From assembly GCF_013391475.1 (NCBI RefSeq), contig NZ_JACBAZ010000001.1:186001-250000 (forward strand): a stretch of DNA of 64,000 bases, in the 5' to 3' direction. The notes under the pieces are model-generated. The model saw only the letters and a list, made by a program, of their open reading frames with translations, was not told where the DNA came from and made no database searches. Shown here one piece after another: positions 1-64,000 of this stretch. The stretch's first letter is position 1; every line of letters begins with the position of its first letter. The stretch comes from Oceaniferula marina. GTDB lineage: Bacteria > Verrucomicrobiota > Verrucomicrobiia > Verrucomicrobiales > Akkermansiaceae. The translations under genes and the position numbers were made by a program.

Positions 1-666
1 CGGGGTCGGGTGAGTTTGGGGGAAGGAGAAGGAGTCTTGTTGTTTCCCCATACGGCTTTTGCTCCTTACGGTCAGCAGTATCGGGCCAAAGCCTCGGTGC
101 AGCATTTTTCCTTGGATGAGGATTCCGTTCTACCGGCACCGTTTGATGTATTGGCGGGGCGGTCCGAGGCTGCGATCATTCGACAGGGGCCGAGGAATCT
201 TCAACTTGAGGCTGATATTGAGCGGGCTATGACTCTGGCTGTTGCAGAGCCGAGTCCGATGCTGTCATTGATGCGAGAAGCACTGCTGACATTGATCTTG
301 GGAGAGTTTCTAACCAAGCCGTTGCCTGACCCTTCATCTGATCGGCGGGTGGCAACCTTGATGAAATGGGCTGAGGCTCAGAGCCTCGAGAGCTTGAATG
401 TGCACCGTTTGGCCGAGAAGGTTCATTTGACTCCGAGCGGCTTGCGCCGTCGCTTCATCAACGAGGTCCAATTGACCCCGAGCCAATTTCTTTTGAATTT
501 AAAAATGAACGAAGCCAGCCGGCTGTTGCGTGAGACGTCGTTACCGGTCAAAGAAATTGCCCGGCGCCTAGGCTATGGCAGTTCGGTGGCCTTTCATGCT
601 GCTTTTCGCAAGGGTAAGGGGGAGACCCCCTCGAGCTATAGAAAAGGGCACCGGACTGTCGGTTAA
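1..666 (+). CDS. AraC-family transcriptional regulator (5' partial)
   Basis: C-terminal part of a DNA-binding regulator. The last ~100 residues form the AraC/XylS double helix-turn-helix: LESLNVHRLAEKVHLTPSGL is the first HTH, and the second runs through PVKEIARRLGYGSSVAFHAA followed by the FRK...TPSSYR ending typical of the family. The ~115 residues before it resemble the end of a cupin-like effector domain. The frame is open to base 1, so the N-terminus lies outside the window; the GTG at 10 need not be the start. It ends 117 bp before the next regulator on the same strand. Ligand and targets cannot be told from the sequence. Confidence 0.85.
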   Translation, partial: RGRVSLGEGEGVLLFPHTAFAPYGQQYRAKASVQHFSLDEDSVLPAPFDVLAGRSEAAIIRQGPRNLQLEADIERAMTLAVAEPSPMLSLMREALLTLILGEFLTKPLPDPSSDRRVATLMKWAEAQSLESLNVHRLAEKVHLTPSGLRRRFINEVQLTPSQFLLNLKMNEASRLLRETSLPVKEIARRLGYGSSVAFHAAFRKGKGETPSSYRKGHRTVG

Positions 667-783
667 GGAGCCAAACGATGGGGTTTGCCAATGGCGAGGT
701 TTAACCCTTTATCTCCGACTATATGAAAAGTTAGAATTGGCCTTTAATTTTTCATTCTGGTAATTAGCTTCCGGTAAAGACTG

Positions 784-1902
784 ATGGATTCTCTTCCCCC
801 ACGTAACAATCGAGCACTTCAGGCGGTGGACCTCCTGAAGAACGAAATATTATCCGGCCAGCTCAAAGGTTTTCTACCAGGTGAACGTGAGCTGGCGAAA
901 CGCATCCGGGTAAGCCGTATTACGCTTCGTAAGGCGATGCAGATTCTCGAGAATCAAAAATGGGTCAGCCCGACAAAAGCCGGTTGCCGGAGAAAAACCC
1001 TTAAACGGCCACACTCAAAAAACAAAAAAGCCGGAGGAGGGGGACAGGGCGAAAGTGCTCATCTGGAGCTAGGGAAAACCATTGTGGTTCTGGCTCCTGT
1101 GAAATTAGATCAGATGCCGTCCAAGGAACTGTTTGATCATACACGGTTAAATTCCTATTGCTCACGGGTCGGGATCACCTTGTTGCATCGGGTTGCCGAT
1201 CTTTCCCATTTAAAAAGGCCCGGCCATAGGCTCCGGGAGTTTATTAAGCAGAACCCGGCAGATTTGTATCTTTTGCAGTTAGCAACGGAGCAAACCCAGA
1301 AATGGTTTTACCAGCATGACGTGCCCAGCATTGTTCTGGGAAGCACCTGGGAGGAGGCAAATCTGCCATCGGCGGATATGCATCAGCAAGCTCTTGGTGT
1401 TCATGTGGCCCATTTGTTGACCAGAATGGGGCATCGAAGGGTTGGGATGCTGTTTCCTGATCCTGTTAAAGCGGGGATGCAGAATTTTTTGATGAACCTG
1501 CGTCAGGCAGCTCCCGAGATGGATGTTGTTTTGGCCAATGAAGATGACTCTCAGGAATCCGTTACCCGTGCACTGCAGAAACTTGTGTCCGATCCGGAGC
1601 GTCGGCCTTCGGCCATCATCTTACCCCGTGTTGCATATGCTTCGCTAGCGACGGGTTTTTTGCCCTCCCTTGGTTTGAGAATCCCCGAAGACATTTCTTT
1701 GATTTGTCTGGTTTATGATGAAGTTCTGGCCTTTTTGTATCCTCAGGTAGCAGGCTACCGCATTCCTGTGGATGCCTACCCGAAGGCCATTTTTGACCTT
1801 GCTGTTAAGTGCTTGCGGCACCCGGAAATGCGAAATGTTGAACATGCCCTCATCATCCCCGATTTTGTTCCCGGAGGGAGCTTGTCAAAGCACCCCGGTT
1901 AA
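784..1902 (+). CDS. GntR-family regulator with LacI-type ligand-binding domain
   Basis: A 372-residue regulator. Residues ~10-70 are a GntR winged helix (ALQAVDLLKNEILSGQLKG, then LPGERELAKRIRVSRITLRKAMQ), and from ~90 to the end there is a periplasmic-binding/LacI-type sensor fold, with the LacI signature IPEDISLI and an end reading IPDFVPGGS. This GntR-DNA-binding plus LacI-sensor architecture is common in sugar-catabolic loci of Verrucomicrobiota and Planctomycetota. A second protein of the same architecture is at 39997-41067. It lies upstream of the PEP-CTERM and sialidase/sulfatase region and may control it, but this is inferred from position only. Confidence 0.88.
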   Translation: MDSLPPRNNRALQAVDLLKNEILSGQLKGFLPGERELAKRIRVSRITLRKAMQILENQKWVSPTKAGCRRKTLKRPHSKNKKAGGGGQGESAHLELGKTIVVLAPVKLDQMPSKELFDHTRLNSYCSRVGITLLHRVADLSHLKRPGHRLREFIKQNPADLYLLQLATEQTQKWFYQHDVPSIVLGSTWEEANLPSADMHQQALGVHVAHLLTRMGHRRVGMLFPDPVKAGMQNFLMNLRQAAPEMDVVLANEDDSQESVTRALQKLVSDPERRPSAIILPRVAYASLATGFLPSLGLRIPEDISLICLVYDEVLAFLYPQVAGYRIPVDAYPKAIFDLAVKCLRHPEMRNVEHALIIPDFVPGGSLSKHPG

Positions 1903-2033
1903 AAGAAAAGGCTTGCCCTTAGAAAGTTTGCAGCTGTAGGTTGACGTAGGTTGAATGATCAAATCGGCTGATTGAGATTGATTGAGTCGGAGCATCATTC
2001 AAATAGTAAGATTATTCTAACATGATTTTGGAT

Positions 2034-2864
2034 ATGAAAATAAGATATACAATAGCGACTCTAGCTGCGTCATCATTAGTGACGCATGCGACTACCCTAA
2101 TACAGTATGGATTTGATTTCACCTCTGGGACTGTAGCCTCACAAAATGGAGGTGTCGTTACTGACGATTCTGGCAATGCCCATCATGGCGGCGTTAAATT
2201 TAACACTCCCGTTTATAGCAGCAACATCCCAACAGGTACACAAAATGTCACCGGTGTTGGTTCTCTTGATGTTTCCGGTGGCCATCACACCATTGCATCC
2301 ACTCAAAATGACTCGGATATTTTTAGTATTTCCGAAATGGTTGCAAACGGGGGGCTTACCGTGGAGGTTTGGGCAAACCAATCAAATAGCGGCAATGGCG
2401 GGAACGCTAAAATTATTGCCATAGGTGGTGCTTTTGATATTGAAATGGATTCAACCGGAATTTCAACCTTTGTAAATAGTTCAGGTAATGGCGTAGCATC
2501 GTTTACGAACGCACTGGCTGACCGGGCGGGCACTTGGATGCACGTCGCCGCCGTTATCGATAATTTTGTTGTGGACGGAGGTTCTCATGATTTTGACCTG
2601 AAGTTATACATCAACGGAACATTACAAGATTCTGTGGCATACAATGACGTAACGCCATCATTTGCTCTTGGCCGCCAGATAGGTATAGGCTCACAGGCGC
2701 ATTCAGGGAGTGGTGACTTCAGATACGACGGCCTCATTTATGAGCCCCGTATCAGCTATGGCGCGGTAGCTCCTGCTGATTTTACGATTGTTGTTCCTGA
2801 ACCGGCTTCTTCCGTTTTCCTAGGCCTCGGTGGTTTGGCGCTGATTTTACGCCGCCGCAAGTAA
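2034..2864 (+). CDS. PEP-CTERM protein with LamG-like domain
   Basis: Secreted surface protein sorted by an exosortase. Order: signal peptide (MKIRYTIATLAAS...HAT), a concanavalin A/LamG-3-like beta-sandwich in the middle (TVEVWANQS, GTWMHVAAVID, LKLYINGTLQDS), then a PEP-CTERM tail: VPEP, a glycine/leucine-rich membrane segment and RRRK at the end. The ATG at 2034 is preferred over the one at 2022 because it gives the MK-K/R-Y start seen in the neighbouring paralogues. A strong terminator follows. Binding target unknown; LamG domains often bind glycans. Confidence 0.85.
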   Translation: MKIRYTIATLAASSLVTHATTLIQYGFDFTSGTVASQNGGVVTDDSGNAHHGGVKFNTPVYSSNIPTGTQNVTGVGSLDVSGGHHTIASTQNDSDIFSISEMVANGGLTVEVWANQSNSGNGGNAKIIAIGGAFDIEMDSTGISTFVNSSGNGVASFTNALADRAGTWMHVAAVIDNFVVDGGSHDFDLKLYINGTLQDSVAYNDVTPSFALGRQIGIGSQAHSGSGDFRYDGLIYEPRISYGAVAPADFTIVVPEPASSVFLGLGGLALILRRRK

Positions 2865-2892
2865 GGCATTGAACGAAGTTATCTTGTCTTTG

Positions 2893-2923
2893 AGAGGTGG
2901 TCGTTCTGACCACCTCTTTTTTT
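2893..2923 (+). terminator. Rho-independent terminator of PEP-CTERM gene 1
   Basis: Perfect 9-bp stem GAGGTGGTC / GACCACCTC with a 5-nt loop (GTTCT), directly followed by seven T residues. Confidence 0.92.
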
Positions 2924-2927
2924 CATG

Positions 2928-2947
2928 GTGCGCCCGGCAGGACGCAC
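2928..2947 (+). repeat. Short copy of group IIC intron 5' end (copy A)
   Basis: GTGCGCCC-GGCA-GGACGCAC, a near-palindrome with one mismatched pair, starts four bases after the terminator T-run. The similarity to copies at 5902 and 9359 continues for about 8 more bases (CTGGCTT here). The sequence matches, from memory, the first bases of group IIC introns (GUGYGCCCGGCA). Only the 5' end is recognisable; the rest of an intron is absent. Confidence 0.55.
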
Positions 2948-3214
2948 TGGCTTATCCGGAAGTTTCTAAGAAGGTTTTTTGTTGAATGTGTTAGGTCTTT
3001 GTTTGCATCGAAGACATTTTCACTCCACCCAAGGTTTTTATTGATGTCTCCATGTAGGCAAATGAGTCGATAAAGAGTGCCTGTGTCACATCGATAAACC
3101 TAAAGTGGACTGGTAGGTTGAAAAGACCATGAGGTTTGCCGCTGAGAGGGGGTGGAGTGTGGTATAAAGGATTAGTTGTAAGAATGCTTATGACGTTGAA
3201 TCATTAGATATAAT

Positions 3215-3976
3215 ATGGATATGAAATGGAAATACACAATGGCGGCTGTGGCCGCCACCACACTGACTGCCAGCGCTGCACAGGTAACCATCGGGGGAGC
3301 GAGCTCAACAGATGTTGATAACTGGACAACCAATGATACTGCGTTTGTCGACCCTTCCCCTGGACCAAGCAATGGAGGTTTAGCCTTTGATTGGGCTGAT
3401 GTTACCACCAATACGGTTACCGTTGATTCTGCAAATAATGAGTTTGATTATGATTATCAGGCATCATCCGGGCATACGATTGGTCATGGTTTTTTACTCA
3501 ATCAGACTTTTGACCTGAGTTTGACGACGAATGGTATCGAAGGGATGACGATTGATTTTGATTTTGAGTCGACGACACACCGGAACTGGTCTCCCTTGAT
3601 TGTTGTTGATGGTGTGATGTATCGTTGGAATCACAGTAATAATTCATTCAACGGGGCATCAGCTATTACCATCGGAAATGCGACCCTTAATGCGGCAAAC
3701 ACTACTTGGGGCCAATTGGTTGATAGCGTTACGAACTCAAATTGGGGTGGAACACGCTTGAATGCAACCAATCCCGACATCACGGCCACTAGCGGTATTG
3801 TGCAGTTCGGATTTATTCAGTGGGGCGCTTCTAGTTCTGGTTCAGCCAATGCCCAGGGTTCCCTGACTGTAGATAATGTTGCATACGGAATCACCTACAC
3901 TGCGGTTCCCGAGCCCTCTTCGGCAGCCCTTGTCGGTCTCGGTGGACTTGCCTTGATCCTTCGCCGTCGCAAGTAA
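3215..3976 (+). CDS. PEP-CTERM protein
   Basis: 253 residues. Signal peptide MDMKWKYTMAAVAATTLTAS with Ala-rich cleavage region, a ~200-residue beta-rich, Ser/Thr/Asn/Gly-rich middle with no family I recognise, and a C-terminal VPEPSS...GLGGLALILRRRK exosortase sorting signal. The start could also be the second Met (3221), which fits the paralogues. Probably monocistronic, with its own promoter and terminator. Expected location is the cell surface or exopolymer matrix. The middle shares no clear similarity with its neighbours although the two ends are nearly identical to them. Confidence 0.82.
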   Translation: MDMKWKYTMAAVAATTLTASAAQVTIGGASSTDVDNWTTNDTAFVDPSPGPSNGGLAFDWADVTTNTVTVDSANNEFDYDYQASSGHTIGHGFLLNQTFDLSLTTNGIEGMTIDFDFESTTHRNWSPLIVVDGVMYRWNHSNNSFNGASAITIGNATLNAANTTWGQLVDSVTNSNWGGTRLNATNPDITATSGIVQFGFIQWGASSSGSANAQGSLTVDNVAYGITYTAVPEPSSAALVGLGGLALILRRRK

Positions 3977-4011
3977 TTGCAAGATGATTGGTTCATTTTT
4001 ATATTTAGATC

Positions 4012-4039
4012 GCTCCCTTGAATAGGGGGGGCTGTTTTT
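4012..4039 (+). terminator. Probable terminator after PEP-CTERM gene 2
   Basis: Stem GCTCCCT pairing with AGGGGGGC-type sequence around a short TTGAATA loop, followed by a TTTTTA tract. Confidence 0.7.
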
Positions 4040-4163
4040 ATTCTGAAAACTGGTTGGGGGTGAAAACCTTTAAAAAAAACTAGGATTCTCTAAAGAAAAG
4101 AGTATAAGTGAGATGCTCAATTTTGGTGAGCGATCATTGGTAACTTAAACAACATGCATAACG

Positions 4164-4910
4164 ATGAAGATTAAATACACGATAGCGGCACTGGCCGCGA
4201 CAACAATGGTGGTGAATGCGGCAAGTTATACCCTGCTCACGAAGAAAGAAGTTCTCGCGAATGTGATGTTAGGGAGTGATGTCACGAGCGGCAACGGGTG
4301 GACCATCAATGGATCTGCCACAATTACGCCAACTGCTGGGGTTGCTGGTTCTATTCATTTGACGACTACAGGGACGTCGCATTCGACTCTGGTAGGAACA
4401 ACCGCTACAGCTCCGGGTGCGGCGGTTGATTGGGATTCAACGGTTTCACCCAATACGTTTACATTGGAGGTGAGTATGCGAGTGAACGATTTAACCGATG
4501 GGTTCAAATTTTGGGCTGGTACCGGTGATCGAATTTACATGCTTGATATCTACAATGATAAAGTTACCACCACCAACTCGGGAGGAGGTCTAAAAGACGT
4601 TGCCATGACCTTAAATGATGGAGAGTTTCACACTTTCCGCTTGGTCGCAGATAACACAAACCCTGGAGCTCACGTTTGGGTTGACGGTGTTCATATAGGT
4701 GATGAAGTAGGAGGTGTATTCAACTCAGGGACGAACGATAGTCGTTTTATCCTTGGTGATACCACCAGTGGTAGTTTCGGTGATGATATTGATGTAGATA
4801 TTGCTTATATTTCTTACGACGCGGGTGCATTTGCTCCTGTCCCAGAGCCCTCTTCGGCTGCCCTTGTAGGTCTCGGTGGACTTGCTTTGATTCTTCGACG
4901 TCGCAAGTAA
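4164..4910 (+). CDS. PEP-CTERM protein with LamG-like fold
   Basis: 248 residues. Signal peptide MKIKYTIAALAATTMVVNAA, a middle that reads like a concanavalin A/LamG beta-sandwich (FTLEVSMRVNDLTDGFKFWAG, GEFHTFRLVADNT, AHVWVDGVHIGD), and a VPEPSSAALVGLGGLAL...RRRK tail. An AGTATAAGTG box lies about 55 bp upstream. The last ~60 bp of coding sequence plus the 66 bp after the stop are almost identical to the same part of the next PEP-CTERM gene, which points to recent duplication or recombination of the 3' part. Function unknown beyond surface sorting. Confidence 0.85.
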   Translation: MKIKYTIAALAATTMVVNAASYTLLTKKEVLANVMLGSDVTSGNGWTINGSATITPTAGVAGSIHLTTTGTSHSTLVGTTATAPGAAVDWDSTVSPNTFTLEVSMRVNDLTDGFKFWAGTGDRIYMLDIYNDKVTTTNSGGGLKDVAMTLNDGEFHTFRLVADNTNPGAHVWVDGVHIGDEVGGVFNSGTNDSRFILGDTTSGSFGDDIDVDIAYISYDAGAFAPVPEPSSAALVGLGGLALILRRRK

Positions 4911-4976
4911 TTGCACGCTGAATAGAATTTTACATTTCATGTTTTACCCGTCCTCTTCATTGAGGGCGGGTTTTTT
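4911..4976 (+). repeat. 66-bp direct repeat, copy 1 (3' UTR and terminator)
   Basis: The 66 bases after the stop codon are identical to 5833-5898, including a terminator. Copies diverge right after the T-run. High similarity also extends upstream into the coding end of both genes. Confidence 0.9.
4947..4976 (+). terminator. Rho-independent terminator of PEP-CTERM gene 3
   Basis: CCCGTCCTC / GAGGGCGGG stem (9 bp, one G-T pair), 6-nt loop TTCATT, then six T residues. Confidence 0.9.
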
Positions 4977-5106
4977 GTGTTGGCTGGTGGGTAAAACAAA
5001 CCATGAAATAATTTCTCTATGTGTGGCTGAGGGGTGTATAAATGACTAAGCACTTGTTCAGATCGCTTTTAGATAAGTGTTGCTCAATAATATGTAAAAC
5101 GATGAT

Positions 5107-5832
5107 ATGAAACTAACCTATACAATAGCGGCGATAGCCGCAACGACATTGGCAGCCAATGCTGCACTCGTAGACACCTCCTGGAACGGATTATCTGGTG
5201 GAGATGGAGCAGGGGTTCAACAAGACTTCCACGGTGCGATCACTGGATTCAGTGATGTCAATAGAGCTGAAACTACTCGATCATCTGATTCAGGTGTGCA
5301 GATAGCCCAATGGGAAAACCCCGGTGTAACCAGCACGAACATGGCCGATATTGCCATGGAAGGCGGCGGTTTCCTTACTGACCTAAACTTGCAAATTGGC
5401 GACTACATTCTTCAGGACGGATCGGGTGGCAATATTCATGCCCCACAACAGACATTGAATGTAGATTCCCTAATTGGGACAGGAACAGTCGGTTTTTCTT
5501 ACACTGTTGATGTCAGGTTTGGCACAACGACTTACGCTGCCGATTCATTGATTAACTTTGATCTCTGGGTGGATGGTGCGAGTGTCAATCTTCAGCAAAT
5601 TGCGGCAACAGACGGAAGTACCCTCGTTTCATTTGATGTCACAGGGTTAGATGCTACATCTGCTCATACAGCAGAACTTCGTATGAAAATTCATACTACC
5701 GGCGCATTCAACAATGAAGAAGAGTGGTTTACAGCACAGGGAAACCTTGCTGTGACAGCCGTGCCAGAGCCATCATCCGCAGCCCTTGTAGGTCTCGGTG
5801 GTCTTGCTTTGATTCTTCGCCGTCGCAAGTAA
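5107..5832 (+). CDS. PEP-CTERM protein
   Basis: 241 residues. Signal peptide MKLTYTIAAIAATTLAANAA, an unassigned middle of ~190 residues with alternating beta-type pattern (DYILQDGSGG, VGFSYTVDVRFGTTTYAADS, INFDLWVDGASVNL), and a VPEPSSAALVGLGGLAL...RRRK tail. A GTGTATAAATG box is ~70 bp upstream. The gene end and 3' UTR repeat those of the previous gene exactly. Extracytoplasmic and exosortase-dependent by analogy; no enzymatic motif seen. Confidence 0.83.
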   Translation: MKLTYTIAAIAATTLAANAALVDTSWNGLSGGDGAGVQQDFHGAITGFSDVNRAETTRSSDSGVQIAQWENPGVTSTNMADIAMEGGGFLTDLNLQIGDYILQDGSGGNIHAPQQTLNVDSLIGTGTVGFSYTVDVRFGTTTYAADSLINFDLWVDGASVNLQQIAATDGSTLVSFDVTGLDATSAHTAELRMKIHTTGAFNNEEEWFTAQGNLAVTAVPEPSSAALVGLGGLALILRRRK

Positions 5833-5898
5833 TTGCACGCTGAATAGAATTTTACATTTCATGTTTTACCCGTCCTCTTCATTGAGGGCGGGTTTTTT
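5833..5898 (+). repeat. 66-bp direct repeat, copy 2 (3' UTR and terminator)
   Basis: Identical to 4911-4976, 922 bp apart. After the T-run this copy is followed by a group IIC intron 5'-end-like hairpin, whereas copy 1 is not. Confidence 0.9.
5869..5898 (+). terminator. Rho-independent terminator of PEP-CTERM gene 4
   Basis: Same 9-bp stem (CCCGTCCTC / GAGGGCGGG), TTCATT loop and six T residues as the terminator at 4947-4976. Confidence 0.9.
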
Positions 5899-5901
5899 AT
5901 G

Positions 5902-5921
5902 GTGTGCCCGGCAGGGCACAC
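5902..5921 (+). repeat. Short copy of group IIC intron 5' end (copy B)
   Basis: Perfect palindrome GTGTGCCC-GGCA-GGGCACAC three bases after the terminator T-run, followed by CGACTT. Same arrangement as copies at 2928 and 9359. No further intron sequence follows. Confidence 0.55.
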
Positions 5922-6065
5922 CGACTTTGCTGTGTCTTGTTTTTTTTGAGGTGAAGTCGAAATAATTTGGCCTGTAAAAAAGTCCAGTTTGTTAATTCGA
6001 TATGGGGTTGTGTTTGTGCTTGTGTAACCGTATGGCGGCGCTGTCCCGAGGAAGGGGCTTGAGAA

Positions 6066-7001
6066 GTGATGATAGATACACGAAAGCAATTCACAGGGTT
6101 GATCGCAGCGCCATTGGCTCCAATGGACAGGCATGGACAACTTCGCCCGGAGGTCGTGGGGAAGTATGCTCGTTTTTTACACCGGCAGGGGGTCAAGGGG
6201 GTTTTTCTCAATGGCACCAGTGGCGAGGGTGTTTCACTTCGTAGAGCGGAGCGTAAAGAACTCACCCAAGCATGGGTGGAAGAATCGCCCGCGGATTTCA
6301 GCGTTGTCGTGAATGTAAGTCATACCAGCATATATCGTAGTCAGGAGTTGGCTTCGTTTGCAGCTGAAGTGGGGGCTGACGGGGTTTCGACGATGTCGGC
6401 ATTTTTTTATCGTCCTGCCAGCCTTGAGCGTTTGGTTGATTATTGTAAGGGCATTGCCGAGGTTGTTCCGAACACCCCATTTTACTATTATCACATTCCC
6501 GTGATGACGAGTGTGGATTATCCAATGGTCGATTTCCTTAAGTTGGCAGGAGAGCAGATTCCTAGTTTGGCCGGGGTGAAATATACCAAAGAAAACAGAG
6601 TGGATTTTGAAGCGTGCCGTCTTGTGAATCAGGGGCAATACAATATTCTCTCAGGTTGTGATGATATGTTGGTGAGCTCCTATGCGACCGGGTGTCGTGG
6701 TTTTATTGGGAGCACCTATAATTTTGCCGCTCCGTTGTATGTGGAAATGATGCGCTTGTTTGACAACGGACAGGTCGGTGAAGCGAATCAGCTCCAAAAC
6801 TATTTTGTCGAGGTGATCCAGGTGATGGCGAAATCCGGCGATTATTTTGCTGCAGCCAAACGTGTGATGCGAGAGCTTGGGGTGGAATGTGGTGGTGTGA
6901 GACAGCCTTTGACTCCTATTCCGGACTCGGAGTTTGATTCGATGATGAAAGAGCTTGAGGGCTTGGCGTTTTTTGAGAAATTGGAACAATTAAGTAAATA
7001 A
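6066..7001 (+). CDS. nanA: N-acetylneuraminate lyase / dihydrodipicolinate synthase family aldolase
   Basis: Class I aldolase of the DapA/NanA superfamily, likely cleaving N-acetylneuraminate or a related 2-keto-3-deoxy sugar acid to pyruvate and an aldose. Visible signatures: GTSGE at residues 50-54 (pyruvate carboxylate binding), Tyr142 in YYYHIP, and the Schiff-base Lys172 in LAGVKYT. Length (311 aa) is normal. The YHIP motif and the nearby sialidase-like genes favour NanA over DapA. The track start is GTG; the next codon is ATG (6069), equally likely. A permease gene follows after 4 bp, so the two are probably cotranscribed. Exact substrate not certain. Confidence 0.8.
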   Translation: MMIDTRKQFTGLIAAPLAPMDRHGQLRPEVVGKYARFLHRQGVKGVFLNGTSGEGVSLRRAERKELTQAWVEESPADFSVVVNVSHTSIYRSQELASFAAEVGADGVSTMSAFFYRPASLERLVDYCKGIAEVVPNTPFYYYHIPVMTSVDYPMVDFLKLAGEQIPSLAGVKYTKENRVDFEACRLVNQGQYNILSGCDDMLVSSYATGCRGFIGSTYNFAAPLYVEMMRLFDNGQVGEANQLQNYFVEVIQVMAKSGDYFAAAKRVMRELGVECGGVRQPLTPIPDSEFDSMMKELEGLAFFEKLEQLSK

Positions 7002-7005
7002 GACG

Positions 7006-7443
7006 ATGACAACAGCACAAACAGGATTGTTGATAGGAGGTGTATTGCCGGCTTTTATTTTTGGCGTCGCTGGTTTGTTCCAGAAATGGGGGAGTTCTCA
7101 GGGCTTAGGTTTGGGGGGGTATGTGGTCAGTGTCGGGATCGGTTGTTTGACGGTGGGGGCTCTGTTATGGTGCTTCACGGGAGAGCAGAACTTTTCGCTG
7201 AAAGCCGCCATTCCTTCATTCCTGCTGGGTGTTTTTTGGGCATTGGGAGTGACAGCCGTATCCTTCAGCTTGTCACGATATGGAGCTTCCTTGGCTAAAA
7301 TCACTCCCTTATACAATATGAACACCTTGGTCACGGTGCTGGGAGCCTTGTTGATTTTCTCAGAGTGGAAAGATGTACATTTGCTTCGCTTGGTGCTGGG
7401 CTCTGCTCTGATTGTAGCAGGAGGGGTGCTGGTGAGTAGCTGA
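7006..7443 (+). CDS. Half-size EamA/DMT-type membrane transporter
   Basis: 145 residues with about five hydrophobic segments (GLLIGGVLPAFIFGVAGLF, GGYVVSVGIGCLTVGALLW, AIPSFLLGVFWALGVTAVS, NTLVTVLGALLIF, LVLGSALIVAGGVLV). It resembles one half of drug/metabolite or glucose/rhamnose (GRP/RhaT-like) permeases, for example in the LxKITPLYN and LGALLIFSEW segments; such half-size proteins act as dimers. It lies 4 bp after the NanA-type aldolase gene, so uptake of a sialic-acid-like or keto-sugar substrate is a reasonable guess, but not shown by sequence. Confidence 0.65.
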   Translation: MTTAQTGLLIGGVLPAFIFGVAGLFQKWGSSQGLGLGGYVVSVGIGCLTVGALLWCFTGEQNFSLKAAIPSFLLGVFWALGVTAVSFSLSRYGASLAKITPLYNMNTLVTVLGALLIFSEWKDVHLLRLVLGSALIVAGGVLVSS

Positions 7444-7482
7444 TCAGGAGGGAGCTAAAGAAAATCAGACTCCAATTGTGGC

Positions 7483-7507
7483 AGCATCGCTCGCGGTGAT
7501 GCTCTTT
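7483..7507 (+). terminator. Possible weak terminator after the aldolase-permease pair
   Basis: AGCATC / GATGCT inverted repeat enclosing a 9-nt GC-rich loop, followed by a short CTTT tract. Weak T-run, so uncertain. Confidence 0.4.
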
Positions 7508-7683
7508 GGACGTCCGGGCTAATCGAACGGGTTCGATGCTGCTTTGGTGATGATCTGGATGATCAAGGAAAAGAAGTAGATGAAATCGGCAGGTTGAGGA
7601 GTGGTTCTGTTAAGGACCAGATGAAAGGGGCTGCACATGCTCTGTAGTCAGAGTAGCTTACCATTTGTAGATCAAACGAACTT

Positions 7684-8298
7684 ATGAAAAAACTAGTCAT
7701 GACATTCGCGCTTGTGCTGTTTGGGCTCGGAGCACTTCAGGCACAATTAAAAACGGAGGCCTTTATTAAAGATGGTAAGGCGGTACAGCTGGCCACAACA
7801 GAAGGATACCAGGAAAAAGACGGGCGCGTTTGGATCCTTTCTAAAAAGGATAAGCAAGCCGACCCTGTTTGGTCCAAACTTTCATTAGGGCGCGGCAACA
7901 ATATTGTGGAGGCCCAGCTGCAATTTCACCGGCGCAGTGACCTTTATGGCAAGGGGGTGCCGTCACAAGCGTCCATACACTTTGGCTCCCGTGTCATCGT
8001 GCTCGATGGTGGTAAGGAAGGGGATATCCTACTCAAGGAAGAAGGGAAGGAGGATGTGGTCCTCGGTAAAACCGCTGATTTTATCAAAATGAAAAAGCTG
8101 TTTAAGCTGAAGGTGGCGCGTATCAACGGAGAAATCATCATCAAGATTAACAACAAGCTTGTAGGTAAGCATGACGTTAAATCTGACAAAGGTTCTGCGA
8201 TTGGCAAGGTGGGTTTGGCTTGTAATCAATCGGTCATGCAGGTGATTTCATTTACAGCTCGTAGTCAGAGCTTTGAAGGAGGCGAAGTGGCTAAATAA
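7684..8298 (+). CDS. Secreted hypothetical protein, beta-sandwich-like
   Basis: 204 residues with a clear signal peptide (MKKLVMTFALVLFGLGALQAQ). The C-terminal half (MKKLFKLKVARINGEIIIK, then INNKLVGKHDV and GKVGLACNQSVMQVISF) follows the strand pattern of concanavalin A-like/DUF1080-type domains, where a binding or 3-keto-glycoside hydrolase fold is found. No catalytic residues can be assigned. It lies between the aldolase/permease pair and the next PEP-CTERM gene but lacks a PEP-CTERM tail. Family assignment is tentative. Confidence 0.65.
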   Translation: MKKLVMTFALVLFGLGALQAQLKTEAFIKDGKAVQLATTEGYQEKDGRVWILSKKDKQADPVWSKLSLGRGNNIVEAQLQFHRRSDLYGKGVPSQASIHFGSRVIVLDGGKEGDILLKEEGKEDVVLGKTADFIKMKKLFKLKVARINGEIIIKINNKLVGKHDVKSDKGSAIGKVGLACNQSVMQVISFTARSQSFEGGEVAK

Positions 8299-8492
8299 TG
8301 AACGAAAATCACTTTGTGTAGTCTGGTTCTCTATGGGGCCGGAACGAGAGGGTTGTATGAGATGTGAGATATCTATAAAAGGCACGTTATCGCAACATTT
8401 TGCTACTACAGGTGACTTGAAACGATGACGGTTTAGCTAACCAATATTACGAACAAGTCAGATCAATTAATTGAAACAACGAATAGAATAAT

Positions 8493-9293
8493 ATGAAAAT
8501 GAAATATGTAATGACAACATTTGCCGCTACAACGCTGGCTGCAAATGCTGCGACAGTGATATCACTTTATGATGCCGGAACAGGAGCTTCGGCGGATGAC
8601 CCACGAAACCAAGGGTGGATATTCCGTGAAGTGACAGCTATTGGCTCTGACAGTTCTGGCGATGGCATTATTGATAATTCAGTAACTCAGGGTAATGCTA
8701 ACCATGGCCCTGTAATTACAGAAGGAGGTCCGAATGCTGGCGTTGGAGAAAATGCCTGGCAGCTAAGGGATCGAAATGGTGGAGGATCCTATAACCTTCC
8801 ACAATTTGCGTATCAATTGGACGCTGATACAACAACTTCCATGAACGATAATGGGTTTACATTAACCGTTGCGATTGAGAACGTTGGCTCAGGAGGAGGG
8901 GTGTGGTTTGGTGTTCGGGATCCTCAGGAAAATGCCGGAGCATCTGGGATGTTTGGTAGAACTGCAAGTAGTCGAACAGCTTTCACAAGTGGAGCAAGCA
9001 ATGATGATAGTATACATACGTTGACTCTCACATGGGATCCTCACGCAGGCACCATGACTCGCGCCATTGATGGTGGGGTTGGAGTAGCGACTACTTGGGG
9101 TGGATCTACTTCAAGTAATTATATTGGCTCTGTTGATGGAGGCTCCCAGCTTCTAATTGATTCTGGTAGCGGCACTCCTGTTACTGCTGGATGGAATCTT
9201 GTCAGCGCTGAGCTTTCCATTGTTCCTGAACCATCCTCCGCAGCCCTTATCGGTCTCGGTGGGCTGGCTCTGATCCTTCGCCGCAGGAAGTAA
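8493..9293 (+). CDS. PEP-CTERM protein (paralogue of the next PEP-CTERM gene)
   Basis: 266 residues. Signal peptide MKMKYVMTTFAATTLAANAA, then a ~215-residue middle, then VPEPSSAALIGLGGLALILR...K. The middle aligns by eye with that of the gene at 9908: SLYDAGTG...NQGW against LEYDASLG...AQGW, WQLRDRNGGGSYNLPQFA against LHMNDQNADGTLNLPAFA, NGFTLTVAIENVG against NGMQMTVVAKNLG. The 3' UTRs also match, so the two genes arose by tandem duplication. A TCTATAAAAGG box lies ~110 bp upstream. Surface protein; function unknown. Confidence 0.84.
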   Translation: MKMKYVMTTFAATTLAANAATVISLYDAGTGASADDPRNQGWIFREVTAIGSDSSGDGIIDNSVTQGNANHGPVITEGGPNAGVGENAWQLRDRNGGGSYNLPQFAYQLDADTTTSMNDNGFTLTVAIENVGSGGGVWFGVRDPQENAGASGMFGRTASSRTAFTSGASNDDSIHTLTLTWDPHAGTMTRAIDGGVGVATTWGGSTSSNYIGSVDGGSQLLIDSGSGTPVTAGWNLVSAELSIVPEPSSAALIGLGGLALILRRRK

Positions 9294-9324
9294 AATTTTG
9301 TTTTGTGTGTTTATAAACAAGAGA

Positions 9325-9358
9325 AGAGGGGTGGGCTGTAAAGCTCGCCTCTTTTTTT
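9325..9358 (+). terminator. Rho-independent terminator of PEP-CTERM gene 5
   Basis: Imperfect stem formed by GAGGGGTGGGCT and AGCTCGCCTC around a GTAA loop, followed by seven T. The same stem-GTAA-stem layout occurs after the paralogous gene (10867-10894). Confidence 0.8.
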
Positions 9359-9755
9359 GTACGCCTGGCAGGGCGCACTGACTTGGGGGCTCAAGCCCCC
9401 TGCTGGCTCGGTAGAGAGAACCGCTAGCGGAAGGAAAGGTTACCATCGCGAGGTGTTGGCTGATACGGAATGAAGTGGAGACAGCCAGCCGCCAGGCTGC
9501 CCGTAGGGTGAGCCAAGCTCAGCAACGAAGCTGGAAGCAAAACACTGCCCTGACGAACAGGAACCACGGACGAGGACTCTACACCGGATGAGAAGGCCAA
9601 AAGATTCAAAGTCCGGTATCTGCACCGAAGTTGTTGATGTATATGCGGCGGGGATAAGTGGGGAGTCTTACGTTTTGTCGGTTAAAGATACGGAACCGCA
9701 CGTCCGGTGTGAGAGGTGGCGGGATCGGCCCGATCTTAGGGCAACAGATCCCTCT
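9359..9755 (+). mobile_element. ORF-less group IIC intron-like element (copy C, long)
   Basis: Starts at the base after a terminator T-run with GTACGCCTGGCAGGGCGCAC, close to the GUGYGCCCGGCA start of group IIC introns; these introns are known to insert behind terminators. Blocks in the expected order (from memory of the Oceanobacillus iheyensis intron): CTGGAAGC (9530 on), CTGACGAACAGGAACCACG, CACCGGATGAG, then at the 3' side GGAACCGC and ACGTCCGGTGTGAGAGG, matching both outer strands of domain V including the CGC triad. The distal part of domain V seems shortened and there is no reverse transcriptase, so it is probably not self-mobile. The 3' boundary is a guess. Confidence 0.6.
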
Positions 9756-9907
9756 CAAGGATGGTCCTATATAAGACCAGGTGAAATGGGTGGCTGGTGT
9801 TTGGCCGAATGGTCTAAATTAAGTTGAAGCTAGCAAGATATGTTGGCTTGTCTGTGAGGAAACATGCCGATCAGCTTTAGATATACAACACTACCCGAAT
9901 CGATTTT

Positions 9908-10627
9908 ATGATGAAAATGAAATATACAATGGCCGTGATGGCCATAACGACGATGGCTTCCCATGCTGCATTAATTCTCGAATACGATGCCAGCCTGGGG
10001 ACAAACCCATCAGCTCAAGGATGGACTCATTACGAAATTCTCGAAGGGTCGATTGCTGCAGGGGCTGCAAATATGGAGGCTGGCGTGGTCGATGGTTCGG
10101 ATACTGTGCTTCATATGAATGACCAGAATGCAGATGGGACCTTGAATCTTCCGGCTTTTGCCAAGGATCGGTCAACGGCACAAGATCAAGACATGTTTGA
10201 CAATGGCATGCAGATGACGGTGGTTGCCAAAAACCTTGGAGGTTGGTTTATCGGTTTTGGCTTTAATGGTACGGTGTTCATGGATGCTGATAATATTGGC
10301 TCTGACAAGCGTATTGGATTTAACCTGAATAGCGCTGCAAACGATGGAGCTTATCATACTTTTGTTGTGAATGGAGCACTTGACGGTTCAAACAATTATA
10401 ACTTTACACTATCTATCGATGGAGGAACTCCTACCGCGATGGCTATACAGAGCAACTCGGCTCCAACGGCTTACGATCAGGGGCTGTATCTTTCAGGTGG
10501 CAGTTCCTCTGGAACCAGTGGTGAAGCCATGTTTAAATCAGTTGTTGTGGAATCTGTCCCAGAACCCTCTTCCGCAGCTCTTCTCGGCCTTGGGGGAATT
10601 GCTTTGATCCTGCGCCGCAGGAAGTAA
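9908..10627 (+). CDS. PEP-CTERM protein (paralogue of 8493-9293)
   Basis: 239 residues. Signal peptide MMKMKYTMAVMAITTMASHAA (the second Met at 9911 may be the true start), a middle related to the preceding PEP-CTERM protein (YDASLGTNPSAQGW, DGTLNLPAFA, MTVVAKNLGGWFIGFGF) and a VPEPSSAALLGLGGIALILR...K tail. Its TAA stop codon is also the target-site duplication of a 200-bp palindromic insertion, so the original 3' UTR and terminator now lie 200 bp further away (10831-10894). Surface-sorted protein of unknown binding partner. Confidence 0.84.
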   Translation: MMKMKYTMAVMAITTMASHAALILEYDASLGTNPSAQGWTHYEILEGSIAAGAANMEAGVVDGSDTVLHMNDQNADGTLNLPAFAKDRSTAQDQDMFDNGMQMTVVAKNLGGWFIGFGFNGTVFMDADNIGSDKRIGFNLNSAANDGAYHTFVVNGALDGSNNYNFTLSIDGGTPTAMAIQSNSAPTAYDQGLYLSGGSSSGTSGEAMFKSVVVESVPEPSSAALLGLGGIALILRRRK

Positions 10628-10827
10628 TACCACTCCGCAAAACAGACGAGACGATTGATCGTTGTTGAGGTATTTGGAAAAGCACAGCGTGATCCATGAG
10701 AGTTCCGGATGAATGACTCCTTTGGCTTTGTTTCTCCTTAGTCATGGTGCCCGCACCATTCCTTCGTCGCGTCTTACCAAAGAACTCATTCATCTCGGCT
10801 ATCGTCCCGTCTGTTTACTACTTGGTA
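10628..10827. mobile_element. 200-bp MITE-like palindromic insertion
   Basis: Terminal inverted repeats: the left end reads TACCACTCCGCAAAACAGAC and continues GAGACGAT; the right end, reverse-complemented, reads TACCAAGTAGTAAACAGACG then GGACGAT. Both sides are flanked by TAA (10625-10627 and 10828-10830), a likely target-site duplication. The inner arms also pair (GATGAATGACTCCTTTGG with CCAAAGAACTCATTCATC) down to a central ATGGTG-CCCG-CACCAT hairpin at 10744-10759, with about 50 unpaired bases in the left arm. The paralogous 3' UTR at 9291 on lacks it, which defines the empty site. No coding capacity. Confidence 0.8.
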
Positions 10828-10866
10828 TAAAAATTTTGCTTTTGTGTGTTTATTAGCAATTGGAGA

Positions 10867-10894
10867 GAGGTGGGCAGTAATGCCTGCCTCTTTT
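10867..10894 (+). terminator. Displaced terminator of PEP-CTERM gene 6
   Basis: GAGGTGGGCA / TGCCTGCCTC stem (10 pairs, two G-T), GTAA loop, then TTTT. Homologous to the terminator at 9325. Confidence 0.8.
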
Positions 10895-10937
10895 CTATAT
10901 TCGCTTGAATGTTCTCTCATTACTCCATCCTGACTCC

Positions 10938-13547
10938 ATGCATCGCCAAAAATCATTACTGTTTTTCTTCTTATGGATTGGATGTCTGTGTCTGACACGT
11001 GCATCAGTTGAGACTCCTGTCATGTATTCGGCAAGTCCATCAGAGCTGAATACTCCAGCTGATTGGACCCTGCTGGAATTGGTGGCAAGGAATGCCAATG
11101 GTGATTGCTCTTTTAGTAGTTCTTCAGTGACATCTCCCGAAATTGACCGGATTCAGGTCAATTGGGCAGTCGACAACACAAGTTCGGGGAGGCGAGGGGA
11201 AGTGGGGTTGGTGCTGAATTCTGCCAGCTATGATCCCAAGGTGTCTGGAGCGATTCAGTCCATTGATTTTTCTATCAATCATGCTTATGAAATCATCTCC
11301 CCGAAAGCCCGTTTGCTGATTCAGCAGGCTGGCAAATACTATGTGAGTTCACCCCATTTTTATGCCACGACACAAACGACTACGGGGCTCCGTGCTGATG
11401 ATTTTTCCGAACTGGATCTGACCGTGGTGGGCTCGACGGGAGAACTGTATGTCGCGAACTCACATCCGGATTTTACGGAAGAGGGGGCGGTGATGGTTTT
11501 TGGGATATGGGCGTTTCAGGCATCCTCGAGTCAAACTGCCGGGTCAACGACCATGGCGGCTTTTAGTTCGGGGGCCTTTTCTGTGACGCTGCATCAGCCG
11601 AATGATACGTTGCAGCCCTTTGCCGATTATACCAGGGTAGAACCTGAGGAAGATGTAGCCCCCATTTCTGCTGCTGGTTTACCCAACATCCTAGTCATCA
11701 TGTGTGATGACCTCGGATATGGAGATACTGAAATCACAGGGCACCCCGCGATCAAAACACCGAACATCAAAAGCTTGCGTGAGGAGGGGGCCTATTTTAC
11801 GAATTATTATTCGGCGGCGAATATTTGTTCTCCTTCCAGAGCCTCGATGATGACCGGGCGGATGCCATATCGCTTAGGGATTTATTCTTTCATCCGTGAT
11901 GCAGAGGACTTTGTCCACCTCGACCACAGTGAAATAACGATCCCGCAGGTGTTAAAAAAAGTGGGTTACGAGTGTGCCAATATTGGTAAATGGCATGTCA
12001 GTCATTTGGATGCCATTACCCCGGAGCATCTTCCCACCATGCGCCACTACGGATTTAATTATTGGCTGTCGTCTGATAACAATCTTCAAATTCTCAATAA
12101 AAACGGCTGGTGGAGAAACGAAACCAAGGTCGGTACGATCAATGGCTATGCGGGCACGGTGGTTAGTGATGAGATTATCGATTGGTTGGATAATACCCGG
12201 GATGCCAGCCGTCCTTTTTTGTTATTTGCCAATTACTATGAACCGCACGCGGATTCTAAGGCTCCTGACAGTCTTATTGCGAAATATGATTCCAGGGGGG
12301 CTGGTTATGATGATGGTCCCGCCCAGTATTATGCCTGTGTGGAACACGTGGACCAGCAAATCGGGAGGATGCTTGCTCATCTCGATGCTGATGCCGGACT
12401 GAAAGAAAATACCCTGGTGATCTTTACTTCGGACCATGGTCCAAATCCAGGCTCGACGTCCAGATACGGAACGTCAGCGCCCTATCGGGGAACCAAGTAC
12501 CAATGCTGGGATGGATCAACCCATGTTCCGGCGATTATCCGTTGGCCGGGGCGGGTCGCAGCCAATTCAACCATCACGGAGTCCGTGGGCAGTATCGATT
12601 TACTTCAGACTCTGGCAGCAATTACAGGAGGTGAGTCCTATCTTCCAACGGATCGGCCTCTAGATGGGACGGACTTTTCCTCATTGCTGACCGGTGTCGG
12701 GGATTTCAATCGCACAACACCTCTCCAGTGGCACTACTACAAATCCAGTGCCTCCAGTCTGGTTTCTGGCTCACCTCAGGCATCGATGCGTCTTGGGGAC
12801 TACATCATCGCTGCATGGTACGACAACCCGTTCTCCTTTGGCAATGTTCGGTGGATGCCCATTGTCGGCAATAATAATGGAATCATTGAAATGGATTACA
12901 TCACTGGCACGGGAACGCAGTCGGATAAAACCTTGAGTTCGACCCAAGGGACGTACCGGCTATACAACATCGCAAGTGACCCACATCAGGATACGGATAT
13001 TTACAACTCTGATAACCCTGCTCACGTTGCCATGCGAGATCAATTAATAGCATCTCACCAGTCGCTTCGATTGGCTGCTCCCGGTTGGGGGTTCCGGTCG
13101 GATGCCACGGATTATAGCAGTTACACGGCATGGCGGAATTCCCATTGGAGTGGTGATGATGCCAGCAATGACTTGATTTCAGGTGCGGACGCGGACCCTG
13201 ATAATGATGGGTGCAAGAATTTAATGGAGTATGCCTTGGCAACCAACCCCAAGCAACTGGATGCCGTAAGCCGTCGCTATCAGGCGGGGATTCAGCGTTA
13301 TGATGTCGATGGTCTGGTCTCCTTCTATGACGGATTTGAATTTAATACCTCGAGTTCGGTTGATGCTCAACTGGAAGGGAGCTATTCTTCCAACCTTGAG
13401 GATTGGGAGAACGATCCGAGTCAGTTTATTTTGACGAACCGACTCAGAAATCCAGATGGTACCTACCGTGTCTTTTATCGGATGGTCAATCCGCTTAGCG
13501 CCAACGGGGAGGACAGGGGCTTTATTCGCTTGAGTATTTCACCATGA
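10938..13547 (+). CDS. Multidomain secreted sulfatase
   Basis: 869 residues from the ATG at 10938; the upstream TTG (10905) would place 11 unlikely residues before the signal peptide MHRQKSLLFFFLWIGCLCLTRA. Residues ~25-240 are an unassigned beta-rich domain; ~247-700 are a type I sulfatase domain with ILVIMCDDLGYGD (metal site) and Cys297 in ICSPSRA, to be converted to formylglycine; the C-terminal ~130 residues start with DADPDNDGCKNLMEYALATNP, a calcium-binding-like linker common in Verrucomicrobiota, and end in a beta domain. Hydrolyses a sulfate ester, probably outside the cytoplasm; substrate unknown. Closest by eye to the sulfatase at 15032 (IGKWH, GFNYWLSSDN). Confidence 0.88.
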   Translation: MHRQKSLLFFFLWIGCLCLTRASVETPVMYSASPSELNTPADWTLLELVARNANGDCSFSSSSVTSPEIDRIQVNWAVDNTSSGRRGEVGLVLNSASYDPKVSGAIQSIDFSINHAYEIISPKARLLIQQAGKYYVSSPHFYATTQTTTGLRADDFSELDLTVVGSTGELYVANSHPDFTEEGAVMVFGIWAFQASSSQTAGSTTMAAFSSGAFSVTLHQPNDTLQPFADYTRVEPEEDVAPISAAGLPNILVIMCDDLGYGDTEITGHPAIKTPNIKSLREEGAYFTNYYSAANICSPSRASMMTGRMPYRLGIYSFIRDAEDFVHLDHSEITIPQVLKKVGYECANIGKWHVSHLDAITPEHLPTMRHYGFNYWLSSDNNLQILNKNGWWRNETKVGTINGYAGTVVSDEIIDWLDNTRDASRPFLLFANYYEPHADSKAPDSLIAKYDSRGAGYDDGPAQYYACVEHVDQQIGRMLAHLDADAGLKENTLVIFTSDHGPNPGSTSRYGTSAPYRGTKYQCWDGSTHVPAIIRWPGRVAANSTITESVGSIDLLQTLAAITGGESYLPTDRPLDGTDFSSLLTGVGDFNRTTPLQWHYYKSSASSLVSGSPQASMRLGDYIIAAWYDNPFSFGNVRWMPIVGNNNGIIEMDYITGTGTQSDKTLSSTQGTYRLYNIASDPHQDTDIYNSDNPAHVAMRDQLIASHQSLRLAAPGWGFRSDATDYSSYTAWRNSHWSGDDASNDLISGADADPDNDGCKNLMEYALATNPKQLDAVSRRYQAGIQRYDVDGLVSFYDGFEFNTSSSVDAQLEGSYSSNLEDWENDPSQFILTNRLRNPDGTYRVFYRMVNPLSANGEDRGFIRLSISP

Positions 13548-13800
13548 AAGGTCACCATCACGTTTTATAGATTAGGTGTTAGGAGAAAATATTTCAGTAG
13601 ATTCTCTATGTTTGATTCTAAATCCATGAAAAGATAGTGGATGCCAAAAGGGTGTCACCGTGCATAGCAATTTCTGAACTATAGTCTATGGTTTACAGTG
13701 AGGCTTGTCATCTGGTCTATAGATGAAACCACATGATTCATGACAAACGGGATAGATGAATATGGTATCCCTTAATCATCAAAACTAGATCATTTTATCT

Positions 13801-15021
13801 ATGAAAACATATAGCTTACTTCTATCCATCCTTTCTTTGAGCTGCTCATGGGTCACAGCTGGGGACACCAAGGTTGACGACATCCCAACACGACAGGCGG
13901 AGGATGGCACTCTTGTCTTTGCCGTCAGGGACATCCCTGCCGGGGTTCCTAAAAAGGGGCACGGAAAAGATGCCAAAAAATACGGCTATCGTATTCCTTC
14001 ATTGTTAACGACATCGAAGGGCTCGGTTCTCGCCTTTAGTGAGCGGCGGCTTGGGCTGCACGATCACGCCCAGAATGATATCGTGCTGAAACGCTCAACG
14101 GATGGAGGTAAAACCTGGGGCAAAGAGATTGTAGCTGTCGAGGACGGCATGAACTCGATTAACGACCCGTTAACTGTCCAGTTGTCAGACGGTCGCATTA
14201 TGATGATGTATGCTCGTTTTCCGTATGGCAGGCATGCACGTGCATCCGGATGGATTCAAATGGCGGAGCCTGGCTATGATGATCTGAAACTTAATATTTT
14301 GACCTATATCACTTTCAGTGACGATGATGGTCTGACTTGGAGCGAACCCCGGGATATTTCCCGCGCAGTTAAACAGCCTCATTGGTTGAATGCCAACACG
14401 CCGGGGGCGATGATTCAACTTAAAAAGGGCAAACATAAGGGACGGATTCTTGCGTCTCTTTGGGGCGCCGTTCCTGTTAAGGATAAGGATGGTAAGGTCA
14501 CACGTAACTGGGAAATTGTTGTCGCTTATAGTGACGATAACGCTAAAACTTGGAAACGCACTGAATCATTGAAGGATCCCGAGAAGGGGTTTCCGAACGA
14601 GTGTCAGATCGCGGAAGCCTCCAATGGAGATCTGGTGATCGTTTCACGCAATCAAGCGGGAGCAAAAATGCGCAAAAAGAGTATTTCCAAGGATAGTGGC
14701 ATGACGTGGTCGGTGATTAAAACAGATCCAACCCTCGCTTCTGCCCAGTGTATGGGATCGGTGATCAGCGGTCCTGAAAAACCTGATGGGTCATGGGACC
14801 TGTATGCCAGCCACCCCGCACCTCAGTCGAGGGTGGATGGACGGATATCGATTTCGACCGATCACGGGAAAAGCTTTCAAATTAAAAAAATCATCAAAGG
14901 GTATTTTGGCTATTCTGTGATGCAAATATCTCCGGATGGAAAAAATCTCCTGTGTTTATATGAGACGAAAAAAGTGAGAGAAATTCGTTTTCTCTCGATT
15001 TCTTTGGATCAACTCAAATAA
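13801..15021 (+). CDS. Exo-alpha-sialidase-like protein (GH33-type, BNR repeats)
   Basis: 406 residues, signal peptide MKTYSLLLSILSLSCSWVTAG. Six-bladed propeller signatures: YRIPS (first arginine of the sialidase triad), then Asp boxes STDGGKTW, SDDDGLTW, SDDNAKTW, SKDSGMTW, STDHGKSF. The FSERRLG...NDIVLKR segment matches classical sialidases. Expected to release a terminal sialic-acid-like residue in the periplasm or outside. First gene of a 23-kb run of same-strand catabolic genes, preceded by a 253-bp gap that should carry its promoter; the next gene starts 10 bp later. Specificity for sialic acid versus another 2-keto sugar acid cannot be decided. Confidence 0.85.
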   Translation: MKTYSLLLSILSLSCSWVTAGDTKVDDIPTRQAEDGTLVFAVRDIPAGVPKKGHGKDAKKYGYRIPSLLTTSKGSVLAFSERRLGLHDHAQNDIVLKRSTDGGKTWGKEIVAVEDGMNSINDPLTVQLSDGRIMMMYARFPYGRHARASGWIQMAEPGYDDLKLNILTYITFSDDDGLTWSEPRDISRAVKQPHWLNANTPGAMIQLKKGKHKGRILASLWGAVPVKDKDGKVTRNWEIVVAYSDDNAKTWKRTESLKDPEKGFPNECQIAEASNGDLVIVSRNQAGAKMRKKSISKDSGMTWSVIKTDPTLASAQCMGSVISGPEKPDGSWDLYASHPAPQSRVDGRISISTDHGKSFQIKKIIKGYFGYSVMQISPDGKNLLCLYETKKVREIRFLSISLDQLK

Positions 15022-15031
15022 TCATAGCCTC

Positions 15032-16477
15032 ATGAATGTAAAGAGATACTTGTTGGTTGGAGCGATGGTTGCATCCATCCCTTGTGCGGTTGCAGAAAAG
15101 CCTAACGTTGTGGTTATCGTTGCTGATGATATGGGATATGGCGATCTTGGATTTACAGGGCACCCTCATATCAAAACACCCCATCTCGATGCTTTATCGA
15201 AAGGTGGGGCAAGCTTTCAGCATTTTTATTCACCAGCACAAGTGTGTTCGCCCACTCGGGCAGCGATGATGACGGGTAGAATGCCGCATCGTCACGGGAT
15301 CTATAGTTTTATCGGCGGTAGCTCTGGCAACCTGACTCATCTGCCTAAAAAGGAGGTCACCTTGCCGCAATTACTTAGAAAAAATGGCTACCAAACGGCA
15401 ATCATCGGGAAGTGGCATTGTTCGCTGCTCCAGGTGCAAATGAAAAACGACCAAATCCCGTCGATGGATCACTACGGGTTCGATTATTGGTTCTGCTCGG
15501 ATGATAACGCTAAAATTCTCGATAAACCGGGCTGGCTCCGTAATGGGAAGAGTGAAGGGGCCAAGTCAGGATTGGCTGCCAATGTTGTTGGTAAAGAAGC
15601 CGTGCATTGGCTGAAAAATGTCCGGAACCCCGAAAAGCCGTTTATCCAATTTGTTCATTTTTATGAGCCTCATTGGTATGTGGAGGCTCCCAAAGAAGAT
15701 GTTCAAGATTACTTGAAAGCCGCCACCGCCAACCGCTCAGAAGCCATTTATTTTGGAGCAATCACCAATGTTGATCGTGAGGTCGGACGGATCACCGGAG
15801 CACTAAAAGAGTTGGGGCTGATCGATAATACGCTCATTCTTTTTTCATCGGATCACGGACCAGCGAAGCTAGGGAAGGGGAAAGCCGATCGAAATTACGG
15901 TACCGCGACTCCCTACCGCGGTAATAAATACGGCTTATGGGACGGATCGATTCACGTCCCTGGAATCGCACATTGGCCGTCCAAGGTGAAAGCCGGACTA
16001 AACGTGACGACCCCGGCTGGATCGATCGATTGGTTGCCAACGATTTGTGAAGTGACCGGAACCGCACTTCCCGGATCTTTAGAGCTCGATGGGCAGAGTT
16101 TTTATTCCTTGCTTCAGGGGAAGAAGATGTTGCGCAAAAAACCATTGCAATGGCACCACTATAACACGAATGCCAAGAATCGTCCTAACCCGAATGCCGT
16201 TCTACGTCGTGGCGACTATGTGATATGCGGGTTTTATGACCCTGAGACCCAACTGAGAGCGGCAAGCTGGAAAGTGAAACACATTGAAAAAATCAAGAAT
16301 GGTAAGCTCGTGAAGTTTGCGCTTTATGATATCACTAAAGATCCCCAGCAGACAAAGGATATTGCAACAAGTGAACCCCAATTATTTAAGGCAATGCTTA
16401 AGGAGTTGGTGGAGTCACATCAACAATATCAAAAAGAAGCGGTTGGTTGGAATGGCGTAACACCTGTTTATCCATAA
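15032..16477 (+). CDS. Secreted type I sulfatase
   Basis: 481 residues, signal peptide MNVKRYLLVGAMVASIPCAVAE. Sulfatase signatures: VVVIVADDMGYGDLG metal-binding start, Cys72 in VCSPTRAAMMTGR (formylglycine site), GKWH in ATIIGKWH-type context, and LILFSSDHGP. Normal length for the family. Starts 10 bp after the sialidase gene and 18 bp before the next sulfatase. Sequence pattern is close to the sulfatase part of the protein at 10938 (IKTP, GFDYWFCSDDN, WDGSIHVPGI). Sulfate-ester substrate unknown. Confidence 0.9.
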   Translation: MNVKRYLLVGAMVASIPCAVAEKPNVVVIVADDMGYGDLGFTGHPHIKTPHLDALSKGGASFQHFYSPAQVCSPTRAAMMTGRMPHRHGIYSFIGGSSGNLTHLPKKEVTLPQLLRKNGYQTAIIGKWHCSLLQVQMKNDQIPSMDHYGFDYWFCSDDNAKILDKPGWLRNGKSEGAKSGLAANVVGKEAVHWLKNVRNPEKPFIQFVHFYEPHWYVEAPKEDVQDYLKAATANRSEAIYFGAITNVDREVGRITGALKELGLIDNTLILFSSDHGPAKLGKGKADRNYGTATPYRGNKYGLWDGSIHVPGIAHWPSKVKAGLNVTTPAGSIDWLPTICEVTGTALPGSLELDGQSFYSLLQGKKMLRKKPLQWHHYNTNAKNRPNPNAVLRRGDYVICGFYDPETQLRAASWKVKHIEKIKNGKLVKFALYDITKDPQQTKDIATSEPQLFKAMLKELVESHQQYQKEAVGWNGVTPVYP

Positions 16478-16495
16478 CCTTTTCATTAGCATTAA

Positions 16496-18082
16496 ATGAT
16501 TCCTGTAAAGTTCTATCAATTATCTGCCGTTGTTGCGGTGGCATTGGCTCTTGTCACCCTGACCTCTCAGGCGAAACAGAAACCGAATGTTCTTTTTATC
16601 GCTGTAGATGATTGGAATGACTGGGTTGGTTGTCTTGGCGATCAGCAAGCCAAAACGCCTAACGTCGACCGACTCGCCGCACGGGGTATGTTGTTTGCGA
16701 ACGCCAGTTGTGCTGCCTCTGTCTGTAACCCGTCACGTGCCGCCGTGATGAGTGGTTTGCGTCCGTTTACCACGGGCGTTTATGAAAATGCAACACCTCT
16801 GCAGACTCAAATTTCAGCGGATCACCTGACCATCGCCAAATACTTCCGTAAGCATGGCTACATGGCGCACGGATCAGGCAAGCTCTATCACGATCAGATT
16901 GGCGGACATCTGCATGATGATTTTGATCATTACCACTTTTGGAATGAGCATTACCGTAAGTGGGGATGGGAGTTAGGCTACTCACGTTTTCCTGATCCTG
17001 AACCTGTGAAACGTCCATTTGCCAAGATTACAAAAAAAACAAAACGTAATTTTGATTTCGGACCGATTCAAGGAAAGGAGGCTGACATGCCTGATTTTAA
17101 ATCCACCACCTATGGTGTCGATTTTCTAAAGAAGAAGCATGAGAAGCCATTTTTCCTAGCGATCGGGGAATTTAAGCCTCACCTGCCATGGTTTGCGCCG
17201 AAGAAATACTTCGACATGTATCCACTGGATAAGATTCAGCTGCCACCGACAAAAGAGGGAGATTTGGACGATTTACCCAAAATTGCGCTTAAACGCACCA
17301 ACGATAAGGCATCCAAACACCATCTTGTCAAAGAGCTGGGTGAATGGAAAAAAGCGATTCAAGGTTACCGTGCTTGTATCTCATTTTCAGATGCTCAAAT
17401 TGGCAGATTGCTCGATGCTCTGGATGCGTCACCCTATAAAGATAACACCATTATTGTTCTCTGGTCGGACCACGGTTACCACCTTGGTGAAAAAGATCAT
17501 TGGCATAAACGGACCCTCTGGGAGCGCTCAGTGCGTGTTCCTTACATCATCGTTGCTCCGGGCGTTACCAAGCCCGGCAGTGTGACCCACGCTCCAGTGG
17601 ATCTGATGTCGGTCTATCCAACTCTCCTTGAATTGGCAGGTCTGCCAGCTTATGAAAAAATCAAGGAAGAAGGTGTCTCGGTAGCTCCCATTCTCAAAGA
17701 TCCTACAGTAGAATGGCCGCATTATGCACTGTGTACTCACGAGCGTAAAAATCATACAGTCCGATCAGAGCATTATCGATACATTCGCTACCAAGATGGC
17801 AGTGAAGAGCTATATGATCACCGCTCAGATCCTAACGAGTGGACGAACCTTGCAATCAATCCCTCTGATGAGGTTAAAGCGCTTATTGATGATCATGCCA
17901 AGTTTCTTCCCAAGTCCGAAGCACCTGTCGGACCAAGCTACTATGGTGGAACAGCCTTAATGCGTCTCACGGGAGATACCTATGACTGGAAACTCAAGTC
18001 AGAGGTTCGTGGGGATGGTGAATACAAAAATGCAAACAAACTGAAGTCCAAGGCGTGGAAAACCGCGGCTGAAAGCCAGTAA
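16496..18082 (+). CDS. Secreted sulfatase, iduronate-2-sulfatase-like
   Basis: 528 residues. Signal peptide ends near LTSQAK. Key motifs: VLFIAVDDWNDWVGCLG, typical of iduronate-2-sulfatase relatives, Cys77 in VCNPSRAAVMSG, GSGKLYH and IIVLWSDHGYHLGEKDHWHK. Predicted to remove sulfate from a uronic acid or related sugar outside the cytoplasm. Sits between two other sulfatase genes with 18-20 bp gaps, so one transcript is likely. The sulfatase at 31393 has the same DDMNDWVG type and is probably the nearest paralogue here. Confidence 0.88.
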   Translation: MIPVKFYQLSAVVAVALALVTLTSQAKQKPNVLFIAVDDWNDWVGCLGDQQAKTPNVDRLAARGMLFANASCAASVCNPSRAAVMSGLRPFTTGVYENATPLQTQISADHLTIAKYFRKHGYMAHGSGKLYHDQIGGHLHDDFDHYHFWNEHYRKWGWELGYSRFPDPEPVKRPFAKITKKTKRNFDFGPIQGKEADMPDFKSTTYGVDFLKKKHEKPFFLAIGEFKPHLPWFAPKKYFDMYPLDKIQLPPTKEGDLDDLPKIALKRTNDKASKHHLVKELGEWKKAIQGYRACISFSDAQIGRLLDALDASPYKDNTIIVLWSDHGYHLGEKDHWHKRTLWERSVRVPYIIVAPGVTKPGSVTHAPVDLMSVYPTLLELAGLPAYEKIKEEGVSVAPILKDPTVEWPHYALCTHERKNHTVRSEHYRYIRYQDGSEELYDHRSDPNEWTNLAINPSDEVKALIDDHAKFLPKSEAPVGPSYYGGTALMRLTGDTYDWKLKSEVRGDGEYKNANKLKSKAWKTAAESQ

Positions 18083-18102
18083 TCAAATCAATCAATGACA
18101 AA

Positions 18103-19533
18103 ATGAGAACCTATTTAATGATCGCTGTAGCTTCAGCTGCAATGCATATAAGTTACGCAGCTAAGCCAAACGTGCTGTTTATTGTATCCGAAGACAATAG
18201 TGAACACATTGGGTGCTACGGGGAATCCCGCGTGCATACGCCCGCATTGGATAGTCTGGCGGCATCAGGTGTCCGGTATACGAGAGCTTATGTTCCTTAC
18301 TCGGTGTGTAGCCCGTCGCGTGCAGCATTTTTGACCGGCCTCTACACCCGGCAAACGGGTCATATCGGATTAGCCACCCATCGATTCTCTTTTTACAAGG
18401 ATTTCAAGACGATGCCGTCGTATTTCAAAGATGCTGGATATTATACCGGTTTCCTCGGCAAGATTCATGTCAATCCGGAACATACGGTAACGAAATATGT
18501 CGATCACCAGGCGATTACGACAAACAATTTTGGAAAAACAATCAGCATAGAAAAATATGCGGCCGAGGCAAAAAAGGTGATGGTGAGTGCTGCGAAAGCA
18601 AAGAAACCATTCATGCTGATTATCAATTATCCAGATGCGCATCGAAAGTTTGTGGGTAAATCGAAGAATGGTTACCCTACGAAACTCGTAAAGAAGCCGG
18701 TGAAGCCATTTCCCTGGATTGGGTCGGACAGTCCGCATTTACGAGAAGAAATCATGAACTACTTCAACTGCATGAACCGGCTGGATGAGGGGATTGGTAT
18801 GGTTTTGAAAGACATGGATGAACTAAAGGTTCGGGACAACACTCTGATCATTTACATTGCCGATCATGGTGCAGATTTCCCTCGAGCCAAAGGCAGCTCA
18901 TATGAGTGTGGAGTTCGTATTCCGATGATCGTCAACTACCCGAAGTCGTTTTCCAAAGGTAAGGTAGAAAACCAAATGGTTTCGACCATCGATATTCTGC
19001 CCACGATGCTCGACGTCTGTGGTTTGAAGGTTCCCACAGACCTCCCAGGGAATAGCCTCTACGATGTCGACCAAGGAAAGATCAAGGGGCACCGTTATAT
19101 TCACACGTTTACAACGGGCTCTGCACCTAGTTTGCAGTATCTTCAATTTTCGATCAGGGGTGATCGTTACAAGCTGATTTATAACCCATATCGCCATGAA
19201 AATCTCTTGGCGGCATCTCGATACAAAAACAGTCGCTTGCCAAAGGATCAGCACGTTAAAACCTTTCTTTTCCCTGATGAATACGAACTCTTTGACCTCG
19301 AAAACGACCCGTATGAGTGGAAAAATCTAGCTCGTTCACCTGAATACCAGACAAAGAAAAAGGAACTTATGGCTGCAATGAAAGAGTTCCAGAAGGAAAT
19401 CAAAGACCCGTTTGTTGATAAAAAGAATCTTGATCAGTTTGAAGCCGAGCAAATCAAACATCAGAAAATCAATTATCGTAAGAAAGGTTTTCGCTGGCCA
19501 CACTTGGAGATGTTCGAAGAAGCGAACCGTTAA
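18103..19533 (+). CDS. Secreted sulfatase, heparan N-sulfatase (SGSH)-like
   Basis: 476 residues, signal peptide MRTYLMIAVASAAMHISYAA. Motifs VLFIVSEDNSEHIGCYGES and Cys69 in VCSPSRAAFLTGLYTRQTG, with HIGLATH and LGKIHVNPE, match the sulfamidase-like branch of type I sulfatases. That branch includes N-sulfo- and O-sulfo-hexosamine enzymes, so substrate is open. The gene at 22486 is its closest relative in the window (SEDN, HIGLATHK, GKTHINP). Followed after 20 bp by a YtoQ-family gene. Confidence 0.88.
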   Translation: MRTYLMIAVASAAMHISYAAKPNVLFIVSEDNSEHIGCYGESRVHTPALDSLAASGVRYTRAYVPYSVCSPSRAAFLTGLYTRQTGHIGLATHRFSFYKDFKTMPSYFKDAGYYTGFLGKIHVNPEHTVTKYVDHQAITTNNFGKTISIEKYAAEAKKVMVSAAKAKKPFMLIINYPDAHRKFVGKSKNGYPTKLVKKPVKPFPWIGSDSPHLREEIMNYFNCMNRLDEGIGMVLKDMDELKVRDNTLIIYIADHGADFPRAKGSSYECGVRIPMIVNYPKSFSKGKVENQMVSTIDILPTMLDVCGLKVPTDLPGNSLYDVDQGKIKGHRYIHTFTTGSAPSLQYLQFSIRGDRYKLIYNPYRHENLLAASRYKNSRLPKDQHVKTFLFPDEYELFDLENDPYEWKNLARSPEYQTKKKELMAAMKEFQKEIKDPFVDKKNLDQFEAEQIKHQKINYRKKGFRWPHLEMFEEANR

Positions 19534-19553
19534 ACGAATAATCATCAACGACC

Positions 19554-20006
19554 ATGACTTGGAAAGTTTACCTATCAGGAGAGATTCATACACCTTGGCG
19601 TGAAGAATTAGAGAACGCAGTTAAGGCACTAGGACTGCCCGTTACCTTTTATGCTCCGGTCACAGATCACGCTGCCAGTGATGACTGTGGTGCCAAAATA
19701 CTAGGGGCGGAAATGAATCCGTTCTGGCATGACCGTAAAGGTGCAGGACTGAACTCCATCAGAACTCAAACACTGCTTGCACAAGCCGACATCGTGGTGG
19801 TTAAATTCGGAGATAAATATCGTCAGTGGAATGCTGCCTTTGAAGCGGGGATCGCTTCCTGTCTTGGTAAACCTCTGATTGTCATTCACCCAGATGAATT
19901 TCAGCACGCACTGAAAGAAGTCGATTCTGCGGCTCATGCTGTTACCGATGATTGTTCCAAGGTGCCTCGGCTATTACGCTATATCATCGAAGGCACCCTT
20001 GAATAG
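19554..20006 (+). CDS. ytoQ: YtoQ-family protein (nucleoside deoxyribosyltransferase-like)
   Basis: 150 residues, no signal peptide, hence cytoplasmic, unlike nearly all its neighbours. The start VYLSGEIHTPWREELE, then FYAPVTDHAASDDCG, a NSIRTQTLLAQADIVVVKFGDKYRQWNAAFEAG core and GKPLIVIHPDE match the YtoQ family, which has the nucleoside 2-deoxyribosyltransferase-like Rossmann fold but no established reaction. It lies 20 bp after a sulfatase gene and 41 bp before a sialidase-like gene, apparently in the same transcript. A role in handling an intracellular sugar or nucleotide-sugar derivative is speculation. Confidence 0.85.
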   Translation: MTWKVYLSGEIHTPWREELENAVKALGLPVTFYAPVTDHAASDDCGAKILGAEMNPFWHDRKGAGLNSIRTQTLLAQADIVVVKFGDKYRQWNAAFEAGIASCLGKPLIVIHPDEFQHALKEVDSAAHAVTDDCSKVPRLLRYIIEGTLE

Positions 20007-20047
20007 GGGCTCCGTCTAAAAATCAACCCATTCAACAATTTTCAACG

Positions 20048-21235
20048 ATGAGAAAATACTCACTTTTTACCGCGGTCTTGCTGATATCAACACTCTCCCT
20101 CTCTGCTAAAGAATCGGAAGTAAAGCCTGACAGTAGCCCTGTTTTTCAGGCTAAAATCGATCAACTTGGCAGTCACCAATACCAATGCTACCGCGAGCCA
20201 GTTACTGTAAAAACGAACTCCGGTCGGGTCGTGGTGGGCGTGCACGCTGGTAACCGACTCAGTTGGCCTGAGCGTTCAGGGCAAGACTTGGTGGTTCGTT
20301 ACTCTGACGATCAAGGTAAGACTTGGAGTTCGCTCATTGTGGCTGCGGAACATGGCAACTTTTCCTGTCAAAGCCACGGGTTGGTTTATGATGCACAGAA
20401 AAATCGACTTATGTTCCTCTACGTTACCTACAATTGGGATTATAGCTCAATCAAAGGTCGTGGCTACGGGGCTACGAAAGATATTTACCAACAGCTTCAC
20501 GATGAAGGTAAGCCAGCGATGAGTGCATACATGGTTTTCTCTGATGACGACGGCAAAACCTGGAGCAAACCTAGAGACCTATCAGACATGGTAGGGGGGG
20601 ATGCCCATTTTGGGGCAAGTGAGGGGCGACAACTCACCGTGGGAAAACATGCAGGTCGGCTTGTGATAGCAGGTGGAGATAAACGCAATATGAACCCAAC
20701 CGGGAAGGTGATCAACAAAATCGTCGGTGTTTGGATCAGTGATGACCACGGTAAAAACTGGAGATTTTCGGAAATTGAAACCGGTTTCGGGATGGGGATG
20801 TCTTGTGAAGCGAGAGTCAGCGAACTCAGTGACGGAACTCTGGTTTACAATGCTCGCATGAGCAAAGCCAATCTAGGCCGGATGATTTCCTTTAGTAAGA
20901 ATGGCGGAGAAACCTGGAGTGGGACTGCGGTTCAAAAAACGTTGTCGTCAGCCAAATCCAATGGGTGCACCATGACTCTTCGTGACAAAGACGGCAAATT
21001 GACGAATACACTTTGGTTGTCTGTTCCTGTCGGCAAGCTGAATAATTGCACCCTTTTCATCAGCGAGGATGGAGGGGAAACCTGGCTGAGGAAAACTCAA
21101 CTGGTTTCAGGGCAGCATGTTAAATACTCAGCGATGGTTCAACTGGATGCTGATACAGTCGGACTCTTTTATGAAACCTCTCACTATAAAGATATTGAGT
21201 ATAAGAGGTTATCCATTCCTGACTTAATGAAGTAA
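20048..21235 (+). CDS. Secreted sialidase-like BNR-repeat protein (REP variant)
   Basis: 395 residues, signal peptide MRKYSLFTAVLLISTLSLSAK. Asp boxes YSDDQGKTW, FSDDDGKTW, ISDDHGKNW, FSKNGGETW and ISEDGGETW mark a sialidase-type propeller. The usual F/Y-R-I-P motif at the first blade is CYREP here, keeping the arginine but with Glu instead of Ile. The same change occurs in the proteins at 21256 and 29240, so these three form a subgroup that may have another substrate. Glu in SCEARVSE may be catalytic. Cotranscribed with neighbours (20-bp gap to the next gene). Confidence 0.82.
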   Translation: MRKYSLFTAVLLISTLSLSAKESEVKPDSSPVFQAKIDQLGSHQYQCYREPVTVKTNSGRVVVGVHAGNRLSWPERSGQDLVVRYSDDQGKTWSSLIVAAEHGNFSCQSHGLVYDAQKNRLMFLYVTYNWDYSSIKGRGYGATKDIYQQLHDEGKPAMSAYMVFSDDDGKTWSKPRDLSDMVGGDAHFGASEGRQLTVGKHAGRLVIAGGDKRNMNPTGKVINKIVGVWISDDHGKNWRFSEIETGFGMGMSCEARVSELSDGTLVYNARMSKANLGRMISFSKNGGETWSGTAVQKTLSSAKSNGCTMTLRDKDGKLTNTLWLSVPVGKLNNCTLFISEDGGETWLRKTQLVSGQHVKYSAMVQLDADTVGLFYETSHYKDIEYKRLSIPDLMK

Positions 21236-21255
21236 CCTTCCCAATCCATCTAATC

Positions 21256-22479
21256 ATGAAAGCTATATTCCTGCTAGTGACTGCCATGCTATGCGGATCT
21301 CTTTTGACTTCGGCAAAAGATCATACCGCATATAAGGTCGTCACCATCGCTTCAATGAAAGATCTTTCGGTCCAGGGGCACCCAGATCGAGCCGGGCAAT
21401 ACAAGTATCTACGTGAACCCAATGCTGTCGTCACAAAAAGTGGGACACTTCTGGTTGCTTATGGTCCACACCACACCAAGGGCAAGAACGACCGGGCCCA
21501 TCAGGATATTCTTCTCAAACGTTCATCTGATAGTGGTCAAACGTGGTCCGAGAACACCTTGATCGCCGATTATGGGATGGATTCTGTTTTGCCAACTGTT
21601 CTGGTCTATGATGAGGAAAAAGATCGGGTTCTCTTTGTTTACAATATCATTTTCAATGATCCTGAAAGAAAGGAGAGTAAGCCATGTCAGCAGTTTGTGA
21701 TACACTCAGATGATGAGGGGGAAACGTGGTCGAAACCTCATGAAATTTTACCAGACATAGGGGGGATCTGTGTTTTTGGTGGGGGCAATGGTTTTCAAGT
21801 GAAATATGGTCCCAACAAAGGTCGTCTAATTATCTCCGGAGGAGTTGGTGGCAAAGTGAAGTATTTCTACAGTGATGATCATGGCCAGACTTGGCAAACC
21901 GGGACATTCGTTAACAAAGGCCGCAAGGAGGGAACCGGTAGCGAAACTGCCGACGGAACGCTACTCATGTATCATCGGGGCATGGGCTTCGGACTAATCG
22001 AAAACCGTAGCTCGGACGGTGGAAAAACGTGGACGCCCCCTAGGAAGGTTTGCCTGGATATGTGGGGACAGTGCAATAACTCAGCTCTTAGCATTCAGCA
22101 TAAGGGTAGAAGCCTTATCATTCTTGGAGGGCCCATCGGTCCCGAAAATGCTGATAAACTGGCGCTAGAAAGCGAAGCAAAAAAGCTCATACGGGGAAAA
22201 GAGGACTCCAAGCAATCAGCTCGTAGTAATGGCGCCATCTTCATCTCAATGGATGGAGGGAAAAGCTTTCCGGTCAAAACCCTCGTCGCACCCGGTTGGA
22301 CTTTTGGCTATAACGCATTGGTTCATCTCCCTGATGGTAAGGTGGGCTTTGTGTTCGAGGGTGCATATGGAGGGCAGAGTTGGCAAGGAGTGAAACGAGA
22401 CCATAATACGGGTGTATCTCTAGGAATTTACATGGTCATTGTCGATCTCGATCAAGCTCTTGCCCAACCGTTAAAATAA
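21256..22479 (+). CDS. Secreted sialidase-like BNR-repeat protein (REP variant)
   Basis: 407 residues, signal peptide MKAIFLLVTAMLCGSLLTSAK. First-blade motif YLREPNAVV (R kept, Ile replaced by Glu), then RSSDSGQTW, HSDDEGETW, YSDDHGQTW, RSSDGGKTW and ISMDGGKSF Asp boxes. Near the end GYNALVHLPDGKVGFVFE resembles the last blade of sialidases, where the third arginine or the tyrosine sits. Predicted exo-acting glycosidase of the sialidase superfamily, extracytoplasmic. A sulfatase gene follows after 6 bp. Confidence 0.82.
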   Translation: MKAIFLLVTAMLCGSLLTSAKDHTAYKVVTIASMKDLSVQGHPDRAGQYKYLREPNAVVTKSGTLLVAYGPHHTKGKNDRAHQDILLKRSSDSGQTWSENTLIADYGMDSVLPTVLVYDEEKDRVLFVYNIIFNDPERKESKPCQQFVIHSDDEGETWSKPHEILPDIGGICVFGGGNGFQVKYGPNKGRLIISGGVGGKVKYFYSDDHGQTWQTGTFVNKGRKEGTGSETADGTLLMYHRGMGFGLIENRSSDGGKTWTPPRKVCLDMWGQCNNSALSIQHKGRSLIILGGPIGPENADKLALESEAKKLIRGKEDSKQSARSNGAIFISMDGGKSFPVKTLVAPGWTFGYNALVHLPDGKVGFVFEGAYGGQSWQGVKRDHNTGVSLGIYMVIVDLDQALAQPLK

Positions 22480-22485
22480 TTGAAT

Positions 22486-23982
22486 ATGAAAAAAATAATA
22501 ACCAATATCCTGGCTCTCTGTATTTCGGCATCATTGCATGCGGGCGAGCGACCGAATATTCTGTTGATTGTTTCCGAAGACAATGGTCAGGAGCTTTCCT
22601 GTTATGGTGACTCCAATGTCAAAACACCCCACTTGGACAGCCTGGCTCAGAACGGGATGCTTTTTGAAAGCGGCTATGTCACACAGGCGGTTTGCAGTCC
22701 GTCGCGAGGCTCGATTTTTACCGGCCTCTATCCGCATCAAAATGGTCAGATTGGTTTGGCAACCCACAAATATGCAATGTTTAAGAAATGGCCGACTACG
22801 TATTCGAAACTGCAAAAGGCCGGCTACTACACAGGGATGCTCGGTAAAACCCACATTAACCCCAAATCGATTGTTGAGGATTATATTGATTTTCGGGCCA
22901 TTCCCCAAAGCAATTTTGCTAAAAAGAATTTAGCTGCTTATGCCCAGAAGTCCGCTGAGTTTTTTAAGAAGGCAGGAGATAAACCGTTTTTTCTGACGGT
23001 CAATTATCCGGACGCCCATCATCCATTGCAAAACCAGGTCCAGGGACGCCCGGCCAAACCTCTTCGCCCTGATGAGGTGGGAGCAATCCCCTATATCGGA
23101 GCAACGAATAAACGCATGCATGAAATTGTGACGGCTTATTACAACTGCATGATGCGCCTCGACGATTGTGTGGGGGAATTGCTCGAAGCCTTGGAGAATA
23201 GCGGCAAAGCGAACAACACGGTGGTCATCTATATCGGAGATCATGGTGCTCAGCTTCCCCGTGGTAAAATCTTTGCTACCGAAGCGGGTATGAAGGTCCC
23301 GTATATCATTAAGTGGCCGGGTAAAATCCAGGCAGGAGTCCGATCCAAAAAGTTGGTATCTACCATTGATTTGATGCCGACTTTCTGTGACCTGGCAAAA
23401 ACGGAAAGGCCTGATGGCTTGCCGGGGCGTAGTCTCGTGCCTCTGGTTACGGGACAACGTCAAGAGTGGCGAGAGTATCTTGCATATGAACGCAACAGTG
23501 ATGCGGTGAATTTGTATTATCCTCAGCGTGCGTTGCGTGATGGACGTTATAAGTTGGTCTGGTCGCCGCTGGCCGCACAGAATATTCCCGATAATGGTGC
23601 TGTTGATTATGTGACTCAAAAGAAGTGGCAGAAGTGTTCTTATAGTGAGGAGGAGCTCAAAAGCTTACCTGCCAGGGTTCAAGAGGTTTATCACACATGG
23701 ATCAACCCTTCGGAATATCAACTGTATGATTTGAAAAATGATGAGTGGGAGTTCGAGAATCTCGCAGGGAACCCCGAACATGAGCAGATCGAAAAAAGGC
23801 TCAGAAAGAAGCTGATGGAATGGATGAAGGAAACCAACGACTGGGCATCAAACCCGGAATTGCTGAAAAAATTGACGGAGGAAAACAATGCCGTTAAAGC
23901 GTCAGGAAAAGGCAAATACCCCAAAGAGGGGTGGCAATACCTCAAGTATATTCATCCCGACAAGGTGAGCCAAACGAAGTGA
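22486..23982 (+). CDS. Secreted sulfatase, heparan N-sulfatase-like
   Basis: 498 residues from the ATG at 22486; a TTG start at 22480 immediately after the previous stop is less likely. Signal peptide MKKIITNILALCISASLHAG. Motifs ILLIVSEDNGQELSCYGDS, Cys70 in VCSPSRGSIFTGLYPHQNG, IGLATHKYA, LGKTHINP and VVIYIGDHGAQLPRGK. The CSPSRG variant (Gly for Ala) is tolerated in active sulfatases. Paralogue of the protein at 18103. Ends 106 bp before a PhoD-like gene, the first larger gap in the cluster. Confidence 0.88.
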   Translation: MKKIITNILALCISASLHAGERPNILLIVSEDNGQELSCYGDSNVKTPHLDSLAQNGMLFESGYVTQAVCSPSRGSIFTGLYPHQNGQIGLATHKYAMFKKWPTTYSKLQKAGYYTGMLGKTHINPKSIVEDYIDFRAIPQSNFAKKNLAAYAQKSAEFFKKAGDKPFFLTVNYPDAHHPLQNQVQGRPAKPLRPDEVGAIPYIGATNKRMHEIVTAYYNCMMRLDDCVGELLEALENSGKANNTVVIYIGDHGAQLPRGKIFATEAGMKVPYIIKWPGKIQAGVRSKKLVSTIDLMPTFCDLAKTERPDGLPGRSLVPLVTGQRQEWREYLAYERNSDAVNLYYPQRALRDGRYKLVWSPLAAQNIPDNGAVDYVTQKKWQKCSYSEEELKSLPARVQEVYHTWINPSEYQLYDLKNDEWEFENLAGNPEHEQIEKRLRKKLMEWMKETNDWASNPELLKKLTEENNAVKASGKGKYPKEGWQYLKYIHPDKVSQTK

Positions 23983-24088
23983 TTAGATATCCTTAAAAGC
24001 TAAACGCATTCGTCCAAACTTCCCTGAGTCTGTGCACCTTGAGGAATCGATGATGATCGCACATTATGAAAAGATTGAAAAAACAGCT

Positions 24089-25135
24089 ATGAAATTCCGG
24101 ACCACAATATTATCGATTCTGTTTGTTTGCCTCTGTCACGGCCAGACTGACGTTCACCATGAAGGCAAGGTATCCACCATTGCCTTTGGTTCATGTAACA
24201 ATCCACGACTGAAAACCAAGCCACTCTTCGACACGATTGCGGGTGTGGATCCTGATGTTTTTATCTTTCTTGGGGATAACATCTACGGTGATACCGAGGA
24301 CATGGAGGTGTTGAAAAAGAAGTATGCGGAACTCGAAGCTGTCGAGGGGTATCGACAACTGCGTGACCAGACCGTGGTGTTAGCTACTTGGGATGATCAC
24401 GACTACGGAGTCAATGACGGAGGAAAGAACTACCCCATGAAAAAAGAATCAGAGAAGCTGTTTCTCGATTTTTTTAATGAGCCTCATGATTCGGCACGCA
24501 GGAAGAGAAAAGGTGTTTATGCTTCCTATACTTTTGGACCGGTCGGGAGTCGCTGTCAGGTTCTTCTACTTGATACCCGTTATTTTCGTGACCCATTACC
24601 CAAAGTTCCCAAAAAGGATAGGAAGGGTTCGGCTGCGGGGTGGTATCGACCCACTCGGGATACAGACAAAGAATTACTGGGAGAAAAACAGTGGAAATGG
24701 CTAGAGCAGCAATTGCAGGTTCCTGCTGATGTTCGAATCATCGCCAGCAGCATTCAAGTTTTAGCCCATGAAAAAGGCATGGAGAATTGGGGGAATGTTC
24801 CGCATGAACAAAAAAGGTTATTTGAACTCTTAAAGAAATATAAGGCAAATCATACGTTCGCCATTTCTGGGGATGTCCATTTTGCCGAGTTGTCTAAAAT
24901 GGATTTGGGAACCTACCCATTTTATGATTTGACGAGTAGTGGTTTGACTCATTCCCACACTGCATGGGCGAAAATGGAGAACTCCTTTCGGCTGGGTAAG
25001 GCCTTTGCCGGGCAGAACGCAGGGGTGATCGAAATCGATTGGGAGAATAAATCCCTCTCATTCAATATTCTGAATCGTCAGGCTCAACGGGTGATCCAAC
25101 ATCAGGTTCCTTTTTCAGAGCTGCAATTTAAATAA
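24089..25135 (+). CDS. PhoD-like secreted phosphohydrolase
   Basis: 348 residues from the ATG at 24089, which begins a signal peptide (MKFRTTILSILFVCLCHGQ); an upstream ATG at 24032 would bury it. Metallophosphoesterase/PhoD signatures: IAFGSCNNPR, FLGDNIYGD, ATWDDHDYGVND, LLLDTRYFRD and AISGDVHFAEL. Known relatives include PhoD phosphodiesterase/phosphatases and related phospholipase-type enzymes. In this cluster it may remove phosphate or a phosphodiester substituent from the target glycan, or serve phosphate scavenging. Nothing in sequence decides this. The next gene starts 4 bp after the stop. Confidence 0.85.
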   Translation: MKFRTTILSILFVCLCHGQTDVHHEGKVSTIAFGSCNNPRLKTKPLFDTIAGVDPDVFIFLGDNIYGDTEDMEVLKKKYAELEAVEGYRQLRDQTVVLATWDDHDYGVNDGGKNYPMKKESEKLFLDFFNEPHDSARRKRKGVYASYTFGPVGSRCQVLLLDTRYFRDPLPKVPKKDRKGSAAGWYRPTRDTDKELLGEKQWKWLEQQLQVPADVRIIASSIQVLAHEKGMENWGNVPHEQKRLFELLKKYKANHTFAISGDVHFAELSKMDLGTYPFYDLTSSGLTHSHTAWAKMENSFRLGKAFAGQNAGVIEIDWENKSLSFNILNRQAQRVIQHQVPFSELQFK

Positions 25136-25139
25136 TCGA

Positions 25140-27656
25140 ATGAATCCATTTTTTCTCAGTCTTGTTTTAGCCGCTTTTTCAGCAGGAGTGATTTTTTCAG
25201 CTCCGGACAAGGCTGATTTTTACGTCTCACCTCGTGGAGATGACTCCAATGATGGAAGTCTGGCCTCACCATTCCTTACGCTGGACCAGGCTCGGTTGGC
25301 TGTCCGTCAGCTTAAAAAGAAACAGAGAGCGGGGGAGATTACTGTCTATTTGCGTGAAGGGGTATATCGCTTCGATCGAACGCTCACTTTTGACCTGCAC
25401 GATAGTGGCAGTAAGGATCTGGCCATTACCTATGCATCTTATCCCGGAGAAACAGCGGTGATCAACGGGTCAAAACCTATTCGAAATTGGACGAAGCTAA
25501 AGGCCCCGAAGATACTCCCGGAGAGGGTTCGCCATCTAAGCGACCAGGTGTGGGTGTATGAGCACCCGGACTTGAAAAAAGACTGGTATGTGAGTCACTT
25601 GTTTCAGGGCGATCGAATGCTACCTCGTTCCCGCCAGGGGTTTACTTACGACAACCCATACTATGCTGAACCCGGAAAATCGAGAGCTGCGCCCAAGTTC
25701 AGAAAACTCACGCCAGAGGAAATACAAAATCAAGATTATTACAGCAAAAGCAGATCTGAACTTGTGCGTAAGGGAGTTAAAGGTGACGGGAAAGGCCGCT
25801 TTGAAGTCAGCGAACTTTGCGCCTATTTGTTTTACCCGAAAGGTGCGATTCGCCAGTGGCACAACTTGGAGGATATCGAATTGTTTTTGTTTACCCGGGC
25901 GGAATGGTTGCATGAGATTCGAGGACTCCAGTCGGTTGATCCTGAAAACCGCCGTGCGTTTTTTGATTTTCCTTCGAAATTTTCCACTGAGATGCGTCGC
26001 TGGCGAATGACGCATCCTGAGAAATACCCTTACGAATTTTTTGTTGAAAATGCCATTGATTACATGGACGAGCCCGGGGAATGGTGTGTGAACAGCAAAA
26101 CAGGAACTCTTTACATGCTGTCGGACTCCCGGCCTGTAGGTGTTGAGGCGGGGTACTTAACCGAACTCATCAAAGTTGAGGGGGAGGTTGAAGGTGTAGC
26201 CGAGGGAGCGTACAAGCCAGGCTTTGAGGATGTCCCCGTTCAGAATCTTCATTTTAAGAACCTTTCGTTTGCCAAGGGGAATGGTTACCGTGAACGTCGG
26301 CAAAACCTCTACACGCATGTCGCTTACGATTTGTATGACAGCCCTTCGGCGATGGTTCGGTTCCGCGGTGCTCAAAACTGTTCGATCTCTGGCTGCGAAT
26401 TGAGCCATGGCGGGGGATCTGGTATTCGGCTAGATCTTTACGCCCAGAAGAATGTGGTCAAAAATAACAATGTGCATCACCTGGGGCGTGCGGGCATCAC
26501 TCTGATCGGTTACACTCCGGGTTTGAAGGATGTAAACCGAAACAATGTCGTGTATAACAACCATGTTTATATGATTGGCCAGACGCAGCTTTCATCACTT
26601 GGTATTGGGGTGATTCAAAGTGGACGCAACCATGTTACTCATAATACAGTGCATGATTTTCCATTCATGGGAATTGCGACACTTGGTCACTGGACATTCA
26701 AGACGAGCATGGCACTCAACGGTCAACTTTGGGGGGGAGAGCAGGGGTTTGAGCGTCCAGGATTCAGCTCGATTTTACGTCAACCTGAAATGAAGAAACG
26801 GGGGGGAGGGCTCTATGATTATCTCCATTCCCGGGAAAACCTGATCGAATACAATGAGATGTATCGTGGCTGTTACGCTCTGGGCGATGTAAACCCGATG
26901 TATATCAATACCTGTGGCGGAAAGAATGTGATTCGTCGTAATTTTGCTCACGATTCGATCAGCCACAGTCATATCGGAACTGCGTTTCGAACGGATGGTG
27001 GTTCGATTGATAATATCATGGAAGAAAACGTTGCTTATAACTGCGTCGGGGGAATCGTGGTTAAAAGTAAGGGGAATCAGTATACGAACAATTTTATTGT
27101 GGCTGATGACCCAGCCGCTGGACAGCGTCAGGGGTTGCTCAAGATGATTGTTCATCAACCCCAGAAGGTATTTCAGACGCGAACCCACCGCAATGTAATC
27201 TACACAACTTTACCAGTGCGTGGCCGTAACGTAAAGTTCCCAACACTCAGGCATTGGTTCCCGCTGATCTCTGTCAGAATGCAGAATAGTGCAGGAAATA
27301 AAGATGAGATCGCCGCAGTAGAAAAACAACAGGATCCAGCGAGGATGAATAGGAATATTTTCTTCAGTACAAAAGGGAGGCCCGGAAAGCTGCCTCCCAT
27401 TGTCGGACCGCACTCTGCTTTTCTTGACCCACAGTTTCGTGACGTGAAAAACTATGACTTCACGATTCAGAACAAAACCTTACTTGAAAGATATAAGATC
27501 AAACAGATCGATGTGTCAAAGATCGGTTTGACCCGGGAGTTCCCGAAGAGATTTAGGAAATACCGACTGAATGACGGAAGCGTCAGATCGGTCAGGGTGA
27601 GCCATTGTCCAAAGTACAGAGCTCCCCATAAGAAGTCATTCACAATACTCAAATGA
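25140..27656 (+). CDS. Secreted right-handed parallel beta-helix glycosidase-like protein
   Basis: 838 residues, signal peptide MNPFFLSLVLAAFSAGVIFSA. The start of the mature protein, FYVSPRGDDSNDGSLASPFL, then TLDQARLAVRQL and YLREGVYRFDRTL, is typical of large beta-helix enzymes such as GH141 fucosidase-type and pectate-lyase-like proteins. Repeated helix rungs are visible (NVVYNNHVYMIGQ, NHVTHNTVHDFPFMG, NLIEYNEMYRG, NVIRRNFAHDS, NIMEENVAYNC). A GH141 fucosidase would suit the L-fucose enzymes at 62132-63993, but the family is my guess. Overlaps the next gene by 4 bp (ATGA). Confidence 0.8.
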   Translation: MNPFFLSLVLAAFSAGVIFSAPDKADFYVSPRGDDSNDGSLASPFLTLDQARLAVRQLKKKQRAGEITVYLREGVYRFDRTLTFDLHDSGSKDLAITYASYPGETAVINGSKPIRNWTKLKAPKILPERVRHLSDQVWVYEHPDLKKDWYVSHLFQGDRMLPRSRQGFTYDNPYYAEPGKSRAAPKFRKLTPEEIQNQDYYSKSRSELVRKGVKGDGKGRFEVSELCAYLFYPKGAIRQWHNLEDIELFLFTRAEWLHEIRGLQSVDPENRRAFFDFPSKFSTEMRRWRMTHPEKYPYEFFVENAIDYMDEPGEWCVNSKTGTLYMLSDSRPVGVEAGYLTELIKVEGEVEGVAEGAYKPGFEDVPVQNLHFKNLSFAKGNGYRERRQNLYTHVAYDLYDSPSAMVRFRGAQNCSISGCELSHGGGSGIRLDLYAQKNVVKNNNVHHLGRAGITLIGYTPGLKDVNRNNVVYNNHVYMIGQTQLSSLGIGVIQSGRNHVTHNTVHDFPFMGIATLGHWTFKTSMALNGQLWGGEQGFERPGFSSILRQPEMKKRGGGLYDYLHSRENLIEYNEMYRGCYALGDVNPMYINTCGGKNVIRRNFAHDSISHSHIGTAFRTDGGSIDNIMEENVAYNCVGGIVVKSKGNQYTNNFIVADDPAAGQRQGLLKMIVHQPQKVFQTRTHRNVIYTTLPVRGRNVKFPTLRHWFPLISVRMQNSAGNKDEIAAVEKQQDPARMNRNIFFSTKGRPGKLPPIVGPHSAFLDPQFRDVKNYDFTIQNKTLLERYKIKQIDVSKIGLTREFPKRFRKYRLNDGSVRSVRVSHCPKYRAPHKKSFTILK

Positions 27657-29167
27657 ATAGGATGAAGATATTACCCATACTGATAAGTGTCTGTTGTGTT
27701 GCCTCAGTGTATGCAGAGGTCACCATGCCCGAAGTATTTGCAGACCATATGGTATTGCAGCGCAATCAAAAGGTGAATGTCTTTGGCAAAGCATCGCCTG
27801 ATGAAAAAGTAAGTGTCGAATTTGCTGGGCAAAGGGTCACGGCAAGAGCTGATAAACAAGGGAAGTGGATCATTCAGCTACTGCCCATGAAGGCCTCGGC
27901 CCAGGGCAGGAAATTGCTTGTCAAGGGGGAGAATACCTTGGTCTTTGAGGATGTTCTTGTTGGTGAGGTCTGGCATGCCAATGGCCAATCCAATATGGCG
28001 TGGCCGTTAAAAGCGATGCGAGGTTTGGCGAAGCCCTATTTGGACAAGGCGGATGAACTGAATATCCGCTTCTATAACCGACAACGGCAACTGTCACCCA
28101 AACCGGTCTACAATGAGAAACAGCTCGAGATTTCGAAAAATAAAAAACTGTATGTCGGAGGATGGGAAATAGGTTCAAAACAAACGGCTCCGAACTTTTC
28201 AGCCGTGGCGTATATCTTTGCTCAAGCGATGTATAGGGAATTGAACGTTCCGATTGGTATCTTGCACACCGCAGCTGGAGGCTCACCTACGGAGGCGTTT
28301 ATTTCTCATGACACCTTGATGGCGAACAAGCGCACTGCTGCCTTGGTCCGGGGTTGGCCATATTCCAAGGAGTGCAGCACGCCACAGGCGAAAAATAATT
28401 TTAAGAATGTCCTCAAACCAGGAGAGAAGATCAAATTTGGTCAATTTGAGTATCATCATCCGTGGGAGCCGAGTATTCTTTTTGATTTGGGAGTGGCTCC
28501 TTTGATTCCTTATACGATCCACGGCGCGATATGGTATCAGGGTGAAACGAACCAGAAAAACCCGGATTTACACAATTTGCTTTTTCCGATGATGATCAAC
28601 GATTGGAGGCAGCATTGGGGATTGGGCGATTTTCCGTTTTACTACGTTCAATTGCCTTCAGTGGATCGCCCCACCTGGCCGCTTTTCCGTGATGGACAAC
28701 GTCTGACTCTGAAGAAAATGAAAAATATCGGGATGGCCGTGACCATTGATACCGGAGATTCGAGAAATAAGAAAAACGTACATCCCGCAGATAAAATGGA
28801 AGTTGGGGAGCGCCTAGCTTATCTAGCCATTCAAAATAACTTCAAAGGCAACAAGGTTCAGGCAACGGGTCCTTTGATTCAGTCCGCTCGAGTTGATGGC
28901 AAGTTGGTCCAACTGCATTTTAACTATGCTCAGGGATTAAAATCTGTGGATGGAGAACCCTTACGTTATTTTGAGCTCGCTGGAGCAGACGGTCAATATC
29001 AAGCCGCTGAAGCGACGATCAAAGGAGGGCGCATTCATTTGAAGAGTAAGGTCAAAGCTCCTAAGTCTGTTCGATATGGCTGGCTGCCATTTCCAGACCC
29101 ACGACCGAATTTGGTGAATACGCTTGGACATGCAGCCTCTCCGTTCGAGATCGAAATTACCGATTGA
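27653..29167 (+). CDS. Sialate O-acetylesterase-like SGNH hydrolase
   Basis: 504 residues, signal peptide near MKILPILISVCCVASVYAE (first Met at 27653, second at 27662). Family hallmarks: MPEVFADHMVLQRNQKVNVF start, NGQSNM (catalytic Ser), HTAAGGSPTEAF and WYQGETN. Such enzymes remove acetyl groups from sialic acids or from plant and algal polysaccharides. Gene starts within the stop of the beta-helix gene (ATGA overlap), so the two are translationally coupled, suggesting they act on the same glycan. With sialidase-like genes on both sides, sialate or an acetylated fucose-type unit are candidate substrates. Confidence 0.85.
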   Translation: MNRMKILPILISVCCVASVYAEVTMPEVFADHMVLQRNQKVNVFGKASPDEKVSVEFAGQRVTARADKQGKWIIQLLPMKASAQGRKLLVKGENTLVFEDVLVGEVWHANGQSNMAWPLKAMRGLAKPYLDKADELNIRFYNRQRQLSPKPVYNEKQLEISKNKKLYVGGWEIGSKQTAPNFSAVAYIFAQAMYRELNVPIGILHTAAGGSPTEAFISHDTLMANKRTAALVRGWPYSKECSTPQAKNNFKNVLKPGEKIKFGQFEYHHPWEPSILFDLGVAPLIPYTIHGAIWYQGETNQKNPDLHNLLFPMMINDWRQHWGLGDFPFYYVQLPSVDRPTWPLFRDGQRLTLKKMKNIGMAVTIDTGDSRNKKNVHPADKMEVGERLAYLAIQNNFKGNKVQATGPLIQSARVDGKLVQLHFNYAQGLKSVDGEPLRYFELAGADGQYQAAEATIKGGRIHLKSKVKAPKSVRYGWLPFPDPRPNLVNTLGHAASPFEIEITD

Positions 29168-29239
29168 TGAGAATGACGGGCCCGCGTCCATGATGCCGGA
29201 TGATAGGATTGCTGATCGACCACCATAGCAGTTGACTTT

Positions 29240-30505
29240 ATGAAGACATTGATACCTTTTTACGTAGTAATCGGCACGCTTTTGCCTGTGGGAGTATTAC
29301 CTTCCCAAGCCAAGGAGCATGAGCCGGAAAAACCGCTCCGGGGAGTGGAAGATGTGTTTCTCGCTGGAATTACACAACTTGAAGAAGTTCCAGATTCAAA
29401 GACACGATACGGTCAATTTCGTGAACCCGGGGTGATTGTGACCAAATCAGGTCGGCTGGTCGTGATCACTCAGGCTAGAGATCATTCAAAATGGCCGGAC
29501 CGTTCAGGTCAGGATTTGGCGATTCGGTGGTCGGATAACCTTGGCAAGGATTGGAGTAAAGCCCATAGGATCGCGGAACATGGAAATCATTCCATTTGTC
29601 CGCAGAGTGTGGTTTATGACCGGCAGAAAGATGTGTTGCATGTCCTATATAACGTTCACCACTGGGATTTTTCCGTTGGTAGATCCGGATACAAGGAACT
29701 CAAGAAAGCCGGGAAGGTCGTTAAGGATAATTGCAAGCAGTACCATATTCAGAGCGGCGACGGTGGTGAGACTTGGACTGAGCCCCGCGATATTTCGGCA
29801 ATGATGCAGTCGAACCAGACTGTGGTCGTTTTTGGTTCGGGTAGGGGGATTCAATTACAACATGGTCCCCATCAAGGACGACTGGTGATTTCAGGAGGGA
29901 CTCGATATCCCAAGTGGGGAAATAACGCTTTTTACTCCGACGATCATGGTAAAACCTGGAAGGTGAGCGAGCGGGTTCCGAAACCTGACGGGGAAAAAAT
30001 TGGTGCCAGAAACGAAGCCAAAATAGCAGAGCTCCCCGATGGTAAGCTGGTCATGCATTGCCGTTCCATGCCGAGCAGGGTGCGGGCGTATTCGAAAGAC
30101 GGGGGCGCGACATGGTCTCCTTACCAATGGGACCGAGGAGTTGCCATGGCGAGTTGCAATGGCGCGTTGATCAGCCACAGGGACCCTGAATCTGGCAAGC
30201 ATTATTTAGTGGCGGCTGGACCAGCAGGACCCGGACGTATGAATGGAATGGTTTGGATCAGCGAGGATGGAGGCCAGACCTGGCCATACCGGAAGCTGCT
30301 CATTCCCAGGTCGATAGCCTATGCCAGTATGGCATCATTGCCGGATGGTAGCATTGCGATGGTGTATGAGTCGGAAGTCTATTTGCACGGCAGCTACAAA
30401 CACCTCCGGATGTTGAAGTTCAAGGTGTCGGATGTATTGGGGCATTCGGACCCGATGCCTAAGGATCGGTTTGACCCCAACGAGGGGACATACACGAACC
30501 CTTGA
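29240..30505 (+). CDS. Secreted sialidase-like BNR-repeat protein (REP variant)
   Basis: 421 residues with signal peptide MKTLIPFYVVIGTLLPVGVL...A. First-blade motif FREPGV (Arg kept, Glu for Ile), then WSDNLGKDW, QSGDGGETW, YSDDHGKTW, YSKDGGATW and ISEDGGQTW Asp boxes; GARNEAKIAELPDGKL supplies the conserved Glu region. Third member of the REP subgroup with 20048 and 21256, sharing WPDRSGQDLAIRWSD with WPERSGQDLVVRYSD of the former. Separated by 72 bp from the esterase upstream and by 111 bp from the next gene, so weaker coupling here. Confidence 0.82.
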   Translation: MKTLIPFYVVIGTLLPVGVLPSQAKEHEPEKPLRGVEDVFLAGITQLEEVPDSKTRYGQFREPGVIVTKSGRLVVITQARDHSKWPDRSGQDLAIRWSDNLGKDWSKAHRIAEHGNHSICPQSVVYDRQKDVLHVLYNVHHWDFSVGRSGYKELKKAGKVVKDNCKQYHIQSGDGGETWTEPRDISAMMQSNQTVVVFGSGRGIQLQHGPHQGRLVISGGTRYPKWGNNAFYSDDHGKTWKVSERVPKPDGEKIGARNEAKIAELPDGKLVMHCRSMPSRVRAYSKDGGATWSPYQWDRGVAMASCNGALISHRDPESGKHYLVAAGPAGPGRMNGMVWISEDGGQTWPYRKLLIPRSIAYASMASLPDGSIAMVYESEVYLHGSYKHLRMLKFKVSDVLGHSDPMPKDRFDPNEGTYTNP

Positions 30506-30616
30506 TTCACGGAAAGAATTTCAGACTAACACGAAGGTGAATCGATAACGAACATATGTGACGCGTGGTGGTCACGTTTAAGCCAACAACTAGAAATATA
30601 GCCAATCAATCCAACA

Positions 30617-31384
30617 ATGACTTTTAACTGCCTATCTAAAAACCGCTTCATCAGCAGGGCTGCTATTTTCTTTTTTGCTGTATCATTGTGTCTGAACGCC
30701 CAGGAAGGAATCATTACTCCGGGTAAACCCAAAAGAGGAAACCGCCACCCCGCATTTGCCAAGGTGGTGGATGACCCAAGCCTGCCGCGCGTTCTTATCA
30801 TTGGTGATTCCATTTCGATTGGATACACGGCGCCCGTTCGCGCACAACTCGAGGGTGAGGCAAATGTACACCGGATCCGAGCCAATGCTGGTAACTCCGG
30901 TCGAGCCATTGGGAAATTGGATCATTGGCTCGATCCGAAAAACGGGGCTTGGGATGTGATTCATTTTAACTTTGGCTTGTGGGACTTGTGCTACCGGAGC
31001 CCTCAATCCAAAAACCAAGGGAACCGTGACAAGGTTCATGGCAAACTAACCCATGATATCCCAACCTATAGCAAGAATTTGGAGACCATTGTCAAGCGTT
31101 TGAAACAAACCGGTGCGACGTTGATTTTTGCCATGACCACCCCCGTGCCCAAGGGGGAGGCTGGTCGCAAGCTTGGTGATGATCTCCTCTACAATGAGGC
31201 AGCTCGAAAGGTGATGCAAAAGCATGGTGTGATCATCAATGACCTTTATGCTTTGGCGGCTCCATCGATGAAGCAGTGGGGCAAGGCTCCGGGTGATGTT
31301 CATTTCAAACCTCAAGGGTATGTGGCGCTCGGAAAACAAACTGCGGAGGTGATTCGTCGAACTCTCCCGAAAAAAACAAAGTAG
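30617..31384 (+). CDS. Secreted SGNH/GDSL-type esterase
   Basis: 255 residues, signal peptide ending near LCLNAQ. SGNH blocks in order: LIIGDSISIGYT (catalytic Ser), ANAGNSGRAIGKLD (Gly/Asn block), FNFGLWDL, and GDVHFKPQGY near the end with the Asp-His pair. Likely a carbohydrate acetyl- or acylesterase; other readings (lipase/lysophospholipase-like) are possible. The stop codon overlaps a possible GTG start of the following sulfatase by one base, which suggests cotranscription with it. Confidence 0.82.
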   Translation: MTFNCLSKNRFISRAAIFFFAVSLCLNAQEGIITPGKPKRGNRHPAFAKVVDDPSLPRVLIIGDSISIGYTAPVRAQLEGEANVHRIRANAGNSGRAIGKLDHWLDPKNGAWDVIHFNFGLWDLCYRSPQSKNQGNRDKVHGKLTHDIPTYSKNLETIVKRLKQTGATLIFAMTTPVPKGEAGRKLGDDLLYNEAARKVMQKHGVIINDLYALAAPSMKQWGKAPGDVHFKPQGYVALGKQTAEVIRRTLPKKTK

Positions 31385-31392
31385 TGAAAACC

Positions 31393-33159
31393 ATGATGAA
31401 ATCAAAGATATCCATTAGCTTGTTCCTTGGATTGGCTGTCATGCCTTTTTCGGTGTTGGCTGAGGGTCAGACACAGCCAACATCCCCCCGTCCCAATATC
31501 TTGTTCATTGCCTGTGATGACATGAATGATTGGGTGGGGTTTCTGAACGGGCATCCTGATACCATCACTCCTCACATGGATCGCCTGGCCAAGCGGGGCA
31601 TCGTGTTTGAGCGTGCCTATTGTGCTTCTCCGATTTGTGGGCCCTCGCGGGCGTCTGTCTTGACTGGTCTCAAACCTGAAACATCCGGAGTCTACAACAA
31701 CAAGGGGACATATGTCGATTATGTGCCTGATGCGGTCACTTTACCGAAATTCTTTAAGAACAACGGGTATCTCGTGATGGGGGCCGGCAAGATCAACCAC
31801 GCCATGGGTTGTGTGGTGCCGGATAACTACCATGAATTTGGACCGGATGCAGGCGCTATTGGGGGACCCTTCACCTGGGAGGAACTCAATATGAATCCCG
31901 GAAAAAAAGTGGAGCGTAAAGATATTGCCGGAATTTCTGATGAATTGCAGAGCGGGATTGTAAAGAATGTTTACCCTGGCAAGGAAATCGATCGCGGAAG
32001 CCTCAAGCATACATTGCCACTCAATGGAATTGATAATCGAACCGATCGCCCGGCGAATGGCTACAATACTTTTGACTGGGGGCCGGTTACGGTTGAGGAC
32101 GATGAAATGCCTGACGGGAAAATGGCATCCTGGGCGAAGAAAAAACTGGAAGCAAATTACACGGTCCCTTTTTTCATGGCCGTCGGCTTTTATCGACCAC
32201 ACCAACCATGGTACGCACCGCAGAAGTATTTCAAGCCATTTGAAGGCAAGCAACTTGCCCTACCTCCCACGCTGGCCAGGGATCTTGAGGATTGTGGTGA
32301 AGCTGCAAGGCAATACGCACACTATCCGTGGTCCGGGTCGTTTGCAACGGTACAGAAATACAATCAGTGGCAGGATGCCATCAGAGGGTACTTGGCTTCG
32401 ATCCACTTTGTGGATGCCCAGGTAGGGAGACTATTGGATGCCTTGGATGCGTCACCTTATGCTGACAATACAATTATTGTCCTCTGGTCTGATCATGGAT
32501 GGGAACTTGGCGAGAAAGAGCACTGGGGGAAACATAGCCCATGGGAGGGTTCCATGCGTGTTCCCATGATCATTGCTCCTCCGAAAAAGATGAATATTGC
32601 CTCAGGTAGAAGCAAGGGACTGGCCTCTCTTTTGGATCTCTATCCTACTTTAGCCGACCTTTGCGGGCTGTCTGTTCCCAAGGAACTGGACGGGAAGTCA
32701 CTTAAGCCCGTCATTGAGGGAGCCTCAGAGCGTGTGCGCGATCACATTGTCACATCCCTTGGGCGTTCAACATTTTGCATTCGGCAGGGAGATCGTAAGC
32801 TGATCCGATACTATGACGGTTCCGAGGAATACTATGACCTGGAGAAGGATCCGAATGAGTTCACCAATTTGATTACAGACGCCGCGCGAATGAAAGAAAT
32901 TGAAGTGCTGCGCCAACTTGCTCCAGAGGATCAACGCTACCTTCGATTGATTCGATATGGGCAATACAAAGCGGTTGTCGATAAACATGGAAAGATGGAG
33001 TTATTCGATATGCTTCATCCTAAAAGTGGAATTGGTGAGCATACGGAAGTATCCAAATCCAAACCCGAGATGGTTAATAAGATCAAAAGCTATCTCAAGC
33101 AATATACTGGGAACGAACGTTATCTGACCATCCCTGAAACCCATTCGAAAAGCGAATGA
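31393..33159 (+). CDS. Secreted sulfatase, iduronate-2-sulfatase-like
   Basis: 588 residues from ATG 31393 (MMKSKISISLFLGLAVMPFSVLAEG); a GTG at 31384 overlaps the preceding stop. Motifs: ILFIACDDMNDWVGFLNG, Cys82 in ICGPSRASVLTGLKPETSG (formylglycine site, CxPSR), GAGKINHAM, FFMAVGFYRPHQPWYAP and IIVLWSDHGWELGEKEHWGKH. Same subgroup as 16496. Longer than usual by a C-terminal stretch (MELFDMLHPKSGIGE...). Extracytoplasmic. Substrate likely a sulfated uronic acid or related sugar, by family only. Confidence 0.88.
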   Translation: MMKSKISISLFLGLAVMPFSVLAEGQTQPTSPRPNILFIACDDMNDWVGFLNGHPDTITPHMDRLAKRGIVFERAYCASPICGPSRASVLTGLKPETSGVYNNKGTYVDYVPDAVTLPKFFKNNGYLVMGAGKINHAMGCVVPDNYHEFGPDAGAIGGPFTWEELNMNPGKKVERKDIAGISDELQSGIVKNVYPGKEIDRGSLKHTLPLNGIDNRTDRPANGYNTFDWGPVTVEDDEMPDGKMASWAKKKLEANYTVPFFMAVGFYRPHQPWYAPQKYFKPFEGKQLALPPTLARDLEDCGEAARQYAHYPWSGSFATVQKYNQWQDAIRGYLASIHFVDAQVGRLLDALDASPYADNTIIVLWSDHGWELGEKEHWGKHSPWEGSMRVPMIIAPPKKMNIASGRSKGLASLLDLYPTLADLCGLSVPKELDGKSLKPVIEGASERVRDHIVTSLGRSTFCIRQGDRKLIRYYDGSEEYYDLEKDPNEFTNLITDAARMKEIEVLRQLAPEDQRYLRLIRYGQYKAVVDKHGKMELFDMLHPKSGIGEHTEVSKSKPEMVNKIKSYLKQYTGNERYLTIPETHSKSE

Positions 33160-33318
33160 TGGATCTTGGACGTCAGAGCTTGGGCTGGTCTTTTATAGGG
33201 CCGGTTTGTTTTCCTTAGCTTTGCAGCGGATTGTGCTAGCCTTGCATTTCGATTGATTCCAGCTGACGACACTTTCTTTGTTAACTGGAACGTTTAGCCC
33301 TACGATAGAATAAAGAAA

Positions 33319-34554
33319 ATGAAGATATTTGCGACTGCATTGATGTGTTTGGTTCCTCTTGTTGTTGGTGCCCAAGAGAAGAAGTCGAAGCCGACATGGA
33401 AGGATTACCGAGCTGCTCGTGATGGTATGCCCTATACCCGTCTTGCCGAAGGGGTGGAGGGGCAGATGATCATGAAGGCTGGCACGATGATCTCGGATTA
33501 CAATATCCAGGGGACATTTCAGCCGAGTTTTACAGTTGCTGCGAATGGTGACTACCTGGTTTTTACCCAGGGGCGTATTGACTCGGATGCGGATAAAGCC
33601 CCCAAGGTGCTGTTGATGGTTCGAAGCCGTGATGGTGGGAAAACCTGGAGTCCACCTACGATTATAGCCAAGCCCAAAGGGTCGTTTTTCTGTGTCAATA
33701 GTTTTACGGATTCCAAGACCGGGCAAATTCATGTGCTGTTCAAGAATAACAAGGCGTGGCAGATTACGAGTCACGACAACGGGAATACCTGGTCGGACTG
33801 GGATTCAAAGGATGTGAGTAAAGGTTTTGGTATCGGGTCGGAAATCTGGAACCAGAAACGGGTGAACAGTAATATCTTTCTTGGGCAGGCGATCAAACTT
33901 GCGAACGGTGAGAAGAATGGTCGCATTGTGTTAGGTGGTATTCATAAATACAATAAAGTGGATAAATGCCCGGTTGCCGTCTGGAGTGATGACCAAGGGG
34001 TGACATGGCAACATGGAGAGGGTGTTCCTGATTTTACAAGTCATCGAGGGATGAGTGAACCTGCGGTGGTAGAGCTAAGTGACGGGCGCTTGATGATCAT
34101 CACTCGTGATGGGGAGCGCATAAAACGGCGTTATAGCATCAGTCAGGATTTTGGACAGAGCTGGGGGCCTATTCTCAAAGCCGAGGATCTTCCGGCTCCA
34201 GGGTGTTTCGGTAGTGTTTGTTCTGCTACGGTGGAGATTGATGGGAAAAAACAGCATGTTCTTTTGTTCGCATCACCTGCGAACAAGAAACGCAGGGATG
34301 GAAGAGTTTATTATAGCCTGGATGATGGTAAGCATTGGAAAAACAAGGCACTCGATAAAGGCTTGTTTTCTTATTCTACGATTACACATGTGCCAGAAAC
34401 GAATGCAGACGGATCGTTTGTTGTTTGCTACACAAAAGGCTGGCATGGATCCCGTGGAATCTATTTCGTAAAGCTCAAACTCGACTGGCTGTTCGCCGAT
34501 GAACCGAAAGCACCTGGTCCTCCAGACCAAGCATCCGAAATTCAACTACGATGA
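33319..34554 (+). CDS. Secreted sialidase-like BNR-repeat protein lacking the RIP arginine
   Basis: 411 residues, signal peptide MKIFATALMCLVPLVVGAQ. Asp boxes RSRDGGKTW, TSHDNGNTW, WSDDQGVTW, ISQDFGQSW and YSLDDGKHW. At the first blade the sequence is QPSFTVAANGDYLVFTQGR instead of RIP or REP, so the first triad arginine is missing. It may be a divergent glycosidase, a lyase-like or a binding protein of the propeller fold. Overlaps the next gene by 4 bp (ATGA), indicating a paired function with the probable TIM-barrel protein that follows. Confidence 0.78.
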   Translation: MKIFATALMCLVPLVVGAQEKKSKPTWKDYRAARDGMPYTRLAEGVEGQMIMKAGTMISDYNIQGTFQPSFTVAANGDYLVFTQGRIDSDADKAPKVLLMVRSRDGGKTWSPPTIIAKPKGSFFCVNSFTDSKTGQIHVLFKNNKAWQITSHDNGNTWSDWDSKDVSKGFGIGSEIWNQKRVNSNIFLGQAIKLANGEKNGRIVLGGIHKYNKVDKCPVAVWSDDQGVTWQHGEGVPDFTSHRGMSEPAVVELSDGRLMIITRDGERIKRRYSISQDFGQSWGPILKAEDLPAPGCFGSVCSATVEIDGKKQHVLLFASPANKKRRDGRVYYSLDDGKHWKNKALDKGLFSYSTITHVPETNADGSFVVCYTKGWHGSRGIYFVKLKLDWLFADEPKAPGPPDQASEIQLR

Positions 34555-35675
34555 TGAAAACTCAGAGGCATCTTTGTATCCTCGGCCTATGCTGTGTGAT
34601 ATTTACTCCTTTTCTGATAGCCGCTGAAAAGCCGTTGCTCCAAGGTTTGGTGTTACGAGGCTATCCTGGTATGAGGGTTGCCCCTGTGAGAGGAAAGCGA
34701 AGCACTTTTGTTCCTCCCGTCAAGGGGGTGGATGCTACGCTTGTTTTTGCGGAATGGGCTGACATGCAGCCAGAGAAATTTGGGCCGATTGCCGATGACA
34801 ATGTCGTGGACCGGGCTTTGGTTGCTGTTGCCCAGTGGAATAAGCAGCATCCCGACCAAAAACTGCGAGTGCGTCTGCGAACTTTTTCTGGAATATATGC
34901 TCCCGACTGGGTGCTGGATCACGCGGGTTCGGTAGAGGTCGATTACCGGAAGAAGGTGCCGGCTAAGCCTGTGATTCGATCGACTCCCAAATTTTGGACC
35001 GCGGCATATGCCGAGGCTTGGGTGGATTTTCAAAAGAAGATGGCCGCTCGTTATGATTGTCATGACTTGCTAGGAGATGTATCGATTTCAGGGAATATGA
35101 CCCTGCACACCGAGGTGATGTGGCGGCAACCCGGTTTCCCCAACGTTTTGCCAGCTTTGATGAAGGCTGGCTTGACCAGAGAAAACGAGCTTGCATGCCT
35201 GAAGGCCGACATTACCCGCTTTATGGAAATATGGGATCATACACCGGTTGAAATGACCTTCAATACACGCCGAAAGTATGTTCTTGATTCATCAGGCAAA
35301 ACAAGGAGTCAGGGATCTGATGTCGAGTTTGTCACGGAGTTGATGAACCACATGGCAAAAGAAGGAAAGAGACTGAATAAAAAGTACATGATTGGGAACC
35401 ATTCCCTGTCTGAAAATTCAGTTCTTTTGAATAAAAGGGATCAGGATGCCAAGCATGTGTTGTATGCCTTGAAAAAGGAGCACCTTAAGCGACAAACTCC
35501 GCTCTATTTTCAAACCGAAGTATTCAGCGCCCATATTGCCGGAGGTCTGATCCGCGAGGGGTTTCGGATTGGGGCGACCCTCGTTGAATTGCCCAATGAT
35601 ATGACAAAGGCGCAAATTCTGACACCTGAGATACAAGCATTAAGAACCGAGTTGAAGAAACAAGCGAATCAATAG
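34551..35675 (+). CDS. Secreted probable TIM-barrel hypothetical protein
   Basis: 374 residues, signal peptide MMKTQRHLCILGLCCVIFTPFLIAA. Segments such as DATLVFAEWADMQPEKFG, LRVRLRTFSGIYAPDWVLDHAG, DVSISGNMTLHTEVMWR, and a late PLYFQTEVF recall (beta/alpha)8 glycoside hydrolases of the GH42/GH-A type, with candidate acid residues in HTEVMW and FQTEVF. I cannot name the family. Start codon overlaps the stop of the preceding sialidase-like gene, so expression is coupled. A new glycosidase for the same glycan is plausible. Confidence 0.7.
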   Translation: MMKTQRHLCILGLCCVIFTPFLIAAEKPLLQGLVLRGYPGMRVAPVRGKRSTFVPPVKGVDATLVFAEWADMQPEKFGPIADDNVVDRALVAVAQWNKQHPDQKLRVRLRTFSGIYAPDWVLDHAGSVEVDYRKKVPAKPVIRSTPKFWTAAYAEAWVDFQKKMAARYDCHDLLGDVSISGNMTLHTEVMWRQPGFPNVLPALMKAGLTRENELACLKADITRFMEIWDHTPVEMTFNTRRKYVLDSSGKTRSQGSDVEFVTELMNHMAKEGKRLNKKYMIGNHSLSENSVLLNKRDQDAKHVLYALKKEHLKRQTPLYFQTEVFSAHIAGGLIREGFRIGATLVELPNDMTKAQILTPEIQALRTELKKQANQ

Positions 35676-35710
35676 ACCCCGCAGCACCAACAATCCAAAC
35701 ATTTTAAAGC

Positions 35711-36826
35711 ATGATGAAAATGAATCGAAAATCTATTTTTCTGATCAGCGCCGTAGGCGCTCTTCTGTCAGGAGCTCAGGCCTCCGAAACGACCTCCATA
35801 GAACTGGAAAAGACCCTTTTTGTTCGAGGAAAGCTGGAAGTGATGGAACCCGGGGGAGAGGGAAAAAAGAAAATTGTAAAAGAGCACAAAGATCAGTGGG
35901 GCGTAAAGCGATACCGGATTCCACATCTGACCTTGACTCCATCAGGTGAGTTAGTGGTGGCAATTGTTGGTCGGTGTAGTGTTGGGGGCGACCATGGTAA
36001 AAGTACCACATTTTTTGCTGTTTCAAAAGATGAAGGGAAGTCGTGGAACTATATTCGTCATAACACAGATTACGAGAATAAGGAGAGCCGGCCCAAAACC
36101 GATTTCCCTCTCACCGAGAGAACTCAAGAAACGCAAGTCGTTTGGTACCCTGCAATGAAAAAATATGTGGCGACTTACCTCACTAAAAATGCTGCATGGT
36201 TTACCACGTCCAAAGACTTAAAAGTGTGGACGGCTCCTACAAAGGTGCGCTTCCAAGGTGATGAGAACTGTAAGTTTTGGCCATCACCAGCATCCCTGCA
36301 AGTCGATCAGGATGGATCATTGATGTTTGCCATCACGGGAGATGAAACGATTGATGGCAACAAACAACGCTTTGCCCGTATTTTGTGGACGAAGGATTTA
36401 AAGACCTTTGAGAGCTCACCATCCATGCCTTGTAAAGGTAATGAGACAGCGGTGTGTCCTGTGGGTGATGGAAAATATTTTGTGACGACTCGAATTTCAC
36501 CGAAGCGCCTGAATATGACTTATGACCGAAAGTCTCAAAAATGGTCGAAGCCCGTGCCTTTTCCTCAACCTGCGCATTGGCGTTGTGAGGTGGATGTGAT
36601 TAACGCTAAAGGCGTTTTGTATATGACCACACCTACCAAGGGGCGATCACGTGGGACTTTGTATCGCAGTCATGACAAGGGAAGCACTTGGGGGAAAGTG
36701 GCTCTACTCACTGAGGGGGCATTTGCTTACAGCTCACTGGTGTTATTGAACGACAGCACACTCGGGATCGTGGCCGAGCGTGAAAACGGCGATATTGTCT
36801 TTCAGAAAGTGAGTATAAAAAAATAA
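35711..36826 (+). CDS. Secreted sialidase-like BNR protein
   Basis: 371 residues, signal peptide MMKMNRKSIFLISAVGALLSGAQAS. Keeps the canonical YRIPHLTLTPSGELVVAIVGR first blade and Asp boxes VSKDEGKSW and RSHDKGSTW; the other blades are degenerate (TSKDLKVW, TKDLKTFES). The GNETAVCPVGDG segment would hold the catalytic Glu region, and FAYSSLVLLNDSTLGIVAE is the last blade. Last gene of the 23-kb cluster; it ends 9 bp from the convergent alcohol dehydrogenase gene, with no obvious terminator between them. Confidence 0.82.
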   Translation: MMKMNRKSIFLISAVGALLSGAQASETTSIELEKTLFVRGKLEVMEPGGEGKKKIVKEHKDQWGVKRYRIPHLTLTPSGELVVAIVGRCSVGGDHGKSTTFFAVSKDEGKSWNYIRHNTDYENKESRPKTDFPLTERTQETQVVWYPAMKKYVATYLTKNAAWFTTSKDLKVWTAPTKVRFQGDENCKFWPSPASLQVDQDGSLMFAITGDETIDGNKQRFARILWTKDLKTFESSPSMPCKGNETAVCPVGDGKYFVTTRISPKRLNMTYDRKSQKWSKPVPFPQPAHWRCEVDVINAKGVLYMTTPTKGRSRGTLYRSHDKGSTWGKVALLTEGAFAYSSLVLLNDSTLGIVAERENGDIVFQKVSIKK

Positions 36827-36835
36827 GGAGCGCAA

Positions 36836-37951
36836 TCAAAACGTAATCACACTTCGGATACTCTTGCCTGCATGCATTAAATCGACGCCATGGTTGATGT
36901 CAGCTAGAGAGAGCCGGTGGGTTACCATCGGCTTAAGGTCGAGCTCACCCGTGATGGCTTTGTCAACATACGCGGGCAGTTCAGAACGTCCTTGAATACC
37001 TCCAAAGGTGCAGCCAAGTATTTTTCTGCCTCCGAGAACAGCGGTGGGATGAATCGAGATACGGGCTTCATTCGGAGTGTTTCCTAATAAACAGCAGGTT
37101 CCCCAAAGTGGATGGGAGGCATCAATGGCAGATTGCATGGCTGGAATGGCGCCAGCCGCTTCAAAGGTGTAATCACATCCACCTTGGGTCATCTCCGTGA
37201 TTATTTCAGCGGCAGGTGTGGATTCTTGGGTTGGGTTGATGACATCGGTTGCTCCAAATTGTTTGGCGAGATCAAATTTTCCAGAGTTGAGATCCACCGC
37301 AATGATACGTTTTGCACCTGCGATTTTTGCTCCTTGTATGGCTGCTAGACCGATACCTCCCAGACCGAATACGGCTACCGTGCTGCCGGGTTTTACCTGT
37401 GCGGTTTTCCATACCGCCCCGAGACCGGTTGTCACCGCACAGCCTAGGAGGCAAATTTCGTCCGACGGTGCGTCAGGAGCAATTTTTGCAAATGAGATTT
37501 CCGGGGCAACTGACCATTGAGAAAATGCAGAGCAGCCCATAAAGTGGAGGATTTCTTTTCCCTGATAAGAAAACCGGGATGTCCCATCCATCAACACGCC
37601 AAGTTTTTGGGTCGGCATGATGGTGTCACAGTTATTGGATTTTCCCGTGGTGCACGGCTCACAGTGACCACACTCGCTCTTGTAGAGTGGGATGACTTTG
37701 TCACCTGGTTTTAACAGAGTAACCCCTTTGCCTATTTCGCGGACAATACCACAGCCCTCATGGCCGGGAACAAAGGGGAACTTTCTCCACGGTTCGGCAC
37801 CAGATGCTGAATGGGCATCCGTGTGGCAAATTCCACAGGCTTCCATTTCGACTAGAACTTCACCGTCTTTTGGACCTTCGATATCAATGTCTAAGACTTC
37901 GAGGGGCTTGCCTGGTTCAAAAGCGACTGCGGCTTGGGTTTTCATATTCAA
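36836..37951 (-). CDS. frmA: Class III alcohol dehydrogenase / S-(hydroxymethyl)glutathione dehydrogenase
   Basis: 371 residues (start Met either at 37951 or two codons on). Zinc-dependent medium-chain dehydrogenase: CGICHTDAHSASG and GHEGCGIVREIG bind catalytic zinc, SECGHCEPCTTGKSNNC holds the four structural-zinc cysteines, and VFGLGGIGLAAIQGAKIAGA with VDLNSGKF binds NAD. The full pattern and GCAVTTGLGAVWKTA match class III enzymes that oxidise formaldehyde as its glutathione adduct. It forms a minus-strand group with a creatininase and a dioxygenase gene; the gap to the creatininase gene is 14 bp. Formaldehyde disposal in that group is inferred. Confidence 0.85.
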   Translation of the reverse strand: MNMKTQAAVAFEPGKPLEVLDIDIEGPKDGEVLVEMEACGICHTDAHSASGAEPWRKFPFVPGHEGCGIVREIGKGVTLLKPGDKVIPLYKSECGHCEPCTTGKSNNCDTIMPTQKLGVLMDGTSRFSYQGKEILHFMGCSAFSQWSVAPEISFAKIAPDAPSDEICLLGCAVTTGLGAVWKTAQVKPGSTVAVFGLGGIGLAAIQGAKIAGAKRIIAVDLNSGKFDLAKQFGATDVINPTQESTPAAEIITEMTQGGCDYTFEAAGAIPAMQSAIDASHPLWGTCCLLGNTPNEARISIHPTAVLGGRKILGCTFGGIQGRSELPAYVDKAITGELDLKPMVTHRLSLADINHGVDLMHAGKSIRSVITF

Positions 37952-37965
37952 TCCGATTTTTGAGA

Positions 37966-38682
37966 CTATGAGCGTGCTGCGTTCACCTCATCGATCATCC
38001 AAGTTAGCAAGTGTTCTCGGATTTCCTTGCAATGGCTCTCCGTAAGGCCTCGTGGGTCAGCTCCTATAATGCCGTAAAGCGGGTGAGAAGGATCTCGTCG
38101 TTGAGGTCCTGCCGGGTTTGTTTCTTCGATGATCTCGTCAGAGAGCTCGCTCAAATCAATCATTTCTGGTTCAAGCGATTTGAGAAGTGATGTTTCAAAA
38201 AGACCACCGTGATCGGGTGCGATTGGCAGATTCGGGCAGCTGTCTGGGTTCAAAATGATGAGCTTCATGGCACGCCATTCAGATTCCCACGCTTCTTTCA
38301 AATCGTTTAAAATTTCTCCTTGGACCGCTGCAAAATGTCCTGTGAGAATGACGGCGTGTTTCACCCCTAATTCCTCAAGCCTCGATAAGGTTTTAAGCAG
38401 TAAGCGCAGGAGGATATCACAGTCTTCCTGATCAAGCAGGATGGTCCAAGGATGACTGGAGATGGATGCGTAGGCTCCATAGTGAAGAGGTGGAAGAGCG
38501 ACGCCACCCAGATCATTAGCTGCTAGTTTGCAAAGTCCGCTGGACGTGAGCGCATCAAGCCCAACCGGTGCGTGCCAACCATGCCATTCAATAGCACCCA
38601 GAGGTATCCATGCAATGGGTGCCTTTTCCATGGCTTGATAAATTTGGCGGGGGCGTAGGCGAGATAGATCAGGTTGACTCAT
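37966..38682 (-). CDS. Creatininase-family amidohydrolase
   Basis: 238 residues. WIPLGAIEWHGWHAPVGLDAL carries the Glu-His-Asp metal ligands of the creatininase/MftE family, and LTGHFAAVQGE supplies a second His region. Members hydrolyse cyclic or linear amides (creatinine, formylaminopyrimidine, mycofactocin precursor peptide); the reaction here is unknown. Gene lies 14 bp before the alcohol dehydrogenase gene and 85 bp after the dioxygenase gene on the same strand. Confidence 0.82.
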   Translation of the reverse strand: MSQPDLSRLRPRQIYQAMEKAPIAWIPLGAIEWHGWHAPVGLDALTSSGLCKLAANDLGGVALPPLHYGAYASISSHPWTILLDQEDCDILLRLLLKTLSRLEELGVKHAVILTGHFAAVQGEILNDLKEAWESEWRAMKLIILNPDSCPNLPIAPDHGGLFETSLLKSLEPEMIDLSELSDEIIEETNPAGPQRRDPSHPLYGIIGADPRGLTESHCKEIREHLLTWMIDEVNAARS

Positions 38683-38767
38683 CGTGGAGTGATAGGCTAT
38701 TGAACTTAACGAGAAAATCGAGAACTCTGTGATTGAGATTCAGTTGAAAATGGGGGACTTGAATATT

Positions 38768-39769
38768 CTAGCAAACGCGCCCGCGCTTGTGATAGCCAAT
38801 ATGACCGCGCGGAGCTGGTCCTACCCAACGCTCATCCGCAGGGTCGCTCGCTAATTGATAGCGCGTGTCGGATGAAATGCGGATGTGGTCACTTTGGTTA
38901 TCCAGTGATCCATGGACCAGTTTCATGGAGAACGTAAGTAGGTCGCCCATTTCAAATTTTGGCGAGGTGAGCCATCGACCTCCTAATTTTTCTCGAAGTG
39001 AGACTGGGTTTTTTGAAAGCCAGCCGCCCCACACTTTGTTGTCAGTGGTGGCTTCTAAATCCAATCCGTCGGGCAGAGGTCGGTTAGAGCAGTAATCATC
39101 GACATCACGGCTGAGATAGGGGGCGAGTTTTTCTTCATGCTTAAGTGAGTTTTCCAGAATCATCAAACCTCCGGTTCTCATGTCGATGTCACTCCAGGGA
39201 ACCCAGGAGGTAAAGAGCTTGTGTGTGCCTCGGCTCATGTAAACGAGGTCACAATGTGCGACGGTCCCAAAACCAGGAGCCATGGATCTGTACCAGATTT
39301 GATCATAGTGCAGGCAGGGACCTCCGAGGAATGCCGAAAAGAAGTCCATGATCTTTCCTTCATAAAGAACATTTTTGATGTCTGGCACTTCATCAACAAT
39401 GCCATCCAAGGTGGCGGATCCCTTGTCTTTGTCATCGATACCTTTGAGGAGGTCTGGATGGGGGATGGCATCCATAGGGTTGGTGCCGGAGGCAAGAAAG
39501 CCGTGGTGCTGCATGCGAGAGGTCAGTTGTTCACGGATCGCCACTATTTCAGGACGGTTCCAGAAACCTTTAATATAGAGGTAGCCGTCTTGTTGGTAAG
39601 CACGTTGACATAATTCGACATCCTGAATGGGATCTCCATGGAATTCATTGAGAAAGCCAAATGCTTCAGGCGATGTGTCGAGTTCATAACCACGGCTTTT
39701 CGGAATCAATCCAGATTCGAAGGTAACACCTTGAGGGACTTGGAATAGGGGGTTAGTCGTATGAATCAT
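38768..39769 (-). CDS. Phytanoyl-CoA dioxygenase (PhyH)-family protein
   Basis: 333 residues. A Fe(II)/2-oxoglutarate dioxygenase fold: the early AYQQDGYLYIKGFW, the H-x-D iron motif in GFGTVAHCDLVYMSRG, a following GGLMILENSLKHEEK, and a distal His plus Arg in KLVHGSLDNQSDHIRISSDTRYQ. Such enzymes hydroxylate small molecules, sometimes causing demethylation with release of formaldehyde. Its neighbour encodes a formaldehyde-type dehydrogenase, which fits such a release. Divergent from a GntR-LacI regulator; the 227-bp gap carries a GTTACACA inverted repeat. Confidence 0.82.
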   Translation of the reverse strand: MIHTTNPLFQVPQGVTFESGLIPKSRGYELDTSPEAFGFLNEFHGDPIQDVELCQRAYQQDGYLYIKGFWNRPEIVAIREQLTSRMQHHGFLASGTNPMDAIPHPDLLKGIDDKDKGSATLDGIVDEVPDIKNVLYEGKIMDFFSAFLGGPCLHYDQIWYRSMAPGFGTVAHCDLVYMSRGTHKLFTSWVPWSDIDMRTGGLMILENSLKHEEKLAPYLSRDVDDYCSNRPLPDGLDLEATTDNKVWGGWLSKNPVSLREKLGGRWLTSPKFEMGDLLTFSMKLVHGSLDNQSDHIRISSDTRYQLASDPADERWVGPAPRGHIGYHKRGRVC

Positions 39770-39810
39770 AATGAAGTAAAATGAGGGGTTTGAATGAGTT
39801 TGGCATACTT

Positions 39811-39872
39811 GTTACACAGATGGTACTGGGCTCAATCCATGGCTTATTTGCTGATGGTTTTGTTTGTGTAAC
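39811..39872. promoter_or_regulatory. Candidate operator: GTTACACA inverted repeat
   Basis: GTTACACA at 39811-39818 and its exact reverse complement TGTGTAAC at 39865-39872, 46 bases apart, lie between the divergent dioxygenase gene and regulator gene. They could be two half-sites for the GntR-type regulator. Weak evidence: an 8-bp repeat only. Confidence 0.35.
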
Positions 39873-39996
39873 TCCGTCACCTTAAGCCATTTTTCTCAGC
39901 ATCGACAACCGATCGGCTGTGGACTTTTTTTTAGTCCATGATAATTTGTCTGAACTTCGGCTCCGATTTCGTACTTTGCTTGAAGAATTACCTGTG

Positions 39997-41067
39997 ATGA
40001 GTGCATTTGAAAAACAGAGAGTCAGCGACCAAGTAGCAGAGGTTCTTTGCTCGAAAATAGGCAAGGGCGTTTGGCCGGATTATCTACCAAGCGAGAGATG
40101 GTTGAGTGATGAGTTCGGGGTATCCCGGGATCAGATACACTTCGCCATTCTGAAGTTGCGCGAGCGGGGAGTGATCGCATTGGAGAATCGGAAGAATCGG
40201 GTTCTCAGTTCCAATGAAGTCAAAAAAGGTTTGGATAAGGTGGTCGTGGTCACGCCGCATGGTTTATTGGACGCAAACCATGGATTTTTGTACTGTATTG
40301 ATCATCTGCGCAACGCGCTCGGTGGCAAGGGCGTGCCCCTCTATGTCGAGACCTCGTCAATGCTCGGAAAATCAGTACCTGACAAGCGCTTGAAAGAAGT
40401 GGTGTCGAGGCATCAGAATGCCGTTTGGCTTCTCCACCGGGCATCTCCTGAGGTGCAGCATTGGTTTCAGGACAAAGGACTTCAGGTTGTTGTCCTGGGC
40501 ACGGCGGCTGAGGGTGTGCATTCGCCTTTTCTTGATGTGGATCATACTGCTGCGGTTCGGCATGCTTTGGGCGTCATGAGGCGAGCAGGCCATACGCTGG
40601 AGCGGGTGTTGTTTTTGCGCCCATCAAATCAACTGGTCGGTGTGCGGAGCATGGAATTGGGATACCGGGCAGAAATGGCGAGCTTGGGGCTTGCCCCCTG
40701 TGCGGTATCATATCGAGATTACGATCGTGGTCTGGAGCAGAAGCTAAGCTCCCTTTTTTCCAATGCCTCGTTGATTGACGGCGTAGTGGTTACTTCATAC
40801 CGGGCCGCTATATTTACCTGTGGATGGTTAGCTGTTGAGAAAGGGTTGATCGTCGGGCGGGACCTTTCCTTGCTATGCCTTTCTGATGGGCCGGCACTGG
40901 CATTATTACACCCCTCGGTGGCGTATTATTCGATGCGTAGTGATCGTTTTTCCACGAAGCTGGTGAAGGTCGTAACTAATATACTGAAAGGTCGACTTGG
41001 CGAAGCTGTGCAAGTTCAATTGATGCCCGATTACGTCAAAGGCGATTCCATTTGCCACATTAGGTAG
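39997..41067 (+). CDS. GntR-family regulator with LacI-type ligand-binding domain
   Basis: 356 residues from the ATG at 39997; an in-frame GTG at 39919 would add 26 residues with no counterpart in the relative at 784. Residues ~5-75: winged helix, QRVSDQVAEVLCSKIGKGVW, then LPSERWLSDEFGVSRDQIHF. From ~80 on there is a LacI/periplasmic-binding sensor (VVVVTPHGLLD, VLGTAAEGVHSPFLDVDHTAA, ending in LMPDYVKGDS). Located divergently from the dioxygenase-creatininase-dehydrogenase set, so it probably controls that set in response to a small-molecule ligand. Paralogue in architecture of 784-1902. Confidence 0.85.
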   Translation: MSAFEKQRVSDQVAEVLCSKIGKGVWPDYLPSERWLSDEFGVSRDQIHFAILKLRERGVIALENRKNRVLSSNEVKKGLDKVVVVTPHGLLDANHGFLYCIDHLRNALGGKGVPLYVETSSMLGKSVPDKRLKEVVSRHQNAVWLLHRASPEVQHWFQDKGLQVVVLGTAAEGVHSPFLDVDHTAAVRHALGVMRRAGHTLERVLFLRPSNQLVGVRSMELGYRAEMASLGLAPCAVSYRDYDRGLEQKLSSLFSNASLIDGVVVTSYRAAIFTCGWLAVEKGLIVGRDLSLLCLSDGPALALLHPSVAYYSMRSDRFSTKLVKVVTNILKGRLGEAVQVQLMPDYVKGDSICHIR

Positions 41068-41170
41068 GTGAGCCAAAGGCGCATTCAATCTGGGGTCTCT
41101 CATGTGTTCATTGCCCCTTATGGTTTCGGTTTCGGGATTACCGCACATTTTACAAATGCTAGATGGGGGC

Positions 41171-42718
41171 TTATTTCTTTAAGCTCTTTCTCAGCTCCGG
41201 GTAGTCAATTTTAGCATTGTGGCGTTTGTCCACGGGAATGTGCGTGACGTTTAGGAATGCTTCGACGGGGGAATGCGGAAGTTGAGATTGTAATGCCTCC
41301 TGCTGCTTATGCGTGAATTCTCCCTCAACGACCAGGGTGACTCGGCCTTGATGCATCAGAAGTGCACATCGACGAACGCTAGGAAAATTCGTGGCTGCGC
41401 ATTCGATGCCGAAGGGATAGATCGGGGACTGACCGGGGCTGTTGATGGCCGCGCTGCATCGACCCATCAGCCAGACCCGCCCGCTTTGATCTCTCCATGC
41501 AGCATCGCCCGTGCGATGCCATACGGTGGAATGATCGCTCAGAACGTGGATTTTACTTTCTTCGTTGCCTTGACCATGAAGATAGCCTTTGAGAACGTGG
41601 TCGCCGGTGACCACGATTTCGCCAATCTTGCCGTGAGGCAATTCAAGAGCATTGAATGCGGCCTCGTCCATCGGCCCGATTTCTTTTCCCGATTGATCTG
41701 GTATGATACGAAGTTGGGTAGCGCTGACGGGGTGGCCGACCAGCAGCCCTTTACCTGACACCATCTGATTCCGGTCATGTTCGGAGGTATCTTGCCAGCG
41801 AATGTGGGCAATGGGTTCTGCTTCTGTCGATCCAAAGACCGTGACCACTTGCATGCCGGGATGGGCGGATTGAATTTCACTGAGAAGGTCGGGGAAGACA
41901 GGGGCGCCGCCGGTGTAGATGGATGCGAATGCTGGCATCATCCGGTCCCTGTGAAGTTGGGTGAAAAAAGCAGGGGAGGCAGCACAGCGAGTCACATTGT
42001 GTTTGTTGCATTGATCAAAGACAGCTTGAGAGTCGACCCTAGCAGGATAACGTAAATCGGTATGGGCAATCACAGAGGTCAGTCCAGAGGCAAGGTTGGC
42101 CAGCGCAAAGACGGGGAGTGTGATGAGGTCGACCTCTCCGTCCTGCAAATCGAGCGATGCAGCGAGGGCCCTGTGCTGGGCCAGGAGGAAGCCGTGAGTG
42201 CGGCACGCGGCTTTGGGCATCCCCGTGCTCCCGCTGGTGAAGGTGATGAGTGCCGGGGTATCCGGGGCGGTATCTACTGGGGTTGATGGGGTGCTTGAGG
42301 TTGGTTTCCAAGCTTTACTGCTCGGCACCCAGCCTGAGCTATGATAGTGCTTGGGGATCTGACGTATCTCAGGAATGGTGATTCGGAGGAGGTGCGCTTT
42401 GCCTGTACCAATAAAGGCTTGTGCTTGATGAAGTGACAGACTGTTGCGGATCATTGTTTTGCCTGCCGAGGGGTCGATGAACATCACAGTAAGCCCGGAA
42501 TGGAATGCCGACAGCAAACTGATGTATAAAGGAATACTGACTGCTTGCAAAATCAGCACGGTATCGCCCGGCGATAGTCCGTCATGGCGTAGCTGATCCG
42601 ACCCACTACAGACGAGCTTGTAGAGCTCTGCATAGCTGACTGCACGCTCTGCATCAATGAGGGCAATACGGTCCGGGTGGAGCTCGGCTCTTCGGGCGAG
42701 ATGGGTGACTAAGTTCAT
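41171..42718 (-). CDS. AMP-forming acyl-CoA synthetase-like protein (ANL superfamily)
   Basis: 515 residues. ANL core motifs: TFTSGSTGMPKAACRTHG (ATP loop), VFGSTEAEPI, WHRTGDAAW and a C-terminal lysine in HNAKIDYPELRKSLKK. Activates a carboxylate as acyl-AMP and usually passes it to CoA or a carrier protein; substrate unknown. Last gene of the minus-strand isoprenoid/lipid-type operon, starting inside the stop of the GNAT gene (4-bp overlap). The domain order resembles enzymes such as OleC-type and fatty-acid ligases but no close family is claimed. Confidence 0.83.
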   Translation of the reverse strand: MNLVTHLARRAELHPDRIALIDAERAVSYAELYKLVCSGSDQLRHDGLSPGDTVLILQAVSIPLYISLLSAFHSGLTVMFIDPSAGKTMIRNSLSLHQAQAFIGTGKAHLLRITIPEIRQIPKHYHSSGWVPSSKAWKPTSSTPSTPVDTAPDTPALITFTSGSTGMPKAACRTHGFLLAQHRALAASLDLQDGEVDLITLPVFALANLASGLTSVIAHTDLRYPARVDSQAVFDQCNKHNVTRCAASPAFFTQLHRDRMMPAFASIYTGGAPVFPDLLSEIQSAHPGMQVVTVFGSTEAEPIAHIRWQDTSEHDRNQMVSGKGLLVGHPVSATQLRIIPDQSGKEIGPMDEAAFNALELPHGKIGEIVVTGDHVLKGYLHGQGNEESKIHVLSDHSTVWHRTGDAAWRDQSGRVWLMGRCSAAINSPGQSPIYPFGIECAATNFPSVRRCALLMHQGRVTLVVEGEFTHKQQEALQSQLPHSPVEAFLNVTHIPVDKRHNAKIDYPELRKSLKK

Positions 42719-43662
42719 GCTGGGGTAAAGTTCTTAGTCATCAGTGCGTAACGGCGAAACACTTCGGCCGAGAACCGTTGGCTAATGCGTAGGGATGAAT
42801 TACTTTCATACTGGAGGGCGTGGATCGCTTCGCTGTAACCCTTGGATTTTGCTTTTTGTTGCGCTCTGGCTACAAGCACGGTCCCCAGCCCCGAGAGTGT
42901 TCGGTCCGGAAGGGCTGCGAGGGTTTTGACGATGACAGCGGGGGCTTGTTGATATTTGTGGGCTTCCAGATCAGGGATGCAGAAGACATAACCGACGAGT
43001 TTGCCGTCGCGCTCGGCCAGTAAGATCAGTTCAGGATCGATGTGCTCTTGGGCCGACCTGTATTTTCCGACGAATGATGCTTGATCCAGTGGGGTGTAGA
43101 GAAAGTTGTTGGAAAAACTGATGAGGCTCAATCGAAAGATGGCGGTCAAATCTTCTTCGAACCGTTCAGGGCGGATACTACGGATTGTGACGCCTCGTTG
43201 CTCAAGGCGTTTTTCCAGGGATGGAAATGTCGGTTGGTCGGGGGTGAGTTGGATTAAGGATGAGGAATATTGGGATAGGATGGAGAATCCGGCTGCTTCG
43301 AATGTCGTTTTGAAATGTTCGGGTTCTTGTGGCTCCATGAGGAACGGGGGGCGGCCACTGGACTCGAGAACGAGTCGGTGTCTGAGCCATGTATTTCCAT
43401 TCATCGGTCCCACCACGGTAGAGCAGTGGTGGTATTGGTGAAGGTAGTCGGCGCAGTGGGAGAGAAATTCGACGGATGCGGGTGAGCTGTCGATGAGGCA
43501 CTCGCCGATGGTTCCAATGGGATGGCCTTGATGAATAGGTGTGTGATCAAACCACAGCCCGGCGGATAGGTCCCCATCACGGGCGATGACGCTTGCTCCC
43601 TGAGCAAAGATCGAGTCATAAGCAGAGGTTCCGTTCTTTTCAGTATGAGTGATGAATTTCAT
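42715..43662 (-). CDS. GNAT-family acyltransferase-like protein
   Basis: 315 residues starting at 43662 (MKFITHTEKNGTSAYDSIFAQG); the longer open frame upstream overlaps the kinase-like gene and reads as nonsense protein (His/Pro/Ser-rich), so it is rejected as N-terminus. C-terminal half is GNAT-like: ILLAERDGKLVGYVFCIPDLE, then TLAALPDRTLSGLGTVLVARAQQKAKSKGYSEAIHAL with the acetyl-CoA loop variant, and NSSLRISQRFSAEVFRRYALMTK. N-acyl or acetyl transfer to an unknown acceptor. 4-bp overlaps (ATGA) with genes on both sides show tight coupling. Confidence 0.78.
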   Translation of the reverse strand: MKFITHTEKNGTSAYDSIFAQGASVIARDGDLSAGLWFDHTPIHQGHPIGTIGECLIDSSPASVEFLSHCADYLHQYHHCSTVVGPMNGNTWLRHRLVLESSGRPPFLMEPQEPEHFKTTFEAAGFSILSQYSSSLIQLTPDQPTFPSLEKRLEQRGVTIRSIRPERFEEDLTAIFRLSLISFSNNFLYTPLDQASFVGKYRSAQEHIDPELILLAERDGKLVGYVFCIPDLEAHKYQQAPAVIVKTLAALPDRTLSGLGTVLVARAQQKAKSKGYSEAIHALQYESNSSLRISQRFSAEVFRRYALMTKNFTPA

Positions 43663-44966
43663 GATAGAATGACAAGTGTAATCAACATGTTGGCTATCGA
43701 TCCAATGGCGGCCAGCAGGCTGAGTTTGATCCAGTGATAGATTGTTGCTTGTCCGGTCGGTTCTCTCCAGTGAAAATAGAGCCATGCAAGAACTGGAGCA
43801 ATCAGAAGGACCGGGAGGTAGTGCTGCATGGGCACCTTGATGAATAGCGATGGGGTAAGTACCAGAACCGTGAGAAACATACCCGGCCACATGTTTGGTC
43901 GTTTTTGGTGAAGGTGCTTTTGAGTGCCCGTGTTCAGCATGTAGATAATGATGGCGAGAGTGCAGATGAAACCAAACTGGGACTCGGTGTAACCTAGGCT
44001 CTGGCCTCGTCCGAGCGTAAGCCAGGCAAGCGAGGGGATGGAAATGGCTAGAATCACATCGATGGAGTGGACGAACACTTGCTCCCTGGTGAGTCTGTGT
44101 TGCACGATAATGTGGCGGATGAATAAAAGGATCGTTGCTAGCAAACAAGGAATTCCTCCAAGAGTGAATGCTGCAAAGCTGTAAAGTAAGGCCGTGAGAA
44201 TGGCACCACCATTGAGGGTGTGTTTATGGTGGGTGGCTAGTAAGACGGCGAGTAGTATCATCAAAGCTGTGGAACGTATGAGCAGCTGATGACCCGATAA
44301 TCCAGTGTAGTAGTCCAGAAGTAGGAACGCCCCAATCGGGATGAGTAAGTTGTCGATTCCGTGTCCTGAGGCTCCTTCCACCGCTGTGGTGAACAGAGCG
44401 ATATTGAGCGCTAATAAGATGACCTGCGCAATGGGGAGGTGAGTCAAGGTGTAGAGGGGGAGAGCTGTGCAAAGAGCCGCGGTGATAAAGAAGGCAATTG
44501 AGCCTTCCAGCGTTTTACTTGCTCCGGCGGTTTGGTAGTATTGTTTGCCGAGCTTGCTTCCAGCCAATGCTCCAGCTGAATCGGCAAGCGTGAGGAGTAA
44601 TAACGAGATACAATACAGGACCGGTTGATCCCAACTTAATGTAAATAACCAAGCCACGGCGGCAGGGAAGAGTAATTCTCCAATTGAGAGGCGTTCTACT
44701 GAAAAGAGGGCTGATCCGACCGAGTTGCGAAGGTTACTGAGTCTGATAACGAGAAGCAAGATGACTGCGCTACAGGCCAGGATTTGCACCGCAAGCACTG
44801 ATTGAAACAACCATGGGAAGCTGAGGCAGATGAACCCCATGCCGATATGTACAAGCTTACGTGCACTCTCGGGGCATAGCTTGCCCGACCTGCGGCCCCA
44901 AGTTGCCAATAGGAGAATGACTCCAAGCAAACTTATGGTGATCAATATGGAAATGGTAGGGGGCAC
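43659..44966 (-). CDS. Dolichol/phytol-kinase-like integral membrane protein
   Basis: 435 residues with roughly 12 hydrophobic segments. The first ~210 residues carry the polyprenol/phytol kinase pattern: ARKLVHIGMGFI, LTLADSAGALAGSKLGKQYY, SKTLEGSIAFF and AVEGASGHGIDNLLIP. These CTP-dependent kinases phosphorylate isoprenoid alcohols. After ~240 (HHKHTLNGGAILTALLYSF, then TLGGIPCLLATILLFI) it resembles the start of DUF92/VTE6-type proteins, which act on phytyl phosphate, so it may be a two-step kinase fusion; this second part is uncertain. Overlaps the GNAT gene by 4 bp and is 4 bp from the DUF3419 gene. Confidence 0.75.
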   Translation of the reverse strand: MPPTISILITISLLGVILLLATWGRRSGKLCPESARKLVHIGMGFICLSFPWLFQSVLAVQILACSAVILLLVIRLSNLRNSVGSALFSVERLSIGELLFPAAVAWLFTLSWDQPVLYCISLLLLTLADSAGALAGSKLGKQYYQTAGASKTLEGSIAFFITAALCTALPLYTLTHLPIAQVILLALNIALFTTAVEGASGHGIDNLLIPIGAFLLLDYYTGLSGHQLLIRSTALMILLAVLLATHHKHTLNGGAILTALLYSFAAFTLGGIPCLLATILLFIRHIIVQHRLTREQVFVHSIDVILAISIPSLAWLTLGRGQSLGYTESQFGFICTLAIIIYMLNTGTQKHLHQKRPNMWPGMFLTVLVLTPSLFIKVPMQHYLPVLLIAPVLAWLYFHWREPTGQATIYHWIKLSLLAAIGSIANMLITLVILS

Positions 44967-44970
44967 GGAG

Positions 44971-46080
44971 TTAGCTTTTGGTGTGGACGGATTCTTCTAC
45001 GATGAAGGCTGAGTAAAAGAAGGCCTTGTCTTCATGAAAGAGCGACTGGCTTAGTTCACCGAGAGCTTTGAGCTTGCTCGCCATCTGACTTGGTCGTGAC
45101 CGGGGTGCCAGCATGTTCCAGTAGGCTAGACGCGCGCCATGCGAGCTTCCTGAGTGAATCCTTTGAAGGAGACTTTCCGTGTTGTCTTCAGACATATATT
45201 CAAAAATATCGCTGAGGTTGAAAGCATCGTATATTTGCTCGGGGTCATTGAGAACGGCTTCCAGCGGTCGGGGGTCGATCGTGACACGATCTAAGTTCTC
45301 CCGGATGGTGTTGAAGTTTTCCTCGCGTAATGCATGAGGGAGTGCGGTCCCGTATCGGCCCATGAGAATCCACTGGAGGTAGGGGTTCTTTGCGGGCTCG
45401 AGTGTGACTAATGCATGGCGTGTTCGCATCAGGATGCGGTCAGCGACAGATCCTTCCACGTACTTGAAAAATGCCGGGTCTCGTCCGAGGCGCCCCATGA
45501 CAAAGCGGGAAAAGAATAACTTAAACAGAAGCCTCCAGCGCCAAGTGTTCCACTTCTCTTCATAGAAGGCATTGCGATCCCTTGCCGATTTAGATGTCAG
45601 CAGCTCAGCCGTGTGCTTGTATGAATGCACCCAGGGCAAGAACTTGTCGCGGAACAGCGTGAAGTAGTTTTCAAATTTTCCAGCTCGGCCAAACCCATTT
45701 TGGATGTGTTCGTGAAAATGATGCCAATACTCCTGGGTTGTCGAATCAAGGTCAGGGAGACACTTTTGATAGAGCTCGACTCGCTCCTCGGGCGTAGCAT
45801 CGAGTTCTCCTAGAAGGGTTAGAAACTGCTTGTGGCTGAGACATTTGTAGGCCGCGATGCGCAACTTGATACAGGAAACCTGAGCGGGGTTCATTTCCGA
45901 GATGGTCACCTTGCGAGCACCTGCAGCAAGCAAAGAAAATGAGTTATCCCCAGCTGAGCCAATACTCAGACAATGGCGGCCTTCTGGTTGTAGCGCGCGA
46001 ATCAGGATATCAGCATCCTCCCAGCAGTTTGCATAGCGAACATGGTTGAAGTCGGCATGTTGTTGGATTTCAGATTGCAT
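44971..46080 (-). CDS. BtaA-like DUF3419 protein (aminocarboxypropyl-transferase family)
   Basis: 369 residues. VRYANCWEDADILIRAL, then CLSIGSAGDNSFSLLAAGA and VTISEMNPAQVSCIKLRIAA form the SAM-binding part of DUF3419 proteins; the family type enzyme, BtaA, moves a 3-amino-3-carboxypropyl group from S-adenosylmethionine to diacylglycerol in betaine-lipid synthesis. C-terminal part (DAFNLSDIFEYMSEDNTE, ARLAYWNMLAPR) also fits. No BtaB N-methyltransferase partner is visible nearby. The acceptor here may instead be an isoprenoid alcohol, given the neighbouring genes; this is speculation. Confidence 0.82.
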   Translation of the reverse strand: MQSEIQQHADFNHVRYANCWEDADILIRALQPEGRHCLSIGSAGDNSFSLLAAGARKVTISEMNPAQVSCIKLRIAAYKCLSHKQFLTLLGELDATPEERVELYQKCLPDLDSTTQEYWHHFHEHIQNGFGRAGKFENYFTLFRDKFLPWVHSYKHTAELLTSKSARDRNAFYEEKWNTWRWRLLFKLFFSRFVMGRLGRDPAFFKYVEGSVADRILMRTRHALVTLEPAKNPYLQWILMGRYGTALPHALREENFNTIRENLDRVTIDPRPLEAVLNDPEQIYDAFNLSDIFEYMSEDNTESLLQRIHSGSSHGARLAYWNMLAPRSRPSQMASKLKALGELSQSLFHEDKAFFYSAFIVEESVHTKS

Positions 46081-46109
46081 GAGGGTGGAATTTACGGATA
46101 GTGCTGTAT

Positions 46110-48644
46110 TCAGGGCTTAGGGTTGAGAAGTTTGACTTCACCGGTGCTTCCGTTCATTTCTATCAGATCCCCAGATTTGAGGATGGTGGTAATGCTGCGA
46201 ATGGAGACGACACATGGGAGTTGAAGCTCACGAGCTACGATGGCGGAGTGAGAAAGAAGTGAGCCCCGCTCAACCAGAAGGCCTGATGCCGCAGGGAAGA
46301 GCACGACCCAGCCTGGGTCCGTCTGCTGAGCTACCAGGATTTCTCCTTCTTGAAGCGTGACGTTTTGAGGATCGGTGACGACACGGACGACCCCTCGCAC
46401 GACCCCCGGGCAGGCTCCAGTGCCCTGAATGGTATTCTCATCCATTGGTGAAGTCCCGGTAGCGCTGCGGGTGGGTGAAAATGACGAGTAATGTTCAAGA
46501 GGTCCTCGAGTTTCAAACCGATCAGGTGGTGGACAAGTAAACGATGCTTGTTCCAGCTTCCTTGATTCGATAGTCGGGCGAAGCGCTTCAACAGACGTGG
46601 TGTTTTCATAGACGCCCATGACTTCGGAGATCGTGAGAAAAAAAACGTCACGCGGGGTGGCTATGTGGTTTTCGCGATGAAGCCGCTTACCGAGTTCGAC
46701 GATGATTTGACGGACCCTTCCAAAGAGGCGAGTGCGTTCAAATCGTAGATTCTCGCGGTCGCGCACACGATCTTTTGTGTTTTTGAGAACCCAAAGAAAC
46801 AGCTTTCGTTTGATGCCGGATAGTGACTTGGTAACATCGGCAACCGGTTCTGGTGACTGATTGGGCGTGGATGATGCCATACGATCGCTCTGGTAACGTT
46901 GAGCCATGACTCCGATGCTGGTGAGTAGCGATTGGGGGTTGTCGCCGACGGTGGGTGACTCCAGTTTGAGTTCTTCCAGACAGCGGTCGCCGAAGTCTTC
47001 GAGGTAGCTGACGAATGCTTGATAGATCGGGGGGCTGCTTCCTAGGGCTGTGAGCTTTTCATCGCTGCTGAAATCCGGGCAGGCTAGGATTTCTGTGAGC
47101 TTGTTGTCATCGGCGCACAGCTCTGCCATTGCGAGGATTCGTCTGGGTGGCTCCGCACTGATGATTTCTCCGGCGTCGATGAGTAAGGTGTTTTGCAGAG
47201 TGCCATCACCAAGCCATTTTTCACAGAGTGATTTTAAGACACCGTAGTAAATCATAGCAAAAAAATCATTGATGAGTGGAGCGTCCCACCGCTTGAGTAA
47301 TTGCGACTCCAGATCCCGGTAATGACCTGCGAGCTCGCACCCATTCATTTCGGTGAGTGGTTTTGGTTGGGACTCCAGCGCCTTGTTGAGTCGCAGGTAG
47401 AAAGCGTCACACTGCTTTTCCAGTGATCGATGGTTTTTGATCAGTCCGATGAATGTATGGATTAAGGCCGCGGCGTCTTTGATCTTGGTGGTCTGCGTCC
47501 TGTGGAGGATCTCCTGAACGACTTCGTCGGGCATGGGTTCCTTGACCCCCATCATCTGTTCCATAAACGATCGGTTGACGGTGAATCCGGGTAGCATGGC
47601 CAGCACATGATACCAGCTGTTCAGATTGTAGTAAACGTGGCCATGGATGTGTCCAAGCATGTTAGGGAACACTTCGCCGTTATCCGCGATACGTTGTTTC
47701 GGTACCGAGAGTAAGGTGCAGAACTCACGGTAAACATATTCATAGGCACGCTCCGCAAATGAAAATGTCATTGGCGAGGTGATGCCTGAGTAACTTTCGG
47801 CAATGTTGCTGTTATCCCAGACCGTCAGAGGTAAGGCGGGGTCGGGGGTGTGGTCGAGTGTGGTGATTGGCCGACTTTGGAGTAGATACAGCGTCCCTTG
47901 TTCATACGCCCATTCAATGTCCTGTGGACAGTTGAAATACGTGGCACATCGCCGGGCCATGGTCGCGACTTCGATGAGTTGGTCTTCTGTGAGGCAGGGG
48001 ATGTGACGTCTTTCTGGTTCTACTTTTTCAAGTGACACTCCTTCGTCGCTTTTGCTGCTGGCGGTGTGTTGATGGACCTTGTCGGCAATCTTGCTGTCTA
48101 CAATTTTGTTGTTCCGGTCCAGACTCCATACATCGGCGTCAGCTTCCCCAGAGACGAGTGCACTGCCGGTTCCCCATAGCCCGGAAACTAAAACGTGATC
48201 TCTGCTGCCCGTTACAGGGTCGGCGCTGAATGCCACTCCACTGACCTCGGGGGTGAGCATGCGTTGAACCAGTGCGGTCGGGCAGTCAACTTCATCGATA
48301 TGTTTACTCGATTGATAGGTTTTGAGGTGCTCGCTCTGGTCGCTTTGTTGTACACGTTCAATTCTATCGAGAAGGTCATCGTGTTGGACGTATAGAAAGG
48401 TGTCATACTGTCCGGCAAAGGAATGCTCCGAGCCATCTTCTCCCCGGGCCGATGATCGCACAGCATAGTAGCTGCATGAAAGACCCTTGGCCGTGGTGAT
48501 GATGTCATCAGGATCGCAGGGGTGTCCTGCGGTAACTGCAAACCATGGCGGTATGCGGCAGCCTGTTTCCTTAAGGAGCGCGAGAGCCTTGGCTTTTCCT
48601 CCCAGCAACTCGTAATACTCAGTTTGGTGAGGGTGAATGATCAT
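46110..48644 (-). CDS. PEP-synthase/rifampin-phosphotransferase-like protein
   Basis: 844 residues in the order of PEP-utilising enzymes: an ATP-grasp part at ~1-265 (GGKAKALALL, YYAVRSSARGEDGSEHSFAGQYDTFL, EVSGVAFSADPVTG, DIEWAYEQGTLYLLQSRPI), a long middle domain (~270-720) including RENLRFERTRLFGRVRQIIVELG, and a swivelling domain with His799 in GSLLSHSAIVARELQLPCVV. The size and middle resemble rifampin phosphotransferases and related phosphotransferases rather than true PEP synthases, so it may phosphorylate a hydroxyl on an unknown small molecule. Overlaps the UbiA gene by 4 bp. Confidence 0.8.
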   Translation of the reverse strand: MIIHPHQTEYYELLGGKAKALALLKETGCRIPPWFAVTAGHPCDPDDIITTAKGLSCSYYAVRSSARGEDGSEHSFAGQYDTFLYVQHDDLLDRIERVQQSDQSEHLKTYQSSKHIDEVDCPTALVQRMLTPEVSGVAFSADPVTGSRDHVLVSGLWGTGSALVSGEADADVWSLDRNNKIVDSKIADKVHQHTASSKSDEGVSLEKVEPERRHIPCLTEDQLIEVATMARRCATYFNCPQDIEWAYEQGTLYLLQSRPITTLDHTPDPALPLTVWDNSNIAESYSGITSPMTFSFAERAYEYVYREFCTLLSVPKQRIADNGEVFPNMLGHIHGHVYYNLNSWYHVLAMLPGFTVNRSFMEQMMGVKEPMPDEVVQEILHRTQTTKIKDAAALIHTFIGLIKNHRSLEKQCDAFYLRLNKALESQPKPLTEMNGCELAGHYRDLESQLLKRWDAPLINDFFAMIYYGVLKSLCEKWLGDGTLQNTLLIDAGEIISAEPPRRILAMAELCADDNKLTEILACPDFSSDEKLTALGSSPPIYQAFVSYLEDFGDRCLEELKLESPTVGDNPQSLLTSIGVMAQRYQSDRMASSTPNQSPEPVADVTKSLSGIKRKLFLWVLKNTKDRVRDRENLRFERTRLFGRVRQIIVELGKRLHRENHIATPRDVFFLTISEVMGVYENTTSVEALRPTIESRKLEQASFTCPPPDRFETRGPLEHYSSFSPTRSATGTSPMDENTIQGTGACPGVVRGVVRVVTDPQNVTLQEGEILVAQQTDPGWVVLFPAASGLLVERGSLLSHSAIVARELQLPCVVSIRSITTILKSGDLIEMNGSTGEVKLLNPKP

Positions 48645-49525
48645 AGTGGCTGGGTGATAAGGGGAATGATCCCCAGTGAAAGATAAAGAGCGAGTGTCCA
48701 GACTCCGGAAATGAGTTCAAAGGTCTTCGACGGTGTCCGGTGGGCGTGTCGGGTATGTTTGAACGCCCATAACAGCAGAAGACAAAGGACGATGAAAACG
48801 GGCACCGCAAAATGCACGAAGCTAGCCGCGATCACGGCGAACACCGTGGTGCTCAACAAACAGCCAAACCAAACCCACGCGGCGGTTTGTTGCCCCCATA
48901 GTTTACTGTAAGTAGGCACACCTGTTTCTTCTCCACCGGCTTGGCGTAGCTTGCGTCCGATCTCAATGACCAATCCGTTGCAAAAACTGGCAGCTAGAAA
49001 AAAAACGAGCCCGCCCCATGGTTTCTCACCACTGGGAAGCCAATGGCAGGCCGTGGCATAGAAATCCACGATCGGCATGATCAGCATGTGAGTCCAGAGA
49101 TAGGTGACGGGGCGGCTTTTGAGCCAACCCCGAGCAAAAAACTCCACACTCATTAGAGCCAGATATGCCCAGGCAATCACGAGGACAATCACGAGTGCGG
49201 GCGCGTAGGCCCAGGCAATCACGAGCTGGATGATGGCTGCAATCACAAAGATGACACCAAGCTCTGAGAGCTTGACCAAGCCTCTGGGCACGGCGCGATG
49301 GGGCCGATAAGTGGCATCCTCCTCGGCATCTTTGAATTCATCAGCGATTCTCAGTTGAAGAAAAAACAACAGACAGGTGACAAAGGCTATGGCAAAAGTT
49401 TGCCACACTGGCGGCGCCCCTGTCAGCATCGAGGAATAGGCCACAGCACAGGAGCTAAACGCGGCGACGAGAGGGCCGTGCTGGAAAATAGGGAATCGTT
49501 CTTTCTGGTAGGTCCACCAACGCAT
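48641..49525 (-). CDS. UbiA-family prenyltransferase-like membrane protein
   Basis: 294 residues, about eight transmembrane segments. At residues 59-80 RIADEFKDAEEDATYRPHRA matches the first Asp-rich motif of UbiA enzymes (normally NDxxDxxxD; here DExxDxxxD with Asp66 and Asp70), followed by VPRGLV as in the family. The second Asp-rich site is replaced by VIEIGRKLRQAG. It should transfer a prenyl group from a diphosphate to an acceptor, or be a variant with changed diphosphate binding. The start is 73 bp after the HMG-CoA reductase stop, and it overlaps the phosphotransferase-like gene by 4 bp. Confidence 0.8.
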   Translation of the reverse strand: MRWWTYQKERFPIFQHGPLVAAFSSCAVAYSSMLTGAPPVWQTFAIAFVTCLLFFLQLRIADEFKDAEEDATYRPHRAVPRGLVKLSELGVIFVIAAIIQLVIAWAYAPALVIVLVIAWAYLALMSVEFFARGWLKSRPVTYLWTHMLIMPIVDFYATACHWLPSGEKPWGGLVFFLAASFCNGLVIEIGRKLRQAGGEETGVPTYSKLWGQQTAAWVWFGCLLSTTVFAVIAASFVHFAVPVFIVLCLLLLWAFKHTRHAHRTPSKTFELISGVWTLALYLSLGIIPLITQPL

Positions 49526-49598
49526 ACTAGAGTTATAATAGGGGACGTTGCATTTATGAAATCGATTGTTTTTTTATATTTATCGTTTTTGTTGATGT

Positions 49599-50855
49599 TT
49601 ATCTTGCGAGTTTTCGATGAGCTCGTGTGAAGTCACCTGTGGCAAGAGCCGCAATAATCGAGAGTTCACCACCAAGTAAAAGCCCTGCACATACCTCGGC
49701 GAGTGCTCCGCTGTGCCCTGATCCGTAAAGCCCCATGAGTTCCAAGCTGGCTTTTTGGCTCGGTAATCCGGTGCCTCCGCCGACCGTGCCCACCATAACA
49801 CTGGGGAGACTGACCGAAGCGTATAGATCCCCATCATCCGTTAATTCAAAGCGGGTGACTCCAATCGCAGATTCCGCGACACATGCCGCATCTTGACCAG
49901 TCGCAAGATAGAGCGCCGCTAATCCATTGGCAAAGTGGCCATGCACCCCCATGGTGCCGCTCAGCACACCGCCAATGGCGGACATCTTCCAGTAATCCGT
50001 CATTTGTTTGGGGGTGGTGTGAACGTATTTTTTTAGAATATGGGCAGGGATGAGAACTTCAGCTGAAACTTTTCGCCCCCGCACAGAGGTATATGCCTGA
50101 GCACTGGCTTTTTTGTCTCCTGAGAGATTGCCTTCAACATAGAGTTGTTTGATAGTCACCGGGCAGTTAGATTCGATGAAATCGCAGACCGCTTGAGTGG
50201 CGATGGTAACCATGTTCTGCCCCGAGGCGTCACCTGTGGTAAACTCGAAATTGAGGTAAACGTGATTCCCTTCGACGGTCGTTCCTACATCGACAAGTTT
50301 ACCGTGGTTTGTGGTGCCGTTGGCCACTTCTTGAAATTGTTCGAAAGATTCCATCGCCCATACGACAAACCGTCCGGCAGAAATAATGGAATCGAACGCA
50401 AAGGCCGGTGAGCGGTTGACTGCTTGGTAGAGCAACATCGCCGTGCAACCTCCAGCCGCGGAGATCATACAGGCACCCCGGTGGTAGCTTGCAACCAATG
50501 CTGCTTCTGATGTTGCGAGAGGTAGCGGGTAGTCGCCTTGGGCATAAAGCCCGTTGACGCGAAGTGGTCCGGCCACACCGAGCGGAATCTTGACCGAGCC
50601 TATACAATTTTCAATATTACCATCAAAGGATTCGGCATTTGCCGACGTCCAGTCGTCGAGTAAATCCGGATGAGGAGCCTTTCCCATCCCTTTCCAAAAG
50701 CGTTGAACCCGCCGTTGGCTTACGGTTGAATGGGGAAGGTAATGTTTTGCTGGAGGCGAAGTCTTTGGGGTCAGTTGACGTTCCAATGATTCTAGATCCT
50801 GATGGTCTAAGAGTGATTTGAGGTGCGCATTCGTCAGAGATCGTTTGCCAGCCAT
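49599..50855 (-). CDS. Hydroxymethylglutaryl-CoA reductase, class I-like
   Basis: 418 residues. All catalytic residues of HMG-CoA reductase are present: Glu117 in LATSEAALVASYHRG, Lys248/249 in GNLSGDKKASA, Asp322 in ATGQDAA and His413 in TRAHRKLAR; ENCIGSVKIPLGVAGPL, GTMGVHGHFAN and GTVGGGTGLPSQ are family signatures. It reduces HMG-CoA to mevalonate. The catalytic domain has no membrane anchor. Most Verrucomicrobiota make isoprenoids by the MEP route, so this gene at the head of an operon with prenyl-lipid-type enzymes suggests a dedicated mevalonate supply. No other mevalonate-pathway gene is in the window. Confidence 0.9.
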   Translation of the reverse strand: MAGKRSLTNAHLKSLLDHQDLESLERQLTPKTSPPAKHYLPHSTVSQRRVQRFWKGMGKAPHPDLLDDWTSANAESFDGNIENCIGSVKIPLGVAGPLRVNGLYAQGDYPLPLATSEAALVASYHRGACMISAAGGCTAMLLYQAVNRSPAFAFDSIISAGRFVVWAMESFEQFQEVANGTTNHGKLVDVGTTVEGNHVYLNFEFTTGDASGQNMVTIATQAVCDFIESNCPVTIKQLYVEGNLSGDKKASAQAYTSVRGRKVSAEVLIPAHILKKYVHTTPKQMTDYWKMSAIGGVLSGTMGVHGHFANGLAALYLATGQDAACVAESAIGVTRFELTDDGDLYASVSLPSVMVGTVGGGTGLPSQKASLELMGLYGSGHSGALAEVCAGLLLGGELSIIAALATGDFTRAHRKLAR

Positions 50856-51086
50856 GTGGTGACCCTATCAGTATGGGGGACTGGGTCAAGTGAGGAGCTT
50901 GATCCAGTGCGTATCTCCTCGGATAGCAAAAGGAAATCCGCCAAGCCTTGCTCGTTAGTGGGACATCAATGACACGAGGCTGGGTCTTGCTCTCAGGATG
51001 GGTGAGGTGGAGTCCATTTCCTATAGATGCGCTGAGTGAACGAGGACCGCCGTTGTGTTAACTTGGAAATACTTTGGATCTGAACT

Positions 51087-51977
51087 CTATTTAACAAATC
51101 GTTTTTCGATCAGTTGGAGGGGGGCACTCTCAGGGGGCGCACTTGAGATACCCATAAGGGCGTATGTGAGCTTGGCTGCTGTGTAGGAGCAGGAGTGGAG
51201 CTCTTGTTTTGGAGCGAGTTCGACGATGTCGAGGCCGACGATGTGGCGGTTTTGGGCGATGTTTCGACAGATATCGAGAGCTTGCCACCAGAAAAGGCCT
51301 CCAGGCTCGGGGGTTCCGGTAGCGGGCATGAGGGAGGCGTCGAAGGCGTCGATGTCGAATGTGAGGTAGAGGTTGCGGGGGAAGTCTTCGGGAAGGATGG
51401 TTATGGGTATGCCGTTCTGATAGATGGCCTCGGCATCAAGAAAACCGATATGGTGCTGTTTGCGGTAGTTGATTTCCTCTTTGCAGAGGTTACGGATGCC
51501 GATTTGAAAAATAGGGATGCCTAGTTCGTGAATGCGGCGCATGACACAAGCGTGGCTGTTGGGGTTACCTTCATAGGTGTCCCGGAGATCGGCGTGGGCA
51601 TCGATCTGAATAACACCGAAATCTTGTCGGGTAGCGTGGAGGGCGCGGACTGGGGCAATCGAAAGGGAATGTTCTCCTCCGAGTGTGACTGGTATTTTTC
51701 CTGTCTGATAGGCTGAGCGACAGGCTACTTCGAGGTTTGAGAAACAGGATTCGTCATCTCCTGAACAGTCAATAGCCTCCGAGGTGTAGATCCCTAGTTC
51801 TCCAGGGTATGATGTGCCATCATAGGCTTCAAGTTGGTAGGATGCATCAAGAATAGCTTGAGGACCCAGTGCCGTGCCCGCACCGTAGGACACGGTTTGC
51901 TCCATCGGCATGGGAATGATGTGGAACAAGGCGTCTTCGGGAGATGACTGAGGAAATTCAGAAGAAAGAAAGTGCAT
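51087..51977 (-). CDS. speB: Agmatinase (arginase/ureohydrolase family)
   Basis: 296 residues. Binuclear manganese ureohydrolase: GGEHSLS, IQIDAHADLRDTYEGNPNSHA and LTFDIDAFDASLMPATGTPEPGG hold the His/Asp ligands. VSYGAGTALGPQAILDAS is the usual N-terminal block. In this operon, with arginine decarboxylase and the carboxyspermidine enzymes, it should split agmatine to putrescine and urea. Last gene of the four-gene polyamine operon; 37-bp gap to nspC. Confidence 0.88.
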   Translation of the reverse strand: MHFLSSEFPQSSPEDALFHIIPMPMEQTVSYGAGTALGPQAILDASYQLEAYDGTSYPGELGIYTSEAIDCSGDDESCFSNLEVACRSAYQTGKIPVTLGGEHSLSIAPVRALHATRQDFGVIQIDAHADLRDTYEGNPNSHACVMRRIHELGIPIFQIGIRNLCKEEINYRKQHHIGFLDAEAIYQNGIPITILPEDFPRNLYLTFDIDAFDASLMPATGTPEPGGLFWWQALDICRNIAQNRHIVGLDIVELAPKQELHSCSYTAAKLTYALMGISSAPPESAPLQLIEKRFVK

Positions 51978-52014
51978 CGATAGTTAATGTGAGGTGTTTG
52001 GTAGAAACAAGTGC

Positions 52015-53184
52015 TTACGAGAGTCGGTCACGATAGTCTTCGTAGGTGAATTGGCGGTCGATGATGACTTCGTCTGTTTGATGGTGATAGCGGCCAATAG
52101 CGGGGTGGTCGACGCCGTTGAAATGATTGGTTTTGACCATCGAGTAATGGGCCATATCGGTGAAGACGAGTCGATCACCTACTTTGAGATCTTCATCAAA
52201 CGACCAGTCACCGATGACGTCTCCTGCAAGGCATGTGGTGCCACCCAGGGTAATGGTATGTTTTTTTTCTCCAGGATCACTAGCTCCAAGGATTTCCGGA
52301 CGGTATGGCATTTCTAACACGTCTGGCATATGTGCCGCGGCGGAAGTGTCCAGAATGGCGATAGGGTGACCGTCTGAATTAAATCGATCAATGACACGGG
52401 TGATGAGAAATCCGGTATTGAGCGCCACCGCTTCTCCCGGTTCGAGGTAGACTTCGAGGTCGTAAGCGGCGCGGAGGTGCTGGATGAGTCTGACCAGTCG
52501 ATCCGTATCGTAGTCGGGACGAGTGATGTGGTGGCCTCCTCCGCAGTTCAGCCATTTCATCGTTTGAAGATAGGTGCCAAACTTGGCTTCGACGTGTTCG
52601 AGGGTGCGTTCGAGCGTATCGGAATTCTGCTCACACATGGTGTGGAAGTGGAGTCCGTCGATGCCTTCAAGGATGGATGCGTCGGCATTTGCCAAATCGG
52701 TAGCAGTGATACCAAAGCGTGACCCTTTACGGCAGGGGTTGTAGATGTCAGTTTCGACTTCTGAGTATTCTGGATTGATGCGGAGTCCGAAGGATGCGGT
52801 TGTCTCCGGTTGGTTGACGTGGTGTTGGAATCGTTGCCATTGGCTCAAACTGTTGAGGGTGATATGATGGCAGTGTTTCCGGAGAAAATCCATTTCAGGA
52901 TCACGGTAGGCAACACAGTAGGCGTGAACTTCACCCCCAAACTTCTCCATGCCGAGTCGTGCTTCACTGAGTGAACTGGCAGTGGTACCACAGAGGGTTT
53001 GAGATATCTGTGGGAAGGTGGACCACATCGCGAAGCCTTTGAGGGCAAGGATGATCTTCCCCCCGGATTCTTGTTGGACATGGTCCAGAATTTTGAGGTT
53101 TCGCGCCAGCAGGGATTCATCCATGAGGTAGCATGGGGTGGGAACCTCGTCTCGCTGGCTGATCTCTAGAATAGAATGTGACAT
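52015..53184 (-). CDS. nspC: Carboxynorspermidine/carboxyspermidine decarboxylase
   Basis: 389 residues. PLP-dependent alanine-racemase-fold decarboxylase of the NspC type: Lys49 in KIILALKGFAMW forms the Schiff base, GLRINPEYSEVETDIYNPC and GSRFGIT are the characteristic block, GLHFHTMCEQ and WLNCGGGHHITRPDYD bind PLP, and LEPGEAVALNTG follows. It decarboxylates carboxyspermidine (or carboxynorspermidine) to the polyamine, the last step of the alternative spermidine route. Located 39 bp after the dehydrogenase gene. Confidence 0.92.
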   Translation of the reverse strand: MSHSILEISQRDEVPTPCYLMDESLLARNLKILDHVQQESGGKIILALKGFAMWSTFPQISQTLCGTTASSLSEARLGMEKFGGEVHAYCVAYRDPEMDFLRKHCHHITLNSLSQWQRFQHHVNQPETTASFGLRINPEYSEVETDIYNPCRKGSRFGITATDLANADASILEGIDGLHFHTMCEQNSDTLERTLEHVEAKFGTYLQTMKWLNCGGGHHITRPDYDTDRLVRLIQHLRAAYDLEVYLEPGEAVALNTGFLITRVIDRFNSDGHPIAILDTSAAAHMPDVLEMPYRPEILGASDPGEKKHTITLGGTTCLAGDVIGDWSFDEDLKVGDRLVFTDMAHYSMVKTNHFNGVDHPAIGRYHHQTDEVIIDRQFTYEDYRDRLS

Positions 53185-53223
53185 CGCGCTGTTGTGTCAA
53201 AGAAGCTCTTGCCTGTCCTTAGC

Positions 53224-54441
53224 CTAGGGGTTGTGTTTTTGAAGCTGCTCTAAAAAGGGTGCGCCATCAACTACCTCCCAAGGAAGACCATATTGGTTCA
53301 GAGCCTCCATAAATGGATCGGGGTCGTTTTGCTCCATATTGTTTACGCCGGGCTTTTTCCAATGACCATCGAGAATCATTTTAGCCCCAATCATGGCAGG
53401 AACGCCCGTGGTGTAGGAAATCGCTTGGGACTGAGTTTCCGCATATGCTTCTTGGTGATCACATACGTTGTAGATGTACTTTTGCAGACGCTTACCATCT
53501 TTGACACCGTCAATCACACAACCGATGCATGTTTTCCCTTTGGTCAGTGGCCCGAGCGAGGCAGGGTCAGGAAGAACGGACTTGAGAAACTCAAGAGGGG
53601 CGATTTGTTGGCCTTGGAAATCGACCGGTTCAATCGACGTCATCCCCACGTTTTGCAATACGGTGAGGTGGTTGATGTAATTCTTGGAAAACGTCATCCA
53701 GAATCGGAGTCGGGTTACGCCGTTGAGGTTTTTGCAGAGTGACTCCATTTCCTCATGGTAGAGGAGGTAGATATCTTTGGTTCCAACCTCGGGGTGGGGG
53801 AAATCGAATGCTTGGTGGATCTCCAATGGTTCTGTTTCCTTCCATTCTCCTTCTTGCCAGTAGCGTCCTTTGGCTGTGATTTCGCGAATGTTAATTTCTG
53901 GATTGAAGTTCGTGGCAAATGGGAGTCCGTGATCCCCGGCGTTGGCATCGATGATATCGACGGTGTGGATTTCATCGAAGAAGTGTTTCTGGGCATACGC
54001 ACAGAAAACATTGGTGACTCCAGGGTCAAAGCCTGACCCAAGTAAGGCTGTTAGCCCGGCATCAACAAATCGGTGGTGATATGGCCATTGGTATTCGTAA
54101 GAAAAACGAGGGTCGTCCTTCGGCTCATAATTGGCAGTGTCGAGGTAGTCGACACCGGCTTCAAGACACGCTTCCATGAGTGTGAGGTCTTGATAGGGAA
54201 GGGCTACATTGATCAGGATGTCGGGTTTGATTTGGTTGAGGAGTGCTACGGTGGCCGCTACGTCATCGGCGTCGATGGCGACGGTGTCAATCGGGTAGTC
54301 AATCTCGGCTGCGATACAATCGCATTTAGATTTTGTGCGTGATGCGAGTGTGATTTTTCCAAAGGTTTCGGGGAGTTGTGCGCACTTATGGGTGACAACT
54401 CGACCTACGCCGCCGGCTCCGATAATGAGTGTGGATTTCAT
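53224..54441 (-). CDS. Carboxynorspermidine/carboxyspermidine dehydrogenase
   Basis: 405 residues, saccharopine-dehydrogenase family. N-terminal Rossmann start LIIGAGGVGRVVTHKCAQ and a DYLDTANYEPKDD block; GLTALLGSGFDPGVTNVFCAYAQKHFFDEIHTVDIIDANAGDHG is the signature of the carboxynorspermidine synthase branch. It reductively joins putrescine (or diaminopropane) with aspartate semialdehyde. Gene order speA, this gene, nspC, speB with 21-39 bp gaps makes one operon. Putrescine as substrate, hence carboxyspermidine, is inferred from speA and speB. Confidence 0.9.
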   Translation of the reverse strand: MKSTLIIGAGGVGRVVTHKCAQLPETFGKITLASRTKSKCDCIAAEIDYPIDTVAIDADDVAATVALLNQIKPDILINVALPYQDLTLMEACLEAGVDYLDTANYEPKDDPRFSYEYQWPYHHRFVDAGLTALLGSGFDPGVTNVFCAYAQKHFFDEIHTVDIIDANAGDHGLPFATNFNPEINIREITAKGRYWQEGEWKETEPLEIHQAFDFPHPEVGTKDIYLLYHEEMESLCKNLNGVTRLRFWMTFSKNYINHLTVLQNVGMTSIEPVDFQGQQIAPLEFLKSVLPDPASLGPLTKGKTCIGCVIDGVKDGKRLQKYIYNVCDHQEAYAETQSQAISYTTGVPAMIGAKMILDGHWKKPGVNNMEQNDPDPFMEALNQYGLPWEVVDGAPFLEQLQKHNP

Positions 54442-54462
54442 AATGGGTAGATGGGTAATGAG

Positions 54463-56385
54463 TTAAGTGTTGGGTGATTCGTAATAGGTATAGCCCGCAA
54501 TACTTTCTCGGTAAGAGTCCATGATTTGACGGCGCTGACTGGGGGTGATTTTCCCTTCTTCGACCGAGCGCTCCGCAAGGCTTCGGAAGCGTTCAACAAG
54601 GTTTTTTGTGTCGTATTCTACATAGGACAGAACATCGGCAATGGTGTCACCGGCAAGTTCGCGGCGGTATTGCACCTTGCCATTTTTAACCCCGACACTG
54701 ACAACGTTGGTGTCGCCGAGCAGGTTATGCAGGTCCCCCAGGGTTTCTTGATAAGCGCCAACAAGAAAGACGCCAAGAAAGTAATTTTCATGATCGTTGA
54801 GTGGGTGCAATGGAAGATGATCCTGATGCTCACCCTTGATAATGAATTGGTCGATCCGGCCATCGCAGTCGCAGGTGATATCCGCTAGAGTGGCCCTGGC
54901 GGTAGGTTCTTCGTTCAAGCGATGAATCGGCATCACCGGGAAAAGCTGGTTAATAGCCCACGAGTCAGGGAGCGATTGAAACAGGCTGAAATTGCCGTAG
55001 TAGACATCACGGAATGGATTGCCCTCTGCGAGGGCTTCAGGTGCTTGTTCCATGGTGTCTGCGATCTCGTGAATGCGAGTCATGATTCGCGTGAAGAGAG
55101 AGTTGCAATAAGCGCGTTCACGGAGAGAAACGTTTCCGTGCCTGAAGAGAGAAAGGATTTCCTCTCGGTAGTAGATAGCGTCATTATAACACTCCTGAAG
55201 ATTAGCTTCCTCTAGATAGCCTTCGACCTCGCTGAGCTTCATCGTATGGGGGTGCGGCTTTTCTGGTATTCTATTCGGGATCGAATCGGCAGATGGACTA
55301 TTGACATCCAGGATGTTAAAAATCAGGACCGAGTAGTAAGCGGCAACAGCCCGACCTGACTCACTGATGATTGTGGGGTGATTGAACTGGGCTTCGTCAC
55401 ACACGGTTTTAACCACCTCTACGATATCAGCGGCATACTCTTGAATCCCATAGTTTCGGCTACTGTGGCTATCACTCCGTGACCCGTCGTAATCGATCCC
55501 TAAACCACCGCCGATATCAAGCAAGCCCATGGTAGCCCCCTCATGAATGAGGTCGGTGTAGATGCGTGATGCTTCCGTGGCGGATTCGCGGATTGATTGA
55601 ATATCGGGAACTTGGGATCCCTGATGATAGTGGAGGAGGCGGAGTGTATTCAGCATGCCGTGATCCCGCAGTGTGTCCACCGTATTCAAAATCTGATTGG
55701 TGGTGAGTCCAAAAACGCTGTTCTCCCCACTGGAATGTGACCAATGACTATTGTTGCATGTCGAAAGTTTGGCTCGAACTCCCAACATGGGCCGAACTCC
55801 GAGTGCTACCGAGCGCTCTAGAATGAGGTTGAGCTCGCTGGGCATTTCAATCACCAAGATGATTTGTAGTCCCATCTTGGTACTTTGCAGGGCAAGGTCA
55901 ATAAACTCCTGATCTTTGTAGCCGTTGCAGATGATGTAGGCATCAGGATCATGCATATAAGCCAAAGCTGCAAGAAGTTCAGGCTTGCTGCCGGCTTCTA
56001 ACCCGTAGTGATACAGCTCGCCAAATTGGGTGATTTCTTCGATGACCTGCTGCTGTTGATTGACCTTGATCGGGTAAACACCCCGGTAACACCCTTGGTA
56101 GCCTGATTGAGTGATCGCCGAATTGAACGCTATGTTGAGGTTGCGAATCCGGTCGGCAAGTAGGTCGTGAAAACGGAGTAATAACGGGGTGTCAAGACCA
56201 CGTTCTCGGATACCATCGACAATATCAGGCAGACTGACAGCTGTCTTTTGATCTTCATCGTGAAGGTGGACATGCAAATGGCCATTTTCAGAGATACTAA
56301 AAAAATCATTGGCCCAGTTGTCGACCCCATACAGCTCGTTTGACTGCTGGGTATCCCATGAAACTTGGTTTGATGGCTTGTTCAT
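54463..56385 (-). CDS. speA: Biosynthetic arginine decarboxylase
   Basis: 640 residues, full length for SpeA. Lys107 in GVYPIKVNQQQQVIEEI binds PLP; MLGVRAKLSTCNNSHWSHSSG, VPDIQSIRESATE and LLDIGGGLGIDYDGSRSDS are family blocks, with VISESGRAVAAYYSVL near the middle. Converts arginine to agmatine in the cytoplasm. First gene of the polyamine operon; its 163-bp upstream region is shared with the divergent rimK-like gene. Confidence 0.93.
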   Translation of the reverse strand: MNKPSNQVSWDTQQSNELYGVDNWANDFFSISENGHLHVHLHDEDQKTAVSLPDIVDGIRERGLDTPLLLRFHDLLADRIRNLNIAFNSAITQSGYQGCYRGVYPIKVNQQQQVIEEITQFGELYHYGLEAGSKPELLAALAYMHDPDAYIICNGYKDQEFIDLALQSTKMGLQIILVIEMPSELNLILERSVALGVRPMLGVRAKLSTCNNSHWSHSSGENSVFGLTTNQILNTVDTLRDHGMLNTLRLLHYHQGSQVPDIQSIRESATEASRIYTDLIHEGATMGLLDIGGGLGIDYDGSRSDSHSSRNYGIQEYAADIVEVVKTVCDEAQFNHPTIISESGRAVAAYYSVLIFNILDVNSPSADSIPNRIPEKPHPHTMKLSEVEGYLEEANLQECYNDAIYYREEILSLFRHGNVSLRERAYCNSLFTRIMTRIHEIADTMEQAPEALAEGNPFRDVYYGNFSLFQSLPDSWAINQLFPVMPIHRLNEEPTARATLADITCDCDGRIDQFIIKGEHQDHLPLHPLNDHENYFLGVFLVGAYQETLGDLHNLLGDTNVVSVGVKNGKVQYRRELAGDTIADVLSYVEYDTKNLVERFRSLAERSVEEGKITPSQRRQIMDSYRESIAGYTYYESPNT

Positions 56386-56620
56386 GATGAAGTAGGGGTG
56401 TCTGGGCGACCTTGATTTTATGTGTGTTATATGGCGCGGAATATAAGTATGTGTTTTTATATTTGAACAGCATAATTGTCATGAAATTTAGCGGGCGGTA
56501 TTTCTCTGTAATTTAGCATGATCTTATTGGAATTTAATTGACTAATGAGTGTTTAAACTCGATTGCTATGCAATCAGTGTGTTCCGCACTTTTTCGTCAA
56601 CCATCAGCTCAACTATTCCC

Positions 56621-57838
56621 ATGCGATTAACGATACTTTCGAGAGCTCCCCAATGCTACTCCACTCGCCGGCTTGTCGAGGCGGCTAAGAACAAGGGGCA
56701 TAAAGTGCTCATTCAAGACCCTCTGCGTTTTGCGATGGATATGGAGGAAGGTGAGCCCGATCTCTATTATAGAGGAAAAGCGATTCGTGTCCCGGATGCC
56801 ATTTTGCCTCGGATTGGAGCGTCCATTACCCGTTATGGAACAACGGTGGTGCGCCAGTTCGAGCAAATGGATGTCTATACCCCCAATACCGCGAATGGCA
56901 TCGGCAACTCACGTGATAAATTAAGAAGTATGCAGATATTGTCGCGCCACGATATTGGTATACCGCGTACGGCTTACGTTAGCCATAAGAGCGACGTCGC
57001 GGGGGCGATCGAACGTGTGGGAGGCACCCCCGTGATCATTAAATTAATCGAGGGAACTCAAGGGGTGGGTGTCATTTTGGCGGATAAACCGGAAATTGCG
57101 AAAGCGATTATTGAAACACTCCATAGTGCCAATCAAAATGTGCTGATTCAGAAATTTGTCGCCGAAAGTAAGGGCAAAGATGTTCGGGCATTTGTGATTA
57201 ATGATCGTGTGGTCGGGGCTATTCGCCGGACAGCTCAGGGGCAGGAATTCCGCAGTAATGTCCATCGTGGAGGCATGGCTACAGCTATTGATCTTGATCC
57301 AGCCTATGCCAAGGCCGCGGTTCGAGCAGCCCAAATCATGGGTTTGAAGGTCTGTGGCGTTGATATGCTGGAAGGTGTCAACGGTCCGCAAATTATGGAG
57401 ATTAATTCATCACCAGGTCTGGAAGGGATTGAAGCCGCTACAGGCCTGGATATCGCAGGTGAAGTGATCGACTTTATTTGCGATCAGGCCAACATGCCGG
57501 AAATTGACTTAAGGCAACGGCTTACAGTGAGTCGAGGCTACGGGGTGACTGACATCATTATTCACGATGGCAGTATTTTTGTCGGGCAGACGATTAAGCA
57601 AACTGGTCTCAGAGATCAAGATGTTGTGGTATTAACTCTTAAACGTGGTGATTCTGTGATTTCCAATCCCAAATCATCACGAAAACTTGAAGCTGACGAT
57701 ACGCTGCTTTGCTATGGCAAAATTGAAATTATGAAATCCATGATTCCAAACAGGCCTAAGCGTCGCCGCAAACTCAAGCCTCTCCCTTCAACTCCTGTCA
57801 CCGAAGGGACTACACATGACGAACATTTAGACTCATGA
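56621..57838 (+). CDS. rimK: RimK-like ATP-grasp glutamate ligase with TrkA-C-like tail
   Basis: 405 residues from ATG 56621 (MRLTILSRAPQCYSTRRLVE), matching RimK starts; the upstream open frame from 56549 has no family match. Residues ~1-290: RimK ATP-grasp ligase (TPVIIKLIEGTQGVGVILAD, DVRAFVINDRVVGAIRR, GVDMLEGVNGPQIMEINSSPGLEG). Residues ~310-380 (DIIIHDGSIFVGQTIKQTGL, VVVLTLKRGDSVISNP, DTLLCYG) look like an RCK/TrkA C-terminal ligand-binding domain, an unusual addition to RimK. Known RimK adds glutamate to ribosomal protein S6. Overlaps the next gene by 4 bp. Confidence 0.86.
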   Translation: MRLTILSRAPQCYSTRRLVEAAKNKGHKVLIQDPLRFAMDMEEGEPDLYYRGKAIRVPDAILPRIGASITRYGTTVVRQFEQMDVYTPNTANGIGNSRDKLRSMQILSRHDIGIPRTAYVSHKSDVAGAIERVGGTPVIIKLIEGTQGVGVILADKPEIAKAIIETLHSANQNVLIQKFVAESKGKDVRAFVINDRVVGAIRRTAQGQEFRSNVHRGGMATAIDLDPAYAKAAVRAAQIMGLKVCGVDMLEGVNGPQIMEINSSPGLEGIEAATGLDIAGEVIDFICDQANMPEIDLRQRLTVSRGYGVTDIIIHDGSIFVGQTIKQTGLRDQDVVVLTLKRGDSVISNPKSSRKLEADDTLLCYGKIEIMKSMIPNRPKRRRKLKPLPSTPVTEGTTHDEHLDS

Positions 57839-58977
57839 GCGATACACCTCGTAAAAAGCGACCTATTGGGAGTTGGCTAAGAAAAAAAATCAAGCCTGGA
57901 GAAAAGAAGCGCCTCCTGCTCAAAGCGGGAGAAGGGTTTACTGGCGTGGGGGTTCACCTTCCTTTAATGGTTTGGCGTGGGCTCGAAGATGGCCCCGTCT
58001 TAGGAATCACGGCAGCCGTACATGGAGACGAAATTAACGGCACAGGCGCGATCAGAAAACTTATTCAAGAGCCTCCCTTTGAGTTGAAGCGGGGAGCATT
58101 GATTCTCGTGCCGGTGGTCAATATCACAGGTTTCGAGCGTCACAGCCGTTATACCCCAGATCGTCGTGATTTAAACCGGACTTTCCCTGGCAATGAAAAG
58201 GGTAGTTTGACCGCGCGACTGGCTCATTTGATTATGGAGGAAGTGGTTGGCCGGTGCGATTATATCATCGATTTACACACTGCTGCTGTCCGCAGAACAA
58301 ACTTCCCTAATGTCCGCGCAGATATGGATGATCCGGATTGTGCACGGCTGGCTGAGTCCTTTGGAGCTGAAGTTATTGTGAACAGCTCTGGACCTGCTGG
58401 GTCATTGCGCCGTGAAGCATGCAGGGCCAGATGTCCAACGATTATTCTTGAAGCAGGGGAGGCTTTAAAGGTTGAGCCATCTGTGCAGGACATGACTCAA
58501 CGAGGTCTTACACACATCATGGCTGAGCTAGATATGATTGATGTTGCAGATGACCTTCGGCCCGATACAGCTCCTCATCAGATGATCGTGCAAGGTTCAA
58601 GCTGGGTTAGGGCTGGAAGCGGTGGATTTTTAAAGTTTCACGTAGCTCCGGGAGATACGGTTCAAAAAGACCAACCGCTCGCAACCAGCACAGGTTTGCT
58701 TGGGAAGGAGCATGAGACCATTGTCTGCCCGCATCACGGTATCGTGCTTGGCATGACGACGATGCCAGCTGTCTCACCTGGTGATCCTATTCTTCACATT
58801 GCTTTGCCTGATACCCGGAAGCAGTTCCACTCACTCGAAAAAAGTGTTGATCGAATTGAAGAAGACACCCTCGAAAATCAAGTCAGGGATCATCTTGCCA
58901 CGAGCATTACGGTGGTTGAGCACACCTTGGTGGATGAAGATGATGAAGTGGAACTCAAAGAAAGCGACGAGATATGA
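57835..58977 (+). CDS. Succinylglutamate desuccinylase/aspartoacylase-family protein
   Basis: 380 residues. Zinc carboxypeptidase-like: ITAAVHGDEINGTGAIR (His and Glu ligands), SRYTPDRRDLNRTFPG, and YIIDLHTAAVRRTNFPNVRAD (third His). The C-terminal ~120 residues (SSWVRAGSGGFLKFHVAPGDTVQKDQPL) resemble a lipoyl/barrel-sandwich domain as in many AstE-like proteins of rimK clusters. Probably an amidohydrolase acting on an acylated or glutamylated substrate. ATGA overlaps with both neighbours indicate an operon with rimK and rimB. Confidence 0.85.
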   Translation: MSDTPRKKRPIGSWLRKKIKPGEKKRLLLKAGEGFTGVGVHLPLMVWRGLEDGPVLGITAAVHGDEINGTGAIRKLIQEPPFELKRGALILVPVVNITGFERHSRYTPDRRDLNRTFPGNEKGSLTARLAHLIMEEVVGRCDYIIDLHTAAVRRTNFPNVRADMDDPDCARLAESFGAEVIVNSSGPAGSLRREACRARCPTIILEAGEALKVEPSVQDMTQRGLTHIMAELDMIDVADDLRPDTAPHQMIVQGSSWVRAGSGGFLKFHVAPGDTVQKDQPLATSTGLLGKEHETIVCPHHGIVLGMTTMPAVSPGDPILHIALPDTRKQFHSLEKSVDRIEEDTLENQVRDHLATSITVVEHTLVDEDDEVELKESDEI

Positions 58978-59405
58978 AGCAGCTCACAACAATAGGCTGG
59001 AGAGAATGGGCGAGTCTGCCCGAATGGGGGGTAGAGGTGCGTGCTAAGGCCGATACTGGAGCGCGTAGTAGTGCGATCGACTGTTCCAAGATTGAGGAGC
59101 TTCCTGGCAATCGGGTTCGTTTCACAATAAGACTCTCACGCAAAACGAATCGAGATCTTACACTTGAAGCACCCATAGCAATGCGTAAGCACGTTCGTAG
59201 TAGTACAGGCCACGGTCATGACCGATTATTTGTAGAGACGATCCTAAGGATAGGAGGTAGAGAAAAAAGCATTCTAGTTAGTCTGACTTGTCGCCAGCGA
59301 ATGATTCACCGTATGCTACTCGGTCGTGAAGCCCTTTCAGGCGATTTTCTAGTCGATAGTGGTGTCGATCACTGGGCGACCCCTCGAAAGAAAAAGAGGC
59401 AATAG
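58974..59405 (+). CDS. rimB: RimB-type retropepsin-like protease (DUF785)
   Basis: 143 residues. IGWREWASLPEWGVEVRAKADTGARSSAID contains the D-T-G-A aspartic-protease-like motif of the RimB/ATP-dependent zinc protease family, and GREALSGDFLVD is the conserved late block. In Pseudomonas the rimABK products modify ribosomal protein S6; RimB is thought to trim or control the glutamate tail. Third gene of the overlapping set rimK - AstE-like - rimB, so a balance of glutamylation and deglutamylation is likely. Confidence 0.86.
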   Translation: MKQLTTIGWREWASLPEWGVEVRAKADTGARSSAIDCSKIEELPGNRVRFTIRLSRKTNRDLTLEAPIAMRKHVRSSTGHGHDRLFVETILRIGGREKSILVSLTCRQRMIHRMLLGREALSGDFLVDSGVDHWATPRKKKRQ

Positions 59406-59538
59406 TAGTTGCTAGGTCTTCAGCCACTCAAATGCATATTAAACGACGTGAAATCGATTCCCTTGAAATTCGGTCTTGGCCGGGAATGATGGTATGTTAA
59501 TCTCCGATTTCCTGGCTTCACCCATCTCTCTTTGTTCT

Positions 59539-60036
59539 ATGAAATACTGTTCTGTTTTTACGTTACTGTTGTTGGTTCTGATCTCCGCTTGTGCAACAGC
59601 TCCTCAATACGACGGCCCTGGAGCCTTTGACAAAACCGCTGATGCCAAAGCTCAGGTCTCCCGTTCTCTTTCCTCTGCTAAGAAAAGTGGCAAGCACGTT
59701 TTGCTCATCTATGGAGCCAATTGGTGTTCGGACAGCACGCGGACGGTGGCTCTGTTGCAGTCTGATCCAGAGATATCCCGTATCCTACGGGATTCGTATT
59801 TAGTGACTCGCATCGATGTCGGACCAAGTGATAGTGGCCGCAATGCCGATTTGGTAGCCAGATATCACGCGACTATCAACAAAGGCATTCCTGTTTTCGT
59901 AGTCCTCGATGGCTCCGGTCGCCTCCTGAATGATACACGTCAGACACGTCTCCGTGATTCAGATCACAAGCGCCCGGAGCGCATAGCCGACTTTCTAAAG
60001 CAGCATGCTCCTACCTTTGAAACTCTGTCTCCTTAA
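59539..60036 (+). CDS. Thioredoxin-like lipoprotein, second active-site Cys missing
   Basis: 165 residues from ATG 59539; signal peptide with lipobox LISAC (Cys18), hence a membrane-anchored lipoprotein. The rest is a thioredoxin fold: HVLLIYGANWCSDSTRTV corresponds to the WCxxC site but has Ser66 in place of the second Cys, and GIPVFVVLDGSGRLL includes the cis-proline. With a single cysteine it cannot be an ordinary dithiol reductase; it may act as a monothiol or isomerase-like protein. Upstream ATG at 59476 would hide the lipoprotein signal. Not obviously linked to the rim cluster. Confidence 0.75.
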   Translation: MKYCSVFTLLLLVLISACATAPQYDGPGAFDKTADAKAQVSRSLSSAKKSGKHVLLIYGANWCSDSTRTVALLQSDPEISRILRDSYLVTRIDVGPSDSGRNADLVARYHATINKGIPVFVVLDGSGRLLNDTRQTRLRDSDHKRPERIADFLKQHAPTFETLSP

Positions 60037-60437
60037 GTTAAAATAACTTTGGTGTAGCCTCTAAAATCAGGGCAAAAGGAACCCCACCGATCGGTGAAGA
60101 TACAATGGGTTATAAAGTATGCAGACTGGGGCTTGAACCCAGGTTTGACTTGATGTTGCTTGCTTATCATCAATGGGCTGTAGGATTTCTATCTGGGCAT
60201 GTGTTAACTTGGCAATACTTAGAGTCTACATTTTTTCTAACATTTGATCGCTTTTGTTGGCTCGAGAAGCTGATGGTTCTATTGATGACAGTATGGTTTG
60301 ATGGGGCGCATTCGAAGCGTATGAGGCTAAGAGGGCGAGCTATACTCCTTCACAGAAGCGGAGAGTGGTGCATATCCAGATATGAATGATAGAAAACGCA
60401 TTGCTCTTGCTGGTATGTTGTCGTTCACCAATGCTCA
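60037..60437. other. Intergenic region, 401 bp
   Basis: An open frame at 60105-60389 begins MGYKVCRLGLEPRF, a string that typically arises by translating a tRNA 3' region, and has no other coding signs. The only structure I see is the T-arm-like hairpin at 60126-60142. Otherwise nothing supportable. Confidence 0.5.
60126..60142 (-). other. tRNA T-arm-like remnant
   Basis: On the minus strand CTGGG-TTCAAGC-CCCAG forms a 5-bp stem and 7-base TTCAAGC loop exactly like a tRNA T arm. The bases further 5' do not form D or anticodon arms, so a full tRNA is absent. Possibly a tRNA 3' fragment left by integration. Confidence 0.45.
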
Positions 60438-61580
60438 ATGGCATTGATGATGAGTATGATGATGAACAGAACAGTGCTCCTGCTTGTGTGGCTCAGCCTT
60501 GCCCTCGCTGTGCATGGTGAGAATACGATCACGACGCCGCAGGAAATCGAAAACCCTGAGGTGTTTGAAATAAACAAACTGCCTCCAAGAGGAAATGCGT
60601 GGCCATGCCCCGATTTGGCATCAGCTCGACTATGGCGCGATGGTATAACGGATTCGCCGTGGATCCAAAGCTTGAACGGGGAGTGGAAGTTCCGCTGGCT
60701 GGCTCAACCCGTGGTAGAGTCATCTGCATGGACAAACTCCAATTTCGACGATTCAACATGGAGCCATATTCCGGTTCCGTCCACCTGGGAGAGTGAGGAC
60801 TATGGCAAGCCACTCTATTCAAATTACAGATACCCTTTTCGTGTCAACCCGCCACAGGTGATGGGTAAGCCGAAGCCCAAATTTACGTCATTTAAGCATC
60901 GGAATCCAGTGGGTTACTATCGTAAAACGTTCAGTGTGCCAGCCGAGTGGGACGGTCACAGAAAGGTACTTCATTTTGGAGGTGTTCGATCGGCAATGTT
61001 CGTGTGGTTGAACGGAAAAAAAATGGGTTTCTCACAGGGGTCACGTTTGCCCGCAGAGTTTGATATTACAGATGCTTTGCTTCCAGGTGATAATCAGTTG
61101 GCAGTGCAGGTGTTCAAATACTCAGATGGCTCGTATTTGGAAGATCAGGATTTTTGGCGCTTGAGTGGCATTTTCCGAGATGTGTTGATTACTGCCGTCC
61201 CTGCCGATGGACTATGGGATCTCTATGCGCAGTCGGATTATGACCCCAAGAGTGGCAGTGGTTCAGTGAAGCTCCACGCGACCAAGATGCCGAAAGCTTC
61301 GGAGGTGGAAACAAGGGTGACTTTGTATTCGCCCGATGGTGAGGTCGTTGGGCGAGGTATGAGAGAGATTCTTTTAAACAAGGTTCGCCCTTGGTCGCCT
61401 GAATCGCCGCAGCTTTATGTCGCCCTTGTTGAGGTGAAGCGTGAGCAGCGAGTGATCGAAGTCTTCCGTCTGCCAGTCGCGTTTCGCAAGTTGGAAATTC
61501 GCGATGACTTACTCGTGTTTAATGGTCAGCCATTCAAAATACGCGGGGTCAATCGTCACGAGTGCGACCCCGCTAACGCG
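60438..61580 (+). pseudogene. Truncated LacZ-type beta-galactosidase (GH2)
   Basis: Secreted GH2 enzyme with signal peptide (MMNRTVLLLVWLSLALAVHG). The N-terminal jelly roll (LNGEWKFRWL, WSHIPVPSTWESEDYGKPLYSN, NPVGYYRKTFSVP, LEDQDFWRLSGIFRDV) and the following Ig-like domain are intact up to FKIRGVNRHECDP, the start of the catalytic barrel. Here normal sequence ends and an IS256-type transposase remnant begins near 61580, so both catalytic glutamates are lost. The frame runs on to a stop at 61631. Family members have about 1000 residues; only the first ~380 remain. Confidence 0.85.
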
Positions 61581-61944
61581 CTAGGTGCTAACCTCTTGAA
61601 CATACATTGTGGCGATGGCCGCCTTGAGTGATCGGTCGCTGCATGAGCCCTTCTCCAGCAGCGAGGTCTGGAACGTTATGTCACTGTTGCGCACCTAGGG
61701 AACATCCAGCTTGATCATGTCTACAGCAGTCTGGAATGATCTTGATTTAAAACCGTTGGCATAGCCGTTGCGCTGCTCCGCGTTCCTTTCGTAGGGGGGC
61801 GGCTCCAATATGATGGATGCGCCCAAGCAGCATGGCGGTGTTCATAAGAAGTTCAGCGATTTTCGAGAGACTATTTTCAAGCCCGTCGGCGAGAAGAAGG
61901 TTGATGATTTCGTCGTTTTGGGTAGTTTGGTTCTGTCCGTTCAT
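61580..61944 (-). pseudogene. IS256-family transposase, N-terminal remnant
   Basis: Read on the minus strand: MNGQNQTTQNDEIINLLLADG...SKIAELLMNTAMLLGRIHHIGA, then after a frameshift in the six-G run at 61794-61799, PYERNAEQRNGYANGFKSR and IKLDVP, an in-frame TAG at 61695-61697, and VRNSD...SLLEKG...LKAAIATMYVQEVST. This is the typical IS256/Mutator N-terminal order. The catalytic two thirds are missing; the copy ends at the lacZ junction. Inactive. Confidence 0.82.
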
Positions 61945-62008
61945 TGCTTTTTTTTGCCTGTGTTAGAACCGTCATTCAAAAGCTTTGGACGGACACTTGC
62001 AACCCTGA
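61580..62008 (-). mobile_element. IS256-family insertion sequence remnant
   Basis: Covers the transposase fragment and the ~60 bp beyond its start, where AACCGTCATTCAAAAGCTTT (61967 on) may belong to the terminal inverted repeat. The other end is deleted into the lacZ-type gene. The outer edge is approximate. Confidence 0.6.
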
Positions 62009-62131
62009 AGGGGATGGCGCGCCGCCCGCAACGGCAGCCGATTCCGCGATGCTCCATCGGCTGCCGTTGCTGCGGGCTCAGGGTATAGCAGCTTTTACTG
62101 ACAAATTTTTACACTATCATCGTCCATCAAT
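61632..62131. other. Region of 500 bp without intact gene
   Basis: Contains most of the IS256 remnant (to ~62008), then a strong hairpin (62002-62084) and ~45 bp of AT-rich leader before the aldo/keto reductase gene. No intact reading frame. Confidence 0.7.
62002..62084. repeat. Strong inverted repeat / hairpin
   Basis: GCAACGGCAGCCGAT (62028-62042) pairs perfectly with ATCGGCTGCCGTTGC (62056-62070) around a 13-base loop; outer ACCCTGA (62002-62008) pairs with TCAGGGT (62078-62084). No T-run follows, so it is not a classical terminator. Could be a REP-like or fold-back element. Confidence 0.75.
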
Positions 62132-63160
62132 ATGCAAGTTCAGCTTCCCAGAATAATCTTCGGTTCCAGTGCGCTGGGCAATCTCTACGAACTTGTGCCT
62201 GATGAGGTGAAGCGAGAGATTGTTCAAAATTGGGTGAATACCACCGATACGGCGTCATCCCGGTCGCCATATACCGTGATTGACTCTGCCGGTAAATACG
62301 GTGCCGGGCTGGCTTTGAAAAATATTGGTCGTTTCCTCAAGGAGCTCTCAGTGGATCCAGGCCAGGTGGTCATCAGCAATAAGCTTGGCTGGAAAAGTGT
62401 TCCGTTGACGACTTCAGAGCCAACTTTTGAGCCGGGAGCGTGGGTTGGACTGGAAAACGATGCCGTGCAAGCGATTAGCTACAATGGCATTCTGGAGTGT
62501 TATGAGCAGGGGGATGAACTCCTTGGTGACTACAATGCCAAGCTTCTTTCGATTCATGATCCTGATGAGTATCTCGCCCAAGCGACGTCACCCGAGGAGG
62601 CAGAATTGTATTATCGGGATATTCTGGATGGCTATCAGGCACTTGTCGAATTGCGTGAGGCCGGAAAAATTTTAGGCATTGGCGTCGGCTCGAAAGATTG
62701 GCGTGTGATCAAGCGGCTGTTTGATGATGGAGTGCCTCTCGATTGGGTGATGTTGGCCAATAGCTTTACCTTGCTTACCCACCCTCAAGAGGTTATGGAA
62801 TTCATGGAGCAGTTACATCAGGCGGATGTAAAAATCATCAACTCGGCGGTGTTTAATGCTGGATTTTTGATTGGCGGGAAGTGGTTTGATTACAAGATGG
62901 TCACTCGTGAGGGAGAACCTGAACTATTCGAGTGGCGAGATCGGTTTACCGAGGTGTGTTCAACCCACGGGATTTCACCTGCCTTGGCCTGCTGCCAGTT
63001 TGCTCTTTCATTCCCAGGAGTTGTTTCACTGGCGTTGAATACAAGTCGGCCGACGCGTGTGCCGGAGAATGTTGCGCTTGCCCGCGGTAATGTATCGCCC
63101 GCATTTTGGCAGGAGCTCAGGGATAAACGATTATTGGATAGCGACTACCCCCATCTTTAA
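62132..63160 (+). CDS. Aldo/keto reductase, L-fucose/D-threo-aldose 1-dehydrogenase-like
   Basis: 342 residues. [13 protein letters not shown] start, FIDSA-type block as [11 protein letters not shown] with the catalytic Tyr, [10 protein letters not shown] in place of the LHDPD of D-threo-aldose dehydrogenases, [10 protein letters not shown] and [12 protein letters not shown] are typical of the L-fucose dehydrogenase branch. Oxidises L-fucose (or similar) to the lactone. The next gene, 5 bp after, encodes a lactone hydrolase-like enzyme, supporting the first two steps of oxidative L-fucose breakdown. The gene context is otherwise cut by the window end. Confidence 0.83.
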
Positions 63161-63165
63161 ATTTC

Positions 63166-63993
63166 ATGAAAATTGACGCACATCACCACTTTTGGAAATA
63201 CGATCCCGTTGAATACGACTGGATTGATGACAGTATGTCTACAATTCGACGTAGCTTTTTACCTGATGACCTCAAGGCTGAGATTGACCAGGCTGGGATT
63301 GATGGCGTCGTGAGTGTCCAAGCGCGCCAAAGTCTGGAAGAAACGGACTGGCTGCTTGGGATGGCAGCTGAAAATGATTTTGTCAAAGGGGTCGTCGGGT
63401 GGTTGCCTCTGGCGGATGAGAGCATTGATACGATCCTTGACCGATATAAAGGCGCAAGCAAGCTCAAGGCTCTGCGTCACGTTGTGCAGGGGCTTCCTGC
63501 GGGGTTCTTCGACGATGATGACTTTAATCGTGGTATTCGCAGTTTGACCGCGCGAGGACTGGTCTATGATATTCTTATATTTGAAAACCAACTTGAAGAG
63601 GCGATTCGTTTTGTGGACCGTCATCCCAACCAGGTGTTTGTGCTCGATCACATCGCCAAACCTCAAATTAAAGACAAGCTTCTTCAACCATGGCAGGAAA
63701 ACATGCGTGAATTAGCCAAGCGCGAGAATGTCACCTGTAAGCTTTCCGGGATGGTGACCGAGGCTGATTTTAATGCTTGGACAGAGGAGCAAATGTTACC
63801 CTATTTGGAGTCAACCCTTGAGGCGTTTGGCCCTGACCGCTTGATGTTTGGGTCCGACTGGCCAGTGTGTCTTGTTGCCAGCAGATATCAGCAATGGGTT
63901 GATCTGATTCAACGATTTATCGATCCTCTTTCAACACAAGAACAGGCTTCCATCATGGGCGGTACAGCTGTTTCGTCCTATCAACTCGACTAA
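63166..63993 (+). CDS. Amidohydrolase-family L-fuconolactone hydrolase-like protein
   Basis: 275 residues, complete. [21 protein letters not shown] contains the HxH metal motif in the form typical of amidohydrolase_2 lactonases; [35 protein letters not shown] (His), [19 protein letters not shown] and [14 protein letters not shown] (Asp) are the family blocks. Hydrolyses L-fucono-1,5-lactone to L-fuconate in known fucose pathways. 5 bp after the dehydrogenase gene. Later enzymes (dehydratase, aldolase) would lie beyond the window. Confidence 0.85.
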
Positions 63994-64000
63994 CTCATTT

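Follow-up and report, generated by a model that had tools for sequence, protein, structure and literature searches.

HMG-CoA reductase (HMGR), which the statins target, serves as the textbook marker of the mevalonate pathway, and the class II HMGRs are degradative enzymes. The UbiA superfamily is characterized by two Asp-rich motifs, and its members of known mechanism use allylic diphosphates as substrates. Among the relatives of the PEP-dikinases, PigC and RedH are ligases, not kinases. Members of these three families are brought together in seven minus-strand genes at positions 41171-50855 of the window (the whole 64,000-nt stretch of DNA analysed). We lean towards the view that the seven genes constitute a single biosynthetic operon, spreading horizontally, that makes an undescribed membrane-associated lipid, and not a mevalonate branch. 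The genes are:

49599..50855, minus strand: operon HMGR, a class I HMG-CoA reductase paralogue, 418 aa (PF00368 HMG-CoA_red, 1.8e-110; 6hr7, 1.1e-88)
48641..49525, minus strand: UbiA-superfamily membrane transferase, 294 aa (PF01040, 8.3e-13)
46110..48644, minus strand: PEP-dikinase-like phosphotransferase/ligase, 844 aa (PPDK_N, 9.7e-53; PEP-utilizers, 5.5e-23)
44971..46080, minus strand: DUF3419 (BtaA-like) protein, putative 3-amino-3-carboxypropyl transferase, 369 aa (PF11899, 1.4e-62)
43659..44966, minus strand: integral-membrane CTP_transf_1-like lipid-alcohol kinase candidate (phytol/dolichol kinase-like), 435 aa (CTP_transf_1 in 3 of 19 members; weak CdsA-like fold)
42715..43662, minus strand: tandem-GNAT acyltransferase, 315 aa (Acetyltransf_1 (GNAT), 1.9e-7; AlphaFold model)
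41171..42718, minus strand: ANL-superfamily acid-activating (acyl-AMP/CoA) ligase, 515 aa (AMP-binding, 2.3e-47)

All seven ORFs lie at these positions. From the ligase end towards the HMGR the intergenic gaps are -4, -4, +4, +29, -4 and +73 bp, which bears out the three 4-bp overlaps and the single 4-bp gap of the original prediction. The start of the GNAT gene was corrected to 43662 from a longer TTG ORF, because the 4-bp overlap requires that start. Pfam supported six of the seven family assignments made earlier; the exception is the polyprenol-kinase-like protein, which gave no Pfam match over the cut-off. A scan of promoters and terminators yielded 6 and 11 sites; shuffled sequences gave 7.9 (sd 3.2) and 8.7 (sd 2.9), and neither count deviates from these by as much as one standard deviation.

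Carriers of the operon span many phyla and include Rubritalea, Methylomonas, Desulfobulbus and filamentous cyanobacteria; one plasmid also bears it. Several of the carriers are cultured strains. Gene content was compared in 80 named loci, which are the best 80 of at least 550 confirmed relatives (at least 587 pattern matches), chosen by similarity to the DUF3419 protein of the window, and the counts from which are valid for close relatives only. Hits on the minus strand were removed before counting, as were ligase hits that did not exceed 120 bits and GNAT hits that did not exceed 40 bits. All seven genes were present in 44 of these best 80 loci; 29 of the 80 were fully viewed (more than 3 kb on either side), and the gene order was identical in 20 of these 29. 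A second gene order is found in other Verrucomicrobiota. Among 387 Verrucomicrobiota genomes, the 21 that have the operon-type DUF3419 are also the 21 that have the operon-type PEP-dikinase, the dikinase search having a threshold of E 1e-100 or better with weaker homologues below the reporting level; the operon-type HMGR is found in 15 genomes, every one inside the 21 carriers. In carrier G189 the DUF3419, HMGR, PolK and dikinase genes co-occur though they lie on four different contigs. The rows of the alignments A1, A2 and A6 are largely Verrucomicrobiota genomes that were then found by the same searches; absent from the rows are G189 and G275 (A1), G189 (A2), and G004, G015, G168, G189, G275, G350 and G374 (A6). 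Mirror-tree correlations ranged from 0.54 to 0.87, uncorrected for organism phylogeny. A chance grouping, which the original prediction would have accepted had the order been conserved in no relative, is ruled out by the conserved order, the gene content and the genome-wide co-occurrence.

The HMGR was compared over 69 distinct operon-type sequences (one from the window, 14 from carrier genomes, among them the unlinked G189 copy, and 54 from the named loci), using the HMG pocket residues listed in PMC7503714. The equivalents of human Glu559, Arg590, Asp690, Lys691, Lys692, Asn755, Asp767 and His866 are retained in 69 of 69, and these include the class I catalytic residues Glu559/Lys691/Asp767/His866. 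Ser684 is replaced by Glu in all 69, and the residue equivalent to Lys735 is never Lys (M46/V15/I3/A2/L1/F1/T1); in the window's protein the rebuilt site for the HMG terminal carboxylate consists of E241 and M291. According to PMC9500038, Lys735 forms a salt bridge with this carboxylate. It appears from the alignment that the operon HMGR has lost the parts gripping the usual substrate and has kept the catalytic ones. Six carrier genomes encode a second HMGR, and in all of these (6/6) both Ser684 and Lys735 are retained.

The gene set had originally been read as including mevalonate formation and a dedicated mevalonate branch. On this view the mevalonate made by the operon HMGR would feed a special pool of isoprenoids on which the UbiA enzyme draws. 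The retained class I catalytic residues are in line with this, as are the 7 of the 21 carrier genomes in which HMG-CoA synthase (HMGS) and diphosphomevalonate decarboxylase (MvaD) both score over the cut-off. However, the window's genome (97% complete) contains IspH, gave no match for HMGS and reached at best 21 bits for MvaD against a cut-off of 171. IspH was found in 13 of the 21 carriers, none of which belongs to the 7 mevalonate genomes, and 7 of these 13 have the operon-type HMGR. Of the 7 mevalonate-using carriers, 6 own a second, ordinary HMGR. Since the window's genome has no HMGS or MvaD over the cut-off, most of the mevalonate-using carriers have second HMGRs and the HMG carboxylate site is lost, we reject the mevalonate branch, which we regard as very improbable.

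A catabolic operon, in which the HMGR would run in reverse from alcohol to acyl-CoA in the degradation of a terpenoid or lipid, would agree with the degradative role of class II HMGRs and with the occurrence of ligases and GNATs in catabolic sets. The HMGR of the window nevertheless scores nearer to the NADPH-type model TIGR00533, with 328 bits (cut-off 442, not reached), than to TIGR00532, the degradative model, with 57 bits, and the kinase, the dikinase, the UbiA enzyme and the aminocarboxypropyl transfer are all energy-spending. Moreover, no beta-oxidation gene was recognised among the seven neighbour families that recur in at least three loci, three of which were Pfam-checked. We therefore consider degradation highly improbable.

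The operon DUF3419 proteins are, judged by their sequences, a distinct subfamily: in a profile search of the 387 genomes they score 445-586 bits, versus at most 81 bits for other DUF3419 proteins (93-129 bits when these are scored on whole ORFs). They share the SAM-motif columns with the other proteins and have type-specific columns, including NLSDIFEY. Two genomes, G132 and G275, possess both types. A profile search of the PDB with the DUF3419 alignment returned nothing useful. The betaine-like product suggested at the outset would imply synthesis of a betaine lipid (DGTS) or of diacylglyceryl-homoserine, with the remaining genes as helpers. This would fit the DUF3419 family match and the shared SAM-motif columns, and in locus L117 a 230-aa methyltransferase-domain protein, not matched by the BtaB-type profile, lies directly 3' of the ligase gene. 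That profile, built from five BtaB-type neighbours and applied at a threshold of E 1e-5, found no ORF in 102 operon stretches (L027-L126, L147, L148), whereas 7 of the 9 stretches surrounding other DUF3419 genes contained a BtaB-type partner, and two of these partners came from outside the building set of the profile. In view of the distinct subfamily and the lack of a BtaB-type match in the 102 stretches, a betaine lipid is rejected as a most improbable product.

The UbiA protein scores 48.6 bits with the Pfam UbiA model, over the cut-off of 34.2, and its nearest solved relative is DGGGP synthase (9.7e-5). Judged by the invariant columns, the first motif is DExKDxxxD, present in 65 of 66 named-locus ORFs, and the usual Asp pair of the second motif is replaced by ExxRKxR, with ExxRK in 63 of 66. 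In the PEP-dikinase-like protein the only Pfam domains are PPDK_N (58-266) and PEP-utilizers (765-835), which gives an ATP-grasp domain, a middle region and a swivelling His domain at the protein end; no Pfam domain corresponding to the C-terminal PEP/pyruvate-binding barrel of PEP synthase was found. The nearest solved relative is 5fbs, and SHxAIxxRE occurs in 71 of 75 named-locus ORFs. Scores against curated cut-offs were 276/999 (Rph), 300/1300 (PigC) and 340/1350 bits (RedH). Architecture and scores are unfit for a PEP synthase or a rifampin phosphotransferase. As for the kinase-like membrane protein, a CTP_transf_1 match was obtained for 3 of 19 aligned members (best 2e-5), the window's own not among them, and its AlphaFold model (pLDDT 96) resembles CDP-DAG synthetase weakly (probability 1.00, E 0.02, TM 0.24, rmsd 9.6). 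A profile search of the PDB with the alignment gave nothing useful. The motifs RKxxH (69/69), KxxEG[ST] (65/69) and GxDN (68/69) are conserved, and we regard the protein as a weak candidate for a lipid-alcohol kinase.

The GNAT and the ligase travel as a pair: of the 29 fully viewed loci among the best 80 of at least 550, 24 contain both, 1 the GNAT only, none the ligase only and 4 neither. The AlphaFold model of the GNAT matches the tandem GNATs 7q3a and MshD 1ozp. For the ligase, the best NCBIfam model is PRK09274 (356 bits, below the cut-off of 478), and the OleC model gives 210 bits against a cut-off of 900. An olefin (OleC) pathway was discarded, since no ligase match was over the cut-off; no Ole partner was found among the window neighbours scanned.

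The ligase, the reductase, the two phosphotransferases and the UbiA enzyme could also be taken as a complete chain from acid to alcohol, phosphate and transfer. A prenoic acid or prenol of external origin, for instance the phytol of chlorophyll, would then be activated and reduced, and after two phosphorylations the UbiA enzyme would re-use it, by analogy with VTE5/VTE6/VTE2, and the mostly hydrophobic residue at Lys735 would suit a prenyl tail. We consider such salvage unlikely, though less so than the mevalonate, catabolic and betaine-lipid readings, because the partner of the ligase is the GNAT and not the HMGR, and plain salvage leaves the DUF3419 protein and the GNAT without a role. The operon-type HMGR is missing from 6 of the 21 carrier genomes (the fragmentary G004 and G275 are among the 6) and likewise from 6 of the 29 fully viewed loci; since 4 of those 6 loci keep the ligase, a strict chain from ligase to HMGR is not required. 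No shared replacement reductase was seen among the 22 Pfam-scanned of 80 ORFs beside or inside operons, whose other families include the phosphatase PhoX, AAA proteins and a regulator.

Further genes accompany the operon in some lineages. Of the best 80 of at least 550 loci, 3 have an MMPL protein, 3 a sulfotransferase family and 6 a P450 family inside the operon or within about 2.7 kb; a PAP2 phosphatase lies beside or inside the operon in some lineages. By themselves the neighbours are thin evidence for a lipid, because MMPL and P450 occur in a minority of loci, and of the two larger recurring families, one (8 loci) adjoins the operon at a single locus and the other (7 loci) at none. A lipid context is suggested by the MMPL, P450 and sulfotransferase genes at some loci together with two enzymes of membrane-protein families.

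For the biosynthetic operon that we favour, we propose that the HMGR paralogue would carry out a four-electron reduction of a non-HMG acyl-CoA to a primary alcohol, the substrate most simply being a 3-methyl-branched, isoprenoid-type or fatty acyl-CoA with a hydrophobic tail in place of the carboxylate of HMG. Phosphorylation of the lipid alcohol may fall to the CTP-dependent kinase-like membrane protein together with the PEP-dikinase-like enzyme, and the UbiA-type enzyme would pass the activated chain on to an acceptor. From SAM, the DUF3419 enzyme would add a 3-amino-3-carboxypropyl group, and the ligase-GNAT pair might activate an acid and then acylate the amino group. The product would then probably have an amino-acid head and may be prenylated, two features suggested at the outset. 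The P450, sulfotransferase, PAP2 phosphatase or MMPL exporter added in some lineages would fit a tailored, exported lipid. Against this model stand the dispensability of the HMGR, the point that a reduced fatty acyl chain would not supply allylic diphosphates for the UbiA enzyme, the weak kinase assignment, and the possibility that the PEP-dikinase relatives are ligases. The full proposal, namely that an undescribed lipid pathway hops between phyla, that its neofunctionalised HMGR reduces a non-HMG acyl-CoA and that its product is a new aminocarboxypropyl-headed lipid class, is tentative and falls a little short of an even chance.

We found no description of the gene set among the best-matching titles (4-20 per search) of the open-licence PMC literature, a scope in which subscription papers mostly do not fall; the conserved lipid-type operon appears, as predicted, to be undescribed. 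Passages of PMC13001223 that treat bacterial isoprenoid pathways make no mention of the operon-type HMGR, and nothing relevant was found in PMC8470345. If the proposal is true, the rebuilt pocket of this widespread HMGR subfamily would mean a new enzyme activity, a bacterial genome with an HMGR need not have a mevalonate pathway, and genome-based pathway calls would be corrected. What the operon points to, in very different bacteria, is a lipid or lipid-like metabolite that has so far escaped notice.

Compared with the described systems, the operon HMGR shares the sequence family and the catalytic Glu/Lys/Asp/His with the class I enzymes of the mevalonate pathway (6hr7, human HMGCR), but differs in Ser684 and Lys735, and the window's genome has no HMGS or MvaD over the cut-offs. 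With the BtaA/BtaB pathway the operon has the DUF3419 family and the SAM-site columns in common, whereas its DUF3419 protein forms its own subfamily in different gene company. The ligase has the OleC beta-lactone synthetases and the PRK09274 ligases as its best NCBIfam relatives, yet stays under their cut-offs, and the PEP-dikinase-like protein shares the ATP-grasp and swivelling His domains with Rph, PigC and RedH but scores far below the curated values. Finally, the salvage of phytol for tocopherol (VTE5 phytol kinase, VTE6 and the UbiA enzyme VTE2) likewise combines a kinase, for which the CTP_transf_1-like membrane protein of the operon is a candidate counterpart, with a second phosphotransferase and a UbiA enzyme, although in the operon the second phosphotransferase is of the PEP-dikinase type, and the HMGR, the DUF3419 protein, the GNAT and the ligase are without counterpart there.

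The seven minus-strand genes constitute a genuine and widespread biosynthetic operon with a neofunctionalised HMGR. The operon is apparently uncharacterised so far: the gene set was not described in the open-licence PMC articles searched, and a printed account elsewhere is possible. In transcription order the genes are:

50855 (upstream end), minus strand: HMGR, first gene
73 bp after HMGR, minus strand: UbiA, second gene
4-bp overlap with UbiA, minus strand: PEP-dikinase-like protein (dikinase), third gene
29 bp after the dikinase, minus strand: DUF3419 protein, fourth gene
4 bp after DUF3419, minus strand: PolK, a membrane kinase-like protein, fifth gene
start 43662, 4-bp overlap with PolK, minus strand: tandem GNAT, sixth gene
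4-bp overlap with GNAT, operon end at 41171, minus strand: AMP-forming ligase, last gene

A polyamine set (51087-56385: agmatinase, carboxynorspermidine decarboxylase (nspC), a saccharopine-dehydrogenase-like protein and arginine decarboxylase) lies on the same strand, 231 bp upstream. Downstream, the gene of a GntR-type regulator with a LacI-like ligand domain (39919-41067) converges with the 3' end of the operon, of which it is not obviously the regulator.

PolK matches were found in 24 of 387 Verrucomicrobiota genomes, and all seven families in eight of the 20 stretches fetched around such matches. Two gene orders occur: HMGR-UbiA-dikinase-DUF3419-PolK-GNAT-ligase in the family of O. marina and in genome G012, and HMGR-DUF3419-PolK-GNAT-ligase-UbiA-dikinase in genomes G159, G318 and G132. 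Named genomes were scanned with the DUF3419 alignment, and the best 80 of 550 confirmed relatives were taken as loci; by the submitters' titles these span Verrucomicrobiota, Planctomycetota, Pseudomonadota, Cyanobacteriota, Acidobacteriota, Rhodothermota, Deinococcota, Desulfobulbus, Gemmatimonadota, Armatimonadota and more. With profile models the seven families are complete at 44 of these 80 loci, and the identical order is kept in 20 of the 29 loci whose flanks both exceed 3 kb (counts from single-sequence searches were lower). One of the 29, from Leptolyngbya sp. FACHB-8 (L083:9471-10559), has an operon-type DUF3419 gene alone, none of the other six operon genes being recognised in its 20-kb stretch. 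The original reading of these genes as an undescribed lipid-type operon is supported as far as the articles searched show, and the outcome that was to refute it, a gene order kept in no relative, did not occur. The product is likely to be lipid-like; any structure or order of steps assigned to it would be putative.

Operon-type DUF3419 is present in 21 of the 387 genomes (at least 445 bits, versus at most 81 for the remaining matches), the operon-type dikinase, at E 1e-100 or better, in exactly these 21 as well, and operon-type HMGR (551-705 bits, versus at most 288) in 15, all within the 21; this co-occurrence is partly by construction, because most of the genomes contributed alignment rows, those outside the rows being G189 and G275 for DUF3419 and seven genomes for the dikinase. 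In G189 the dikinase, DUF3419, HMGR and PolK are all present on four contigs (C49, C52, C63 and C80, respectively), and the stretches around DUF3419 and HMGR hold no further operon genes, save a weak match to the ligase (49.5 bits). The operon genes are functionally linked, beyond chromosomal linkage.

A dedicated mevalonate branch had been put forward as a plausible setting for the HMGR. MvaD (over the cut-off) and HMG-CoA synthase are found in the same seven of the 21 carriers of operon-type DUF3419, and IspH in 13 others, among them O. marina itself; a search of G132 found none of the three. Since six of the seven mevalonate users have two HMGRs, one operon-type and one of about 280 bits located elsewhere, the simplest view is that the latter serves the housekeeping role; the seventh (G350, 89% complete) has a single HMGR. 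We compared 69 operon-type HMGRs (the window, 14 carrier genomes and 54 named loci) with the six second copies, viewing the residue mapping also in archaeal and yeast-type PDB alignments. The equivalents of human Glu559, Arg590, Asp690, Lys691, Lys692, Asn755, Asp767 and His866 are retained in all 69. At the position of Ser684, all 69 have Glu whereas the six second copies have Ser; at that of Lys735, the operon type has Met (46), Val (15), Ile (3), Ala (2), Leu, Phe or Thr (1 each) and the second copies invariably Lys. A salt bridge between Lys735 and the terminal carboxylate of HMG is described in PMC9500038. These residues suggest an enzyme that has preserved its chemistry and lost its hold on HMG, and that would reduce an acyl-CoA other than HMG-CoA to an alcohol. 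The Glu that has replaced Ser684 may substitute for the absent substrate carboxylate near the retained Lys692; alternatively, it may bind an amino group. HMGR is absent from six of the 29 flanked loci (from the best 80 of 550) and from six of the 21 carriers, and we therefore read it as a replaceable entry step. IspH without MvaD or HMG-CoA synthase over the cut-off in O. marina, the second HMGRs and the altered HMG site together make a mevalonate branch very unlikely; of the predicted lipid from such a branch, the conserved lipid-type operon stands.

The dikinase combines an ATP-grasp domain with a swivelling His domain, and no pyruvate barrel was found in a domain search of the protein; its nearest solved relative is 5fbs, an entry named PEP synthase in the search, which we take to be rifampin phosphotransferase. 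UbiA is closest to DGGGP synthase and chlorophyll synthase among solved structures. The PolK structure model has high confidence and matches CDP-DAG synthetase weakly, and the GNAT is modelled as a tandem GNAT. GNAT and ligase are both present in 24 of the 29 flanked loci (from the best 80 of 550), GNAT alone in one and neither in four; being gained or lost jointly, they are read as a single acylation module.

Accessory genes at the best 80 of 550 loci hint at the product. A P450 family occurs close to or within the operon in six of the 80 (Pfam-checked in L067 and L105), with an adjoining sulfotransferase family in three (Pfam-checked in L075):

L067:14925-17410, L075:2436-5035, L104:2450-4902: P450-family gene and adjoining sulfotransferase-family gene
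L105:18266-19627, L090:15004-16392, L111:2781-4040: P450-family gene

Locus L105 also has a PAP2 protein, and Pfam places an MMPL transporter in L072 (within the operon), L084 and L110. In two Verrucomicrobia (L095:4538-9914 and L109:4614-9925) three genes are inserted between dikinase and DUF3419, encoding a class III aminotransferase, a second, shorter PEP-dikinase-like protein and a small SnoaL-like protein (on the Pfam basis of L095).

The gene set is also borne by a plasmid of the alphaproteobacterial Roseinatronobacter sp. S2, where PolK and GNAT are annotated merely as hypothetical proteins and HMGR, spanning the record's start, appears as two pieces. The DUF3419 tree intermingles the phyla: its starred branches require at least two changes for Verrucomicrobiota, four for Pseudomonadota and three for Rhodothermota, whereas one is enough for the cyanobacterial rows. 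With the usual caution for metagenome bins, this mixing suggests that the operon has been transferred between phyla.

A betaine-like lipid had been named as one plausible product. Distant DUF3419 genes occur in 16 other genomes of the 387 searched; five of their seven Pfam-scanned neighbours are methyltransferases. A profile of these five methyltransferases detected a partner in seven of nine stretches fetched around such genes, two of the seven not having been used in building it, but matched nothing in the 102 operon stretches at an E-value of 1e-5. In a Trueperaceae bin, the gene of a 230-aa methyltransferase-domain protein (L117:10892-11581) directly follows the operon's 3' end; this BtaB-type profile does not detect that protein. 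The lack of a BtaB-type match in the 102 operon stretches and the distinct DUF3419 subfamily make a betaine-lipid pathway very unlikely. Aminocarboxypropyl transfer, the activity given for BtaA in the cited passage (PMC10491745), may be carried out by the operon protein. Operon and distant DUF3419 proteins have the SAM-site columns in common, whereas many invariant columns differ between them, including NLSDIFEY close to the C-terminus.
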